DNA of 64,000 nt, from assembly GCA_030280995.1 (NCBI GenBank), contig JASXTE010000008.1, positions 21,937,693 through 22,001,692 of the forward strand, given 5' to 3'. The stretch comes from Hemileia vastatrix (lineage: Eukaryota > Basidiomycota > Pucciniomycetes > Pucciniales > Zaghouaniaceae). The notes beneath the pieces are model-generated. The model was not told where the DNA came from, did no database searches, and was given only the letters and a program-made list of their open reading frames with translations. Position numbers and translations under genes: made by a program. Positions 1-64,000 of the stretch are shown one piece after another. Numbering within the stretch: the stretch's first letter is position 1; each line of letters begins with the position of its first letter.

Positions 1-15
1 GAATTTTATGGTATC
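1..15 (-). pseudogene. Edge of element G reverse transcriptase fragment
   Basis: These 15 bases abut the first MITE. Read on the minus strand and joined to the sequence at 3942 (after undoing the inversion described in the findings), they continue the LDxNKGYH region of a Ty3/gypsy reverse transcriptase. The remainder of this fragment lies outside the window to the left. Alone the stretch is too short to identify; the call rests on the junction logic. Confidence 0.6.
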
Positions 16-276
16 CACCACACAATATGGGGGGCGGACTTGCTAGCAAGTCCGCAACCTTGGACCCAAACTCACCATAGATTGAACACACATTGAGCTA
101 TTGATAAAGGAACCATACAATCAGGGATGAACACCACTCAGTAGAACAGTTTTAGGTGGGTGTTCAAGTAGAGTTCAGTATGGGTTCAGTATGAGTTCAG
201 TCTGAGTTCCATCTGAGTTCCATCTGAGTTCAGGTTGAGAACTTGCTAGCAAGTCCACCCCCTATATTGCGTAGTG
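16..276 (+). mobile_element. 261-bp MITE, copy 1
   Basis: Non-autonomous DNA element with roughly 40-bp terminal inverted repeats. The left end starts CACCACACAATATGGGGGGC and the right end is the inverse of CACTACGCAATATAGGGGGT. Each terminal repeat contains the perfect palindrome ACTTGCTAGCAAGT. The interior has short direct repeats of a GAGTTCAGT/GAGTTCCATCT type at 170-236. It has the same length as the copies at 3943 and 33265 and is inverted relative to both. It once had a 3-bp ATC duplication: the left copy is 13-15, and the partner is now at 3940-3942 because of an inversion. CACTA-type ends plus 3-bp duplications suggest the CMC/EnSpm group; this assignment is an inference. Confidence 0.9.
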
Positions 277-1145
277 TATTATGCATATTTAGGTCTATAA
301 GTTGGCTTTAACCTCTTAATAGCATATAACTTTTATTTTTCTGCTTATTTTAGGTCATATGGACATATTCAGTGGACTCACAACGCCTACACAAGCATAT
401 ACACCTATTTTAGATGCATATATTCAGTTTGGACAACTTAATCTGCTTCCTTGGATGGTTTTCACAGATTTATGAGTTGGGATATGATTACTGGGTTAAT
501 ATGGATGCTTGGGGATTTTATTTATGGCTTGGAAAGTTAATTTGGTTCCTTTATATGCTTTGGTTTTCATTATATACTCTTTGGATGAGTTATTTTACCT
601 GTTTCTTTATGGTATCCACTTTTATCTGTTTATTCTATTTATGGCATGGGTCTGTGGTATCATTAATTTTGATGAAGGGGCCTTACTGGAGGTCTGGGTG
701 TTGAAACCTCTTGAAGTGGACGCCATGGGGAGTTGATGGGCCCTCACAGTTCTATAATTGCTAGGGATAGAAGTGACATCATCTGGATTGAAGGTCTGTG
801 CACTCCAGTGGATTTGGGTATAAGTAAGGGAGGATTTGACCGGTTATTGGACATCACTTACCTACTACACTTCAAATAAACACTAAAACACAATTATTAT
901 CATATATAAATATATTATAAAGCATTTATAAATTGATATCATCTTTATATAAGCTGTAGCTATATTTTATTGATCTATTTTCCACCACTAGCACGCATAA
1001 AAATCCAAGTATTGTGAGTTTATATTGAGAATAACTATTTTATTAGTCTTCCCCTGAGGTTTAATCACTAAATCATTTATCAATAATTAGTTGTACCATT
1101 AATATTTACTATTAAATAATACTTAGATACTAGCACACACTGACA
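277..1145 (+). repeat. LTR1 fragment, inverted outer part of the 3' LTR of element A
   Basis: Matches the right 870 bases of the LTRs of element B (for example 14318-15184), ending in CACACTGACA. Its missing inner part is 4204-4513 in opposite orientation. 869 plus 310 bases minus the 3-bp ATA duplication gives 1176 bp, the LTR length in element B. It contains an aromatic-rich open frame (509-736) also open in other LTR1 copies; there is no known protein family for it. Confidence 0.88.
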
Positions 1146-1268
1146 GATTCCTTATCCACTAGCCCCGGGGCTAGTGGATAAGAATGTTCCGTAATTAATA
1201 ATTTCTGATCCCAGGAAAAAAAAAGTTCCTGATCCATAATTGAAGATCCCTGAACATTGATACCCCTT
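1146..1268 (-). mobile_element. Displaced left end of Harbinger-like element H1
   Basis: Read on the minus strand it starts AAGGGGTATCAATGTTCAGG, an imperfect match to the inverse of the right end of H1 at 29229 (AGGGGGTACCGATATTGACG). Between this end and the GAATC duplication of element A lies a 32-bp palindrome. Before element A inserted and the MITE inversion occurred, this segment was directly continuous with 13414. The flanking TTT here versus ATT at 29230-29232 may be a decayed 3-bp duplication. Confidence 0.65.
1151..1182. repeat. Perfect 32-bp GC-rich palindrome
   Basis: Both halves match exactly, centred on CCCCGGGG and continuing through CTAGTGGATAAG on the right arm. It sits 86-117 bp inside the left terminal repeat of H1 and immediately beside the insertion site of element A. 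In single-stranded form it would fold into a strong hairpin. Possible roles are a subterminal transposase-binding or hairpin site; the function is unknown. Confidence 0.9.
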
Positions 1269-1861
1269 AAAAAAGCAAAAAAAAAACAACAACAACAACA
1301 ACAACAAAATAAAACAATATTCAAGAATAAAATGATATACAAAAAAGAATTTCTTTTCTTTTCTATTTTAATTTTTTTTCTCTAAATTATTTTTTCTTCC
1401 AATTTTCTTCAAATCAATTCCTTCATCTTCTCCATGACTTTTCAAATTTCCTTTTGACTCTTCTCAAAAACTTCATCACCTCCACAATATCCAACAATTC
1501 TTTGGCTATATCATATTATGCTGAAACCACGATATTCCTGACCTTGTCACATAGACTTTTGAAAAATGACATTTGACAAGCGTGGCATGGTTTCTTGGAC
1601 CATAATTAATCTAAGGCTTCAACTATTAAGTCAGAATCCTTGGTGTTTGGCAGATCATTTTCAATTGGCTGTTTGACCTCAGTAGGAATCTCAGGGGCTG
1701 GCCTACTGGTCAACACTATGGGAATCCCTTCTGCAGTCTCCACCCCCTAATAATTAAAAAAAAGGGGGAGAGATCAGTTACCATCAAAGTAATAAAAAAT
1801 TAAATTAAAAAAAAACACTTACCCCAAATTCAGGGTCAACCTCAAGGAAAAATGGTTTTCT
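1269..1861. other. AT-rich 3' region of element F with antisense gene remnant
   Basis: Lies between the H1 end and the 3' LTR of F (2496-3265). It has an (ACA)n run at 1278-1303 and pyrimidine-rich sequence to about 1390. On the minus strand, 1400-1860 looks like the downstream part of the gene starting at 2203. A possible intron runs from a GTAAGT just downstream of 1860 to an AG near 1748, followed by an interrupted frame containing a CHACQ...C cysteine pair. I see nothing else. Confidence 0.4.
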
Positions 1862-2203
1862 CTACACCATCTCTACTTCCTCTTCATCATCATCCTCAAT
1901 GATTAATTGCTGTCTCTTTGACATGGAGGCTTCCTCCCTTGCTTTCTCTGCAGCAATTGAAACACCCTTGTCTACTTTTACCTCCATCATCCTTTGCTTC
2001 CCTGAGGCTACATCTGTAGCCCAATCATTTATCTTCAACCTCTCCTCCTGACTAAAACCCTCCAATTCATCCACCTCCAGAATACTAGTAGTAGGCACTT
2101 CCCATATGTCTTTGACAACAGCATTTGAGTCAGAGATTGACCAAAACTTTGTATTGGTAAAGGGCTTGGTATTATTGTTGAGAGCCAAGGCATTACATGT
2201 CAC
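1862..2203 (-). CDS. Unassigned acidic protein, probable first exon, antisense to element F
   Basis: A 113-residue open frame starting MTCNALALNN. The middle is rich in charged residues and the end is strongly acidic (EDDDEEEVEM near residues 103-112), after a basic KRQQ stretch. I recognise no family. Downstream on the same strand a GTAAGT...AG intron-like segment and a degraded continuation with clustered cysteines (near 1560-1590) suggest a longer gene. It lies between the pol region and 3' LTR of element F and runs antisense to F, where some plant Ty3/gypsy lineages carry an extra antisense frame; it may equally be an unrelated insertion. Stops downstream suggest a pseudogene. Confidence 0.35.
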   Translation of the reverse strand: MTCNALALNNNTKPFTNTKFWSISDSNAVVKDIWEVPTTSILEVDELEGFSQEERLKINDWATDVASGKQRMMEVKVDKGVSIAAEKAREEASMSKRQQLIIEDDDEEEVEMV

Positions 2204-2495
2204 TCAAGGCCATTGACAAAACTCACACTTCTTGGGAGGACCTCAAGACACTGTACTCTCGACACAAAATAAGTTCATGGCTACCCAGGCCCTACAAGAT
2301 GTCTTGAATTTCCAAGTGGGAGCCCCTTATCAGCTCAAGGGTGAGGAGGCATAGGGGATGGTTTGGTATGTACAGGCATTAAAATTTAAATAGATGAAGT
2401 TGAAGAGATAGAAAAACGGAAGGAGGTGATAGTAAAAAGTTATATAATTAAGTGTTCCCACACTCAACAGAGTTTGGGTTTTACAACTGGGCATC
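2204..2495. other. Unassigned sequence before the 3' LTR of element F
   Basis: No confident gene. A purine-rich stretch at about 2391-2455 might be a decayed polypurine tract for LTR3 but is not adjacent to the LTR. A short plus-strand stretch near 2225-2350 reads like protein in broken frames and matches nothing I recognise. Confidence 0.3.
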
Positions 2496-3265
2496 TGTCA
2501 AGCACTATGTGACACTCAAAGCAAAAATACCTCAATTACACCACTATTCATGCCTAACTCCTAGTGATACACAAAAAGAAATCTTGGAACAATTACATTC
2601 TATTGTGTTCTTGAATTAGCTGCACTATTCAAACTGTAAAGTATCCTAAATTTAAATATGCTTATACTTTTCAAACATTAGAAATCTACAGGCACTCTAG
2701 TGCTAAAGTTGAGTCAATGTTTAAAAGGGGTAATTGTGGGTCTGAGGGTAAATTAGGAGGTCTGTGATAGAAGGGATATAAAGTTAGATTATTGAGAGAA
2801 TTACAGTGAGTTAAATGGGTCTGTGAGTATATGGTAACTGGGTAATTAATGGGTCAGTGCAAGGAAGAATAGGATATTTAAAGGGGGGTACTTTGGTTTG
2901 ATATTTCTCTAGAATTATATTATAAAATACATTTGTGATAGTAGTATAATTCTTATTAGGCTATTATAATAATTGTACTTCTCTCTCTTAATAATAAATT
3001 TTATTAAAATCCTAAATACTTAAATCTTCCCTTTGATTATTAAGTTTCAACCCTTTGTGAGATTCACCATAATAGTTAGTGTCCCTACATTATACATTAA
3101 TTATTCCTCAAAGAGTATTAGGAACCATTCTTATTTTCTCATTTCTATCTTCAAATCACTTCCTTGAAGTAATCCTCTGTCCTTCAAAGTTGTAATTTCC
3201 TTCATCCTTTTATCTCACTTAATTTTAGATCATCCTCGACCTTGTGCATAGGTTGTCTGTTGACA
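2496..3265 (+). repeat. LTR3, displaced 3' LTR of element F
   Basis: Begins TGTCAAGCAC and ends GTTGACA, 770 bp. It aligns along its whole length with 37167-37935 (769 bp) on the opposite strand. It is followed by AGTAC (3266-3270), the same 5-bp duplication that flanks the far side of the F 5' LTR (GTACT at 37936-37940). It therefore marks the other end of element F, although about 34 kb of nested sequence and an inversion now separate the two LTRs. Confidence 0.88.
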
Positions 3266-3942
3266 AGTACTTAACCCCATTGACAAATACAAAGCTTCTG
3301 ATTTCTTCAAAGCATCAACATGGTTATGTATGAGTAACTTTTGCCTTTGTATTAATGAATAATAATAAATTTAGTAAACTTTTTATCATTGTTAATGGAA
3401 TTCTGAAAAACATTTTTGTATAATTAGACCCTGAAAAGGAATAGAAACCAGTGAAATGTAACTTCTGGAAAGAGAAATTTCCAAATCATCATTTGGAACT
3501 CAGATAAATGAAACTGAAAAAACAAATATTTTGGATTTTATTAAGGCATTTTAAATTTCTTTTGAACATGGGACTAATGAACTTAGCCTTGTGAAGTATC
3601 ATGAGATGAATATTAACTTAATCTGTGAACTGGATAATATTCCTGTTAACCTAAAAAAGAAACCATATCCTTCTTTACCAAAGATGAGGAAGTAAATTGA
3701 GTAAAACACTCAAATATTATTGAAAATGAGTATTATTTAAAAGGTGGAAGTTACACCAAAATATTGTGTGATATTATCAGTGCTTATCTCTTATGAGAAA
3801 GATACGGTAAGACTTCGTGGTTATCATAGAGCATAAAATACATTCACTGTGGATGATATTTACCAATTTCCAATTATTACCTCTCTAAATGCTACCCTGA
3901 AAGGATCTAAGTAAATAAGCTTATTAGATTTAAATAAAGGAT
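3266..3942 (+). pseudogene. Element G fragment: protease end to reverse transcriptase
   Basis: Resembles element B 18165-18945 and the corresponding part of element A: the FFxxxHQHGYV stretch after the protease, the segment before reverse transcriptase, then PVLISYEKD and a YRA...FTVDDIY stretch, ending in LDLNK at the MITE. Many stops. Its start (AGTACTTAACCCC) is the exact continuation of element G, broken at 37940 by F. In the original arrangement it lay on the minus strand; the inversion put it on plus. Confidence 0.8.
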
Positions 3943-4203
3943 CACTACGCAATATAGGGGGTGGACTTGCTAGCAAGTCCTCAACCTGAACTCAGATGGA
4001 ACTCAGATGGAACTCAGACTGAACTCAGACTGAACCCATACTGAACTCTACTTGAACACCCACCTAAAACTGTTCTGCTGAGTGGTGTTCATCCCTGATT
4101 GTATGGTTCCTTTATCAATAGCTCAATGTGTGTTCAATCTATGGTGAGTTTGGGTCCAAGGTTGCGGACTTGCTAGCAAGTCCGCCCCCCATATTGTGTG
4201 GTG
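3943..4203 (-). mobile_element. 261-bp MITE, copy 2
   Basis: Begins CACTACGCAATATAGGGGGT and ends in the inverse of CACCACACAATATGGGGGGC, exactly 261 bp and inverted relative to copy 1. It was inserted in the 3' LTR of element A with an ATA duplication (right copy 4204-4206; the left copy is now at 277-279 as TAT, read inverted). Copies 1 and 2 are the breakpoints of the inversion of 277-3942. Confidence 0.9.
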
Positions 4204-4513
4204 ATAGAACTACATATTTCACTGAATATGAGGTTTGTGTATACATATAAGCTTATGTATGTGTATAATTACTTTATATCACTTAAGATAAGTATATTAT
4301 CACTCTATTAACCCCTTAATAAGTATTATTAGGCTATGGATAAACTATTTAAACTACTATAAGTCATATAATAGTGTAATATTTATATATATATGTATTA
4401 TAACCATAAATATAAGTATTATAACCTTATTTTAAGTTATAATCTTAATGTAATTAAGGTTATCATATTTAAAACATAAAAATTGCTCAGTCCTGAAGAT
4501 ACCTAGTTTGACA
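4204..4513 (-). repeat. LTR1 fragment, inner part of the 3' LTR of element A
   Basis: Matches 13100-13413 and the inverse of the first 310 bases of the element B LTRs. It ends CTAGTTTGACA, where other copies have CTAGGCTGACA. The remainder of this LTR is at 277-1145. Confidence 0.88.
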
Positions 4514-4524
4514 CTCCCTCACCC
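4514..4524 (-). other. Polypurine tract of element A
   Basis: On the minus strand reads GGGTGAGGGAG directly upstream of the 3' LTR, preceded by a T-rich stretch. The same 11-mer, or GAGTGAGGGAG, abuts the 3' LTRs of elements B, D and E. Plus-strand DNA synthesis primes from such tracts in LTR elements. Confidence 0.8.
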
Positions 4525-4630
4525 AAAAAAACAATAAAAAAAATGTTAAGACATTTTAATTAATAAGTAAGGAGTGAATAGAAAAATAATTTAAAAATTT
4601 CTATGATACATATACTGAATTTTAACATTA

Positions 4631-7600
4631 TTATTTGAGTTTAAACTTTTTCAAGAGATTTTTTAGATCAGAGATTTCATTTTCTGGAATCCACTGGTCA
4701 TATTTACTTGATTTATTCTTAAACCTTAATAGATACTCAACTCCCTTTTCTTTAGTAAGGTGTCTCTTTTTAATTATCTTTTCAATTTCTGCCTTTTCAA
4801 CTATTTCTTCAGGTTGCTGTTTATGTTTTCCAGATATTCTTGGAAATAGAGCAGTATCATTAAAATGGTATGGTTTTATAAGAGAAATAGGAAGTACTGG
4901 ATGTTTTCTATCATATGGTGCATATAGAATAACTTCAACAGCATTGTTACCAACCATCTTTTTTACTACAAATAGTCCAATGAATGGATCTTTCAATTTA
5001 ACATTACCATTTAAATTGAAATTTAGTGTAGAAATAAGGACTTCATCACCCTCTTTGAACATTTGTTCTTTATAGGATTTATCCCATCTTTTCTTCTCAT
5101 ACTCAAATGCCTTATTTATACATTCATGAGCATACTTTCTGCATAATTCTTGCATCTGAAGAAAAGATTTTGTACCTGGATGGATATCCAATCTAGTTTA
5201 TTTATTAAGAGTTTTAGCAGGGGTATTAGGTAAATAACCCAACCATACTTCAAATGGCTTTTTGCCAGTGACAAAATGTACTGTACTATTGTATGCAAAT
5301 TCTAAACCTGGGATAAGGGTTACCCAATCAAGGCTGAATTTTTCATTGTCTTTAAAGTCAAGACCAAAAGCAAAATATCTTCTTATCATATCTTATAAAG
5401 TTTGTATCATTCTTTCTTCTAGCCCATTAGTTTGTGGATGGTGTGCTGTAGAAAGTTTTGATTGACACCCTGAAACATCAATAAGTGATGTACAGAACTC
5501 AGAATTAAATTTAGGATCTCTGTCTGAGACTATTGCTTTGGGGAAATCTGCTATATTTAACATTTGTGTCCACCATAAAAAAGCTAAGTCCTTTGAAGAA
5601 ACTTCTTTGTGGGTAGGAATAAATTTACACATTTTTGTAAATCTATCTACAATTACACAGCAGGAGTTATAACTCTTATGCCCTGCTATTGGAAAACCTG
5701 ATACAAAGTCCATGTTAACTATTTCCCATGGATCTTTTGGTTGCTCAAGTTGTTGTAATAAACCAGCTCTTTTTCCTGTTAATCTTTAAGATTTTTGACA
5801 AGAATCAAATGTCTCAACATATTTTTGAACATCATCAGACATATTAATCCACCAAGCTGTATTTTTTACTCTGGTTAATATTTTATGGAAGTCACAATGA
5901 CCTGCTAATATATCATCATGACATATGCTTAACATTAACTCCTTCATTGAAGGACAAATTATATAATTACATTGCTTAATATCATCCTGTAATATATAAA
6001 ACCATCCCAATGAAAAGTTTTCATTTTTCTAATGCTTCATTATACTTTTGTGGTAATTTTTTTATTAAAACACTCATTGAAGCATTAGATGGATAATTTA
6101 ATATTGTAGCAAGTTTACTCAAGTCAGGATCTGAAGCATAATTATCAAGAATTGATTGCATGAATTCATCCTCAAGATCTACAATATAAATGACATAAAT
6201 GTTTATAACCTCTGTTTCAGGAACAAAAGCAGGATTATCATCATTATTGGGTAGAGGTACTCTACATAACAGATCTACATTAGAGAGTAAGGTTCTTTCT
6301 CTATGTGTAATAGTCATCTATCCTCTGTATTCATGTAAAGCTAATTACCATCTAAAAATATGTCTATTAGGAGTTTTCATGTTTAAGAGTGACTTAACTG
6401 CACTACAGTCAGTAATTAACTCAAGTTTTTGGTCTTCAAGGTAATAATGAAGCTTCTCAAGAACCCATACTACCGCCAAACATTCAATTTGATCACAAAG
6501 ATATTTCAATTCACTACTTCTTAGAGTACGTGAAATATAGCAAATAACTACTTCTGACATTCTCCCTTCAATAAGTTGTTTTTGATGAAATGCAGCACCC
6601 AGACCAATAAAACTTGCATCTGTATACAATACAAAAGGCAATTGGAAATCTGGTAATCCCAAGATAGGAGCGTACATTAAACATTCTTTCAACTTATAAA
6701 AAGCCTGTTGTCTTTCATTATTCTAAATGAAAGATTCTGATTTATTTATCAGTGTGGTCAATGGTGCAGCAATAAATTGGTAGTTCTTTATATATTGTCT
6801 ATAATAACCACACATACCAAGAAAAGAATGTACATCCTTTACATTTTGAGTAATTCCAAAATTCTTGATTGCAGCCACCTTATTTTGGTCTACACATATT
6901 TGTAAGCCAGATAAAATATAACCAAGCACTTTTAAAGACTTAAACCCAAATTTACATTTTTTCAATGCAAGGGTAATTTTTATTTCATCCATTTTTTGAA
7001 ATACCTTCATTAAATGGATTAAGTGTGCATCAAATGTCTTAGAGAACACTATGAAGGTATCAATGTATACCATTAACCATCCCTCAATCATTTCATTATG
7101 GAATGTTATATCTATTAACTTCTGAAATACTGGAATAGCATTTTTTGGTCCAAATAGCATCCTGACATATTTATATATTCCAATATGTGTTGTTATCAAC
7201 AAAAAGTTCTGTGAATTCTTTTCTACAGGAATATGATTGTACCCTTTATTTCCATCTAGGCAACTCATATACTTAGCGCCTTTGAGGGTAGAATGTATAG
7301 AGGCAATCCTTGGCATGGGATAAATATCATCCACAGTAAATCAATTTAATGCTCTATAATCACCGCACAGTCTTGCTTTATCTTGTTCATAAGAGATTAG
7401 CACTGGTGATATTACACAATATTTTGGTGTAGTTTCAACCTTTTCAAGAATGTTCATTTTTAATAAAATCTTAAGACTTTCCTCTACGTTTTTCCTCTTC
7501 ATTGGTGAAGCAGGGTATGGTTCCTTTCAAAGACTAGCAGGAATATTATCCATATAACAGGTTAAATTTATTTTCATCTCATGATATTTTACAAGGCCAA

Positions 7601-8300
7601 GTTCATTGGTTCCATGTGAAAAAGACATTGGAAATGATTTAATTAAGTCCAAAATATTTGTTTTCTCAGCTTTACTTATCTGAGTGCCAAACGATGCTTT
7701 TGAAATTTCTGTTTCCAGAAGTTCCATATTATTGGATTCTCTTCCTTTGCAAGGAATATTTATTACTGAATCAATGTGTAAGACTGTTTTAAAAGAATTT
7801 TTTTTAAATTTCCTTTTACCATTCATGCCAATTGTAAAACTATTATTAGAAGGGTTTAATTTTACACCAAACCTAGTCAGAATGTGATTTCCAATGAAAA
7901 AACAGTTACTAAAATTAGTATTGTCCATTACTACAAAGCCACAAGTTTCTCTAACATAACCATTTTGTTGTTTAAAGAAAAAAGCAGCTTTGTATCTACC
8001 AATGGGGTGTAGTACTGATCCAAAAACTCTCAAATATTTACTTTGAAGGGGTTCAAGCTTTGACTTATACTCACTATCAATTTTCTGTAATGTATTTGTA
8101 GAAACAACAGAATCAGCAGCTCCTGTGTCCAATACAATATTTACATTTTCTCCAGAAATGATAGCTGAAACCATGATAGGTGTCATTTTCAAGTTATCAG
8201 ATTGTATATCCTTAATGATTTCAGCATCCTAGAAATTCATTAAAAGTTCATTTTAGTCCATACTTAATATTGGAATTTCAAAGATAGACAAATCATCTCC
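4631..8300 (-). pseudogene. Element A pol pseudogene (protease-RT-RNase H-integrase-chromodomain)
   Basis: Broken into several frames. In coding order: aspartic protease with IVLDTGAAD (about 8120); reverse transcriptase with LDGNKGYNHIPVEKN and a YIDT box in place of YIDD (about 7060-7090); RNase H with FVLYTDASFIGLGA (about 6610-6640) and ITDCSAVKSL; integrase zinc region HDDILAGH...CDSCQ; integrase core with VIVDRF, VSDRDPKF and HHPQTNGLEERM; a GPF-type module with HPVLPISLIKPY; and a C-terminal chromodomain-like segment YLLRFKNKSS...WIPENEI. This order is that of a Ty3/gypsy chromovirus. Stops and frameshifts occur between most segments, so it is dead. Confidence 0.9.
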
Positions 8301-8399
8301 CAACATACAGACTTCATTTTCATCTCTATATGAGATATTACTATCATACTCACTTGGATATTTACTTTTTTCTGTTTCAATTTCAGATTAATGCTGATT

Positions 8400-10501
8400 T
8401 TCAACAATATTTATATTCTTCTCACATTTGTGACCTTTATTTCAAGGTTTATTACACCTATAACAAGTATTAGTTTCATAGTTTTTAGGTACTACAGGTG
8501 CAGTAGGTTTTTTCTGCTTCTCCTGAGGTGTTTTTGAACTCTGATTTTTCACAGGTTCATTATTTTGTTAATACGTGGTGTACCTTGCTTCATACTTATG
8601 GTTTAATAATATTTCATTTAAAATATTAATAAATTGAGAGTAATCATTAACCATTATTGTTCTAGCTACAAAAATGTCTCTGACAAATATAGGTAATTTA
8701 TATATTAACTTATCTTTCCATAAGTTAAAATACATTTTTGGCTCAATGGCTTTTAATATTTTATTTAAATTCATTAAAAATACCACAGGTTTGTTGCCAT
8801 TTGATGGATTATACCTAGTTTTCTCATATAATCTTTCCTGAGTGAGCCTAAATTTAGAGCCTCCAAATTGTTTTTCAATTAGTTTTTTCCATTCAGTCCA
8901 AGAGTAATCTCTACCCTCACTCAAAACAGCTTCAAACCATAATATAGCAACATCCTTAAATAAAGAGATCAATTTTGATGTTATTTATTCATCTGGTAAC
9001 TTATATGAGAATTTTAAGTTTTCAATTCTTTGAATAAAATGTTATCAATGAGTGCTGGCTTCCCCATCATAAGTTGGGTACTGATCAATCTTTGGCCAGT
9101 TCTTTTGATTGGATTTTATTTCACTAATCTTAGGTAAATTCAATAACTCATTTACACTGGATAAATGGTCTTGTATTTCCTCTTGCACGGATTTGTGACT
9201 TACATTCGTATTTTCAGACTTGACACTACCACAAAATAGTTTTTTTTGTGGTGGTATGGGAAATGATTGAGATTTGTTTTTTCCAATGAAAGGATTATTT
9301 TTATACTGTGTACACTTATGATTATCCTGATTCATTAGTAGATTAGCAGTTTAAATCTCAACTTTAGTTAATCTTTGTAACAGATCAGAGACACTCTGAT
9401 TTGTTTGTACAAAAGATAACTTAGTTCTTGATTCATATTTTAATAAATGTGCTTCATACAGTTTCTCTAACACACAGAATTTTTTTTGAAAGTTCACTAT
9501 ATTTATTACTTAAAGAATCATATTTAAGAGTTAGAGCCAAGTGTTCATTCTCTAATTCTTTATTTCATGTTGCCAGTTGAGAAATGTTCAATTTCAAGGA
9601 AAAAATTGTATCACTTGTGAGCTAAATCGTCTGTTCCTCACACTCATTCATTCTATTACATAATGCTGAAACAATTCTATGGAAAGTTGGGTTATTATTA
9701 AAATACTCCATTTCTTCCTTCTCAATTTTTTTCACTGTTTGGTGAACTTCTCATCTCACTAATAAGTGGTGGCAACTGAGGGTTAACTGTATTATTATTA
9801 TCAATAGTACTGTTGTTATTAACAAAAGATAAATCAGGTGTATCTACATCAAAGCCTAATTGTCTTAAGTCCTCCTCAATTTTCTGTACAGATTTTACAT
9901 CAATAACATTACCTATATTGTAATAATCAGTATTGTGTTCAATCTGAGAGGGTAATCTATTTACCACGGGATAGGAGAAAGCCCTTACTCTTGGCACTTT
10001 TGCTTTCTTTGTAGGGGTGGGCTGAGGCAGTCTGATGAGGGGGTGGATCCCTGTTGCAATTGTGGCTTGACCACTTCTGGTGGAACCAATCCCACTTCCA
10101 TTTCTCTACAAATATTTTTTCCTGGGAATGATGTGATCCTCCTTGAGTAGGGGTTTGTTGGCTTGTCTTCCCTACCTTTAACTACGCCAAGGTTTGATTC
10201 ATTTTTTGGAACCCCACCTTGCAGTTGTTTTGAAACTGCTCTACCTCCTTTAGCATGGTAGGTTTTTATTAATCTAGTTTCAGAACCTGTTTGGACAGAT
10301 GAGACAGTTGATCCAGCAGAGGAGGTGAAGTCTTTTTTATTGTTATCTTTTTAGAAGGGCGTCCATTTCCTCTTTACTCATAGACTCTGGTTGTGTGTAG
10401 GATTGAACCTCCATGGTGATGTCCTGGAGCATTGTTTTTAGCTTTAGTAATGATGTTATAAGCAGGATTTTTGCTTACATTGTCCTGTGGAGCACTCATT
10501 G
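8400..10501 (-). pseudogene. Element A gag pseudogene
   Basis: Starts MSAPQDN at 10501. Includes the PRVRAFSYPVVNRLPSQ segment (9722-9997), a coiled-coil-like stretch, a capsid-like domain with VAILWFEAVLSEGRDYSWTEWKKLIEKQFGGSKF (8568-8972), and near 8430-8470 an unusual zinc-knuckle-like CYxC...KGHKC. Frames are broken by several stops. Element B has a homologous gag in the same order. Confidence 0.85.
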
Positions 10502-11003
10502 TGACTTAAGTAACAGTTCTTTACGTCTACAAAAGGGAAAACCTATATGTTAATTAGTGGACAAAAAATATTAGCAATAAAATTACTAATAAAAGCACAG
10601 AAGCTTACCCTGAATTTAAATCTTTATTTGTTTAAATAAAATATAAGAAAAATTCGGAAAACTCTGATAAAAAAAATAAGTTTAACTATTACTTTATAAG
10701 GATGAATAATTAGCTTAAAAAGATTTAAAGAAATACCAATTTAATTGGGTTTTATATTGGTGGCCAAATACCAAGTGAAATTGGGTATATATTGGGTACA
10801 GTTACTACTGTAAATACCTAACTTTTATTATAAAAAATTTATACAATTATTATAAGGGTTCTTTTTCGCAATTACTGAGCTAAAATGACCTACTAATGTT
10901 CTGCAGACCCAAATATTTGGTTTGTTTGAGATATACTAGAGAAAAAATCACTTCCTAAGGCTTATACTAAATAATAAGGAATAACTAAGAAAAGACCCCC
11001 GAT
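10502..11003 (-). other. Element A leader and primer-binding region
   Basis: Non-coding leader between the 5' LTR and gag. Next to the LTR it reads AATCGGGGGTCTTTTC on the minus strand. The matching position of element B (15185) has ATTGGGGGTCTTTCC and element G has a related AATTGGGTGTCTTTC. This conserved block is the candidate primer-binding site; it does not start with TGG as a usual tRNA-complementary site would. Confidence 0.5.
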
Positions 11004-11009
11004 TGTCAG

Positions 11010-12236
11010 TATTGGTGGGTTGTCTAGAAGAAGGAGAAGAAGAGGGGGAAAAATAGAATAGGAAGAAGATGAAAAATAAAGATAAGGTTTGCAATAGTAA
11101 TTAAGAAACAAAATATAATTGTTTTAATAGAGAGGAATACAACAACACTTTATGAGGAATGACACAATAGTAGATTTAATTGATATTTAATATATTTAAA
11201 TTTAATAAGTTTTATTTCAATGTGCGGTAATCAATTATTATTGTTAATAGACTTATGGCAACCTTAGTATTATATAAAATTTAGATTAGAACTGTAGTAC
11301 TAATAAAAATAAAAATAATTGTATTATATTTAAAATATGATAAAGTATGAGTTTAATCAGTGATCCTCCACCAGAGAGGTTTCAAAAGCCATTTTATAGG
11401 TAAGAGGACATTCTGGAGCGGCTCAATACTATTTGAAAAAGAGTAAGACAATGTGAAAATAATTAAAATAATTTTAATTAAAAACATACAAAATAAGAAC
11501 AACACATTAAACCTAGGAATAAGCAACTACTCTCCCACCATAGAATTCTGAAAAGAAATAGAATTAATAAAATGAATAACTATGTGAGTATAAAATCTAA
11601 AAACTGTGAAAAGATAATCTAAAACAGGTAATACAAATAGATAAAAGGTTTAGTTAAAACAAAAGGAATTATTTTCACGCTTTTATTATATATAATAAAT
11701 CTTAATTCAGTATAAAGACAAATTAAATTAATCATTTTGAATATTTCAAGTAATTTAATTATTAATTTAATTGAAACAACCTTTTTAGAATTAGAAATTA
11801 AATTTATCATATTAAATAAGTATTTTGCTTAATTTAGTAATTTGAGTGACACAATTAAGGGTTAAGGAAGCGCCCAATATTTATAGATAGTATTATATGA
11901 TAAGTCATATTTAGTTTATATAAATTTTATTATTCAAGTTGTAATTATAATTTAAATGTTACACTTATAAAATAATTATAAATAATTAATTTATTGATTT
12001 AGAAATATTAAATACATAAAAAATGTGCCATGATGTTATAGAATATAATATCCTTTCATGTAATAAAAAGTTTCTTAATAATAAATATAAAAATTATTTT
12101 ACTTATAAAATAATTATATAATTTATTCAATAAGAGTTTTTATTGTAATTACATAAAATGTATAGCATTATTCCCTTAAATGATTCCAGTAATTTATCAT
12201 ATAATTTACTGGGCTCCAGAGATAGCCTGGCTGACA
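11010..12236 (-). repeat. Solo LTR2 inside the 5' LTR of element A
   Basis: Starts TATTGGTGGGTTGTCTAGAA and ends ATAGCCTGGCTGACA; it matches the LTR of element E at 60028-61168. It is flanked by a perfect 5-bp duplication GTCAG (11005-11009 and 12237-12241), so it is a true insertion followed by LTR-LTR recombination. It landed at bases 2-6 of LTR1 (TGTCAG). Its 1227-bp length exceeds the 1141 bp of the E copy, so the two copies are diverged. Confidence 0.9.
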
Positions 12237-12241
12237 GTCAG

Positions 12242-13413
12242 TGTGTGCTAGTATCTAAGTATTATTTAATAGTAAATATTGATGGTCCAACTACTTATTG
12301 ATAAATGATTTAGTGATTAAACTTCAGGGGAAGACTAATAAAATAGAGATTCTCAATATAAACTCACAATACTTGGATTTTTTTGCGTGCTAGTGGTGGA
12401 AAATAGATCAATAAAATATAGTTATAGCTTATATAAAGATAATATCAATTTATAAATGCTTTATAATATATTAATATATAATAATAATTATGTTTTAGTG
12501 TTTATTTGAAGTTTAGTAAGTAAGTGATGTCCAATAACCTGTCAAATCCTCCCTTACTTATACCCAAATCCACTGGAGCGCCCAGACCTTCAATCAAGAT
12601 GATGTCACTTCTATCCCCAGAAATTACAGCACTGTGAAGGCCCATCATCTCCCAATGGCCTCCACTTCAAGCAGTTTCAAAACCCAGACCTCCAGTAAGG
12701 ACCCTTCATCACAATTAATGATACCACAGACCCATGCCATAAATAGAATAAACAGATAAAAGCGGATACCATAAAGAAACAGGTAAAATAACTCATCCAA
12801 AGAGTATATAATGAAAACCAAAGCATATAAAGGAATAAAATTAACTTTACAAGCCCCAAATAACATCCCCAAGAATCCATATTAACCCAGTAATCATATC
12901 ACAACTCATACATCCATGAAAATCTATCCTACGAAGCAGATTAAGTTGTCGAAATTGAATATATGCGCCTGAAATAGGTGTATATGCTTGTTTAGGCATT
13001 GTGAGTCCACTGAATACTTCCATAAGACCTATAATAAGCAGAAAAATAAAGGTTATAGTCTATTTAGAGGTTAAAACCCACTTATAGACCTAAATATACA
13101 TAATATAACTACATATTTCACTGAATATGAGGTTTATGTATACATATAAGCTTATGTTTGTGTATAATTACTTAATATAACTTAAGATAAATATATTAGG
13201 ACTTCATTAACACCTTAAAAAGTATTATTACGCTATGGATAAGCTATTTAAGCTACTATAAGTCATATAATAGTGTAATTACTATATATATATGTATTAT
13301 AACCATATATATAAGTATTTTAAACTTATTTTTAAGTAATAAGATTAATGTAATTAAGTTTATCTTATTTTAAACATAAGAATTACTCAGTCCTGGAGAT
13401 ACCTAGGCTGACA
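12242..13413 (-). repeat. LTR1, 5' LTR of element A
   Basis: With the six bases at 11004-11009 this gives 1178 bp, close to 1176 and 1177 bp in element B. Ends CTAGGCTGACA and is followed by the GAATC duplication. It carries the same aromatic-rich open frames as the other LTR1 copies (12645-12880). Confidence 0.9.
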
Positions 13414-14008
13414 GAATCCACAATAATGCATTATTCTGCCTCTTATACACCAATTTCTGTTCCTAATTCCTGGTCCCAAACTCATCACTTCCAAGATTGA
13501 CTTGTCATCAAGTCACATGACATATAATTAAAGATGCCATCCTTTTGTATCTCTTCACTCTATGATACATAATTTTGGTAGCAAACACATATTATTTTTT
13601 TCTATCTAAACACCGCACCTGCTCATTTGGTGGAAAATTCCCACTTCTCACTCATCTCCTAAACCTTCTACCAACAACCTTTTCTACCAAAAAAAATGAA
13701 GTGCTTCTCTACTAGGAAGAAACTTCACACAGCTATGAATGCTATCACTTTAGATTTAGCCACTGACTCTGCTTCTTACTCTGGTTTGGAAGACACTTTA
13801 GCTTATATGTCTTATCTCTCCAAAAAGTGTTACATCATCCCGAGGGGGAAGAATATTTATCATGATCCCAGATATGATCTCCGCTCTATTCTTAACATTC
13901 CTCACCTAAGCTTTACTCAACTATTTTTAACTTCTCCTAATTCTTTTTATTAAATTTCTCCACTTATCTCCAATCATCCTATCTTCCATAATAACTCCCA
14001 TAAAAAAT

Positions 14009-15184
14009 TTTCAGCATAGGTATCTCCAAGACTGAGTAATTCTTATGTTTAGAATATGATAAACTTCATTAAATTAAGATTATAACTTAAAATAAGGTTA
14101 AAATACTTATATATATGGTTATAATACATATATATATAATTATTACACTATTGTATGACTTATAGTGGTTTAAATAGCTTATCCATAACCTAATAATACT
14201 TTTTAAAGTGTTAATGGAGTGATAATATAATTATCTTAAGTGATATTAAGTAATTATAGACATACATTAGCTTATATGTATACATAAACCTCATATTCAG
14301 TGAAATATGTAGTTATATTATGTATATTTAGGTCTATAAGTGGGGTTTAACCTCTAAATAGCCTATAAACTTTATTTTTCTGCTTATTATAGGTCTTATA
14401 GAAGTATTCAGTGGACTCACAATGCCTACACAAGAATATTCACCTATTTCAGGCGCATATATCCAGTTTGGACAAATTAATCTGCTTCCTGGGATGGATT
14501 TTCACGGATTTATGAGTTGGGATATGATTACTGGGTTAATATGAGTGCTTGGGGATATTATTGGGGTCTTTTACAGTTAATTTGGTTCCTTTATATGCTT
14601 TGGTTGTCATTATAAACTCTTTGGATGAGTTATTCTACCTGTTTCTTTATGGTATCTGCTTTTATCTGTTTATTACATTTATGGCATGGGTCTGTGGTAT
14701 CATTAATTGTGATGGAGGGTCCTTACTTGAGGTTTGGGTGTTTAAACTGCTTGAAGTGGACGCCATGGGGAGTTGATGGGCCCTCACAGTTCTATAATTG
14801 CTAGGGATAGAAGTGACATCATCTGGATTGAAGGTCTGTGCACTCCAGTGGATTTGGGTATAAGTAAGGGAGGATTTGACAGGTTATTGGACATCACTTA
14901 CCTACTACACTTCAAATAAACACTAAAACACAATTATTATCATATATAAATATATTATAAGGCATTTATAAACTGATATTATCTTTATATAAGCTATAAC
15001 TATATTTTATTGATCTATTTTCCACCACTAGCACGCATAAAATCCAAGTATTGTGAGTTTATATTGAGAATAACTATTTTATTAGTATTCCCCTGAGGTT
15101 TAATCACTACATCATTTAACAATAAGTAGTAGGACCACTAATACTTACTATTAAATCATACTTAAATACTAGCACACACTGACA
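14009..15184 (+). repeat. LTR1, 5' LTR of element B
   Basis: Starts TTTCAGCATAGG (TGTCAGCCTAGG in the 3' copy, so its first TG is mutated) and ends CACACTGACA. Contains open frame 14549-14776, a hydrophobic 75-residue sequence also open at 509-736 and 12645-12872. Confidence 0.92.
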
Positions 15185-15695
15185 ATTGGGGGTCTTTCCT
15201 TAGTTATTACTTTTTATTTAGTATAAGCCTTAGGACATGATTTTTACTCTAGTATATCTCATACAAACCAAATATTTGGGTCTGAAGTAAATTAGTGGGT
15301 TGTCATAACTGAGTGATTGGGGAAAAGAACACTTATAATAATTTTACTAATTTTTTATAATAAAAATTAGGTATTCACAGTAGTAACTGTACCCAATATA
15401 TACCCAATTTCACTTGGTATTTGGTCACCAATATAACACCCAATTATATTGGTATTTGGTAAAAGCTTGGTAAGCTAATTATTAACCTTTATATAGTTCT
15501 ATTTAAACTTATTATATTATTTTTAAGTGATTTTTTTTTTAAATTTACTTATATTCTATTCTAATAAATAAAGATATAAATTCAGTGTAAGCTCAAGTGC
15601 TTTTATTAGTAATTGTATTGCTAATAAATTTTTTCTACTAATTACCATATAGGTTTTCCATTTTGTAGACATGAAGAACTGTTATTTAAGAAACA
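15185..15695 (+). other. Element B leader and primer-binding region
   Basis: Begins ATTGGGGGTCTTTCC next to the LTR and then has AT-rich non-coding sequence with several ATTGGTATTTGG-like repeats near 15400-15460. The gag ATG is at 15696. No structured RNA is evident. Confidence 0.5.
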
Positions 15696-17775
15696 ATGAG
15701 TGCTCCACAGGACAATGTAAGTAAAAAACCTGCTTATAACACCAGGTCTAAACTAAAAACATTGCTCCAGGACATCACCATGGATGGTCAATCTAACCCA
15801 CAAGCAGAGTCTATGAGCATAGAGAAAAAAATGCCCTTCTAAAAAAGATAAAAATCAAAAAGACATAACCTACTCTGAAGGATCAACTGTCCCATCTGGC
15901 CAAACAGGTTCTGAAACTAGAGGAATCAAAATCCACCATGCTAAAGGAGGTAGATCAGTTGCAAAACAACTGCAAGGCTGGGTTCCAACAAATGAATCAA
16001 AACTTCGCAGAGTTAAAGGTAGGGCAGCCAAGCCGAGGGTCACATCATCCCCAAGAAAAAGTATTTGTTGAGAAATGGAAGTGGGATTGGTTACATCAGC
16101 AGTGGTCAAGCCACAATTGAAACAGGGATCCACCCCCTCATCAGAATGCCTCAGCTCAACTCTACAAAGGAGAGCAAAAGTGCCAAAAGACAGGGCTTTC
16201 TCCTATCCCGTGGTAAATAGATTACCCTCTCAGATTGAACACAATACTGATGATTACAATATAGGTGATGTTTTTGATGTAAAATCTGTACAGAAAATTG
16301 AGGAGGACTTAAGACAATTAGGTTTTGATGTAGATACACCTGATTTATCTTTTGTTAATAACAACAGTACTATTTATAATAATAATACATTTAACCCTCA
16401 GTTGTCACCACTTATTAGTGAGATGAGAAGTTCACAAAACAGTGAAAAAAATTGAGAAGGAAGACATGGAGTATTTTAATAATAACCCAACTTTCCATAG
16501 AATTGTTTCAGCATTATGTAATAGAATGAATGAGTGTGAGGAACAGACGATTTAGCTCACAAGTGATACAATTTTTTCCTTGAAATTGAACATTTCTCAA
16601 CTGGCAACATGAAATAAAGAATTAGAGAATGAACACTTGGCTCTAACTCTTAAATATGATTCTTTAAGTAATAAATATAGTGAACTTTCAAAAAAAATTC
16701 TGTGTGTTAGAGAAACTGTATGAAGCACATTTATTAAAATATGAATCAAGAACTAAGTTATCTTTTGTACAAACAAATCAGAGTGTCTCTGATCTGTTAC
16801 AAAGATTAACTAAAGTTGAGATTGAAACTGCTAATCTACTAATTAACCAGGATAATCATAATTACACACAGTATAATGATAATTCTTTCATTGGCAAAAA
16901 TGAATCTCAATCATTTCCCATACCACCACAAAAAAATCTATCTGGCGGTAGTTTAAAGTCTGAGACAACAAATTTAAGTCAAAATCTGTGCAAGAGGAAA
17001 TACAAGAACTTTTTCCAAAGTAAATGAGTTATTGAATTTACCTAAGATTAGCGAAATAAAATCCAATCAGAAGAACTGGCCAATGATTGATCAGTACCCA
17101 ACTTATGATGGGGAAGCCATCTCTCATTGGCAACATTTTATTCAAAGATTTGACAACTTAAAATTCTCATATAAGTTACCAGATGAAGAAATAACATCAA
17201 AATTGATCTCTTTATTTGAGGATTTTGCTTTATTTTGGTTTAAAGCTGTGTTAAGTGAGGGCGAAGATTACTCTTGGGCTGAATGAAAGAAACTGATTGA
17301 AAAACAATTTGGAGGTTCTGAATTCATGCTCATTCAGCAAAGATTATATGTGAAAACTAGGTATAATCCATTGATTGTTGACAAACCTATGGTATTTTTA
17401 ATTAATTTAAATAAAATATTAAAAGCCATTGAGCCAAACATGGATTTTAACTTATGGAAAGATAAGGTAAAATTTAAATTTCCTATATCTGTCAGAGACA
17501 TTGTTGTAGCTAGAACAATAATGGTTAATGAATACTCTGAATTTATTAATATTTGTAATAAAATATAATTAAACCATAAGTATGAAGCAAGGTACACCAC
17601 TTATTAACAAAATAAAGAACCTGTGAAAAATCAGAGTTCAAAAACACCTCAGGAGAAGTATAAAAAACTTACTGCACCTATAGTACCTAAAAAGTATGAA
17701 ACTAATACTTGTTATAAGTGTAATAAGCCTTGGGTTAAAGGTCACAAATGTGAGAAGAATATAAATATTGTTTAA
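15696..17775 (+). pseudogene. Element B gag pseudogene
   Basis: Starts MSAPQDNVSKKPAYNTRSK. Includes a VEKWKWDWLHQQW motif (about 16070), the AFSYPVVNRLPSQIEHNTDDYN segment (16195-16260), the capsid-like FALFWFKAVLSEGEDYSWAE region (17220-17290) and a zinc-knuckle-like CYKCNKPWVKGHKC (about 17709-17750). Cysteine spacing there is CX2CX7HXC rather than the common CX2CX4HX4C. Stops occur in several places, for example after YSWAE, where element A keeps Trp. Confidence 0.85.
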
Positions 17776-20700
17776 AATCAGCATGAATCTGAAATTGAAA
17801 CAGAAAAAAGCAAATATTCAAGTGAGTATGATAGTAATATCTCATATAGAGATGAAAATGAAGTCTGTATGTTGGGAGATTATTTGTCTATCTTTGAAAT
17901 TCCAATATTAAGTATGGAATCAAATTAAACTTTAATGAATTTTGAGGATGCTGAAATCATTAATGATATACAAGCTTATAACTTGAAAATGACACCTATC
18001 ATGGTTCCAGCTATCATTTCTGGAGAAAATGTAAATATAGTATTGGACACAGAAGATGATGGTTCTGTTGTTTCTACAAATACATTACAGAAAATTAATA
18101 GTTAGTATAAGTCAAATCTTGAACCCCTTCAAAGTAAAAATTGGAGAGGGTTTGGATCAGTACTACACCCCATTGGTAGATATGAAGCTGCTTTTTTCTT
18201 TAAACATCAACATGGTTATGTTAGAGTAACTTGTGACTTTGTAGTAATGGACAATACTAATTGTAGTAACTGTTTTTTCATTTGAAATGACATTCTTACT
18301 AGGTTTGGTGTGAAATTAGACCCTGCTAATAATAATTTTACAATTGGCATGAATGGTAAAAGTAAATTTAAAATAAATTCTTTTAAAACGGTCTTACACA
18401 TTGAGTCAGTGATAAATATTCCTTGCAAAGGAAGAGAATCCAATAATATGGAACTTCTGGAAACAGAAATTTCAAAAGCATCATTTGGATCTCAGATAAT
18501 TAAAACTGAGAAAACAAATATTTTGGAATTAATTAAAGCATTTCCAATTGTTTTTGCACATGGAACCAATGAACATGGCCTTGTAAAAGATCATGAGATG
18601 AAAATTAGTTTAACCTGTGATATGGATAATATTCTTCCTAGTCTTAAAAAGAAACCATACCCTGCTTCACCAATGAAGAGGAAAGACATAGTGGATAATG
18701 TTAAGATGTTATTAAAAATGAAAATTCTTTAAAAGGTTGAAACTACACCAAAATATTGTGTAATATCACCAGTGCTAATTTCTTATGAGCAAGATAAAGC
18801 AAGACTGTGCAATTAGTATAGAGCATTAAATACATTTACAGTGGATGATATTTATCCCTTTCCAAAGATTGCCTCTATACATGCTACCCTTAAAGGTGCT
18901 AAGCATATAAGTTGTCTAGATGAAAATAAAGGGTAGAGACAGATTCCTGTAGAAAAGAACTCACAGAACATTTTGCTAATAACAAAACATATGGGAATAT
19001 ATAAATATGTCAGGATGCCATTTGGGCCAAAAAATGATCCATCAGTATTTCAGAAGTTAATGGATATAGCATTCCATAATGAAATGATTGAGGGATGGTT
19101 AATGGTATAAAATGATGACATTATAGTGTTCTCTAAGACATATGATGTACACTTAGTCCATTTAAAGAAGGTATGTCAAAAAATGGATGAATAAAAATGA
19201 CCCTTGCATTGAAAAAATGTAAATTTGGGTTTTAGTCTTTAAAAGTGCTTGGTCATATTTTATCTGGCTTACAAATATGTGTAGACCAAAATAAGGTGGC
19301 TGAAATCAAGAATTATGGAATTACTCAAAATGTAAAGTATGTACATTCTTTTCTTGGTATGTGTGGTTATTATAGACCATATATTAAGAACTACCAATTT
19401 ATTGCTGCATCATTGACCACACTGATAAAGAAATCAGAATCTTTCATTTAGAATAATGAAAGACAAAAGGCTTTTTATAAGTTGAAAGAATGTTTAATGT
19501 CAGCTCCTATCTTGGGATTACCAGATTTCCAATTGCCTTTTGTATTGTATACAGATGCAAGTTTTATTGGTCTGGGTGCTGCATTTCATCAAAAACAACT
19601 TATTGAAGGGAGAATGTCAGAAGTAGTTATTTGCTATATTTCACATACTTTAAGAAGTAGTGAATTGAAATATGGTGCTACTCAACTTTAATGTTTGGCA
19701 GTAGTATGGGCTCTTGAGAAGCTACATTATTACCTTGAAGACCAAAAATTTGAGTTAATAACTGACTGTAGTGCAGTTAAGTCACTCTTAAACATGAAAA
19801 ATCCTAATAGACATATTTTTAGATGGTAATTAGCTGTACAAGAATACAGAGGACGGATGACTATTACACATAGAGCAGGAACCTTACACTCTAATGTAGA
19901 TCTGTTATGTAGGGTACCTCTACCCAATAATGATGATAATACTGTTTATGTTCCTGAAACAGAGATTATTAACATTTATGGCATTTATATTGTAGATCTT
20001 GAGGATGAATTTATGCAATCAATTCTTGATAATTATGCTTCAGATCCAGACTTGCGTAAACTTACTACAATATTAAATGATCCAACTAATGCTTCAATGA
20101 GTGTTTTAATAAAAAAATACCAGAAAAGTATAAAGAAGCATTAGAAAAATGAAAATTTTCCATTAAAGATGGTTTTATATATTACAGGAAGATATTAAGC
20201 AAATTAATTGTAATTCCCCCTTCAATGAAGGAGATAATGTTAATCATATGTCATGATGATATATTAGCAGGTCATTTTGACTTCCATAAAATATTAACCA
20301 GAGTAAAAAATACAGCTTGGTGGATTATAATGTCTGATGATGTTCAAAAATATGTTTAGACATTTGATTCTTGTAAAAAATCTAAAAGATTAATGGGAAA
20401 AAGAGCTGGTTTATTACAACAACTTGAGCAACCAAAAGATCCATGGGAAAAAGTTAACATGGACTTTGTATCAGGTTTTCCAATAGCAGGGCATAAGAGT
20501 TAAAACTCCTTCTGGGTAATTGTAGATAGATTTACAAAAATTTGTAAATTTATTCCTACCCAAAAAGAGTTTTCTGAAAAGGACTAACCTTTTTATGGTG
20601 GACACAAATGTTAAATATAGCAGGTTTCCCCAAAGCAATAGCCTCAGACAGAGATCGTAAATTTACTTCTGAGTTCTGTACATCACTTATGGATGTTTCA

Positions 20701-21540
20701 GGGTGTCAATTAAAACTTTTTACAGAACACCATCCACAAACTGATGGGCTATCAGAAATAACAATACAAACTTTAGAAGATATGATAAGAAGATATAGCT
20801 CTTTTAGTCTTGAATTTAAAGACAATGACAAATTCACGCATGATTGGGTTACCCTTATCCCAGGTTTGGAATTTGCATACAATAGTACAGTATATTCTGT
20901 CATTGACAAAAAGCCATTTGAAGTATGGTTGGGTTATGTACCTAATACCCCTTCTAGAACTCTTAATAAATTCCCTAGATTGGTTATCCATCAAGGTACA
21001 AAATTTTTTCTTTAGATGCAAGAATTATGCAGAAAGCATGCTCATGAATGTATAAATAAGGCATTTGAAAATGAGCAGAAAAGATGGGATAAAGCCCATA
21101 AAGAACAAATGTTCAAAGAGGGTAATGAAGTCCTTATTTCTACACTTTATTTCAATTTAAATGGTAATGTTAAATTGGAAGATCCATTCATTGGACCATT
21201 TGTAGTAAAAAAGATGGTTGTTAACAATGCTGTTGAATTTATTCTATATGTGACATATGATAGAAAAAATCCAGTATTTCCTATTTCCCTTATAAAACCA
21301 CACCATTCAAATGATACTGCTCTAGTTCCAAGAAGATTGGGAAGGCATAAACAGAAACCTGATGAAATATTTGAAAAGGCAGAAATTGAAAAGATACTTA
21401 AAAAGAGACACCTTACTAAAGAAAAGGGAGTTGAGTATTTATTAAGATTTAAAAATAAATCAAGTGAATATTACCAGTGGATTCCAGAAAATGAAATATC
21501 TGATCTTTAAAATCTCTTGAAAAAATTTAAATCCAAATAA
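17776..21540 (+). pseudogene. Element B pol pseudogene
   Basis: Protease region with VLDTEDDGSVVS (about 18042), reverse transcriptase (18640-19200), connection to RNase H with FVLYTDASFIGLGA (19539-19580), integrase with HDDILAGHFD, VIVDRFTK and ASDRDRKF (20640-20660), HHPQTDGLSEI, a GPF module, and a chromodomain-like end YLLRFKNKSSEYYQWIPENEISDL (about 21439-21510). Numerous stops and frameshifts. Same domain order as element E, which is intact, so E can be used to align the broken parts. Confidence 0.88.
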
Positions 21541-21639
21541 TACTTGTTCAGCATATGTATCATAGAAATTTTTTAAATTATTTTTCTATTCATTCCTTAC
21601 TAATTAATTAAAATATCTTAACATTTTTATTGTTTTTTT

Positions 21640-21650
21640 GGGTGAGGGAG
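21640..21650 (+). other. Polypurine tract of element B
   Basis: GGGTGAGGGAG directly before the 3' LTR, preceded by a T-rich run as in elements A, D and E. Confidence 0.8.
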
Positions 21651-22827
21651 TGTCAGCCTAGGTATCTCCATGACTGATTAATTCTTATGTTTAAAATAAG
21701 ATAACTATAATTACATTAAGAATATAATTTAAAATAAGGTTAAAATATTTATAAATCTGGTTATAATACATATATATATAAATATTACACTATTATATGA
21801 CTTATAGTAGTTTAAAGAGCCTATCCATAACCTAATAATACTTATTAAGGTGTTGATGGAGTCATAATATACTTATCTTAAGTGATATTTAGTAATTATA
21901 GACATACATAAGCTTATGTGTATACACAAACCTAATATTCTGTGAAATATGTAGTTATATTATGTATATTTAGGTCTATAAGTGGGTTTTAACCCCTTAA
22001 TAGCCTATAACCTTTATTTTTCTGCTTATTTTAGGTCATATGGACGTATTCAGTGTACTTTAAATGCCTACATAAGCATATACACCTATTTCAGGCACAT
22101 ATATCCAGTTTGGACAACTTAATCTGCTTCCTTGGATGGATTTTCACGGATTTATGAGTTGGGATATGATTACTGGGTTAATATGGATACTTGGGGATGT
22201 TATTGGGGGCTTGGACAGTTAATTTGGTTCCTTTATATGCTTTTGGTTACATTATATTCTCTGTGGATGAGTTATTTTACCTGTTTCCTTAAGGTATCTG
22301 CTTTTATCTGTTTATTCCATTTATGGTATTGGTCTGTGGTATCATTTATTGTGATGGATGGTCCTTAATGGAGGTCTGGGTGTTGAAACTGCTTGAAGTG
22401 AACACCATGGGGAGCTGATGGGCCCTCACAGTGCTGTAATTGCAGGGGATAGCAGTGACATCATCTGGATTGAAGGTCTGTGCACTCCAGTGGATTTTGG
22501 TATAAATAAGAGAGGATTTTGATGGGTTATCGTACATCAGTTACTTACTAAACATTAAACAAACATCACAACACAATTATTATCATAAATAAATATATTA
22601 TAAAACTTTTTTAAATTGATTTTATCTTTATATAAGCTATAACTATATTTTATTATTCTATTTTCTACCACTAACACTCAAAAAATCCAAGTATTGTGAG
22701 TTTATATTGAGAATAACTATTTTATTAGTCTTCCCCTGAGGTTTAATAACTAAATCATTTAACAATAAGTAGTAGGACCATTAATATTTACTATTAAATC
22801 ATACTTAAATACTAGCACACACTGACA
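21651..22827 (+). repeat. LTR1, 3' LTR of element B
   Basis: 1177 bp, TGTCAGCCTAGG to CACACTGACA. It differs at scattered positions from the 5' copy, so the insertion is not recent. Confidence 0.92.
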
Positions 22828-23151
22828 AAAAGTGTGGTTCTTCCTTTCAACTTGCTGTTGCACTATTTTGCTTTGGATCAAATGCAAATGGTGCTGCTGT
22901 AAGACATTTAGGTAATCTCTTTACCATAGGATATGGTACCATCATATTATACACCAAGAGCTGCATAATTGATATCCTTTCTATTGAGTTTCAAACACTT
23001 GCTTGGCCAACTCCACAACAGCAAATTGAATCCCCTCAAGTAATGCAAGTCAAAGGTTTCCCTGGATGTGTAGGTTTTTTTGATGGTACAAGTATACATT
23101 TGAGTCAAAAGCCTACTCATGTTGGCAACCATTATTTTGATTGAAAAAAAA

Positions 23152-23214
23152 GTTTTCTTCAAAATGTTCTCCAATTTCTCATCTTTAATAAACTAACTTT
23201 TATCTTCTTTGTAG
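23152..23214 (+). other. Probable intron in the H1 transposase gene
   Basis: GTTTTCTT at the start and CTTCTTTGTAG at the end, between coding segments for YFD and YSIAVHFACD. Exact frame continuity fails by one base, consistent with decay. Confidence 0.5.
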
Positions 23215-24232
23215 ATATTCTATTGCTGTTCATTTTGCCTGTGACGTCATCAAAAATTTTATTTCTTTTCATAGTGGTTGCCCCGGCACATGGCACGACT
23301 CTTCCTTCTTCCAAAGAATGAGGATTTCACAAAGTCCTGACTCTTACTTTGAAGAATCTCAGTACCTCCTTTCAGACTCAGCATATGCAAGTGGAAAGTA
23401 CATGATACCTGCTTTCTGTGGTGCAACCTTAGAAAATGACCCCAAAACCACCTTTAATTATCACCTTTACCAATAAAGAGTACAGATTGAACACGCTATT
23501 GGGATTTTAAAGGGAAAATTTTTAAGTCTTAGGGAACTCAGAATCCAATTTCAAAAAAAATGGAAATCAAAACTGCAAATCATTAGATACTGACTTGTGT
23601 TATACTCCACAATATCCTAGCTGATTTAAAGGATGAGTGGAATGATGTTTATGAAGAAGAGGATCCTGAACCAGCAATGGCTCTCCCCTCCCTTGAATTA
23701 CAAAACATTCATTCAAATGGAATACGCTCTGTAATTATACCAATCACCTGCCACAATTTTGACACACAACCCTTTTAACTTTTTGGTTTCATACTTTCCA
23801 AATTTACACTTTATATACTTTATTCACTTGGATTGTCATTTTTGTTTGTTGCATATTATTTTTTTTTTAATTTACGGTGAATATCTCTTTTTTGGATGGC
23901 TCATTGGTTTTATTTCACCAGCTCAACATGAAATCACATATTTTCTGAAATTGCATATTTTTTTAGTGTTTCTTTTTTTCTTTCTTCACTCATATTCTTC
24001 TCCTCCTCTCCTCAAACATTGCTCAAATATTTTGGTAGAATTTTTTTAACTCATCACAACAGGTAAGTCATTTTTTTCATTTTTGTTGATTTTTGATTTG
24101 CTAATCATGAATTTTTTTTTTGCTTTTTTTTTGCTTTTTTTATTTTTTTTATTTTTTTTGTTATTTTTTTTTTTTTTTTGTAAGTGCTTCACTTATTTTT
24201 TTTCAAGGACAGACTAATTTTTTTTTGTCTTT

Positions 24233-24393
24233 TCTCTCCCTCTTTTCTCTCCCTCTTTTCACTGCCTCTTTTCACTGCCTCTTTTCACTCTCTCTTTTCA
24301 CTCCCTCTTTTCACTCCCTCTTTTCACTCCCTCTTTTCACTCCCTCTTTTCACTCCCTATTTTCACTCCCTATTTTCACTCCCTCTTTTCTTT
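24233..24393 (+). repeat. 13-bp pyrimidine tandem repeat
   Basis: About 12 copies of a CTCTTTTCACTCC-type unit with minor variants (ACTGCC, ACTCCCTA). Lies in the spacer between the transposase and TET-like genes of H1. The related spacers of H2 and H3 lack this expansion, so it arose in H1. Confidence 0.85.
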
Positions 24394-24399
24394 CTCTCT

Positions 24400-25066
24400 G
24401 GTCTCTCTCCTCCTCCTCGTTTTCTTTCCTTTTTCCCCCTTATTCTCTTCATCACCCCTCATTCCTCACCATTCCTCACCATTACCCCCTTTTATCCCCT
24501 TTTGGTGTTTGTTTTTTGCCCTCTTTAGGCCCCTTATACCCCCCTTTACTCCCCTTTCCCCTTTTAGGCCACCTCACCCCTCTCCCCCCCATCCCCCTAT
24601 CCCCTCCACTGCTTCCTCCCCTCCCCCCTCCCCCCTTATTTCTTTCACTTCTCTCCCCTTCCCTCCTTATCCCTTTCCCTCTCTCCCCCCTCCCCTCTCA
24701 CCTTGCCTCCACCCCCCTTTTATCCCTAAAAAATTGCTTAGTGATTTGTTTAGGGATTATAGGGGGGAGGGGGGAAGGAAGGGGGGAGTAGGGAGGGGGG
24801 GAAAGGGATGGGGGGGAGGGGGAAGTGGTGGGGGAGAGAGGGGGATCAGGGGGTGAAGCAGTGGAGAGGATAGGGAGATGAGGGGGGGGAAAAAGGGGTC
24901 AGGCAGCTTAAAGGGGGGAAAAGAGGTGTCTAAAGGGGGCAAAAGGCACCTCAAGGGGGGAAAAAAGAGGGGGAACTGGTGAAAAGGGGGGCTTAAGGGG
25001 ATTTTGAGGAGATCATGAAGGGGGAGGGGGGGTTGGAGAACACCAAAAAGAGAAAAATGAGGCAGA
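24400..25066. repeat. Polypyrimidine block followed by G-rich polypurine block
   Basis: The plus strand is almost pure C/T to about 24727, then switches within about 30 bases to G/A-rich sequence with many runs of 4-8 G to about 25066. The blocks are partly complementary and could form a long imperfect hairpin; the G-runs could form quadruplexes. Long frames through this block are low-complexity and not genes. Confidence 0.75.
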
Positions 25067-25555
25067 CAAGAAGGGGTAATATGGGAGTTTGTAAAATATA
25101 ACTATTATTATTTTTATTAACAATATTTTGTATTTTTTTTTTTACTGAATATCATTATTATTATTATTATTATTTTTTTTTTTTACAAAATATTATAAAA
25201 AAATTTTTTATGGTTCAAGCTGATTAAAAAAAATTATGTGTGTTTATAATTTTAATTTTTTTTTTGGGTATAATTTTTCTGATGCAATTTTTTTTTTGTT
25301 TAAATTTTTGAGTATAGTTTTTTTTATCATTTTTTTTTCAAGGACTTTAGGTGGTATATCTAACACCTAATAACTTTAAAATTTATTTATTTGGCAAATA
25401 ATTTTACTGATGTTTGTTTTTATTTTATTTTATTTTATTTTTTTCAATTTTTTTTTCAAGGACAGTTTTAGTAATTGATCTATTTTCAAAAAACAATTAT
25501 TTGGATTATTTTTTATCAATAAAATTCTCAAGGTTGAATAAAAAGACTGAATTTT
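25067..25555. other. AT-rich spacer in H1
   Basis: T-rich sequence with ATT and TTTTA microsatellite stretches. It has two TTTTTTTTCAAGGAC copies (around 25335 and 25450), also seen at 24200; this short repeat may be a decayed splice or regulatory segment. No gene recognised. Confidence 0.4.
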
Positions 25556-26694
25556 GTGAGTTTTATTTTTTTGGTTTTTGACACAAATATTTATTTGTTC
25601 AGAGAAATAAATGTCTATTTTGTCAGAATCACCTCTTACTTCTCTATCATCATCCTCTTTATCCTCTTTATCATCATTTCAAATTCAACTTCATTTCAAT
25701 TGTCATCCAAAATATCAAAAAAAAGTTATGATGATGGAAGTCAGCAGAATAAAAGAAAATTAAAAAAAAATTCATTTGAGTTGCATATTTGGCCATATAT
25801 CAAATATCAAGTACTATAAAACTAGAGTGGATCAAAAAAATTCTTATCCAAAAAATTTACCAGAAGATTTAATTTATTTAACCAAATCAGGAGATGATGA
25901 AATTAAAGCAGTTATTAGTAATTCTTTAAACCTCAATTTATTTATGAAAATCATTCTTTTAATGGTTAAAAAGATGAAACATTTAATCAACTATCCAATC
26001 TCATAATAACAATATAAAAAATGGTTTTGGTTTGCTTACCCATAAGGAATACAAATTTTTTGGGTGGTATAATTATTGGATTTAGTTGGAGACCAGCATT
26101 TGATAAAGGATATTCTCTTGGTATGTCTGATAATATATTTTTCATTCTCATACTCATTTCACTAATTGTTTTTTCATAGGCATCTGTTCTTTACTTAAAA
26201 ATTTATCTAAAGCTGAAAAAGATGATGATTTTTGCTTATGAGAAACCATACCTTCTTTCAATACTTTTATTGCTTTTTGCTTCAAAAAACTCCGCAATAA
26301 AGCTTTTCAAAAGAATCATCAACTTACTACCAAATTAAGAATACCAAATTTTTGTGACTATAAATGGGAAGAAATTAGCAACCAATATCTTTTATTTTCA
26401 AATGTTATTATTACTCATTCAGGATTCCGCAACAAGATTCATATAAATAGGAATGACACCAATTATCTTACTTTTGGAATTTTCTCATATATCAATCCGA
26501 TAACTTGCCAACCAATACAATCTCCAGCTAAAATCAAAAGACATGGATTATATTTTCCATACCATCAATGCATGATTGATTTTGGTTTGAGAAATGGGGT
26601 GATTGACACAATTTTGAACTCTTCTCAAGATCATCACCAGGCAACCAAAGCACCACCTGGCTTGGAATCTTTTCAAGAGTTCATACATTTTTGA
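25556..26694 (+). pseudogene. TET/JBP-like 2OG-Fe(II) oxygenase, H1 copy
   Basis: Resembles the Tet-like 2OG-Fe(II) oxygenase proteins of rust fungi. Segments: LPEDLIYLTKSGDDE (about 25860), IGFSWRPAFDKGYSLG (26072-26118), a probable intron 26119-26178 (GTATGT...TCATAG), then SNVIITHSGFRNKIHINRND, LTFGIFSYINP, HGLYFPYHQCMIDFG, and a C-terminal SFQEFIHF. Family members oxidise 5-methylcytosine or thymine, using HxD and a distal His for iron. Here HxD reads H-I-N (26440-26448), so the Asp is replaced; His residues at 26632-26637 could be the distal ligand. A stop replaces Gly at 26692, after which C-PFQITQNLIHKINK still resembles the family end. Frameshifts occur near 25980. Probably inactive. 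Confidence 0.75.
26119..26178 (+). other. Probable intron in the TET-like gene
   Basis: GTATGTCTG at the start and TTTTTTCATAG at the end. Removing it joins the WRPAFDKGYSLG segment to the following coding segment in a readable frame. Confidence 0.6.
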
Positions 26695-27107
26695 TGTCCT
26701 TTTCAAATAACTCAAAACTTAATCCACAAAATAAACAAGGTAAAAAAAGAAGTTAAATTTAACAAATATAAAAAAAATTTATGTAGATCAAAAAAGTATG
26801 GGGATTAGTAGAGTCATCAAATATTTTTAATTTTTTCATAAAATTTTTATAAATAACTCTTACATTTTGAATTCCTAAACTATAGTAATGGGCCAATAAC
26901 CTTGTGTTGAATAAACAGTAATCATGAAAGTATTAAATTGTTTCATGGGGCTCATCTTGCCTATACCTGTGGAAAGTCCCAAACTTAGTTTCTAGACTTG
27001 GTCCACATTTTGGTTGGATGAGTTGTAATTACTTTAAAACTTGGTATATTTATATATATTATTTATTTATATATTAATTTATGTAATTATATTAAATTTT
27101 GGTGATT

Positions 27108-27242
27108 TTCACCCCTTACTTCAATAAAATGAAGGGTAATGTATTGCCAAATTTTCATATCTGACATGTGAAATTGATGGCTTAGAAATTTTTTTGGTGA
27201 TACCCACCCCTTGCTTCAATAAAATTCAGGGGAGGGTATTTC
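27108..27242 (+). terminator. Duplicated AATAAA hairpins between convergent H1 genes
   Basis: Two hairpins about 90 bp apart, each with AATAAA in the loop between CCCCTTACTTC-like and GAAGGG/CAGGGG-like arms (27111-27139 and 27208-27236). H2 has both in the same position and spacing (49422-49528, opposite strand). They lie downstream of the TET-like gene and just past the end of the Myb/SANT-like gene, so they may serve as poly(A) signals for one or both. Confidence 0.5.
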
Positions 27243-27549
27243 AAAATTATTAAAACAGATATATAGTTTTGTTGACTTAGCTGTATTTAGAAAAGTAAAT
27301 TTAATGATTTGAATGTAAAGAAGAAAAAATATATGAGTTTTTCAAATTTTTTCAAAAAAAATCATCTTGAATCAAGACCTTTAAAAAGTCAGCACATATG
27401 AAATTATCACCAAAAAGAAATAACAAAAAATTAATATAACCAAACAAACAAATAATCTAAAATTTTGCAATAAATTGTTTCAAATCTCAGTGAGGAGTGT
27501 GTGCCAATGATTAATTATTAGATTTAATGCATTCTATCAATAAAACTTT

Positions 27550-28850
27550 TTAAACAAAATAAAAAAACAAGTTATCAAACATTTTCATCAAGCGTTCAAT
27601 TTCTTCAATAGATTTATTAGCTTTGTTACAATCTCTTAAGAAATCTTTCTTTTTTGAACCATCTTCAAGTTGATACTTGAGTTTAATTTGATCCAATAAG
27701 AAATTGTACTCAAGAGCCTTCTCCTCTTTCTTTATCTTGAATTTCTTCTCCTCCAAATCATGTGCCCTCTTCTCCCTCTTTAAAGAAAGCTTGAATTTCT
27801 TCTCCTCAAAGTCATGTCCCTCTCATCCCTCTGTAAAGAAAGCTTGAATTTTTTCTCCTCCAAGTCTTGTGCCCTTTCATCCCTTTGTAAAGAGAGCCCA
27901 TATTGTTTTTTTTGAAATTTGAGAGAATCTCTTGCTAGTTCAACTTTACCTAGAGTGAAAATGAATATTAACAAAAGAAAAGAAAGGATCACTTAATTAT
28001 TAAGAGATATTCTATCATTTACCAGATTAAAACTTCTCCAGAAAATCATCAATAGAAGAAAAAGGGGTTTGGGAAAAACTATCTTTGTTTTGCTTTCTAT
28101 GACTGTTAAAATTCAAAGTAGTTGAAGGTCTTTGCTGTTTTTTGGAGGTAAAATTTTCCTCTTCATCATTAATTCTAGCTTCAGACTCACTTGCTTGAGT
28201 ATCCTGGGTTCATTCATTAGCCTTTTTAGAAATCAAAAAAATTAAACAACTGACAAGAAATAAAAACTTACTGGAGTAGAATCATGTTGGTTTATTTCAC
28301 CATAAGGATCTATTGAAAAGCTATCTATATTTGTTGAATTTAGAGCAGGGGAGGCTTGAGTGGAGGAAGAGGACAGGAAAAGATTTCTTTTGACATCATC
28401 TTCAGAGATAGAATCTTCACCATCCAACATGTTGGAAGGATTCACATCAGCTCGCAATCCAAAAATAGTATCAATCTTTTTAAAGTATGTACATAGCAAA
28501 TCAAGTTTATCATCTATTGACTTTATGCTCTTGCTGATATTGATGTTGGTAATGCAAAAACCAGTAGAAAATGAAAGATTCTTTTCGTTCTTGTATTTGG
28601 CTGGGTAACTCTTGAAACTTTCAGACATCTGTTTAGGCAAAAGATTGATCCTTCCCTTTGTATTATTTAGTAATTCATTGGCCATTAGAAGATAGCCATT
28701 GACTTTTGAAGCAGGGGGCCATCCTACTTTAGTTATATTCTCAGTACCAAAACAAGAATCATAATTAGTTTTTATTTTTAGCTAGTTGATAAGTATGAGA
28801 TGATCAACTTTTTTTAGTTGAACAGTCTTTAATTTCTCAGATGAGCGGGG
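27550..28850 (-). pseudogene. Myb/SANT-like (trihelix-like) second protein of H1
   Basis: The N-terminal part reads SSEKLKTVQLKKVDHL, then VGWPPASKVNGYLLMANELLNN, LPKQMSESFKSYPAKYKNEKNLSFSTGF, and KSIDDKLDLLCTYFKKIDTIFGLRADVNP, a pattern seen in rust Myb/SANT-like proteins. The C-terminal third (27550-27992) is charged with repeated LSLQRDERxxxLEEKKFK units and is probably coiled coil. PIF/Harbinger elements usually encode such a DNA-binding partner that helps the transposase. Stops and at least one frameshift break it. Convergent with the TET-like gene. H2 has a homologue at 48930-49200. Confidence 0.7.
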
Positions 28851-29232
28851 GAAAGAGGGAGTAATGGGATTTGAAGAAAAACAGGGGGAAGGCTGCCTTT
28901 GAGAAGATCTAATATGACAGGGCATGTTGAGATATTTGAAGATGAAAAGGAGAAGAAAAAAACAGATGAGATGGGGAGGAGTTTTGAACAGAAATAAATA
29001 GACAGGATGGGAGTTTGCAGCAAGTTAGGGAGGCTGGCACATCCAAAAAGTTGTTCAAGATGTGGTTATAGAAAATTGAGGATAAAAATTTCAGATAGAG
29101 GTGAACATTGACATGCAAAAGGTCTAATAACCAAATTATTAGAAAAAATAATTGTAGAAGATAATTGGGGTATAAGGATTTTTATCTGCAATTAATTTAA
29201 TTAAGGATCCGTCAATATCGGTACCCCCTATT

Positions 29233-29635
29233 ATGTAAATAGAAGAAAATAAAGAAAAATGAAAAATTTGTGTTTAAAGAGAGAAAATTTAGAGAGAAGC
29301 AAAAAGAAAAGAAAATAATTTTAAGAAAGAAAATTTAGAGAGAAGAAAATAAAGGAAATTTATAATTTAATGAGATTTGATTTGAGATTGATTGTTGAAT
29401 AGAGTTGTGTTGATTGTTTGAGTGTTTTTGAAGGTTTGAATTTGAGAAAAACAGAAATTAAATGAAAATATAAAAAAAATAAAAAATGTTTGAATGTTTG
29501 AAAAAAAAGAAAGAAAAGAATTTTGGAAGAGAATATGATATTTAATATGCAAATCAATTTTTTGAAGGAAGAAAAAAAAAAGAGAAAATGAATTTATTTT
29601 AATATACATTTTATATATTGTGTAATTTTATTTTA
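29233..29635. other. Purine-rich 3' region of element F
   Basis: Between the H1 right end and the ATTTTT block: AT-rich with repeated GAGAGAAAATTTAGAGAGAAG motifs (29278-29345). No gene recognised. Confidence 0.4.
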
Positions 29636-30720
29636 TTATTTTTTATTTTTTTTAAATTTGGTTTTAATTTATTTTTAATTAATTTATTTTAATTAATTTA
29701 ATTTAATTTAATTTTAATATTATTTTATTTTTATTTTTATTTTTATTTTTATTTTTATTTTTATTTTTATTTTTATTTTTATTTTTATTTTTATTTTTAT
29801 TTTTATTTTTATTTTTATTTTTATTTTTATTTTTATTTTTATTTTTATTTTTATTTTTATTTTTATTTTTATTTTTATTTTTATTTTTATTTTTATTTTT
29901 ATTTTTATTTTTATTTTTATTTTTATTTTTATTTTTATTTTTATTTTTATTTTTATTTTTATTTTTATTTTTATTTTTATTTTTATTTTTATTTTTATTT
30001 TTATTTTTATTTTTATTTTTATTTTTATTTTTATTTTTATTTTTATTTTTATTTTTATTTTTATTTTTATTTTTATTTTTATTTTTATTTTTATTTTTAT
30101 TTTTATTTTTATTTTTATTTTTATTTTTATTTTTATTTTTATTTTTATTTTTATTTTTATTTTTATTTTTATTTTTATTTTTATTTTTATTTTTATTTTT
30201 ATTTTTATTTTTATTTTTATTTTTATTTTTATTTTTATTTTTATTTTTATTTTTATTTTTATTTTTATTTTTATTTTTATTTTTATTTTTATTTTTATTT
30301 TTATTTTTATTTTTATTTTTATTTTAATTTTAATTTTAATTTTAATTTTAATTTTAATTTTAATTTTAATTTTAATTTTAATTTTAATTTTAATTTTAAT
30401 TTTAATTTTAATTTTAATTTTAATTTTTATTTTTATTTTTATTTTTAATTTTAATTTTAATTTTAATTTTAATTTTAATTTTAATTTTAATTTTAATTTT
30501 ATTTTTATTTTTATTTTTATTTTTATTTTTATTTTTATTTTTATTTTTATTTTTATTTTTATTTTTATTTTTATTTTTATTTTTATTTTTATTTTTATTT
30601 TTATTTTTATATTTATTTTTATTTTTATTTTAATTTTAATTTTATTTTATTATTTTATTTTTATTTCATTTTATTTTGTTTTATTTTATTTTTTATTTTT
30701 TATTTTTTATTTTTTATTTT
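29636..30720 (+). repeat. About 1.1-kb (ATTTTT)n satellite block
   Basis: Almost uninterrupted TATTTT hexamers from about 29726 to 30324 (about 100 copies), then blocks of a TTTTAA variant (30325-30425 and 30447-30498), then TATTTT again to about 30630 and irregular TTTTA at the edges. Variants are grouped in blocks rather than scattered. It lies downstream of the element F chromodomain. Its exact copy number may be affected by assembly. Confidence 0.95.
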
Positions 30721-30936
30721 TAATTTAGTTTAAAGAAATATACAGAAACCTTAAATTGAAAAGAATAGATAAAAGAATTTGTGTTTTAAATGATTATGGA
30801 GTTTTAAGTCGAAAATTGAAAGATATGTTGAAGATTTTATGATTTAAGTTTTTTTTTTGAGAAGAAAAAAAAAGAAGAGAGAAAAAAAAGAAAGGAAAAA
30901 AAGAAAGAATTTAAGATTTAGGTTTTGAAGGATATT
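30721..30936. other. AT-rich sequence between satellite and element F pol
   Basis: Includes a purine run of GAAAAAAAA/GAAAGG type at 30860-30910. No polypurine tract followed by an LTR is found here because H1 and the satellite separate the two parts of F. Confidence 0.4.
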
Positions 30937-33900
30937 TTAAATGAAAGATTTGATAAGGTCAGGAGCATTAGAAAGGTAAATGGCTGGTTCGCAGGATGTT
31001 TTATTAGTATCATCAAGGTAGCCTTTCCATTCCATGAGGTATTGAAGTTTCCCTTTGTGCCTTCTTGAATTAAGAATCTTGCTTACTTCCCACTCATGAT
31101 GATATTCTACTTCAACCGGGTCTGGAGTAGGATAGATCTTGCCCAGGTACATTTCTCAATCAAGTTCCAAGAGAGATACATGAAAAAAAGGATGATGTGA
31201 TTGCCACTTTGGAAGTAGCTTGAGTCAAAATGCATTTTTTGAGATTTCAGAATTAATTTCAAATGGAACCAAGCATTTCTTAGATAGTTTCCTAAATGGT
31301 TGAGTTGTTCAAACATTTTTTCTGTCTAGCCATACTTTGTTGCCTGGATTAAAGAGTGGAGCAGATTTTTGATGTTTGTTGGCCTGTTCCTTATACCTTC
31401 AATTTGCCGCTTCCAGGTTAGATTGATGTTTGCCTTGAAGTCATGAAATTATTCAAAGATAATGTTCAGCAGGATGATTTATTCCTACATGAATAAGATT
31501 TAATCAAGGATGTTGTCCATATATAATTTCAAAGGGAGATTGTTTTGTCAAAGAATGTGTCAAGCTATTATACACAAATTAGGCCAATGGTAACCATGTG
31601 GTCCAATTGTCTTGTTGATAATTAACATACATTCAAAGGTATTGTTTGAGGATTTGATTGACTCTTTCCTTTTTCCCATTAGTTTCAGGATGATAAGAAG
31701 TAGAGAGATTCCTCTTAATATTTAAATGTTGACATAATTGAGTCCAGAAGGTAGAAACAAACAAAGAATCTCTATCTGAAATAATATCATTGGGTAATAC
31801 ATGTTTAGAAAATACGTTTTCTAAAAATAACTTTGCTAAATCCTCTGCTGTGGCAGTAGTAACAGTTTGAATAAAAATATAAATTTTAGAAAATCTATCA
31901 ACTATAACTAGTATACTATCAAAATAATCTGATGAAGGAAATTGAGAAATGAAATCCATCTAAATTGATTACCAAGGTTTAGAGGGAACTGGAAGTGTTT
32001 GAAGAAACCCATACTTCCTATGTCAAGGTACTTTGTTCCTATTACATTCATAACAGGATTTAAAATATGCCTTGATTTTTTTAGTCATTCCTGGTCAGAA
32101 GAAATCCCTTGCTATTAACTGGTAGGTTTTATCAACCCCAAAATGACCAGCCAACAGAGAATCATGTCTACTATTTAAAATCCATAATTTTATATCCTTA
32201 TCATTGGGGATGACTATTCTACCTCCAAAGATTAATAGACCTGATTTTATACTGAATCTTTTGGCCCCTTTCCTAGATGGTATTTTGTCTTTTACCCCTA
32301 AACAATTATCATCTTTTGATTGAGCTTCTTGGATGTTGGATAGTGGATTTTGAATCATTTGAGTTGTTATTGTATTGAGCTGATTATTTGTTAACATTGA
32401 TTTGTTGAAAATTGATCTGACATTTTCTGGTTTCTTGTTAGATATTGCCTCTCCCCACTCAAGGTAAATTTCATTCAGAAATGAAAATATGTCTGGAACT
32501 AGGCAATTTCTCCCAGGACAGTAGGTAATAGGAAAAGAAAATTCAGATAAGAAATCAGCTCATCTGTCTTGACGTTGCATCAAGACTTTGGAAGATATAA
32601 ATTATTTTAAAGAATTATGATATGTTAAAATTTGAAAAGGACTATTAAGGCTGAGAAGAAAAGAACTCCATTTTTTAAGACAATGAATAATAGCAAGTAA
32701 CTCTTTATCGTGAATTTTTTAATTTAAATCTGCTGCAAGCGATTTGCATGACTCAAATGCAACAGTATGAAACAATTTTGGTTCAGGATTTGATTGGGAT
32801 ATAACCCCTGCAATAGCATAATCACTAGCATCTGTCTCAACAATTGTTGAAGCAGAAGGATTCAAATGTTGAAGAATTGAAGCTGTGGTAAAAGCAGACT
32901 TCAATGCTTTGAATTCTTTTTGTGTTGTATCAGTGAAAACAAAGGGAATATCTATTCTAATAAGAGAAGTGAGATTTTTAATAGTTTTTGAGTAATTTTT
33001 AATAAATCTTCTATAGAAATTTGAAAAACCTAAAAACCCTTGTAAGGATTTTACAGATTTTGGCACCAACCATTCCAATATTTTCTCAACTTTTTTATCA
33101 CCTATGACACGGCCTGTCAGTTGATAATGTAAAGCCTAAAAAGTCAATAGACTTTAGGTGGAATTCGTACTTAGTGTGCTTAGCATAGAGACCATGCTCT
33201 CAAAGAAAATTGGAAACCTTTCAGAAATATTCAATATGTTCCTCGAGGGTCTTTAAAAAATTAACACTACGCAATATAGGGGGTGGACTTGCTAGCAAGT
33301 CCTCAACCTGAACTCAGATGGAACTCAGATGGAACTCAGACTGAACTCATACTGAACCCATACTGAACTCTACTTGAACACCCACCTAAAACTGTTCTTC
33401 TGAGTGGTGTTCATTCCTGATTGTATGGCTCCTTTATCAATAGCTCAATGTGTGTTCAATCTATGGTGAGTTTGGGTCCAAGGTTGCGGACTTGCTAGCA
33501 AGTCCGCCCCCCATATTGTGTGGTGTAAAATATAATCTAGATATACGACAAAAAAATATTCAACAACATCATGAGAGATATCATTGAAAAAGGTTTGAAA
33601 AGTTGAGGGTGCATTACATAACCCAAAAGGCATAACCAAATATTCAAAATTACCAAACCTAGTGTGCATTGGTCTTAAAGGTTCATGGCATTCAGAAATA
33701 CGTATAAGGTTTTAAGCGCCTCTTAAATCAATGATGGAAAAGAAATCAGCACCACTAAACAAAATAAGGAGTAAAGACATAGGAGGAACTGGATATGTGC
33801 TAATCTTATTAAATGTGTTGAGTTTTCTATAATCAATGCGCAACCTAAGACTTCCATCCTTTTTCTTGAAAAAAATAACTGGAAAGACAGTTGTGGATTT

Positions 33901-34861
33901 ACTGGCTTGAATGAAACCTTTTTCCACATTTTTTGCAATTTAATCTAAAAGAACTTGGGATTCATCCTTTGATAGAGAGTATACTGGACCTGCCAAAGGT
34001 AATGGACCTACTAGCTTTATTTGATGCTCATAGGGTCAATTAGGAGGTAGCTTATTGGCCTTATAGACTGAAAATACATTGAGGAAGTTGTGATAAATTT
34101 CCAGTAGAGTTGATTTAATGGCTTCAATATTAATTTGGTCATCCTCTTCATCCATGAAAAAGTCTTCCAAGGGTAGACCTGAATTTAGAGAGCAAGAATC
34201 TTTTACCTTGAGGCTGTTGAAAACCTCTTCATGTGAAGTAACCCAGCTAGAAAGGTTAGCCAAATTCTAATTTAGAGAAAAATAAATTGGTTGCAAATCA
34301 TCTGGCAGAGATATGTCCTCTAGAAGGAAAGGGTCAGACAGGTTGTTTAACTCCCTTTTGACCTGCATTGAAGAATCAGAAATATACTTAGAATGAGGGG
34401 TGATCAATCCCTCTGACCAATTAATGTCAGGATTCCAATGCATTAAAAAGTGACATCCAAGAATGGTATTGACCATCCTCAGGGAATCCAAGACTGTTAG
34501 TTACCACTCAAAGGAGGGAAAATTTGGAAAGTTGAAAACCCATAAAACTTTCTTACCATCCCAATACTTGGGTTCACCTGATTCAACCAAATAAATTGGA
34601 ATTTGGCCAGTTTCTACAAATTTCAGCTTAATTTTTTTGGGAAAAGATAAACTGATAAATGAAATTGAATCTCCAGAGTCAATAAGACAACTGAGGGGTA
34701 TATCCTCTTAAAAAAATGAATCTCAAATGGTTAATGGCAACTCCAGTACTTAAGACATGGAGGATCTGTGAAATGTGCAAAATAAAATAGTTTGCTTTGC
34801 ACACAAGTAAACTATCTTCTAGTTTTTTTGAATTTGAACTTATACCTTCCCTTTCCTTCAA
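30937..34861 (-). pseudogene. Element F pol pseudogene with classical chromodomain
   Basis: In coding order: protease with LIDSGDS (about 34675), reverse transcriptase with KKDGSLRLRIDYRKLN (about 33850) and MPFGLCNAPSTFQ, a YLDY box in place of YLDD (about 33545) directly followed by MITE copy 3, RNase H with VETDASDYAIAG (about 32830), integrase zinc region HDSLLAGHFGVDKTY...CYEC, core residues in VIVDRFSK (31900), ISDRDSLF and HPETNGKKERV, and C-terminal HHEWEVSKIL...YLMEWKGY, a chromodomain with the usual aromatic residues. Stops and frameshifts throughout. More distant from elements A-E than those are from each other. Confidence 0.88.
33265..33525 (-). mobile_element. 261-bp MITE, copy 3
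   Basis: Exactly 261 bp, CACTACGCAATATAGGGGGT at the start and CCATATTGTGTGGTG at the end, nearly identical to copies 1 and 2. Flanked by TAA (33262-33264 and 33526-33528). It sits just after the YLDD-equivalent of the element F reverse transcriptase. Removing it and one TAA gives a continuous ILIF...KTLEEHIE region with one base missing. Confidence 0.92.
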
Positions 34862-34907
34862 TTTTTAACAATCTTCCAAATTTTTTTTACCTCCACAATA
34901 CATACAT
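34862..34907 (-). pseudogene. Element F gag zinc-knuckle remnant
   Basis: Reads QCMYCGGKKNLEDC on the minus strand, a CCHC-like knuckle that lacks a clear His. It is cut off from the rest of gag (36000-37099) by the insert at 34908-35995. Confidence 0.6.
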
Positions 34908-35995
34908 TGTGGTAGCCTAAAGTTTAGTATGGCACCTAAGTACGTAAATGGAGTTATTACGGCGTGCAAGATTGGTGTTATTATTTTTATATAAAAGGGT
35001 TTTATTTAATTTATTTGAGTTTTAAATATGAAGAAATTGGTCACGAGCGAATGCCTACACAAAAACAATTTATTTTACGGTCTGAAAAGTTTATTAGTAT
35101 CAAGTCGAGTCACTCAAGAACCTTGGGAAATTTTCCCAGAATTTTTACTATTTTTCTTATATTTTTAAATGAATTTTAAAGTTTTATAGAAATATTTACG
35201 TTTTCAGAAATTACTTAACTTTGATGAATTTTCACGGGGTAATTAAAGCTGCGCAGACTACGAAAATTAGTTTGGAATATAAAGGGGAAGTAGCTCTATT
35301 ATGTGTAATTTTTCTAGATTTTTTATTATAGTTTTTAAGGTTCTAATTGAGTCCGGAAGTCCGGACGGACTCCGTACGGACTCCGTACGGGCTCCGGATT
35401 GACTCTGGGAGAGCTCTGGAGGGGAAAACCTAGGCACGTGACTAGGAATACTTAAGCGCCTCTCAAACTCGAAATTGAGAGGGGGGAATACATCATACAG
35501 CTTAATCTTTAACCACCACGGTCTCATTTTTTATTACTCAACAAATTAAATAAATTTGGAATACCCTTATAACTTTATATTTTATATATAACATTTTAGA
35601 AATACTATTCAACAATTTAAATCGCACTTCATACAGGGTATCTTTAGAAAGGTCTTTGTTGCTGGGACTTGATTATTGCTGTCTCATAAAAACTCAAATT
35701 ATTATAAAAACATAAAAGTCAATCTTTTCAGATCTTTCACTGGTACACCTTAATTGTTGTTATCAGTATTTCTTTCTCAACAGCTACTTTTATTTAAATC
35801 TCAATAAGCGTTAAACATATTAGAGTTTCATTATTTTTATCAATCAGATCCAAGTAGACTGGTTAGCTTAGTGATTTAGAATTCCCATTTTGTTATTTTT
35901 ATTGGAAGGATGGGGTTTTCAACTAAATCCACACATCTCCTCCGGATTCTGCTTACAGCAAGGCGACTGTAAGAGTTTACCTTACCATAACATAA
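34908..35995. repeat. Solo-LTR-like insertion in element F gag
   Basis: About 1.09 kb separating the gag end AERKIQTYN from the zinc knuckle CMYC. The ends look like TGTGGTAGCC and CCATAACATAACCCA; exact borders are uncertain. TAATG next to one end and CAATG next to the other may be a decayed duplication. It contains a GC-rich block with tandem CCGGA/CCGTACGG units (35350-35410), unlike its surroundings. No protein domain, so a solo LTR of a family not otherwise in the window is the best guess. Confidence 0.6.
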
Positions 35996-35999
35996 CCCA

Positions 36000-37099
36000 T
36001 TATATGTCTGTATTTTTCTTTCAGCTTCCTTCCATTCTCCTTTTGGGTCCAATACCTTACTGATATCACTAGGAGTTGAGCTTTTGGGTTTAGACTTTTT
36101 CTATCCCTTATGACTGGGTTTATTTTGAGTTGATTGGTTTTTTCAGGTATGATTGTTCAAAGGAGGCCCAGATTTGAAGTTTTAACCATGAGATTTTTGT
36201 GTGTGAAGCCTTTGTGAAAATTTTCCTTGATGTGCGCCGTCAATTTCAATGGTCCTATCCATTAAGTCCGTCAGACTCTCCATTTTACGCCCGTGACAAT
36301 TTAAATGAACCAGAATTCTCAAAGGGAGTCCCTTTTTGAAATTATATTTAAGAGCAGCATCATTCCAGCTAACTTGAGTTTTTAAATCCCTGAAATTTGA
36401 GATGTACTCAGAAGCTTTGCGACTATTGCTCATTCGAAGGAAATCAACTTTGATCTACGCGTTTTCAGTTTCATTTCGGTCACCAAAAAATGTAAAAAGT
36501 TGGTCCTCAAATGTTTCCCAATTATTAATGAGTAAGTGAGGTACATTCAAGGAAAGAATGAGCAGATAAGGCATGAACCACCATGACACCTTTCCTGATA
36601 AATAAGAAGAGGTGTAAATGACATTGGAACGATCTGTACTAAAGCTTCAAGGGTCATCATGGAATAGTAGCTTGCATATTTTCAAGAAGGGACACAATCT
36701 GTTGGGATGTTCACCATCAAATTTTTCTGGAGATTTGATCAAAGGAGTTTTGAATTTAGATCCTTCAGATGAGGTAGGATTAATGAGGGTTTTAACCAGG
36801 AGTTTTATTAATTCCTCAAAGGAAGCATTTGGGCCAGAACTTGATGATTTGCCTGAAGGTCTGGCAGCCAGGGCTGATGGTGCCTCGTGCATGGTGTCCT
36901 CCCCTTTATATTCTTTGCTGGAGTCCTCAAAATCCTGAGGAATGTCCTCTACATATTGAATTGAATATTTTCTCTCCCTTACATAAAGCGACTCAAGAAA
37001 GTGAGTGCAAAAAAAAGGACTTAATGAGGTCAGCCTATCCCTAGTGCAAGCTCTAGTAGTAGCGCCCATGGGAGGAGGAGTGAGTTGACCAGGTGCCAT
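36000..37099 (-). pseudogene. Element F gag pseudogene
   Basis: Starts MAPGQLTPPPMGATTRACTRD at 37099. A low-complexity N-terminal part with a Ser/Gly-rich stretch is followed by a Ty3/gypsy capsid-like domain (KTPLIKSPEKFDGEHPN..., WWFMPYLL, NWETFEDQLFTFFGDRN, SEYISNFRDLKTQVSWNDAALKYNFKKGLP, TLTDLMDRTIEIDG-like) and a basic region PSHKG...KSKPKSSTPSD. Several stops. The zinc knuckle lies beyond the inserted sequence at 34862. Confidence 0.82.
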
Positions 37100-37166
37100 A
37101 TTTAGATTTAGCACCTGAAAGTCATAGTAGTACAAATAAGTAGAACTACAGAGCATTAAATTATAC

Positions 37167-37935
37167 TGTCACCAGAAAGCCTAAAAAAAAGTTTAGGGTG
37201 ATCCCAAAGTAAGTGAGATAAGAAGGGAGATTGAAATTACAACTTTGAAGCACAGAGGATTACTTTGAAGAAGTGATTTGAAGATAGAACTGAGAAACTA
37301 AGTATAGTTCCTAATATTCTTTGAGGAATAATTAATGTATAATGTAGGGACACTAACTATTATGGTGAATCTCACAAAGGGTTTCAACTTAATAATCAAA
37401 GGTAAGATTTAAGTATTTAGGATTTTAATAAAATTTATTATTAAGAGAGAGAAAGAAAATTATAATAATAGCCTAATAAGAATTCTACTACTATCAAAAA
37501 AATATTTTATTGTTTAATTCTAGAGAAAAGTCAAACCAAAGTACCCCCATTAAATATCCTATTCCTCCTTGCACTGACCCATTAATTACCCATTTACCAT
37601 ATACCACAGACCCATTTAATTCACTGTAATTCCCATCAATAAGCTAGCTTTAAATCCCTTCTATCACAGACCTCCTAATTTACCCTCAGACCCAGAACTA
37701 CCCCTTTTAAATATTGCCTCAACTTTAGCGCTAGAGCACGTGTAGATTGATAATGTTTGAAAAGTATAAGCATATTTAAATTTAGGATACTTTACAGTTT
37801 GAATAGTGCAGCTAATTCAAGAGCAGAATAGAATGTAATTGTTTCAAGATCTCTTTTCCTATATCACTAGGAGTTAGGCTTGAATAGTGGTGTAATTGAT
37901 GTACTTTTAATTCAAGTTTCATGTGGCACATGACA
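37167..37935 (-). repeat. LTR3, 5' LTR of element F
   Basis: 769 bp; minus strand TGTCATGTGCC to TCTGGTGACA. Followed at 37936-37940 by GTACT, which inverts to the AGTAC duplication seen at 3266-3270. Aligns with the displaced 3' LTR at 2496-3265 in both length and sequence. Confidence 0.88.
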
Positions 37936-39516
37936 GTACTGGACCAAAACCTCTCTAATTTTTGCTATGAAGTGGTTCAAGCTTTGAATAATACTCACCA
38001 GAAATTTTCTGTAGTGTGCTTGTAAATACAACAGAGCCAGCAGCCCCTGTGTCTAATACTACATTTACAGTTTCTCCATAAATTATTTCTGGGACAATGA
38101 TAGGTATTAATCTCAAGTTATCAGCTTGTATATCCTTAATGTTCTCAGAATCTTCAAAATTAATTTACAATATTTTTGATTCAATACTCAATATTGGATT
38201 GTCAAAAATGGACAAATAATCTTCCAACATTTAGACTTAATTTTGATCTTTTTATAAAATAATACTTTCACAATCACTTGAATCTTTACCATTTTCTGTC
38301 TCATGTTCAGATTATTGCTGATTTTCATAAATTTTGAATTTTTACAGGTTCATTATTCTTCTTATAAGTGGTTTATCTTGCTTCATACTTATGGTTAAAT
38401 AATATTTCATTACAAATATTGATAAATTAAGAATATTCATTTACAAATATTGTTCTAGCTGCAAAAATATCTCTAATAGATATAGGTAATTTATATATTA
38501 GGGGGTATCAAAGTTAGAAATTTTCTATTTCAAAATACCTCTATTTTCCACCAAATCAACCATAATTAATATTAAAACTATTCCATATTGTGCCCCCAAA
38601 ACATCATTTTACTGAGAATTAATGTCAAGTTTGTGGCTTTCTTTTTGTGTTGTGAAATACCTTTCAAATAATTACAAATTTCTAACTTTGATACCCCCTA
38701 TTATCTTATCCTTTGATAGGTTAAAATCCATGTTTGGTTCAATGGCTTTTAAAAGTTTATTTAAATTCATTAAAAACACCATTGGTTTTCTCAACATTCA
38801 CCAGATTATACCTTGTTTTATCATATAATCTTTTCAGGGTTAATCTAAATTTTGTAGCTCCAAACTGTTTTTCAATTAGTTGTTTCAATTCACCCCATGA
38901 GTAATCTTCACCCTCACTTATTACAGCTTCAAACTATACTAAAGCAAAATATCTAAATAATGATATTAATTTTGATGTTATCTCTTCATCAGGTTATTTA
39001 AGTGAATCATAGTTTTTAAATTCTTTAACAAAATGTTGCAAATCAGAGCTGGCTTCCATATCATATTTTGGGTACTGGTCAATTTTAGGCCAATCTTTAT
39101 GATAGGATTTAATTTCACTTATCCTGGGAAACTACAATAACTTATCTGTTTTTTATAAATAGTCTTATATCTCATTCTGTACAAATTTGTGACTCACATT
39201 TGTTTTCTCAGATTTGACACTTTCACCAGTCGCTTTCCCCTTAGGTGGATATGGGAGTGTTTGAGATTCCTTTTGTAATTGAAAGGATTCTTATTATACT
39301 GGGTTTATTTTTGATTATCCTGGTTTATTAGTAGATTAGCAGTTTCAATCTCCACTTTAGTTATACTTTGTAAAAATTATGAGACTGTCTGATTTTTTTG
39401 TACAAAAGATAATCTTGTTCTTGATTCATTTCTAAATAACTGTGCAATAAACATCTTTTTTAACTACTGAATTTATTTGAGAGTTCACTATATTTATTTT
39501 TCAATGAATCACACTT
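37936..39516 (-). pseudogene. Element G gag (C-terminal) and protease start, pseudogene
   Basis: Protease stretch with VVLDTGAAGSVVST-like residues near 38045, followed upstream by acidic linker sequence and a capsid-like region with the AMEPNMDFN and SEGEDYSWGELKQLIEKQFG patterns (about 38720-38920), as in elements A and B. The zinc-knuckle region is largely lost. Many stops. Contains the 200-bp MITE at 38500. Confidence 0.75.
38500..38699. mobile_element. 200-bp MITE with AGGGGGTATC ends, copy 1
   Basis: Terminal inverted repeats AGGGGGTATCAAAGTTAGAA. Flanked by ATT (38497-38499 and 38700-38702). Removing it gives the same length as the homologous gag of element A at 8690-8720, confirming a 3-bp duplication. 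The ends resemble those of H1 (AGGGGGTACC), H2 and H3 (AGGGGGTGTC), so it may have been mobilised by that family. A second copy of identical length is at 58534. Confidence 0.88.
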
Positions 39517-40540
39517 TAGCACAGGGTAAAATATAAGACAACTTGTAGGCAAGTTTTTTTTTGTCCCTCAGACTAGCCTCTGAGTAACTTCAGTAATAAC
39601 TCCAGTAGTCCCACAAGGAGTGTTAAAATTACTAAAATCATTCTCAAAATTTATTTTGACACAAAGTAAAAATGATCTTACCAGTATTTGACTTTATTTT
39701 GGTGTTCCAGACAAGAGTACGACCATTTTCCTGAATCTAATCACTTCCAATCACTTCTGTCACCCTAACTGATCACTCATGTTTTCCTGCTTCATCAATC
39801 TTCCAACTCTTTACTCCCATGATCTTGAGCTGAGACTCTCTTCTATTAATATAAATATGCTCTTATATTTATCTCTGCACTCATGCACTGTGACTCCCCT
39901 TTCCAAACACAAGCTCTAAAGAAAAATACCAAGTTATAACTTATCTAGATATTTTAAAAAAATTTAAATTTTTAAATTTCTTGAATTTCAAAGCAATTAA
40001 TTGGAAATTTAGACTAACCTAGATACTTTTATTTTTTTATTTTTTTGTTTTTTTGATTCTTTAATTCTTTTTTTTAAAAAATGGCAGTTTTAACCACTGT
40101 AGATATTTTAACTAGCATTTTGTTTAATGAATGTTACAGGATCATTAACTTGCTGTTTAAATTTCTCTATATTTTTTCTTCTTTTTCTTCTTTAATTTTC
40201 TTCTTTATCTTTCTTTTTCGTTTAATCAATTTTGATCAGTTGTATCAACATAATCAATTGGGGCTTTAAAATTTTTAAGACCATTTTTTCATTTTTTGCC
40301 TCTTCTTATTAGTTTAGTTTTAAGATAATTGATGGAAACCTAAAACCATCTTTTACATCTACTTCATTTTTTATTAGGTAATGTTTCAAAATATGGGAAG
40401 AAAGAAAAAATGAAAAACCCATGTGCATGAAGTAAGACAAGGGAAGCAAAAGGAGTGGGAGAGTAGGATATATAAATATATATATGTATATAAGAAGTAA
40501 AAAAACAACAAGATGTAATGAGAGCCAGTTCCAGTTCATG

Positions 40541-40980
40541 TGCTGAAAAGACACTGCATCTTTTTTGCACGTGACCTTGTACTTTCTCACATGAACCCTT
40601 GTGTGAGATGAATCACAAGTTGCTTCACTTGTGATCTACTTGACCCAATTCTTTACAGCCTCACTCTCAAGTTACATGCTGGAAAGACGCTGCGTCTTTT
40701 CAGCACGTGACCTGGTGCTAGCTCCCAGGAACCCTTGTGTCAGATGGAAAACAAGTTTCTTGACTTGTGATCCATTTGACCCATTTCCTGACACCCCCAT
40801 TCTCAGGGCCACATGCTGAAAAGACACAGTGTCTTTTCAACATGAGACTTGAAATTGGAGGAATGAAGTTATGATTCAAATGTATCAAAATTCATAGCAG
40901 CATTTGATTCATTTAACCCAAGGGTGCAGGGGAGGAATACACTAGGTCACATGCTGAAAAGATGCAGAGTCTTTTCTGGA
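40541..40980 (+). repeat. Four hairpin repeats with about 137-bp period
   Basis: A near-palindrome of the type TGCTGAAAAGAC-N-GTCTTTTCAGCA begins at 40541, 40677, 40814 and 40952 (spacing 136, 137, 138). The best copies (40677-40705 and 40814-40842) form 13-14-bp stems. Intervening sequences also match (CCTTGTGT, CACTTGTGATC, TTTGACCCA), so the larger unit is a diverged tandem repeat. It lies inside the 3.4-kb DNA element and may be transposase-binding repeats. Confidence 0.85.
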
Positions 40981-41026
40981 ACACACCCTGAAAGCAAAAG
41001 GGTGAAAGAGGAGGTGATTATGGCAA

Positions 41027-41296
41027 ATGAGGAATATTGGAAGTATCTTACAGAAGCATAAGGTATTGGGCTGGAGTCATGAGAGTGCAATAAAGCTCAG
41101 GATATATAGGGGAGGAAAATGGTTGAGTGTAACCCACAAGAAGCTATTTGATGAAAATGGGTACACAAAAGACATACATGAAGTTAACTTTAAAGGCCCT
41201 TCTGAGTATCCAGGGGGGCTGAGTGGGTGCCCCTGCGGGCCAAAAAAATGCTACAGAGGGGAAACAGAAAGACTTTTGACAGGTTTGCATATATAA
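41027..41296 (+). CDS. Unassigned 89-residue open frame
   Basis: Reads MRNIGSILQKHKVLGWSHES... with a C-terminal PGGLSGCPCGPKKCYRG cysteine cluster. I recognise no family. It sits in the 3.4-kb DNA element just after the hairpin repeats. Base composition is slightly richer in G than its neighbours. No start context or splice sites support it strongly; it could be chance. Confidence 0.2.
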   Translation: MRNIGSILQKHKVLGWSHESAIKLRIYRGGKWLSVTHKKLFDENGYTKDIHEVNFKGPSEYPGGLSGCPCGPKKCYRGETERLLTGLHI

Positions 41297-42374
41297 TTTC
41301 CTTTCCAATTTTTGAAGGGCTACATCACATAATGGAATTATTTAAAAATAATTCAACCCACATACTTTATTTTACTGAATTCACTTGTACTTTGGTAGCA
41401 TATGTCAGATTCTAGAATATTTAATCATTAATAATGTAAACCAAATCAATTACAAAATCATCCCACTGTTTTCTAACTCTGGCTGCTGCATAGTGTTAAA
41501 AGTTCTGTGTCCTTCAAAAGGAATATCATCCTTAATGAGGGCGTGGAACTGTGGATTAGGAAGTTCTATAGAGGAAACAAAGATTGGCCTATCTGAAGTG
41601 TTAACCAAGGCATTAGAACACAACATTTCAAGATTGTTGTGAGTAAGATGGAGGAAAAAAATTTATTACATGAAATACACCAAATACTTGAGACACAGTG
41701 TTCAGGGCACTGTATATATAATCATCTCATTATTATCAGATATATGATGTTTTTAAAATGGAGACAGAACCCAAAAAGCCAACAAGCCCTTGAAAATATA
41801 ACCTAAGGCCTTTATCAACATTGAAAATTATTCAATAACTCAGCCATCATGATATATGATCAAGTATTTTATTTGAGTGATGATGATCTTTATATAACTG
41901 CACCCAACATGTACTCATACTACAAGTTTAAAAATTTAATTACTTAATTTATACTTGACTAGCATTAATGCAAGTCAAGTATAAAATTATCTCAACAGTT
42001 TTAAAATAGAGCCAACTTCAAAAGCAACCAAAATGAAATGTCAATATTGAAAATCATTCAATAATATTAAGGAGTAACGACAATACTGAGAAAAGACCAT
42101 GGCACAGCTAGATCAAATACCAACTGCCCAAAAGTTATTTTCAATATTAAAAATACTTTTTCAATATTAAAGAATAATATTAAATTATGGGCACCAACCA
42201 CAATTCTGCACTTCTGATTTCAACTGCCCAAAAATGATTGCACACAGTATTTTTTTACTGCTTGACCTTTACTTTTATTCCCCATACTACTAGTCAAGTG
42301 TGAAAATTCATGAGGGCAATTGTGATTTTGGTTTGACAGTCATATTCATGACCAAATAAGACTTCATATTGAAT

Positions 42375-42690
42375 ACATGTATATTATGCATTATGCATAT
42401 GCATATTTTAACCATATTGCATATTGCATATGCATATTTTACATTTTGCATATACATATGCATATTTTTTATTTTGAATATGCATATGCATATTTTTGTA
42501 TTTTGCATATGCATTTGCATATTTTTTTAAAAATTGCATATGGTTTTTTTTTGCATTTTGCATTTTGCATATGCATATTTTCTGCAAATTTTTTACGTAT
42601 ATTGTTCATATTGAATATGCATTCTGCATCTATATTTAATATGCAATATGAATGATTATTAATAATGCATTTTTCATGCATATTGAATTT
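42375..42690 (+). repeat. ATGCATATGCATATTTT repeat array
   Basis: Around ten copies of TTTTGCATATGCATATTTT-like units at roughly 30-bp spacing, each containing the palindromes ATGCAT and GCATATGC. The array ends about 200 bp from the right end of the 3.4-kb DNA element, the place where CACTA-type elements carry subterminal repeats. Short frames through it are periodic artefacts. Confidence 0.85.
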
Positions 42691-42901
42691 TAAATAAAGT
42701 ATATGTCATATTTCCTTGAATCATGCTTTCGGAAGGGGGTGGTAGCAAAGAAATCTACAAGTGTTTCAAAAATATCTTTACTAGATGGATTTCTACTCAT
42801 ATACCCCTCAAAAAGGTTCCTCAATGATTACTTCATGGGTTACTATGAGATCACTAAAAAATGACTTGCCAACAAGTCCTCTTAAGTTTCAACCTATGTA
42901 G

Positions 42902-43400
42902 GGTTAGAGCCAAGTTTTCTTTCTCTAACTCCTGTTTTCTTGTTGCCGATTGAGATATATTTAATGTTAAGGAAGAACTTTTCTCACTTGTGAGCTTGAT
43001 TTTTTGCTTTTGCTGGACTGAGCTGATCCTCCTTGGGTAGGGGGTTGATATTTTTACTTCTTACCTTTCAGCTCCATCACATGTTGCTTCAATTGCTGGA
43101 ATCCTACCCTGCAATTGTTCTCCACCTTCTCTACATCTTTGATTATGGAATACTTGTATTCCTCCAGTTTAAGGAAATTTTTGGCAAGATGGGAAAGTTG
43201 ATTCTGAAGAGGAGGTAAGGTACCCATTATACTTATTTTTCATGGGAGGACATACTTTTCAACTATGCTTACCATGTATGGCTGAGAGTAGGTTTGTCCT
43301 TCCATGGTGATGACCTGGTACATTTCCATTAGCTGTAGATCTGGTATTAAGGGAAGATTTATCTCTTACATTGTCCTGTAGATCAATCATGATGACTTAA
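42902..43400 (-). pseudogene. Element G gag N-terminal remnant
   Basis: Homologous to the first part of gag in elements A and B: starts MIDLQDNVRDKSSLN near 43391, followed by a coiled-coil-like region. The 3.4-kb DNA element separates it from the capsid part. Contains stops. Confidence 0.7.
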
Positions 43401-43905
43401 ATAACTATTCAATATTCCTACAGAAGGTAAACCTTGTATAGTAATCAGTAGATAAAAGCATTAGTAACTTTAATACTAATAGAAAGCAATGGAGCTTACC
43501 CTTTATTTATTAATTTATTAATTTAAATAAAATATAACTAAAAATTTAATAAAATCTGTCAAAATTTATATAATAAAGTTTAAATAGACCTTTAGAATGG
43601 TGAGTTATTAGCTTACCAAGCTTTAACAAAATACCAATTAAATTGGGTGTTATATTGGTGACCAAATACCAAGTAAAAGTTAGATTTATATTGCATACAG
43701 TTATTACTGTAAATGTCTAATATCTATTTAAATAAAAAATACTATAATTATTATAAGGGCTCTTTTCCACAATCACTGAGTAACTTTGACCCACTAATGC
43801 GCTTCAGACCTAAATATTTAGTTTTTATGAGCTATAGTAGAGTAAAAATAACATTCAAAAGTTATAACTAAAATAATAAGTAGTAAATTAAGAAAGACAC
43901 CCAAT

Positions 43906-45122
43906 TGTCAGCATATGCTAGTAAATAAGTTTGATTTAATAGTAAATATTATAGGCCAGACTACTTGATGAGACATTATTTATGGTTTAAAACTCAGGGA
44001 AATAATTATAAAACTGTTATAATCAATAATTAACTCACAATATTTGGATTGGTGTGTGCTGGTGGTATAAAATAGACTAATAAAATAAAATTTAGCTAGT
44101 AAGTAGATAAACTCAGTTTATAAGGTCTCTAAAATATATTTTTAGATAATGAAAACTTTCTGTAATTATTTTTTGGACTTTTAGTAAGTGAATGATGTCC
44201 AATAACCAGTAAAATCTCCCTTTACTGATACCAAAATCCACTTGAGTGCACAGACCTTCCATCCAGATGAATCCACCACTATCCCCAGAAATTACAGCAA
44301 TTTGAGAGCTCATCAACTCTCCATGGACTTAACTTCAAGAATTTTCAGTACCTAGACCTCCAGTTTGTACCCTCTATCACAATCAATGATATCATACTAC
44401 TATAGCACAAAAAGAAGAAACAGAGAAAAGAATGAACTATGAAGGAAACAGTTAAAATGGCTCATCCAAAGAGAATAATATGGAACCAAAAGATATTAAG
44501 GTTCGAAATAAGTATTCAAGCTTCCAGTAACATTCCCAACCCCCCACATTGAACCATTAACTATGATCCAACAAAGCACTCCATGAAAATCCAATGAAGG
44601 AAGCAGATAAAGTTGTCCAAACTAAATATATGCATTGGTAAAAAGAATGTATGTGTGTGTAGGTGTGGTGAATCCATTTTATACTTGAATATGAGAAAAA
44701 ATAAGCAGGACAATCATGCATATAGGATATTTAGAAGGTTAAAACTCAAAATAGTCTTATATATGCATAGTATAACTGCAGATTTAACTGAATATGGAGG
44801 TTATACATGCATATGAGCTTATGTATGTGCCTTATTATTCAATATCACTTAAGATAAGAGCACTATGACAATTTTATCACTTTAATAAGTGTTTTGGGGC
44901 TACATATAAGCTACTTGAATTCATATAAGTCTATATATAAGTATAATAAACATATATATAAGTATGATAACTATATATATAAGTACAGTTACTATATATA
45001 TAAGTATAATAACTATTCATATAAATTTTATAGCCATATATAAACTTAAAAGCTTAATTCAATTATGATTATCTTATTTTAAATATAAGAACTACTCAGT
45101 CCTGAAGATATCTAGGCTGAAA
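43906..45122 (-). repeat. LTR1, 5' LTR of element G
   Basis: Diverged LTR1 copy, TGTCAGCATATGC to CTAGGCTGAAA, 1217 bp. Next to it on the internal side is AATTGGGTGTCTTTC, equivalent to the primer-binding region of A and B. It has tandem TATATATAAGTAT repeats at 44930-45020. More diverged than the A and B copies, so G is older. Confidence 0.85.
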
Positions 45123-46143
45123 TGCATCACCTTTTTTCAATTTTCCCCATACCTTTTCTTTTCAGCCTAAATCTATTTTTCTTCAATACAATCCACCTCT
45201 CACACTTTCCACCTTGTCACTTTTAATTTTTACATTATCTCTTTCAATCTAAAGGGAGTAAAAGGGGCTGGAGAGAGGAGTTAAAGGATTGAATTGAATT
45301 AAGGTGGAATGGAGATGGGTGGAAAGACAAGCACAAAGTGAGAAGAGGAAACATGACAAATTGGAGAATAGTAAAATGAACATTAGGGAGAAGATTAAAC
45401 AGGGGAAGAACATTATATGGACCAGAAATTGAAGTGAAAGATATGGAAGGAGAGTTTCAAAAAAATTAATAATAGTATATATATATATATATAAAATTAC
45501 AATGAAAGAAAAGGGTAATATCCTGAAACCAAAGAAATAACAAATTCCAGTGTACTAATTATTAGAAATATGGCTATCATCACTAAATTCCACACTTAAT
45601 ATCTTGATTTATTGAAGAAGAAGTAAATTTATTATTTAAAAATAATAGTGACTATATCATTCTTTCACTTTCCTGAAAAAAATGATATGTATTAATTATA
45701 TAAATGATGATTTTGAATTAATGTATTTTAATAACATTTGAAAGAGATTTTCAACTTTCACAAAAACTTAAAGCTTGAAAAAGAAATTAATAATTCCTGA
45801 TAATATAATTAACATAAATATATATATTTACAAAATTTTTAATGATTAAATCCAATGTAAAATAATATTTAACTACATATTTTATATCTGAAAACTTCTT
45901 ATGATAATAAGCAATTTCTCTATATAATAATAATTCCAAAAACTTATTTAATTATGTAAAAAATCTTTTGATTTGATTTACATGAGAGATTTACTGTATT
46001 ATATCAATTCATAAAGCAGAAGAAAATTATTTTTAAAATCTTATGAATTTTCTAGTCTGTTTTTGTTTTGAACTTCCCTAATATTAATATTTCTTTAATA
46101 ATTACATTAAGTCAGATTAAAAGATTTTTTGTAATAATAATAA
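45123..46143. other. AT-rich sequence without recognised features
   Basis: I see only a short TA microsatellite at about 45476-45493 and general AT-rich sequence. No coding frame or repeat match elsewhere in the window. Confidence 0.5.
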
Positions 46144-46310
46144 ACTGTTCCCCAATAAGTATTCAAGATGACTTTGAGTTTTATTCAGAGAGGTTCCAAG
46201 CTTAATTGTTGGTTGTTTCATCACTGCCTCATTATATACTCAATTAAACATGAGATTGGGTTCAAGGTTGTAGACTTTCTAGTATTTCTGCTCCCCCATA
46301 TTGTTTGGTG
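46144..46310 (-). mobile_element. Decayed 261-bp MITE, partial copy 4
   Basis: The last about 165 bases match the right part of MITE copies 2 and 3 in order (GGTTCAAGGTTGTAGACTTTCTAG..., CCCCCATATTGTTTGGTG) with many differences. The left part is missing. Shows that the family is old in this genome while copies 1-3 are much closer to each other. Confidence 0.7.
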
Positions 46311-47507
46311 AAAGATTGTATGAAATAACTAGATATAATACAAGTAATTGGGAGAAAAATTGTATTTTTAACAAATTTCATAAAAATCATGAAAGCAATG
46401 GATCCAAAGATGGATTATGATGATTGAAAAGAGAAAATAATAGATAAATTGCCTATATCAGTTAGAAGAATTATTTTAGCTTGAACTGAAACTGTCAGAG
46501 AGTGTTCTGAATTTATTAACATATTCAATGAAAGATCGTTAAAACACAAATATGGGTTAAGGTATAAAAATTATAAGCAAAATGTTGAGGTAGTAAAACC
46601 TACAAATAAGGTACAAGTAGAGAAGAAAAAAAGCTACTTCTCCTCTTGTCCCTAAAATAAATGAACATACCACATGGTATAAATTTACTGAACCTTGGTT
46701 AAAAGGTTATACCTATAAGAAAAGAATGAATTTTGTATATAATTCACAAGATGCTTAGCCTAGTGATCATGAATATGAAAAGAATTATTCCAGTGAAGAT
46801 TGTAAAAGAAACATATCTTACAGTGATGATGAAAATGAGGTATATGTATTAGAAAAGGATTTTATGTTCCTTAATTATGCAATAGCTCCCATAGAAACAT
46901 ATTCAACTTCCATTGAAGATGCTGAAGTGGAAAAAGATTTAAACCAAGATACTTACAAAATCACATCTATAAGGGCACCTGTTATAATATGTGAAAAATA
47001 TATCAATGCAATTCTTAAAACTGGAGCTACAGGTAGTTAGTTTCATTTAAAACACTTATTGCTACGTAAAAATAAAAATTAGAACCTTTAAAGCATAAGA
47101 ACTGGAGAGGTTTTAGTTCAGTATCATATCCAAGTGGAAAATACATTACTTCAATTTTCCTTTAATATAAAAAAGGATATGTAAGAGAATTATGTAAATT
47201 TGTGGTGATGGAAAATAATAATTATAGTGATTGGTTTATTATTGGTAATGATTTAATAACCAAGTTTTGTATGAAAAGAGATTCTTCAAATTATTGTTTC
47301 ACAATTGGAGTAAATGGGAAAAGGAAATTCAAGCTATGCTATAGAAATTAAGTTTACTTAATTTCTCTTAGAGAGGAAAAAATACATGATGTAGAAGCCC
47401 TCTCTGAAGTGGTTAAATTGGGAAATAAAATCCAAAAAGCCTCTTTTAGTACTCAACTCTCAAAAATTGATGAAGACAATAATTTAAGATTGATTAAATC
47501 CTAAAAT
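46311..47507 (+). pseudogene. Ty3/gypsy gag-protease fragment
   Basis: Related to elements A, B and D: capsid end (MKAMDPKMDYD, LPISVRRIILA), knuckle remnant TWYKFTEPWLKGYTYKKR, an acidic segment, then protease IINAILKTGATGS and FIIGNDLITKF, up to LIKS. It is cut off at 47508 by the end of H3. The cysteines of the knuckle are lost. Full of stops. Confidence 0.75.
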
Positions 47508-48563
47508 AGGGGGTGTCAGTTCTGGAAAATCTGGATTTAAGTTTGAACAAAGCCGCACTTATCTAATTGCAGATCTCTGAAACACACTAGCCCCAACATT
47601 TTTGAACTTCAAAATTAAACACAAGTCACTTTTTTCACTAAAATCTGAAATTTCTCAACCAAATGTGATGGTTTCACTATACACTTAATTTCACTGATTT
47701 TTTAGCATCATCCCATTCATACACAGCACCCTTCAGAATAACACTTTATAACTCAAAAAATTGTTCATAATTTACATTTTTATACCATATAAGAGCCATG
47801 CCTTCCTCACTTTCAAATCATGATAATCTACATCAGCTAATAAATTTTACTGCTCTTGATCTATTCATGAACTCTTATTGCTATTCCAATTCTGATCTTA
47901 AAGAATATTTTCTTTTTTATCAAAAATGGCCAGGAAATTTTACCTTCTTCCAAGAAAGCTTTGTGTACTTCAAACCCCCAAGTAGACCATCCAAACACTT
48001 CTTAGTCTATCTGTACCCAGTTTTAGACAGTTGTTCAGGACTTCTCAGGAAGTTTTTCTGAGAATAGTTATTATTTTTGCATATTGACATTGATTTTGAA
48101 TTTTCTGTTAAAGTCTCTTTTTTTTAAGTATCTTTGTTATCCTTCATCAACTCAACATGAAATCACATATTTTCTGCAATTGCTAAATTTTTCAGTCTTT
48201 CTTTTTTTCTTTCATCACTCATATCCATTTCCTCATATCCTCTTTCAATTCTCAAATAATTTGAAGTCAATTGTTTTCTCAACTCATCTATCCATGTAAG
48301 TCATTTTTTCATTTTTACTTATATGTTTTCTAATTACTATTTTTTTTGTTTTTTTTCTGTTTTTTATTTCTTTTTTGTATATAAATTATTTTCTGCAAGT
48401 GTTTTTTTATTTTCAAGGGAAAATTAACCCTTTTATCATTCCCTCTTTTCTTTAATTTTTCAGCTCCATCATCCTACTCTTCATCCCTCCTTGGAATTGT
48501 CATTATCCCCCTTTTCCCCTATTTCAAATTTTCTTGGTTCCATGTCATTGAAACACATACTTC
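47508..48563 (+). mobile_element. H3: 5' part of a Harbinger-like element
   Basis: Begins AGGGGGTGTCAGTTCTGGAA, the same end as H2 at 48564. Holds about 290 bp of non-coding sequence, a remnant of the transposase N-terminal exon (47798-48061, MPSSLSNHDNLHQ..., then a frameshifted RPSKHFL region) and a spacer matching H1 23760-24250. It ends where H2 begins, so H2 apparently inserted into it. Its right part would lie beyond H2, outside the window. Confidence 0.7.
47798..48061 (+). pseudogene. H3 transposase N-terminal remnant
   Basis: Aligns with the H2 copy at 59650-59943 (minus), which reads MPCSLSTHDK...FTALDLHLDSY...SDLEEDFLF and later NLSVPSFRQ..FRTSQE, and with the H1 N-terminal part (PRYDLRSILNIPHLSFTQLFLTS). 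The DDE catalytic part is absent here. Frameshifted. Confidence 0.6.
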
Positions 48564-48929
48564 AGGGGGTGTCAGTTCTGGAAAATCCACACTTAACTTA
48601 AGTGCAGATTTCAAATCAAATCAGAACTCAAATTTTGCAAAAAAGTCACTTATTTCAAAAATGGGTGTCAGTAATGACCTCAAATCAGCAGTTTTTTCCC
48701 AATTTTTTTTCACAACCACTTGTTGGCCACATCATTGCTTCCTTACCCACCCTTTCCCTCTCACATGTGACACCCAGACCTCAATCCTCTCATCAATCCT
48801 TGGAAAACACCCTTCACTGAGATTTTAAACATTTTATTGTGAAATTTTAACCAGGAATGTTTTTTTCCTTCTTTTTTTATGTTTTCAACCTCCCCAAATC
48901 AGATGTACACCTTAATCAAAGGTTAATGG

Positions 48930-49200
48930 CTTTTTGATGATAGAAAATGAAGTAAAAAAGAAAACAAAAGGGAGAATTAACATCAATCCTAAGAAAATGA
49001 AGGAGAGATTCAAAATTTGTCAGTAACAATATAAAAAGGCTAATTTTCCTTCCACTTCTACTGGCTTTGGTATTGATGATTATGATTTGAAAAATGGAAT
49101 AACTATTATTTCCAAAAAGCTCAATGTAATGTGTCTTATCTATGAGGAAATGGATATTACTTTTTGTTCCTGATTTAATAGTTACTTTTTATATTATCAA
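48930..49200 (+). pseudogene. Myb/SANT-like protein remnant of H2
   Basis: Reads NGFLMIENEVKKKTKGRIN, KKMKERFKICQ, then FPSTSTGFGIDDYDLKNGITIISKKLNVMCLIYEEMDITF, aligning with the H1 protein (NGYLLMANELLNNTKGRIN..., FSTGF, KSIDDKLDLLCTYFKKIDTIF). Orientation is convergent with the TET-like remnant, as in H1. Stops present; the C-terminal coiled coil is not found. Confidence 0.7.
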
Positions 49201-49421
49201 AAATAATTATATGATGAGATTCTGATAAAATCATTTGTCCTTACTGGACTCTAAAGTATCAAAATTTTGGAATTTCAGATGGTAACAGATTAATGACACC
49301 TCTGTGAAAATCCTCATCACCAACATAGTTTTATCACCTCCCCTCAAATTTGAATTTCTAAATAAATCTAAGTCTTCCAAATTCTATATATGTTTGAAAA
49401 ATTTGGAAGTACCCTCCCCTG

Positions 49422-49528
49422 AAACTTATTGAAGTAAGTGCGTATCAACAGATATTTCTAAGTCATCAATTTTCCATGTGAGACTTAAAAATTTGCAATA
49501 CCCTCCCCTGCATTTTATTGAAGTAAGG
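49422..49528 (-). terminator. Twin AATAAA hairpins of H2
   Basis: On the minus strand CTTACTTCAATAA...GGGGAGGGTA occurs twice about 80 bp apart, matching H1 27108-27242 in order and spacing. Lies between the TET-like end and the Myb/SANT-like remnant. Confidence 0.5.
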
Positions 49529-49879
49529 GGTTAAAATCATGAATATTTAATATAATTCCATAAATCAATAAATTAATTCATTAATATAAATCAAATTTAC
49601 TAGTTTTAAAGTAATGAAAATTCCTCAATCCAAAACAAGGACCAAGTCTAGAAAAAAAGTTTGGGACCTTCCACAAGTATAGACAAGATGAACACCATGA
49701 AACAATTTAATGTTATCATGATTAACGTTTATACAACACAAGTTTTTTGGCCCATTACTTTAGTCTAGAAAATTAAAATATCAGATTTATTTATTAAAAA
49801 CTTATGAAAGAGTAAAAAATATTTGATGACTTTACAAGTCCCCAAACTTTTTTGTTCTACCTAAAGTTTTATAAATCTA

Positions 49880-49933
49880 TTAATTTTACCTTATTGATTT
49901 GTTGGACATAATTTTTCCTGGTCTGATAAGAGC
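49880..49933 (-). pseudogene. TET/JBP-like C-terminal remnant of H2 (distal part)
   Basis: Minus strand reads SYQTRKNYVQQINKVK, aligning with PFQITQNLIHKINKVK after the stop in the H1 gene. The preceding THFFC is at 58392-58415, on the other side of element D, which inserted in this codon stretch with an AGAGC duplication. Confidence 0.6.
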
Positions 49934-50661
49934 AGTCAACAAGGCTTCTAGACTTACCCAGTAAATAATTAACTATTTACTGGGTGGGAGCCACGCATTT
50001 ATTCTTATTTTATCTATTATATTTACTTTATAACTTACTTACAATAATTTAACTAATTGGTATAAGTAAATCAAGTGAATATTTAAATTTAATGTCTCTC
50101 ATATTTGTATTCCATAAAAACATCCTCATGACAAGTGAGAGGTGAAATAAAAATATATCAATACAAAAATATTAAATTCAATTTATTTATTTAAAAGTGA
50201 AATTTACAGGAACTTTGAAATAAATATAATAATTTGGCATAAAAATTAAATACATTATACTGATACATTATTTATAGAAAAACCTTAATATATGAAATAT
50301 CTTATTCTGGAATATTCTTTTTTCTCCTACTCCTGTATAAAGAATTTTAACTCTGTGGTTTCTCTCCTTTTTCCCTATATGAGGCCTCCCAATTTGGTTA
50401 TTTTTCCTCATTCACTACTTAAAATTTTATTATTTAAGCACTCAAATAAAATTTTTATTACTATAACTCTTTCTCTAGTTTTTACAATAGTGTAATTATG
50501 ATATTACAAATTAATAATAATAAAACCCTCATACATTTTAATTGAGTAATTAATCACAAAAGATAAAGATCTACACACCTTGTTTGAAATCCTTGAGTAA
50601 ACCACCTTCACTGCCATTTGGAACGCTGTAAAATCTTCTAGACATTTAGGAACCCTTTACA
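49934..50661 (+). repeat. LTR5, 5' LTR of element D
   Basis: Matches 57667-58391 throughout. Begins AGTCAACAAGG (TGTTAGCCAGG in the 3' copy) and ends AACCCTTTACA (CCTTGACA in the 3' copy). Followed by GTTTGGAGCCTTTCC, the candidate primer-binding site. Confidence 0.92.
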
Positions 50662-51608
50662 GTTTGGAGCCTTTCCAAATTGTTGTTGACAAATTGTTAT
50701 CTTGACACCGGTGACTGAGGGACCTTTGACTACGAGAATCAATAAGGACTTGTGGACAACTAAAAACATTAAAAGTCATCAAACAATTGACTTATATTTT
50801 TTTCCAAAAATGGAATCAAACCTTTCCCTAAATCTAAGTTTTATATAGGTGCATTTGTCCTATATATTTGTAGTGACTATACCAGTTAATATCTGTAGGT
50901 CTCACTCTGCTTATTTCATCTTTCACATATATCTTTTTACTCAGCAATCTTTAATCGCATTAATTTGTTCACATTACAGAGGGGGTGCCTGGTAAATAAT
51001 AAAAAAAAAAATTTCTTTGAAATTTTTTTTCCTAGTTGACCAAGATAGAGAAATACTGTTCTTAGTCCTAAAAGAAATAAAATTATTTAATTGATTATAT
51101 TTTTTTAAATTATTTTAGTTGAAAATTGTCCTGATAATTAAAGTCTTATTATATTGCTTCAGTTGACAATTGTCCTGGCAGTGAAATAATAAATATATTA
51201 ATTACTTGAATTAATTATATTTAATTACTTCATTTTAAATTAAAGTCCAGTAAATAAGAATTTCAGTTGACTCATAGTCCTGATAATTATATATCAATTT
51301 AAATATTAGTACTTAATTGAGAATTGTATCAATTATTCCAGTTGACTTTTTGTCCTGATAATTAATTATTTTATTATTTCAGTTGATCCTGGTAATAAAA
51401 TATCTTAATTCATTAAAAATTGTGATAATTATTTCAATTGATTTTTGTCTTGATAAATTTCATATTTTCATTATTCCAGTTTATTAAATAATCCTGATAA
51501 TTGATTATATACTTGAAATATTTTTTCCCTTATTTTTCTTTCAACAAAGTAAAATAATAACTAAATAAATTTTAAGATTTCTTTCTCTCAGTTCAGTAAT
51601 ATACAACA
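50662..51608 (+). other. Element D leader
   Basis: Almost 950 bases of non-coding sequence before gag, unusually long relative to elements A and B (about 500). Contains the interspersed TTCAGTTGAC...GTCCTGATAATTA repeats at 51113-51502. Confidence 0.7.
51113..51502 (+). repeat. Seven interspersed leader repeats of element D
   Basis: Units of the form TTYCAGTTGAC-(3-5)-TGTCCTGATAATTA start near 51113, 51158, 51261, 51336, 51377, 51432 and 51474, with variable AT-rich spacers. Each keeps CAGTTGA and most keep TCCTGATAATT. Their position between LTR and gag suggests a role in packaging, dimerisation or translation, but this is inference. Confidence 0.8.
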
Positions 51609-53965
51609 ATGACTGATCAAATTTCTTCTGCTGGCCGTAATGAGGAATTAGACTTGATTGATTATGATGAGAATTCTGTAAGTTCTCTCTTGATTACAAA
51701 AATTTCTCAAATTAATCAATCATTGGACCAATCAGGATGTGGAAATGCAAGAAATAGAGATAAAAGTGAAAAAGACTGCTCCGGATAAAAAGCCCCCAGA
51801 AGAGTTTCCAAGAGGATTCAAGAGAAAAGAAAGATGCCCTTGCATCAGCAAGTCAGCAACCTCTTCACTCACATCAAGGAGTTTCAGGCAGAGAGCCTCA
51901 AACTAAAATAAAAAGTAGAAATTCTAGAAGAAAAGGTAAGAAATATAGAATCATTTCTTCAAGAGAAGAGGAAACCTCCTTTAACAACAAAATCCCTTCC
52001 ACAATTGGCTCCTCAACCACAGGAAAAGGTGGAAGTTTTAAAATGGCAATGGGACTGGCTAAACACCTTGTGGGACTACCTCCAGGCCCAACAACAACAA
52101 CAGCAAGCACCTCAGGCAGGTCCTTTCAGGCCCCATCAGTTCAACCCAACACCTCCTCACCCCTACCAAGGAGGAAAAAAGAGGAAGAAAAATCAAATCC
52201 AATTTTATCCAAAGCCATTTTAAGCCCCTCTATTGAAACCAAAGTACCCTTTCTTGTTACTGATTAAGTTCCTTCAGGTAATTCTGGAAGAGGAAATGAT
52301 ACCTTGAGACTAGTAGAGGCTGGCTGTAGTAGGAATATTACTCAAAATTCAGATGTAACTAATCCTTTAGTATTGATTGCCACTTAAATTATTAATCCTG
52401 ATATTGCTGTTATTGATGAAACAATTTATCCTGAATTTTATGAGAGTCTGGAAAATTACTCTGTTTCCTTTTTAAGAAATACTCCAGATGTAGCTAACAT
52501 AAATGATAAATATTTGAGCAATATTATTTCCAAAAAAAATCATATAATGAACAACATGCAATCGACTCAAAAATTTAATAGTTTGTTAACTGAACAAGGT
52601 TACCAATCAGTAGGAAGTGAATTACAGAGAGTTTCTGATGATTTTTATAAGTAAAAAGTAACTCATGAGAAGAAATTTGCTTTGTGGCAAAATATCAAGA
52701 ATGATTTTTCTAAATTACAAGACACTGTGTCTATCTGTTTCCAGGAGCTAGAGTGACATAAGTTAAACTTGAAGAGACTAAGTGACCATTATTCATCTCT
52801 GCAAAATAAGAACCAAATATCTTTCAAAACTATAAATGAGACATTATCTAGTACTTCAAGAGTGAAGACTAGGCTAACAAGCATTGAAGAGACTTTGAAT
52901 TCATTGTTAAATTAGAAAAAGTATTCTGAAATTTATTTGAAAGAACCTGTTGTACAGGATACCCCAATTGTACCTGTCCCTAGTTCATCTAAAGTAAAAT
53001 TGGTTCCAGAAATGCCTGTAGATATTACTGAGTTTCCATAAAAAATTGATGATGCACCTTTTTTATCTACAGAAGGGCTAAACAATGAGATTGCTTCCCA
53101 ATTAGAGAAGTTATAGCTTCTTCTCACTCAGAAACAAGCTTTTAATAAGGAGACTACTTCAAATCAAAAAAATTGTCCAAAACTTGACCGATTCCCAACA
53201 TTTGATGGTGATTCTTCCTCTGATTGGCAAAAATTTATTTGAAGAATTGATAACCTGAAGAGCTTTTACACATTTCCAGATAAAGAGATTGTGTCTAAAT
53301 TGATTTCTTTATTTTTCAATGTTTCCCTAATGTGGTATGAATCTGTCCTTTTAGATAAAAAGGACTACTCATGGGAAGATTCGAAAAAATTAATTAAAGC
53401 ACAATTTGGTGGTTCCAAGTTATGGTTAGCTCAACAAAGGCAGTATAGGGAAGCTAGATATAGCTCTTCTTCTACTGAAAAATCTATTGAGTTCCTGATG
53501 AAACTTGTGAAGATCCTGAGGGCAATGGACCCAGATATGGATTTTGAATTATGGAAGGACAGGATCCTCCATAAATTGTCTATGTCTCTGAGAGAGTTAA
53601 TAGTTTCTAGGACTGAGTTCTCAAGAGAACCTTCTTCTTTTATTAATACTTGTACTGAGATCCTTTTAAATAACAATTATTATTCTAGAAGATTCACTCC
53701 TAGATCTTCATTGGAGAAGACATCCAATTACCAAAAGAAACCTCCTGAAAAAGTTGTTAAACCTTCTGCCCTTGTTGCACCTAAAAATTATTTAACACTT
53801 GCTTTAAAGGCAGTAATCCTTGGCAGAAAGGCCATGTTTGTGAAAAGAAAGAAAATCTTGTTGACAAAACGGAGGAGCATGCTGATGACACAGTTGCACT
53901 GGATGATACTTCAAGTGATTATGACAGCAATATTTCATATGAGTTTCACCAGGAAATTTTAATGC
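51609..53965 (+). pseudogene. Element D gag pseudogene
   Basis: Starts MTDQISSAGRNEELDLIDYDENS. Contains a conserved VEVLKWQWDWLNTLW motif with a following polyglutamine stretch QAQQQQQQAP (about 52085-52115), a coiled-coil-like segment (52560-52920), the capsid-like VSLMWYESVLLDKKDYSWEDSKKLIKAQFGGSK domain (53291-53600), and a knuckle-like CFKGSNPWQKGHVCEKK (53800-53850, frame-shifted from the capsid frame) in which the second Cys has become Gly. Element B has CYKCNKPWVKGHKC at this place. Stops near 51785 and 52265. Confidence 0.82.
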
Positions 53966-56900
53966 TGGAAGAAGATATTAATTATTTGAATAATAATAAA
54001 ATTGGGAATAACAAGTTATCTACAGTAGAAGACGCTGAGATCATAAGAAATCTTGAGGACAGCTCAATTATTATTGCCCCTCTCAAGGCACCAGTCTTTA
54101 TTAATGGAAATAACATTGAGGTTGTTTTAGATTCTGGAGCTTGAGGAAGTGTAGTATCTGAAATAGCAGTTGCTTTAGTGGATCAGGACTATAAATCAAA
54201 ACTTATGCCTATCATATCTGAGAATCAGAGAGGTTGTAGCTCTTTTTTTTCCCCATTGGTAAATACAAAGCTACAGTATTTTAAAAATACAAACATGGCT
54301 TTGTAAGACTTATGTGTGACTTTTTTATTATGAAAAATATTAACCTAATTAGTTGTTTCATTGTAAGAAATGACATTCTAATCAAGTATGGCATTAAATT
54401 GGATCCCTCATACCAATGCTTCACAATTAGGTTGAAATGGAAGGAAAAATTTAAAATTTCACCCAAAAAATTATTAACACTAGGATTGAACAAATTTCAT
54501 TCTGTAGTTCAATATAAAAGAATTTATACAAAGGAAATACCTGTCATTCTGTCTGAAATTGACACTGCTTCTTTTGGAGAACAACTCTCTGGTGAGGAAA
54601 AAGATTCCATCATTCAATTGATAAAATCTTTTCCTATGGCCTTTGCTCATGGGTCATATGAATTAGGATTGGTAAAAGAGGAAATGAAGCTCTCATTATC
54701 TTTCCCATTAATTGAATTACCACCTAGTTTAAAGAAGAAGCCTTATCCTTCTTCTCCCACAAAGAGAAAAGATATTGAATACAATATCTCTACCCTTTTA
54801 AAAATGAATATTATTGAAAAGGTAGTTGAAACACCCAAATATTGTGCTATCTCACCTGTGCTAATTTCTTATGAGAAAGATTAAGCAAGTTTATGTGGTG
54901 ATTATTGAGTATTAGACACTTATACTGTAGATAATATCTAACCTTTACCCAGAAATAGCTCTATACATGCTACCTTACAAGTTGCTAAATATATCAGCTG
55001 TTTAGATGGTAAAAAAGGATATCACCAGGTACCTGTTGAGAAGAATTCCCAGTATTTTCTGATTATTACTACTAATATGGGTATTTATAAGTATGTTAGG
55101 ATGCCATTTGGCCCCAAAAATGCCCCTTCAGTTTCTCAAAAGGTTATGGATAGCACATTCCATCAAGAAAAAATTGAAGGATGGTTGATGGTTTATATTG
55201 ATGATATCATTATAATCTCTAAAACTTTTGAGGAACATTTTAACCACCTGTGTAAAGTGTTCCATCAGATGGATGATATAAATATGACACTTGCCTTAAA
55301 AAATGAAAATTTGGTTTTCATTCCTTGAAAGTGTTTGGTCATGTTGTCTCAGGTTTACAGATATGTGTTGACCAGAACAAAGTGGCAGCCATACAACTGG
55401 TGAAAGCTCCTACTACAGTTAGAGAGATCCAGAGTTTTTTGGGAATGTGTGGATACTATAGAAAGTATATTTAAAATTATCAGGTTATAGAATTACCCCT
55501 TACCCAATTAACTAAGAAAGATGTTTCTTTTGTCTTGAAAAGTGAAAGACAAAGAGCTTTTGACACTATGAAAAGTTGTTTGATGTTAGCACCAATTTTT
55601 TCTTTGCCTGACTTTAATCAACCATTTGTCTTATACACTGATGCCATTTTTATTGGTCTTGGTGCTTTTCTCCATGAAAAGAAAGGTATGAATGATAAAG
55701 TATCAGAAGTAGTAATTTGTTATATCTCAAGAACCATGAGAAATAGTGAATTTAAATATGGTGCCACTCAACTGGAGTGTTTAGTAGTAGTGTGGGCTCT
55801 AGAGAAGCTAAATTATTATCTGGATGATCAGAGATTTGAGCTTGTCACTGACTGCAGTGCAGTTAAATCCCTCTTAAACTTGAAAACACCTAAAAGACAT
55901 ATGTTCAGATGACAGTTAGATTTTCAAGAATACAGAGGGAGGATAACAATAATTCATAGGGCTGGTTTTGTTTACTCAAATTCAGATATTTTATCAAGGT
56001 TATCTTTGCCAAATTATGACTCTAATCCTGAATATCATCCTGAGGATGAAATAATTCACATTCATGGGATATATGTAGTTGATATGGAGGAAGAGTTATT
56101 AAAGCTTATTCTAGATTCATATGATAAGTAAAATGACTTAAAGAAGTTATTTACTATATTAAATGATCCAAATAATGCTTCAATACAAGCATTAATTAAA
56201 ATCCTCCCACCAAAGTACCAAATTGCTTTGAAAAAAGGTAAATTTTCAATTGATGAAGGGTACCTCTATTATAGAAGAAAGTTGAGTAATGTTCTTGTTA
56301 TTACTCCTTCTATTAAAGAGATCATCTTGAAGATTTGTCATGATGACATATTGGCTGGAAATTTTGATCATGAAAAAACAATGATCAGAATTAAGAACAC
56401 TACTTGGTGGGTTAATATGTATGAAGACAAATAACTATATGTTGAATACTGTGGTTCTTTCCAGAAATCAGAAATATTAAATAGAAAAATAGCTGGATTT
56501 ATGCAACATATTGAAGCTCCTGATGCACCATGGAAAATAATAAACATGGACTTTGTAACAGGATTTCCAATTTCTGGGAAAGACAGTTATAACTCTTGCT
56601 GGGTAATTGCCGACAGATTCACAAAAATGTGTAAATTTATCCCCACTCACAAGGATGTTTCAACTAAATAATTGGCTTTCATAATGTGGTCTCATATTTT
56701 TAATACTGCTGGTTTTCCAAAAGCCATTATCTCTGACAGAGACCCTAAATTTACTTCTGAATTTTGGATGTCTCTGATAGATGTTTGTGGCTCTGAACTG
56801 AAGATTTCTACTGCCCATCACCCCCAGACTAATGGATTAGCTGAAAAAATGATTCAGACTTTAGAGGACATGATAAGAAGGTATTGTGCCTTTGGCCTTG

Positions 56901-57656
56901 AGTACAAAGACAAAGACAGATTCACTCATGATTGGTTTACCTTTCTTCTTGGTTTGGAATTTTCTTATAATAGCACTGTTCATTCTGCTACTCAGAGAAA
57001 GCCTTTTGAGCTCTGGCTTGGATATGTTCCAAATACTCCTTCACAAAATCTCAAGATTAAAAATACCTAAATTGGATTTACATCCTGGTGTAAAATCTTT
57101 TCTTTAAATGCAACAACTTTTCATAAGTCATGCTTAAAAATTTATTGAAAAATCTTTTGAATATGAAAAGAAAAGGTAGGATAAATCCCATAGAGAATAC
57201 ACTTTTAAAAAGGGTGATTAAGTACTGATTTCTACAGTCCACTTCAATTTACAAGGTAATAAAAAATTAAAAGTCCCATTTGTAGGTCCATTTGTTGTCA
57301 GAAGAATGGTTTGTTATAATGCATTTGAATATATCCTTTACTCTCCATATGACAGGAAACACACTGTATTTCCAATATCTCTTCTGAAACCTTACACATT
57401 AAATATTTATTTATTTCCCAAAAGGAGGGGAAGACAAAAGAAGACCCCTATTGAAATCACTGAAACATAAGAAATTGATAAGATTTTAAAGGAAAGAATA
57501 ATCACTGATGAAAAAGGTACTGAATACTCATTAGGATTCAAGAATAAATCTTCTGAATATAAATCTTGGATTCCTGGGAAAGAGATAACTAACCTTCCTG
57601 CTCTACTAAAGAAATATAAAAAGAAAAAAAATAGCATTTTTTTATTGTTTTTTTAG
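53966..57656 (+). pseudogene. Element D pol pseudogene
   Basis: Protease with EVVLDSGA followed by a stop (54120-54144), reverse transcriptase with MPFGPKNAPSVSQ and an intact YIDDIIIIS box (55195-55220), RNase H with FVLYTDAIFIGLGA and VTDCSAVKSLL, integrase with HDDILAGNFDHEKT, VIADRFTKM, IISDRDPKFTSEFW and HHPQTNGLAEKM, and a chromodomain-like end SLGFKNKSSEYKSWIPGKEI (about 57530-57590). At least seven stops or frameshifts. Closest to element E in sequence. Confidence 0.88.
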
Positions 57657-57666
57657 AGTGAGGGAG
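57656..57666 (+). other. Polypurine tract of element D
   Basis: GAGTGAGGGAG directly before the 3' LTR, the same 11-mer as element E and one base from A and B, although the LTRs belong to different families. Confidence 0.8.
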
Positions 57667-58391
57667 TGTTAGCCAGGCCACTAGACTTACCCAGTAAATG
57701 ATTAATTATTTACTAGGTGGGAGCCATGCCTTTATTCTTATTTTATTTATTATATTTACTTTATAACTTACTTACAATAATTTAACTAATTGGTATTAGT
57801 AAATCAAGTAAATATTTAAATTTAATGTCTCTCATACTTTTATTCCCTAACAGTGTCCTCATGACAAGTGAGAGGTGAAATGAAAATATATCAATACTAA
57901 AATATTAAATTCAAATTATTTATTTAAAAGTGACATTTACAGGAACTTTGAAATAAATTAAATAATTTTTCATAAAAAGTAAATGCATTATACTGATACA
58001 TTCTTTATAGAACAACCTTAATATTTGAAATATCATATTCTGTAATATTTTTTTTTCTCATACTCCTGCATATAAAATTTCAACTCCATGGTTTCTCTCC
58101 TGTTTTCTTATATAAGGCCTCCATTTTTTTTTCCTCATCCCTTACTACTTACAAGTTTATTATTTAAACACTCACATAAAATTTTTATTACTATAACTGT
58201 TGCTCTAGTACTTACAATAGCCTAATTCTGAGATTAAAAAGTAATAATAATAAACCCCTCATACCTTTTATTTGATTATTTAATCACAAAAGATAAATAT
58301 CTACGTGTCTTGTTTGAAATCCTTGAGTTAACCACATTCACCACTGTTTGGACTTCCATAAAACCTTCTAGACATTTAGGACCCCTTGACA
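57667..58391 (+). repeat. LTR5, 3' LTR of element D
   Basis: TGTTAGCCAGG to CCCCTTGACA, followed by AGAGC. Scattered differences from the 5' LTR indicate some age. Confidence 0.92.
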
Positions 58392-58533
58392 AGAGCAGAA
58401 AAAATGAGTGAAGGGTTAGGCATATGAGAATGGTAAGAAAATGAAAAAATATACCTTGATGAAAGGGAAAAAAATAAGCAAAGAGAAAGGTAGTTTGAGG
58501 AATCTATAAGGATAAATTCTTGATGTAAATATT

Positions 58534-58733
58534 AGGGGATATCAAAGTTAGAAACCTTCGATTTCAAAATACCTCTTTTTTGCACCAAATCAACCATGAT
58601 TATTTTTTAAGAAATGCCATCTTGTGTCCCAAAAACATCTTTTTACTGAGAATTGATGTCATTCTTGAGGCTTTCTTTTTGTGCTGAGAAATAAATTTTA
58701 AATAAATACAAATTTCTAACTTTGATACCCCCT
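58534..58733. mobile_element. 200-bp MITE with AGGGG(G/A)TATC ends, copy 2
   Basis: Exactly 200 bp, like the copy at 38500, with the same ends and middle (CAAAATACCTC, CACCAAATCAACCAT, TTTTACTGAGAATT). Flanked by ATT at 58531-58533 and 58734-58736. Lies inside H2. Confidence 0.88.
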
Positions 58734-58739
58734 ATTACG

Positions 58740-58918
58740 ATATGCATTATGAAATAAATAAAAGGGAAATTGGGAAAAAAAGGCTCTACTTTAAAGGTCA
58801 ATATCTCAGCAACCACTGAACCAAATTTAAATCTGTTTGTGGGAAATAAGATATAGCCTTCAGGAGAGTCTTGATTTAAAAGGACATTAGATTGGAATAC
58901 ACCTAACCCAAATTCCAA
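58740..58918 (-). pseudogene. Possible TET/JBP-like core remnant of H2
   Basis: Minus strand frame reads NLEFGLGVFQSN...EGYILFPTNRFKFGSVVAEIL. Its spacing of GxxxFP and xFG resembles HGLYFPYHQCMIDFG...VIDTIL of the H1 gene, and it lies in the expected position between the spacer and the C-terminal end. The match is weak and could be chance. Confidence 0.3.
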
Positions 58919-59649
58919 GTCTGATTTTCAAAATTTTACAAAAATTTTAAAAGTGATAATAAAAATGACAACATTAGCAGTTGAATAAGTCCACTGTTAT
59001 ACAGATATGAGTCCTACATATATTTAAGTATGAAATTTTTATTGAAAGAAAGAGATATCATATGGACATGAAAAAAAGGAGATGAAAATCAAATTGTTTG
59101 AAAAGAAGGAAAAAAAGATTGAGAAAGAGTGAAGTTAGAATTTGAAGGAAATTGAATATAGAGCAAGTGAAATACTTAAATAATGTGCAATTTACGTGTT
59201 TCAATGACATGGAATGCAGAAAAAATTGAAATAGGAGAAAGGGGGAATCATGGCCATGCCAAGAAGAAAAAACAAGTAGGATTATGGAGCTAAAAAAAGA
59301 AAGAAAAGTGGGAGAGAAGAAAAAAGGTTAGTTTTACCTTTAAAATAAAAAGATAAACATATAATAAATAAATTTATATTTTAAAAACAAAAAAAAACAA
59401 AAAAAACTAATTAGTTAGTATGTAAGTAAAAATAAAAAAATGACTAACCTGGAGAGATGAGTTGAGAAATCAATTGACTTCAAACTATTTGAGGGATGAA
59501 ATAGGACAGGATAGAATGGATATAAGTGATGAAAGAAAAAAAGAAAGACTGAAAAATTATGCGATTGCAGAAAGTATGTGATTTAATGTTTAGTTGATGA
59601 AGGAAAACAAAAAGACTTGAAAAAAAAGACTATAACAGAAAATTCAAAA

Positions 59650-59943
59650 TCAAAGTGAGTATGAAAATAAGAATAACCATTCTAAGGAAACATTCCTGAG
59701 AAGTCCTGAATCACTGTCTAAAACTGGGTACAGATAGGTTAAGCAGTGTTTTGATGTTGTACTTGGGGGTATGAAATACTTGAGCCTTTCTTGGAAGAAG
59801 GTAGTGTTTCAAGGCAAACTTTTATAAAAAAAGAAAATCTTCTTCAAGATCAGAATCATAATCCCAATAAGAGTCCAAGTGTAGATCAAGAGCAGTGAAA
59901 GTTATTACCTGATGTGGCTTATCATGAGTTGAAAGTGAGCAAG
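59650..59943 (-). pseudogene. H2 transposase N-terminal remnant
   Basis: Minus strand reads MPCSLSTHDKPHQVITFTALDLHLDSYWDYDSDLEEDFLFL, then in shifted frame LLPRK...PKYNIKTLLNLSVPSFRQ and FRTSQECFLR. Aligns with H3 47798-48061 and with the H1 N-terminal segment. It passes directly to the spacer, lacking the DDE part, so H2 was non-autonomous through internal deletion. Confidence 0.65.
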
Positions 59944-60027
59944 GCATGGCTCTTATATGGTATTATTATGTAAAGTATGAACAATGTTTTGAGTTATAAA
60001 ATTTTATGCTGCAGAGCTCTTTGTATG

Positions 60028-61168
60028 TGTCGGCTGGTCGTCTAGAAGAAGGAGAAGGATAGAAGAAAGAAAGAGAGGAGGAGAAGGAGGAAAGGAGTAT
60101 GGGTAATAAAACAAATAAAACTTAATAAAATTATTTATTTTATTGAGAGAAAGGCAACGACGAGTGAGCTGAGAAGAAATAACAATTTGGTTTTATAAAT
60201 ATTAATATTATTTAAGTAAGAATTCTGCGCGGCAACCAATATAATTACTATCAGACTTAAAGCAACCTTTAAATTGTTATATAAAATTTTAATTAGAATT
60301 TTATTACTAATAAAAAGAATATAAACGTAATATAAAAATTGTATTTAAATTGTTGAGTGTATAATAAGTGATAAGGCTACAGGGGATTATCCAAGGCCCT
60401 TTTATAGGCAATGGGTCCTCTGAAGCGCTACTATATCAGTAAATACAATGATTAGAAAGGAATAAAACAAACATATCAAAAGAGTAAATGAAACATAACA
60501 ATATAGAGAAAAACATGAAACAAATAATTAAAAGCCCAATTAAGAATCCAATTTCCCCGCCATTAATCCCCAAATCAGTAAGTGACAATAGTAAATAACT
60601 AAACAAGAGTGGAAACATAGGAACTATGAGAAATATAATTCCCAACAGATGGTACATCCTGATTAGAGGACATTTTAAGTGAAACAAAAAATAATTTGAC
60701 GCAACAAAACAAGCAATTAATCTCAATTTAGTCCAAATTAATTTATTTGTTTTTTCTAACACAATTAAGGGTCAAAAGAAGCGTCCTTAATAATTGTTTA
60801 GTATCATATGAGAGGTATTAGTTAATATATAAATTTAAGTAATTAATTTAAATATATTATAAATCAAATTTACACTTGTAATTATAATATATGTTTTTTA
60901 ATTAATTAAATATAAATTTATAATTATTAAATACATAAAAATGCGCATTTATTTGTAGAATATATTATATTATGCTCAATTTAATTGTATATAAAAATAT
61001 ATATAACCAATAAATTTAATGTAACATTTGTATATAATAAAATTCTTATATAATTTCATTATGTAATAAAATATTAAGTTATATTCATTAAATACAAGTC
61101 TTACTCACTCTTTAAGGTTTTATAATTTATATATCATTTACTGGACTCCTGGAATAGCCTGGCTGACA
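60028..61168 (-). repeat. LTR2, 3' LTR of element E
   Basis: 1141 bp; plus strand TGTCGGCTGGTCGTCTAGAA to ATAGCCTGGCTGACA. Matches the solo copy at 11010-12236. Left flank GTATG (60023-60027) should recur at the other end of E, outside the window. Confidence 0.9.
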
Positions 61169-61179
61169 CTCCCTCACTC
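61169..61179 (-). other. Polypurine tract of element E
   Basis: GAGTGAGGGAG on the minus strand, abutting LTR2. Identical to element D. Confidence 0.8.
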
Positions 61180-61201
61180 TAAAAAAACAATAAAAAAAAT
61201 G

Positions 61202-64000
61202 CTAAGATTTTTTCTTTTTGTATTTTTTCAACAGAGCAGGCAGATTTGAAATTTCTTTGCCAGGTATCCATGCATCATGTTCAGATGATTTGTTCTTATA
61301 TCTCAATAAATATTCAGTACCTCTTTCAGAAGTGATAATTCTATCATTGAGAATTTTATCAATTTCTGCTGTTTCTGTGACTTCCTGAGGGTTCTTCTTA
61401 GGTCTTCCTCTTCTTTTTGGAAATAAGTCACTGTTGGAAGTATAAGGTTTAAGCAAAGAAATGGGAAAGACAGGATGTTTCCTATCATATGGAGAATACA
61501 ATACAACTTCTACTGCATTATCACCAACCATTCTATTAACAACAAATGGTCCTACAAAAGGATCTTTTAATTTGTGGTTACCTTGTAAATTGAAATGGAC
61601 AGTAGAGATCAACACTTCATCACCCTTGTTAAATGTGTATTCTTTATGGGATTTATCCCATCTTTTCTTTTCATATTCAAATGCTTTATCAATACAACTC
61701 TGAGCATGTTTTCTGCATAGCTGTTGCATTTGCATAAAAGATTTTACACCAGGGTGTAGTTCCAACTTAGGTAATTTATTATTGAGAATTTGAGCAGGAG
61801 TGTTTGGGACATAACCTAACCAAAGTTCAAAAGGCTTTTTCTCAGTGACAGAATGAACAGTGCTATTATATGCAAATTCAAGACCAGGCAAAAGAGTGAC
61901 CCAATCATGAGTAAATCTGTCATTATCTTTATATTCTAAACCAAAGGCACAATACCTTCTAATCATATCTTCCAGAGTTTGAATCATTCTTTCAGCTAGA
62001 CCATCAGTCTGAGGATGGTGAGCTGTAGACAATTTTAACTCACAGCCACAAATATCCATCAAAGAGGTCCAAAATTCAGAAGTGAATTTTGGATCCCTAT
62101 CAGAGATAATGGCTTTTGGAAAACCAATAATATTAAACATGTAAGTCCACCATAAGAAAGCTAATTCTCTGGTGGATACATCTTTGTGGGTTGGAATAAA
62201 TTTGCACATTTTTGTGAATCTATCAACTATTACCCAACAAGAGTTAAAGCTGTCTTTACCTGCAACAGGAAGACCAGTGACAAAATCCATATTAATGATT
62301 TGCCAGGGAGCATTAGGTGCTTCAATATGTTGTAATAACCCTGCTCTCTTACCTGTTAATCTTTTAGATTTTTGGCAGGAATCACAAGATTCAACATATA
62401 ATTTTGTGTCTTCAGACATATTAGCCCACCATGCAGTGTTTTTGATTCTAATCAATGTTTTTTCAAGATCAAAATGACCAGCTAATATGTCATCATGACA
62501 AAGTTTGAGGATAGTTTCTTTCATTGAAGGAGTAATAACAATTACATTGGTAAGCTTCCTTCTATAATAAATATAACCATCTTCAATAGAAAACTTTCCT
62601 TTATTTAAAGCATTTTGGTATTTTGCAGGAAGAGTTTTTATTAATGCTTGAATTGAAGCATTCTTAGGATCATTCAAAATAGTAACTAATTTATTTAAGT
62701 CAGAATCTTTATCATATGAATCCAGTATTAACTGTAATAACTCTTCTTCCATATCAACTATAAATTTACCATGTATATGAACAGTGTCATCCTCAGGTAC
62801 ATAAGCAGGATTGGAGTCATTATTTGGCAGAGGCAATCTGGAGAGCATATCAACATTAGAGTGAACATTTCCAGCTCTGTGGATAATAGTCATCCTTCCT
62901 CTGTATTCCTGAACAGCAAGTTGCCACCTGAACATATGTCTGTTAGGTGTTTTGAGGTTTAAGAGAGATTTCACAGCACTACAGTCAGTTACCAACTCAA
63001 ATTTTTGGTCATCCAAGTAGTAATGAAGTTTCTCAAGAGCCCAAACAACTGCTAAGCACTCCAATTGAGTGGCACCATATTTCAATTCACTATTTCTTAA
63101 GGTTCTTGAAATATAACAAATTACAACCTCTGAGGATTTATCATTAATAATTTGCTTTTGGTGAAGGGCAGCACCCAGACCAATAAAGCTTGCATCTGTA
63201 TAAAGTACAAATGGCTTGTTAAAATCTGGAAAAGCCAATATAGGGGCTGACATTAAGCAATTTTTCAATGTATTAAAAGCTTTTTGACAGTCATCATTCC
63301 AGAGAAAAGCAACATCTTTTCTGGTTAGTTTTGTAAGAGGCAAGGCTATGACCTGATAATTTTTAATATATTGTCTATAATAGCCACACATACCTAAAAA
63401 ACTTTGGATTTCTCTTACAGAAGTTGGTGCTTTCACATTTTGAATGGCAGCAACTTTATTATGGTCTACACAAATTTGTAAGCCTGACACAACATGGCCA
63501 AGGACTTTCAAAGATTGAAAACCAAATTTACACTTTTTTAAAGATAAGGTCATATTGATTTCATCCATTTTTTGGAAAACTCTATTTAAGTGAATTATAT
63601 GTTCATCAAAAGTTTTAGAAAAAACAATAATATCATCAATATAAACCATGAGCCAACCTTCAATAATTTCTTGATGGAAAGTGTTATCCATGACTTTTTG
63701 GAAAACTGAAGGAGCATTTTTAGGGCCAAATGGCATCTTAACATACTTATATATTCCCATATGAGTAGCAATAAGCAAAAAATTTTGAGAATTTTTCTCA
63801 ACTGGAACTTGATGATACCCTTTATTACCATCCAGACAACTAATAAATTTTGCACCTTGCAAGGTAGCATGTATTGAATTAATTCTGGGTAAAGGATAAA
63901 TATCATCAACAGTATAAGTATTTAAAGCTCTGTAATCTCCACATAATCTAGCTTTATCTTTTTCATAAGAAATTAAGACTGGGGAGATGACACAATATTT
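61202..64000 (-). CDS. Element E pol: RT, RNase H, integrase, chromodomain (partial, intact frame)
   Basis: Open for about 930 codons from the window edge to a TAG at 61202. Domain order: RT start KYCVISPVLISYEKDKARLCGDYRALN, LDGNKGYHQVPVEKN, MPFGPKNAPSVFQ and catalytic YIDD (about 63640); RNase H FVLYTDASFIGLGA (about 63200) with VTDCSAVKSLLNLKT; integrase zinc finger HDDILAGHFD...CDSCQKS (62370-62500); core Asp in VIVDRFTKM, Asp in IISDRDPKF and Glu in LAERMIQ; GPF-type module DPFVGPFVVNRMVGDNAVEV with HPVFPISLLKPY; and a C-terminal chromodomain-like YLLRYKNKSSEHDAWIPGKEI (about 61250-61310), expected to guide integration to modified chromatin. All key catalytic residues that I can check are present. 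Protease and gag would lie to the right. Confidence 0.95.
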   Translation of the reverse strand, partial: KYCVISPVLISYEKDKARLCGDYRALNTYTVDDIYPLPRINSIHATLQGAKFISCLDGNKGYHQVPVEKNSQNFLLIATHMGIYKYVKMPFGPKNAPSVFQKVMDNTFHQEIIEGWLMVYIDDIIVFSKTFDEHIIHLNRVFQKMDEINMTLSLKKCKFGFQSLKVLGHVVSGLQICVDHNKVAAIQNVKAPTSVREIQSFLGMCGYYRQYIKNYQVIALPLTKLTRKDVAFLWNDDCQKAFNTLKNCLMSAPILAFPDFNKPFVLYTDASFIGLGAALHQKQIINDKSSEVVICYISRTLRNSELKYGATQLECLAVVWALEKLHYYLDDQKFELVTDCSAVKSLLNLKTPNRHMFRWQLAVQEYRGRMTIIHRAGNVHSNVDMLSRLPLPNNDSNPAYVPEDDTVHIHGKFIVDMEEELLQLILDSYDKDSDLNKLVTILNDPKNASIQALIKTLPAKYQNALNKGKFSIEDGYIYYRRKLTNVIVITPSMKETILKLCHDDILAGHFDLEKTLIRIKNTAWWANMSEDTKLYVESCDSCQKSKRLTGKRAGLLQHIEAPNAPWQIINMDFVTGLPVAGKDSFNSCWVIVDRFTKMCKFIPTHKDVSTRELAFLWWTYMFNIIGFPKAIISDRDPKFTSEFWTSLMDICGCELKLSTAHHPQTDGLAERMIQTLEDMIRRYCAFGLEYKDNDRFTHDWVTLLPGLEFAYNSTVHSVTEKKPFELWLGYVPNTPAQILNNKLPKLELHPGVKSFMQMQQLCRKHAQSCIDKAFEYEKKRWDKSHKEYTFNKGDEVLISTVHFNLQGNHKLKDPFVGPFVVNRMVGDNAVEVVLYSPYDRKHPVFPISLLKPYTSNSDLFPKRRGRPKKNPQEVTETAEIDKILNDRIITSERGTEYLLRYKNKSSEHDAWIPGKEISNLPALLKKYKKKKS

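What the first reader, a model, noticed from the sequence alone, without database searches (positions are those of the whole stretch)
13414..29229. A Harbinger-like transposon carries a TET/JBP-like dioxygenase
H1 encodes a DDE transposase, a TET/JBP-like 2OG-Fe(II) oxygenase and a convergent Myb/SANT-like protein inside one set of terminal repeats (1268 and 29229). Fungal TET/JBP genes have been linked in the literature to KDZ-type transposons; here the company is a PIF/Harbinger-like transposase. A DNA-base-modifying enzyme as transposon cargo could help the element evade or reset methylation. Seen: the three protein signatures, ends and order. Known: family activities. Inferred: that the oxygenase serves the element.
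Basis: partly seen in the sequence, partly recalled or inferred. Interest (0 to 1): 0.88.

Follow-up and report, generated by a model that had tools for sequence, protein, structure and literature searches.

The report
Jumping gene carrying a DNA-demethylase relative
This window holds a broken copy of a high-copy jumping gene, from what is likely a rust fungus, that carries a relative of TET DNA-modifying enzymes which would likely help it escape silencing; the same pairing was published in 2025, but here young sister copies that lack the gene have spread as well.

Summary
The element is real and the TET-like gene belongs to it. Positions 1268 and 29229 are both true ends of one PIF/Harbinger-like element; the left end now lies inverted, two LTR retrotransposons split the element, and 13414 is only where one of them stops. 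Frame 26242-26694 matches Pfam 'Tet-like 2OG-Fe(II) oxygenase' (E 2.9e-17). This copy is dead: stops in all three genes and the iron-ligand Asp changed to Asn. The 'Myb/SANT-like' third protein scores below cut-off. The pairing is known: Kojima 2025 (PMC12730594) named such elements PHISTA, with TA target duplications as found here. In the same genome, of 18 copies chosen by transposase, 9 carry both TET exons, 2 exon 2 only and 7 none; 6 of those 7 have both ends and part of the third gene. TET-less copies share deletion junctions at separate loci and are 98.8-99.2% identical to a TET-bearing copy. So the oxygenase is not needed in cis for spread, although differences between lineages show purifying selection (P = 2.6e-5). 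CpG sites decay about 30 times as often as other C/G sites, a footprint that fits cytosine methylation. Verdict: new member of a known kind, with an informative TET-less sublineage.

The parts
1146..1268 (-). left terminus of the element, now in inverted orientation (end at 1268)
   Evidence: reverse complement aligns to left termini of L032-L035 at 89-93%
277..3942 (.). segment that appears inverted between two 261-bp inverted repeats (16-276, 3943-4203)
   Evidence: LTR pieces 277-1144 and 4204-4513 together match the LTR 12237-13413
4204..13413 (-). nested LTR retrotransposon 1 (its left LTR also includes 277-1145), 5-bp duplication GAATC
13414..14008 (+). element: 5' leader and N-terminal part of the transposase gene
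14009..22827 (+). nested LTR retrotransposon 2, inside the transposase gene (ends approximate)
22828..23780 (+). rest of the transposase gene, DDE_Tnp_4, with stops
24218..25040 (.). pyrimidine-rich then purine-rich array with internal inverted repeats, between transposase and TET
   Evidence: also in L038
25611..26179 (+). TET-like gene, exon 1 and intron (frameshifted, approximate)
26180..26805 (+). TET-like gene, exon 2 with catalytic core; 2 stops; HxD reads HIN
   Evidence: PF20515
27571..28973 (-). convergent third gene (function unknown; no significant Myb/SANT match), with a stop in the N-terminal part
29199..29229 (.). right terminal inverted repeat, flanked by TA

Best explanation
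This is a decayed copy of a high-copy PIF/Harbinger-like transposon, likely of the published PHISTA kind, that carries a TET-like gene whose enzyme is predicted to oxidise methylated cytosine on the element's DNA and so likely delays its silencing and its CpG decay. Shown: ends GGGGGTATCAA...TTGATACCCCC flanked by TA; transposase, TET-like gene and convergent third gene between them; complete two-exon TET genes with HxD in some young copies; purifying selection on TET between lineages; strong CpG-specific decay. Shown too: TET-less copies with an open transposase frame have spread, so TET is not needed in cis. Inferred: that the host is a rust, that cytosine methylation causes the CpG decay, that the enzyme acts on 5-methylcytosine, and that TET-bearing copies may serve TET-less ones in trans.
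For: PF20515 at E 2.9e-17 in the window copy, 1.9e-31 in L034 exon 2 and 1.3e-36 over profile positions 11-211 of 211 for spliced L038. DDE_Tnp_4. TA flanks at 17 of 17 left and 12 of 13 right ends found among 18 copies. TET neighbourhood is element sequence downstream in 27 of 30 TET-first loci (at least 1188 of 1500 bases). Fixed clade differences 23 synonymous to 12 non-synonymous against singletons 62 to 160 (P = 2.6e-5). Five of 9 two-exon copies have a complete spliced frame with HxD. CpG transitions 56 of 768 against 18 of 7,560 at other C/G sites (sums). Published PHISTA description.
Against: No enzyme assay and no structure. No significant sequence match to a solved TET. PF12851 Tet_JBP was not hit. 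7 of 18 transposase-first copies have no TET and 2 have exon 2 only. No significant difference in CpG decay between TET-intact and TET-less copies (0 of 5 against 7 of 24 private changes, P = 0.30).
Confidence: 0.72

Rival explanations
1. The TET-like gene is passenger cargo of no use to the element; copies without it spread equally well because nothing was lost.
For: 7 of 18 transposase-first copies lack it, with shared deletion junctions at separate loci; TET-less copies form a young group in the left 1.8-kb tree; no CpG protection detected.
Against: Purifying selection between clades; complete frames with HxD in 5 of 9 two-exon copies; exon-2-only copies L037 and L039 carry stops, though L033 does not.
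Confidence: 0.15
2. The enzyme modifies DNA in another way, for example by adding a group to 5mC or by acting on thymine or adenine, and its benefit is not demethylation.
For: PU-type enzymes are untested and Kojima 2025 leaves other activities open.
Against: The decay is CpG-specific, which makes 5mC the likely mark on these copies.
Confidence: 0.1
3. Each functional copy needs its own TET gene; copies without it are dead ends.
For: The window copy and all four full TET-first copies carry it, but these were chosen by TET.
Against: TET-less copies share junctions at several loci, so they moved after the loss, and have open transposase frames.
Confidence: 0.03

Closest known systems
PHISTA (TET-bearing Harbinger-type transposons of Pucciniales; Kojima 2025, PMC12730594)
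   Same: Harbinger-type transposase, TET/JBP gene, third gene without recognised Myb/SANT domain, TA duplications, likely rust host
   Different: Here one family in one genome holds both TET-bearing and TET-less young copies; the paper, in the parts read, speaks of separate TET-bearing and TET-less families
Nuwa group of the PHIS superfamily (Han et al. 2015, PMC4482050; passages read)
   Same: DDE transposase plus a second element protein; GGG at the tips (NuwaI)
   Different: 3-bp targets and a Myb/SANT protein there; TA and no significant Myb/SANT here
Kyakuja/Zisupton/Dileera (KDZ) TET-bearing transposons
   Same: a TET/JBP gene inside a DNA transposon
   Different: another transposase and 7-8 bp duplications

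Membership tests
PHISTA | Harbinger-type (DDE_Tnp_4) transposase | tested here: met
PHISTA | TET/JBP-type gene in the same element | tested here: met
   absent from 7 of 18 transposase-first copies
PHISTA | target duplication TA | tested here: met
   TA at 17 of 17 left and 12 of 13 right ends found; window copy: TA right, AA left
PHISTA | third protein without Myb/SANT domain | tested here: inconclusive
   only sub-threshold Myb_DNA-bind_4 hits; no fold made
PHISTA | transposase in the PHISTA clade of Puccinia and Austropuccinia | tested here: inconclusive
   groups with Puccinia striiformis, P. coronata, Austropuccinia, Phakopsora and two unnamed proteins, support 0.99; no named PHISTA sequence available
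PHISTA | host in Pucciniales | tested here: inconclusive
   nearest named relatives are rust proteins; genome unnamed, no host gene tested
TET/JBP dioxygenases | Tet-like 2OG-Fe(II) domain | tested here: met
   PF20515; PF12851 not hit
TET/JBP dioxygenases | HxD...H iron triad | tested here: met
   met in intact copies; not met in the window copy, which reads HIN
TET/JBP dioxygenases | oxidation of 5-methylcytosine | not testable with these tools
   needs an assay
Nuwa | 3-bp target CWG or C|TNA|G | tested here: not met
   TA flanks
Nuwa | Myb/SANT protein | tested here: inconclusive
   no significant match; fold not tested
KDZ | KDZ transposase | tested here: not met
   transposase is DDE_Tnp_4; no KDZ model was searched by itself

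The most novel reading that the evidence does not exclude
In this genome one transposon family is split into young TET-bearing copies and young TET-less copies with open transposase frames, so the transposon's demethylase works as a shared, trans-acting public good that freeloading copies exploit. The codon of its own iron-binding Asp sits in ATCGAT, a TCG site on both strands and the most mutable context seen here, so a methylated copy is prone to disarm its own demethylase by an Asp-to-Asn change.
Probability: 0.25. Interest if true: 0.65.

Novelty: new member of a known kind. Interest (0 to 1): 0.42.

Why it matters
It supports, from a further genome, the published view that rust transposons carry their own TET-type enzymes. 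It also offers a natural experiment: copies with and without the gene, nearly identical elsewhere, sit in one genome. Whether such an enzyme protects only its own copy or the whole family could be settled with methylation-aware long reads.

Tried and rejected
Rejected: (1) 13414 as an element end: it is the edge of a nested LTR retrotransposon. (2) 1268 and 29229 as a plain inverted pair: 1268 has the same orientation as 29229 until the flipped segment is recognised. (3) Third protein as Myb/SANT: not significant, and no solved structure matched. (4) A host gene that merely neighbours a transposon: the TET piece recurs in element sequence. (5) Protection of CpGs in cis by TET: inconclusive. 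(6) One inherited origin of the Asp-to-Asn change: Asn and Asp copies are mixed in the tree, so repeated change fits better, but short branches leave it open.

Not obtained: genome-wide counts of copies with and without TET, a genome-wide count of the HxD codon, and a search for a cytosine methyltransferase (PF00145), because the genome search was busy. Structure prediction was interrupted and then switched off, so no fold comparison was made. In one search a motif-exact script found the transposase frame in only 3 of the 12 copies then in hand; the statement that the 18 copies have open 450-454 aa frames rests. That a TET-bearing/TET-less split within one family is not described elsewhere rests on paper searches (no paper), 77 and 78 and on the sections read; it is not a full search. 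Iyer et al. 2014 was not held, and what I know of it is recalled or comes through Kojima 2025.

Full report
1. What is in the window. The window lies in a 747.6-Mb genome of 791 contigs, several of them tens of Mb long. Its GC content is 30.6% and its CpG observed/expected ratio is 0.13 against 0.87 for GpC. The frame 26242-26694 matches Pfam PF20515, 'Tet-like 2OG-Fe(II) oxygenase superfamily', at E 2.9e-17, and 23192-23476 matches DDE_Tnp_4 at E 5.7e-7. The minus-strand gene at about 28973-27571 has no significant Pfam match.

2. The ends. The right end at 29229 is shared with other copies. The left end is at 1268: the reverse complement of 1146-1268 aligns to the left termini of L034, L033, L035 and L032 at 89-93%, and the alignment resumes at 13414. 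Between them stand an LTR retrotransposon in reverse orientation, with the 5-bp duplication GAATC (read), and a segment 277-3942 that lies between two 261-bp inverted repeats, 99% complementary, and appears flipped. A second LTR retrotransposon (about 14009-22827) sits in the transposase. The two LTR pairs differ by 8.3% and 10.0%. So the finding's start coordinate is the edge of a nested insertion, but its claim about 1268 holds. The flanks of this copy read TA on the right and AA on the left.

3. This copy is dead. Translated alignment to better copies shows stops in the transposase, in the third gene and in both TET exons, a frameshifted exon 1, and Asn in place of the iron-ligand Asp (HIN for HID). 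Its right part differs by 17.9% from the nearest full copy compared, L032.

4. The family. A search with the TET piece returned 150 matches, the cap, out of 11,358 first-look candidates. A search with a transposase piece of L034 returned 150, the cap, out of 11,360, each listed at 94% identity or more and without a stop, about 125 of them with frames of 435 aa or more (my count of the list). Candidates are not copies, so the true copy number is unknown but at least 150. Five 9.9-kb loci chosen from TET hits gave four full elements, L032-L035, with GGGGGTATCAA-type ends, TA on the left in 4 of 4 and on the right in 3 of 4, and one nested pair (L031). In the 30 TET-first loci, the 1.5 kb downstream of TET is element sequence over at least 1188 bases in 27; L002, L014 and L017 are the exceptions.

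5. Does each copy carry TET? To avoid choosing by TET I fetched 18 loci from transposase hits. They come from 34 hits typed from the 150, each with a 450-454 aa open frame. Eight of the 18 were drawn at random; the other 10 were picked by hand from the same 34 before their TET state was known. Result: both TET exons in 9 of 18 (L038, L042, L043, L044, L046, L048, L049, L051, L053); exon 2 only in 2 (L037, L039); none in 7 (L036, L040, L041, L045, L047, L050, L052). Six of the seven have both ends and the N-terminal half of the third gene; L047 lacks the C-terminal half; L050 shows neither right end nor third gene in the stretch fetched, so it may be interrupted rather than TET-less. L048 is itself cut within TET exon 2 and shows no third gene or right end. 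The exact left motif was found in 17 of 18 loci and is preceded by TA in 17 of 17; the right motif was found in 13 and is followed by TA in 12 (TT in L049).

6. TET-less copies have moved. One deletion junction is shared by L036, L045 and L052, another by L040 and L041, and the loss of exon 1 is shared by L033, L037 and L039, all at separate loci. In a tree of the left 1.8 kb (no support values printed) the six TET-less copies with both ends group with one TET-bearing copy, L048, inside TET-bearing lineages, and are 98.8-99.2% identical to TET-bearing L038; TET-bearing L042, L043, L046, L051 and L053 are 99.5-99.8% identical to it. A tree of the right 650 bp does not group the TET-less copies, so exchange between copies is possible. 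The simplest reading is that the ancestor had TET, that it was lost more than once, and that TET-less copies went on spreading.

7. TET is selected where kept. Among 28 TET exon-2 cores (of the 30 loci, five left out for length and one as a duplicate; four full copies added), differences fixed between two clades (at least 70% in each) are 23 synonymous and 12 non-synonymous, singletons 62 and 160 (Fisher P = 2.6e-5). Both iron-binding His are kept in 28 of 28; the Asp is D in 9, N in 17 and H in 2. That sample was chosen by likeness to the window's own Asn copy. In the transposase-first sample the Asp is kept in 9 of the 11 copies with exon 2, and is Asn in L039 and L049. Five of the 9 two-exon copies (L038, L042, L043, L046, L053) have a complete spliced frame of 427-582 aa with HxD. 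Spliced L038 matches PF20515 at 1.3e-36 over profile positions 11-211 of 211. PF12851 Tet_JBP was not hit, and a sequence search of solved structures found no TET. The only database relative found for the TET exon is an unnamed protein at 42% identity that keeps the H-x-D.

8. Methylation footprint. In the left 1.8 kb of 12 young copies, C-to-T or G-to-A differences from the majority letter occur at CpG positions in 56 of 768 cells and at other C/G positions in 18 of 7,560 (sums; shared changes count once per copy). TCG is the most affected context (20 of 156), as Kojima states for Puccinia and Microbotryum from earlier work. In TET exon 2 relative to L034 the counts are 182 of 432 and 333 of 3,942 over 27 copies. 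The CpG ratio is 0.40 in L038 and 0.10 in the window copy. That cytosine methylation is the cause is inference; no methyltransferase search was answered. Four TET-intact copies show 0 CpG changes among 5 private changes and five TET-less copies 7 among 24 (P = 0.30): no evidence of protection in cis. The Asp codon lies in ATCGAT in the intact copies (TTCGAT-type Phe variant in L053 not examined at DNA level), so one CpG change there is silent and the other replaces the iron ligand.

9. Comparison with what is known. Kojima 2025 (PMC12730594; seen: abstract, passages, part 1 of 3 of the Results, section 3.4, part 1 of 2 of the Discussion, figure legends; supplements not) describes PHISTA: TET-bearing Harbinger-type families with TA duplications from six Pucciniales species, a third protein lacking Myb/SANT, and the proposal that TET helps escape methylation-based silencing. 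The element here meets the features I could test. Han et al. 2015 (PMC4482050; passages only) define Nuwa by other targets and a Myb/SANT protein. In a tree of 38 transposases (36 of the 97 found, and two own) the own proteins group with Puccinia, Austropuccinia and Phakopsora proteins and two unnamed ones (support 0.99). The closest named transposases are 43-49% identical, from Puccinia coronata, P. striiformis and Austropuccinia; 12 of 13 third-protein relatives are from Puccinia. The genome is therefore likely a rust; it is unnamed and no host gene was tested.

10. Verdict. What is added is a contrast, within one genome, of TET-bearing and TET-less young copies, which argues that the gene is not needed in cis for recent spread and makes its protective role testable.

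Noticed in passing
window 16-276 and 3943-4203: Two inverted 261-bp MITE-like repeats, 99% complementary, bracket a segment that appears inverted; similar material sits in the TET-deletion regions of L036, L040 and L041.
   Followed up: partly
window 47510-49900 and 58750-59900: Rearranged fragments of related elements without a detectable TET gene.
   Followed up: partly
window 24218-25040; L038 2421-3060: Pyrimidine-rich then purine-rich array with nested inverted repeats between transposase and TET; the TET deletions of L036, L040 and L041 begin inside this array.
   Followed up: partly
window 11010-12235: About 1.2 kb of unexplained sequence between the body of retrotransposon 1 and its right LTR, ending in an LTR-like ...CTGACA.
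   Followed up: no
whole window: CpG observed/expected is 0.13 while GpC is 0.87, a very strong CpG depletion.
   Followed up: partly
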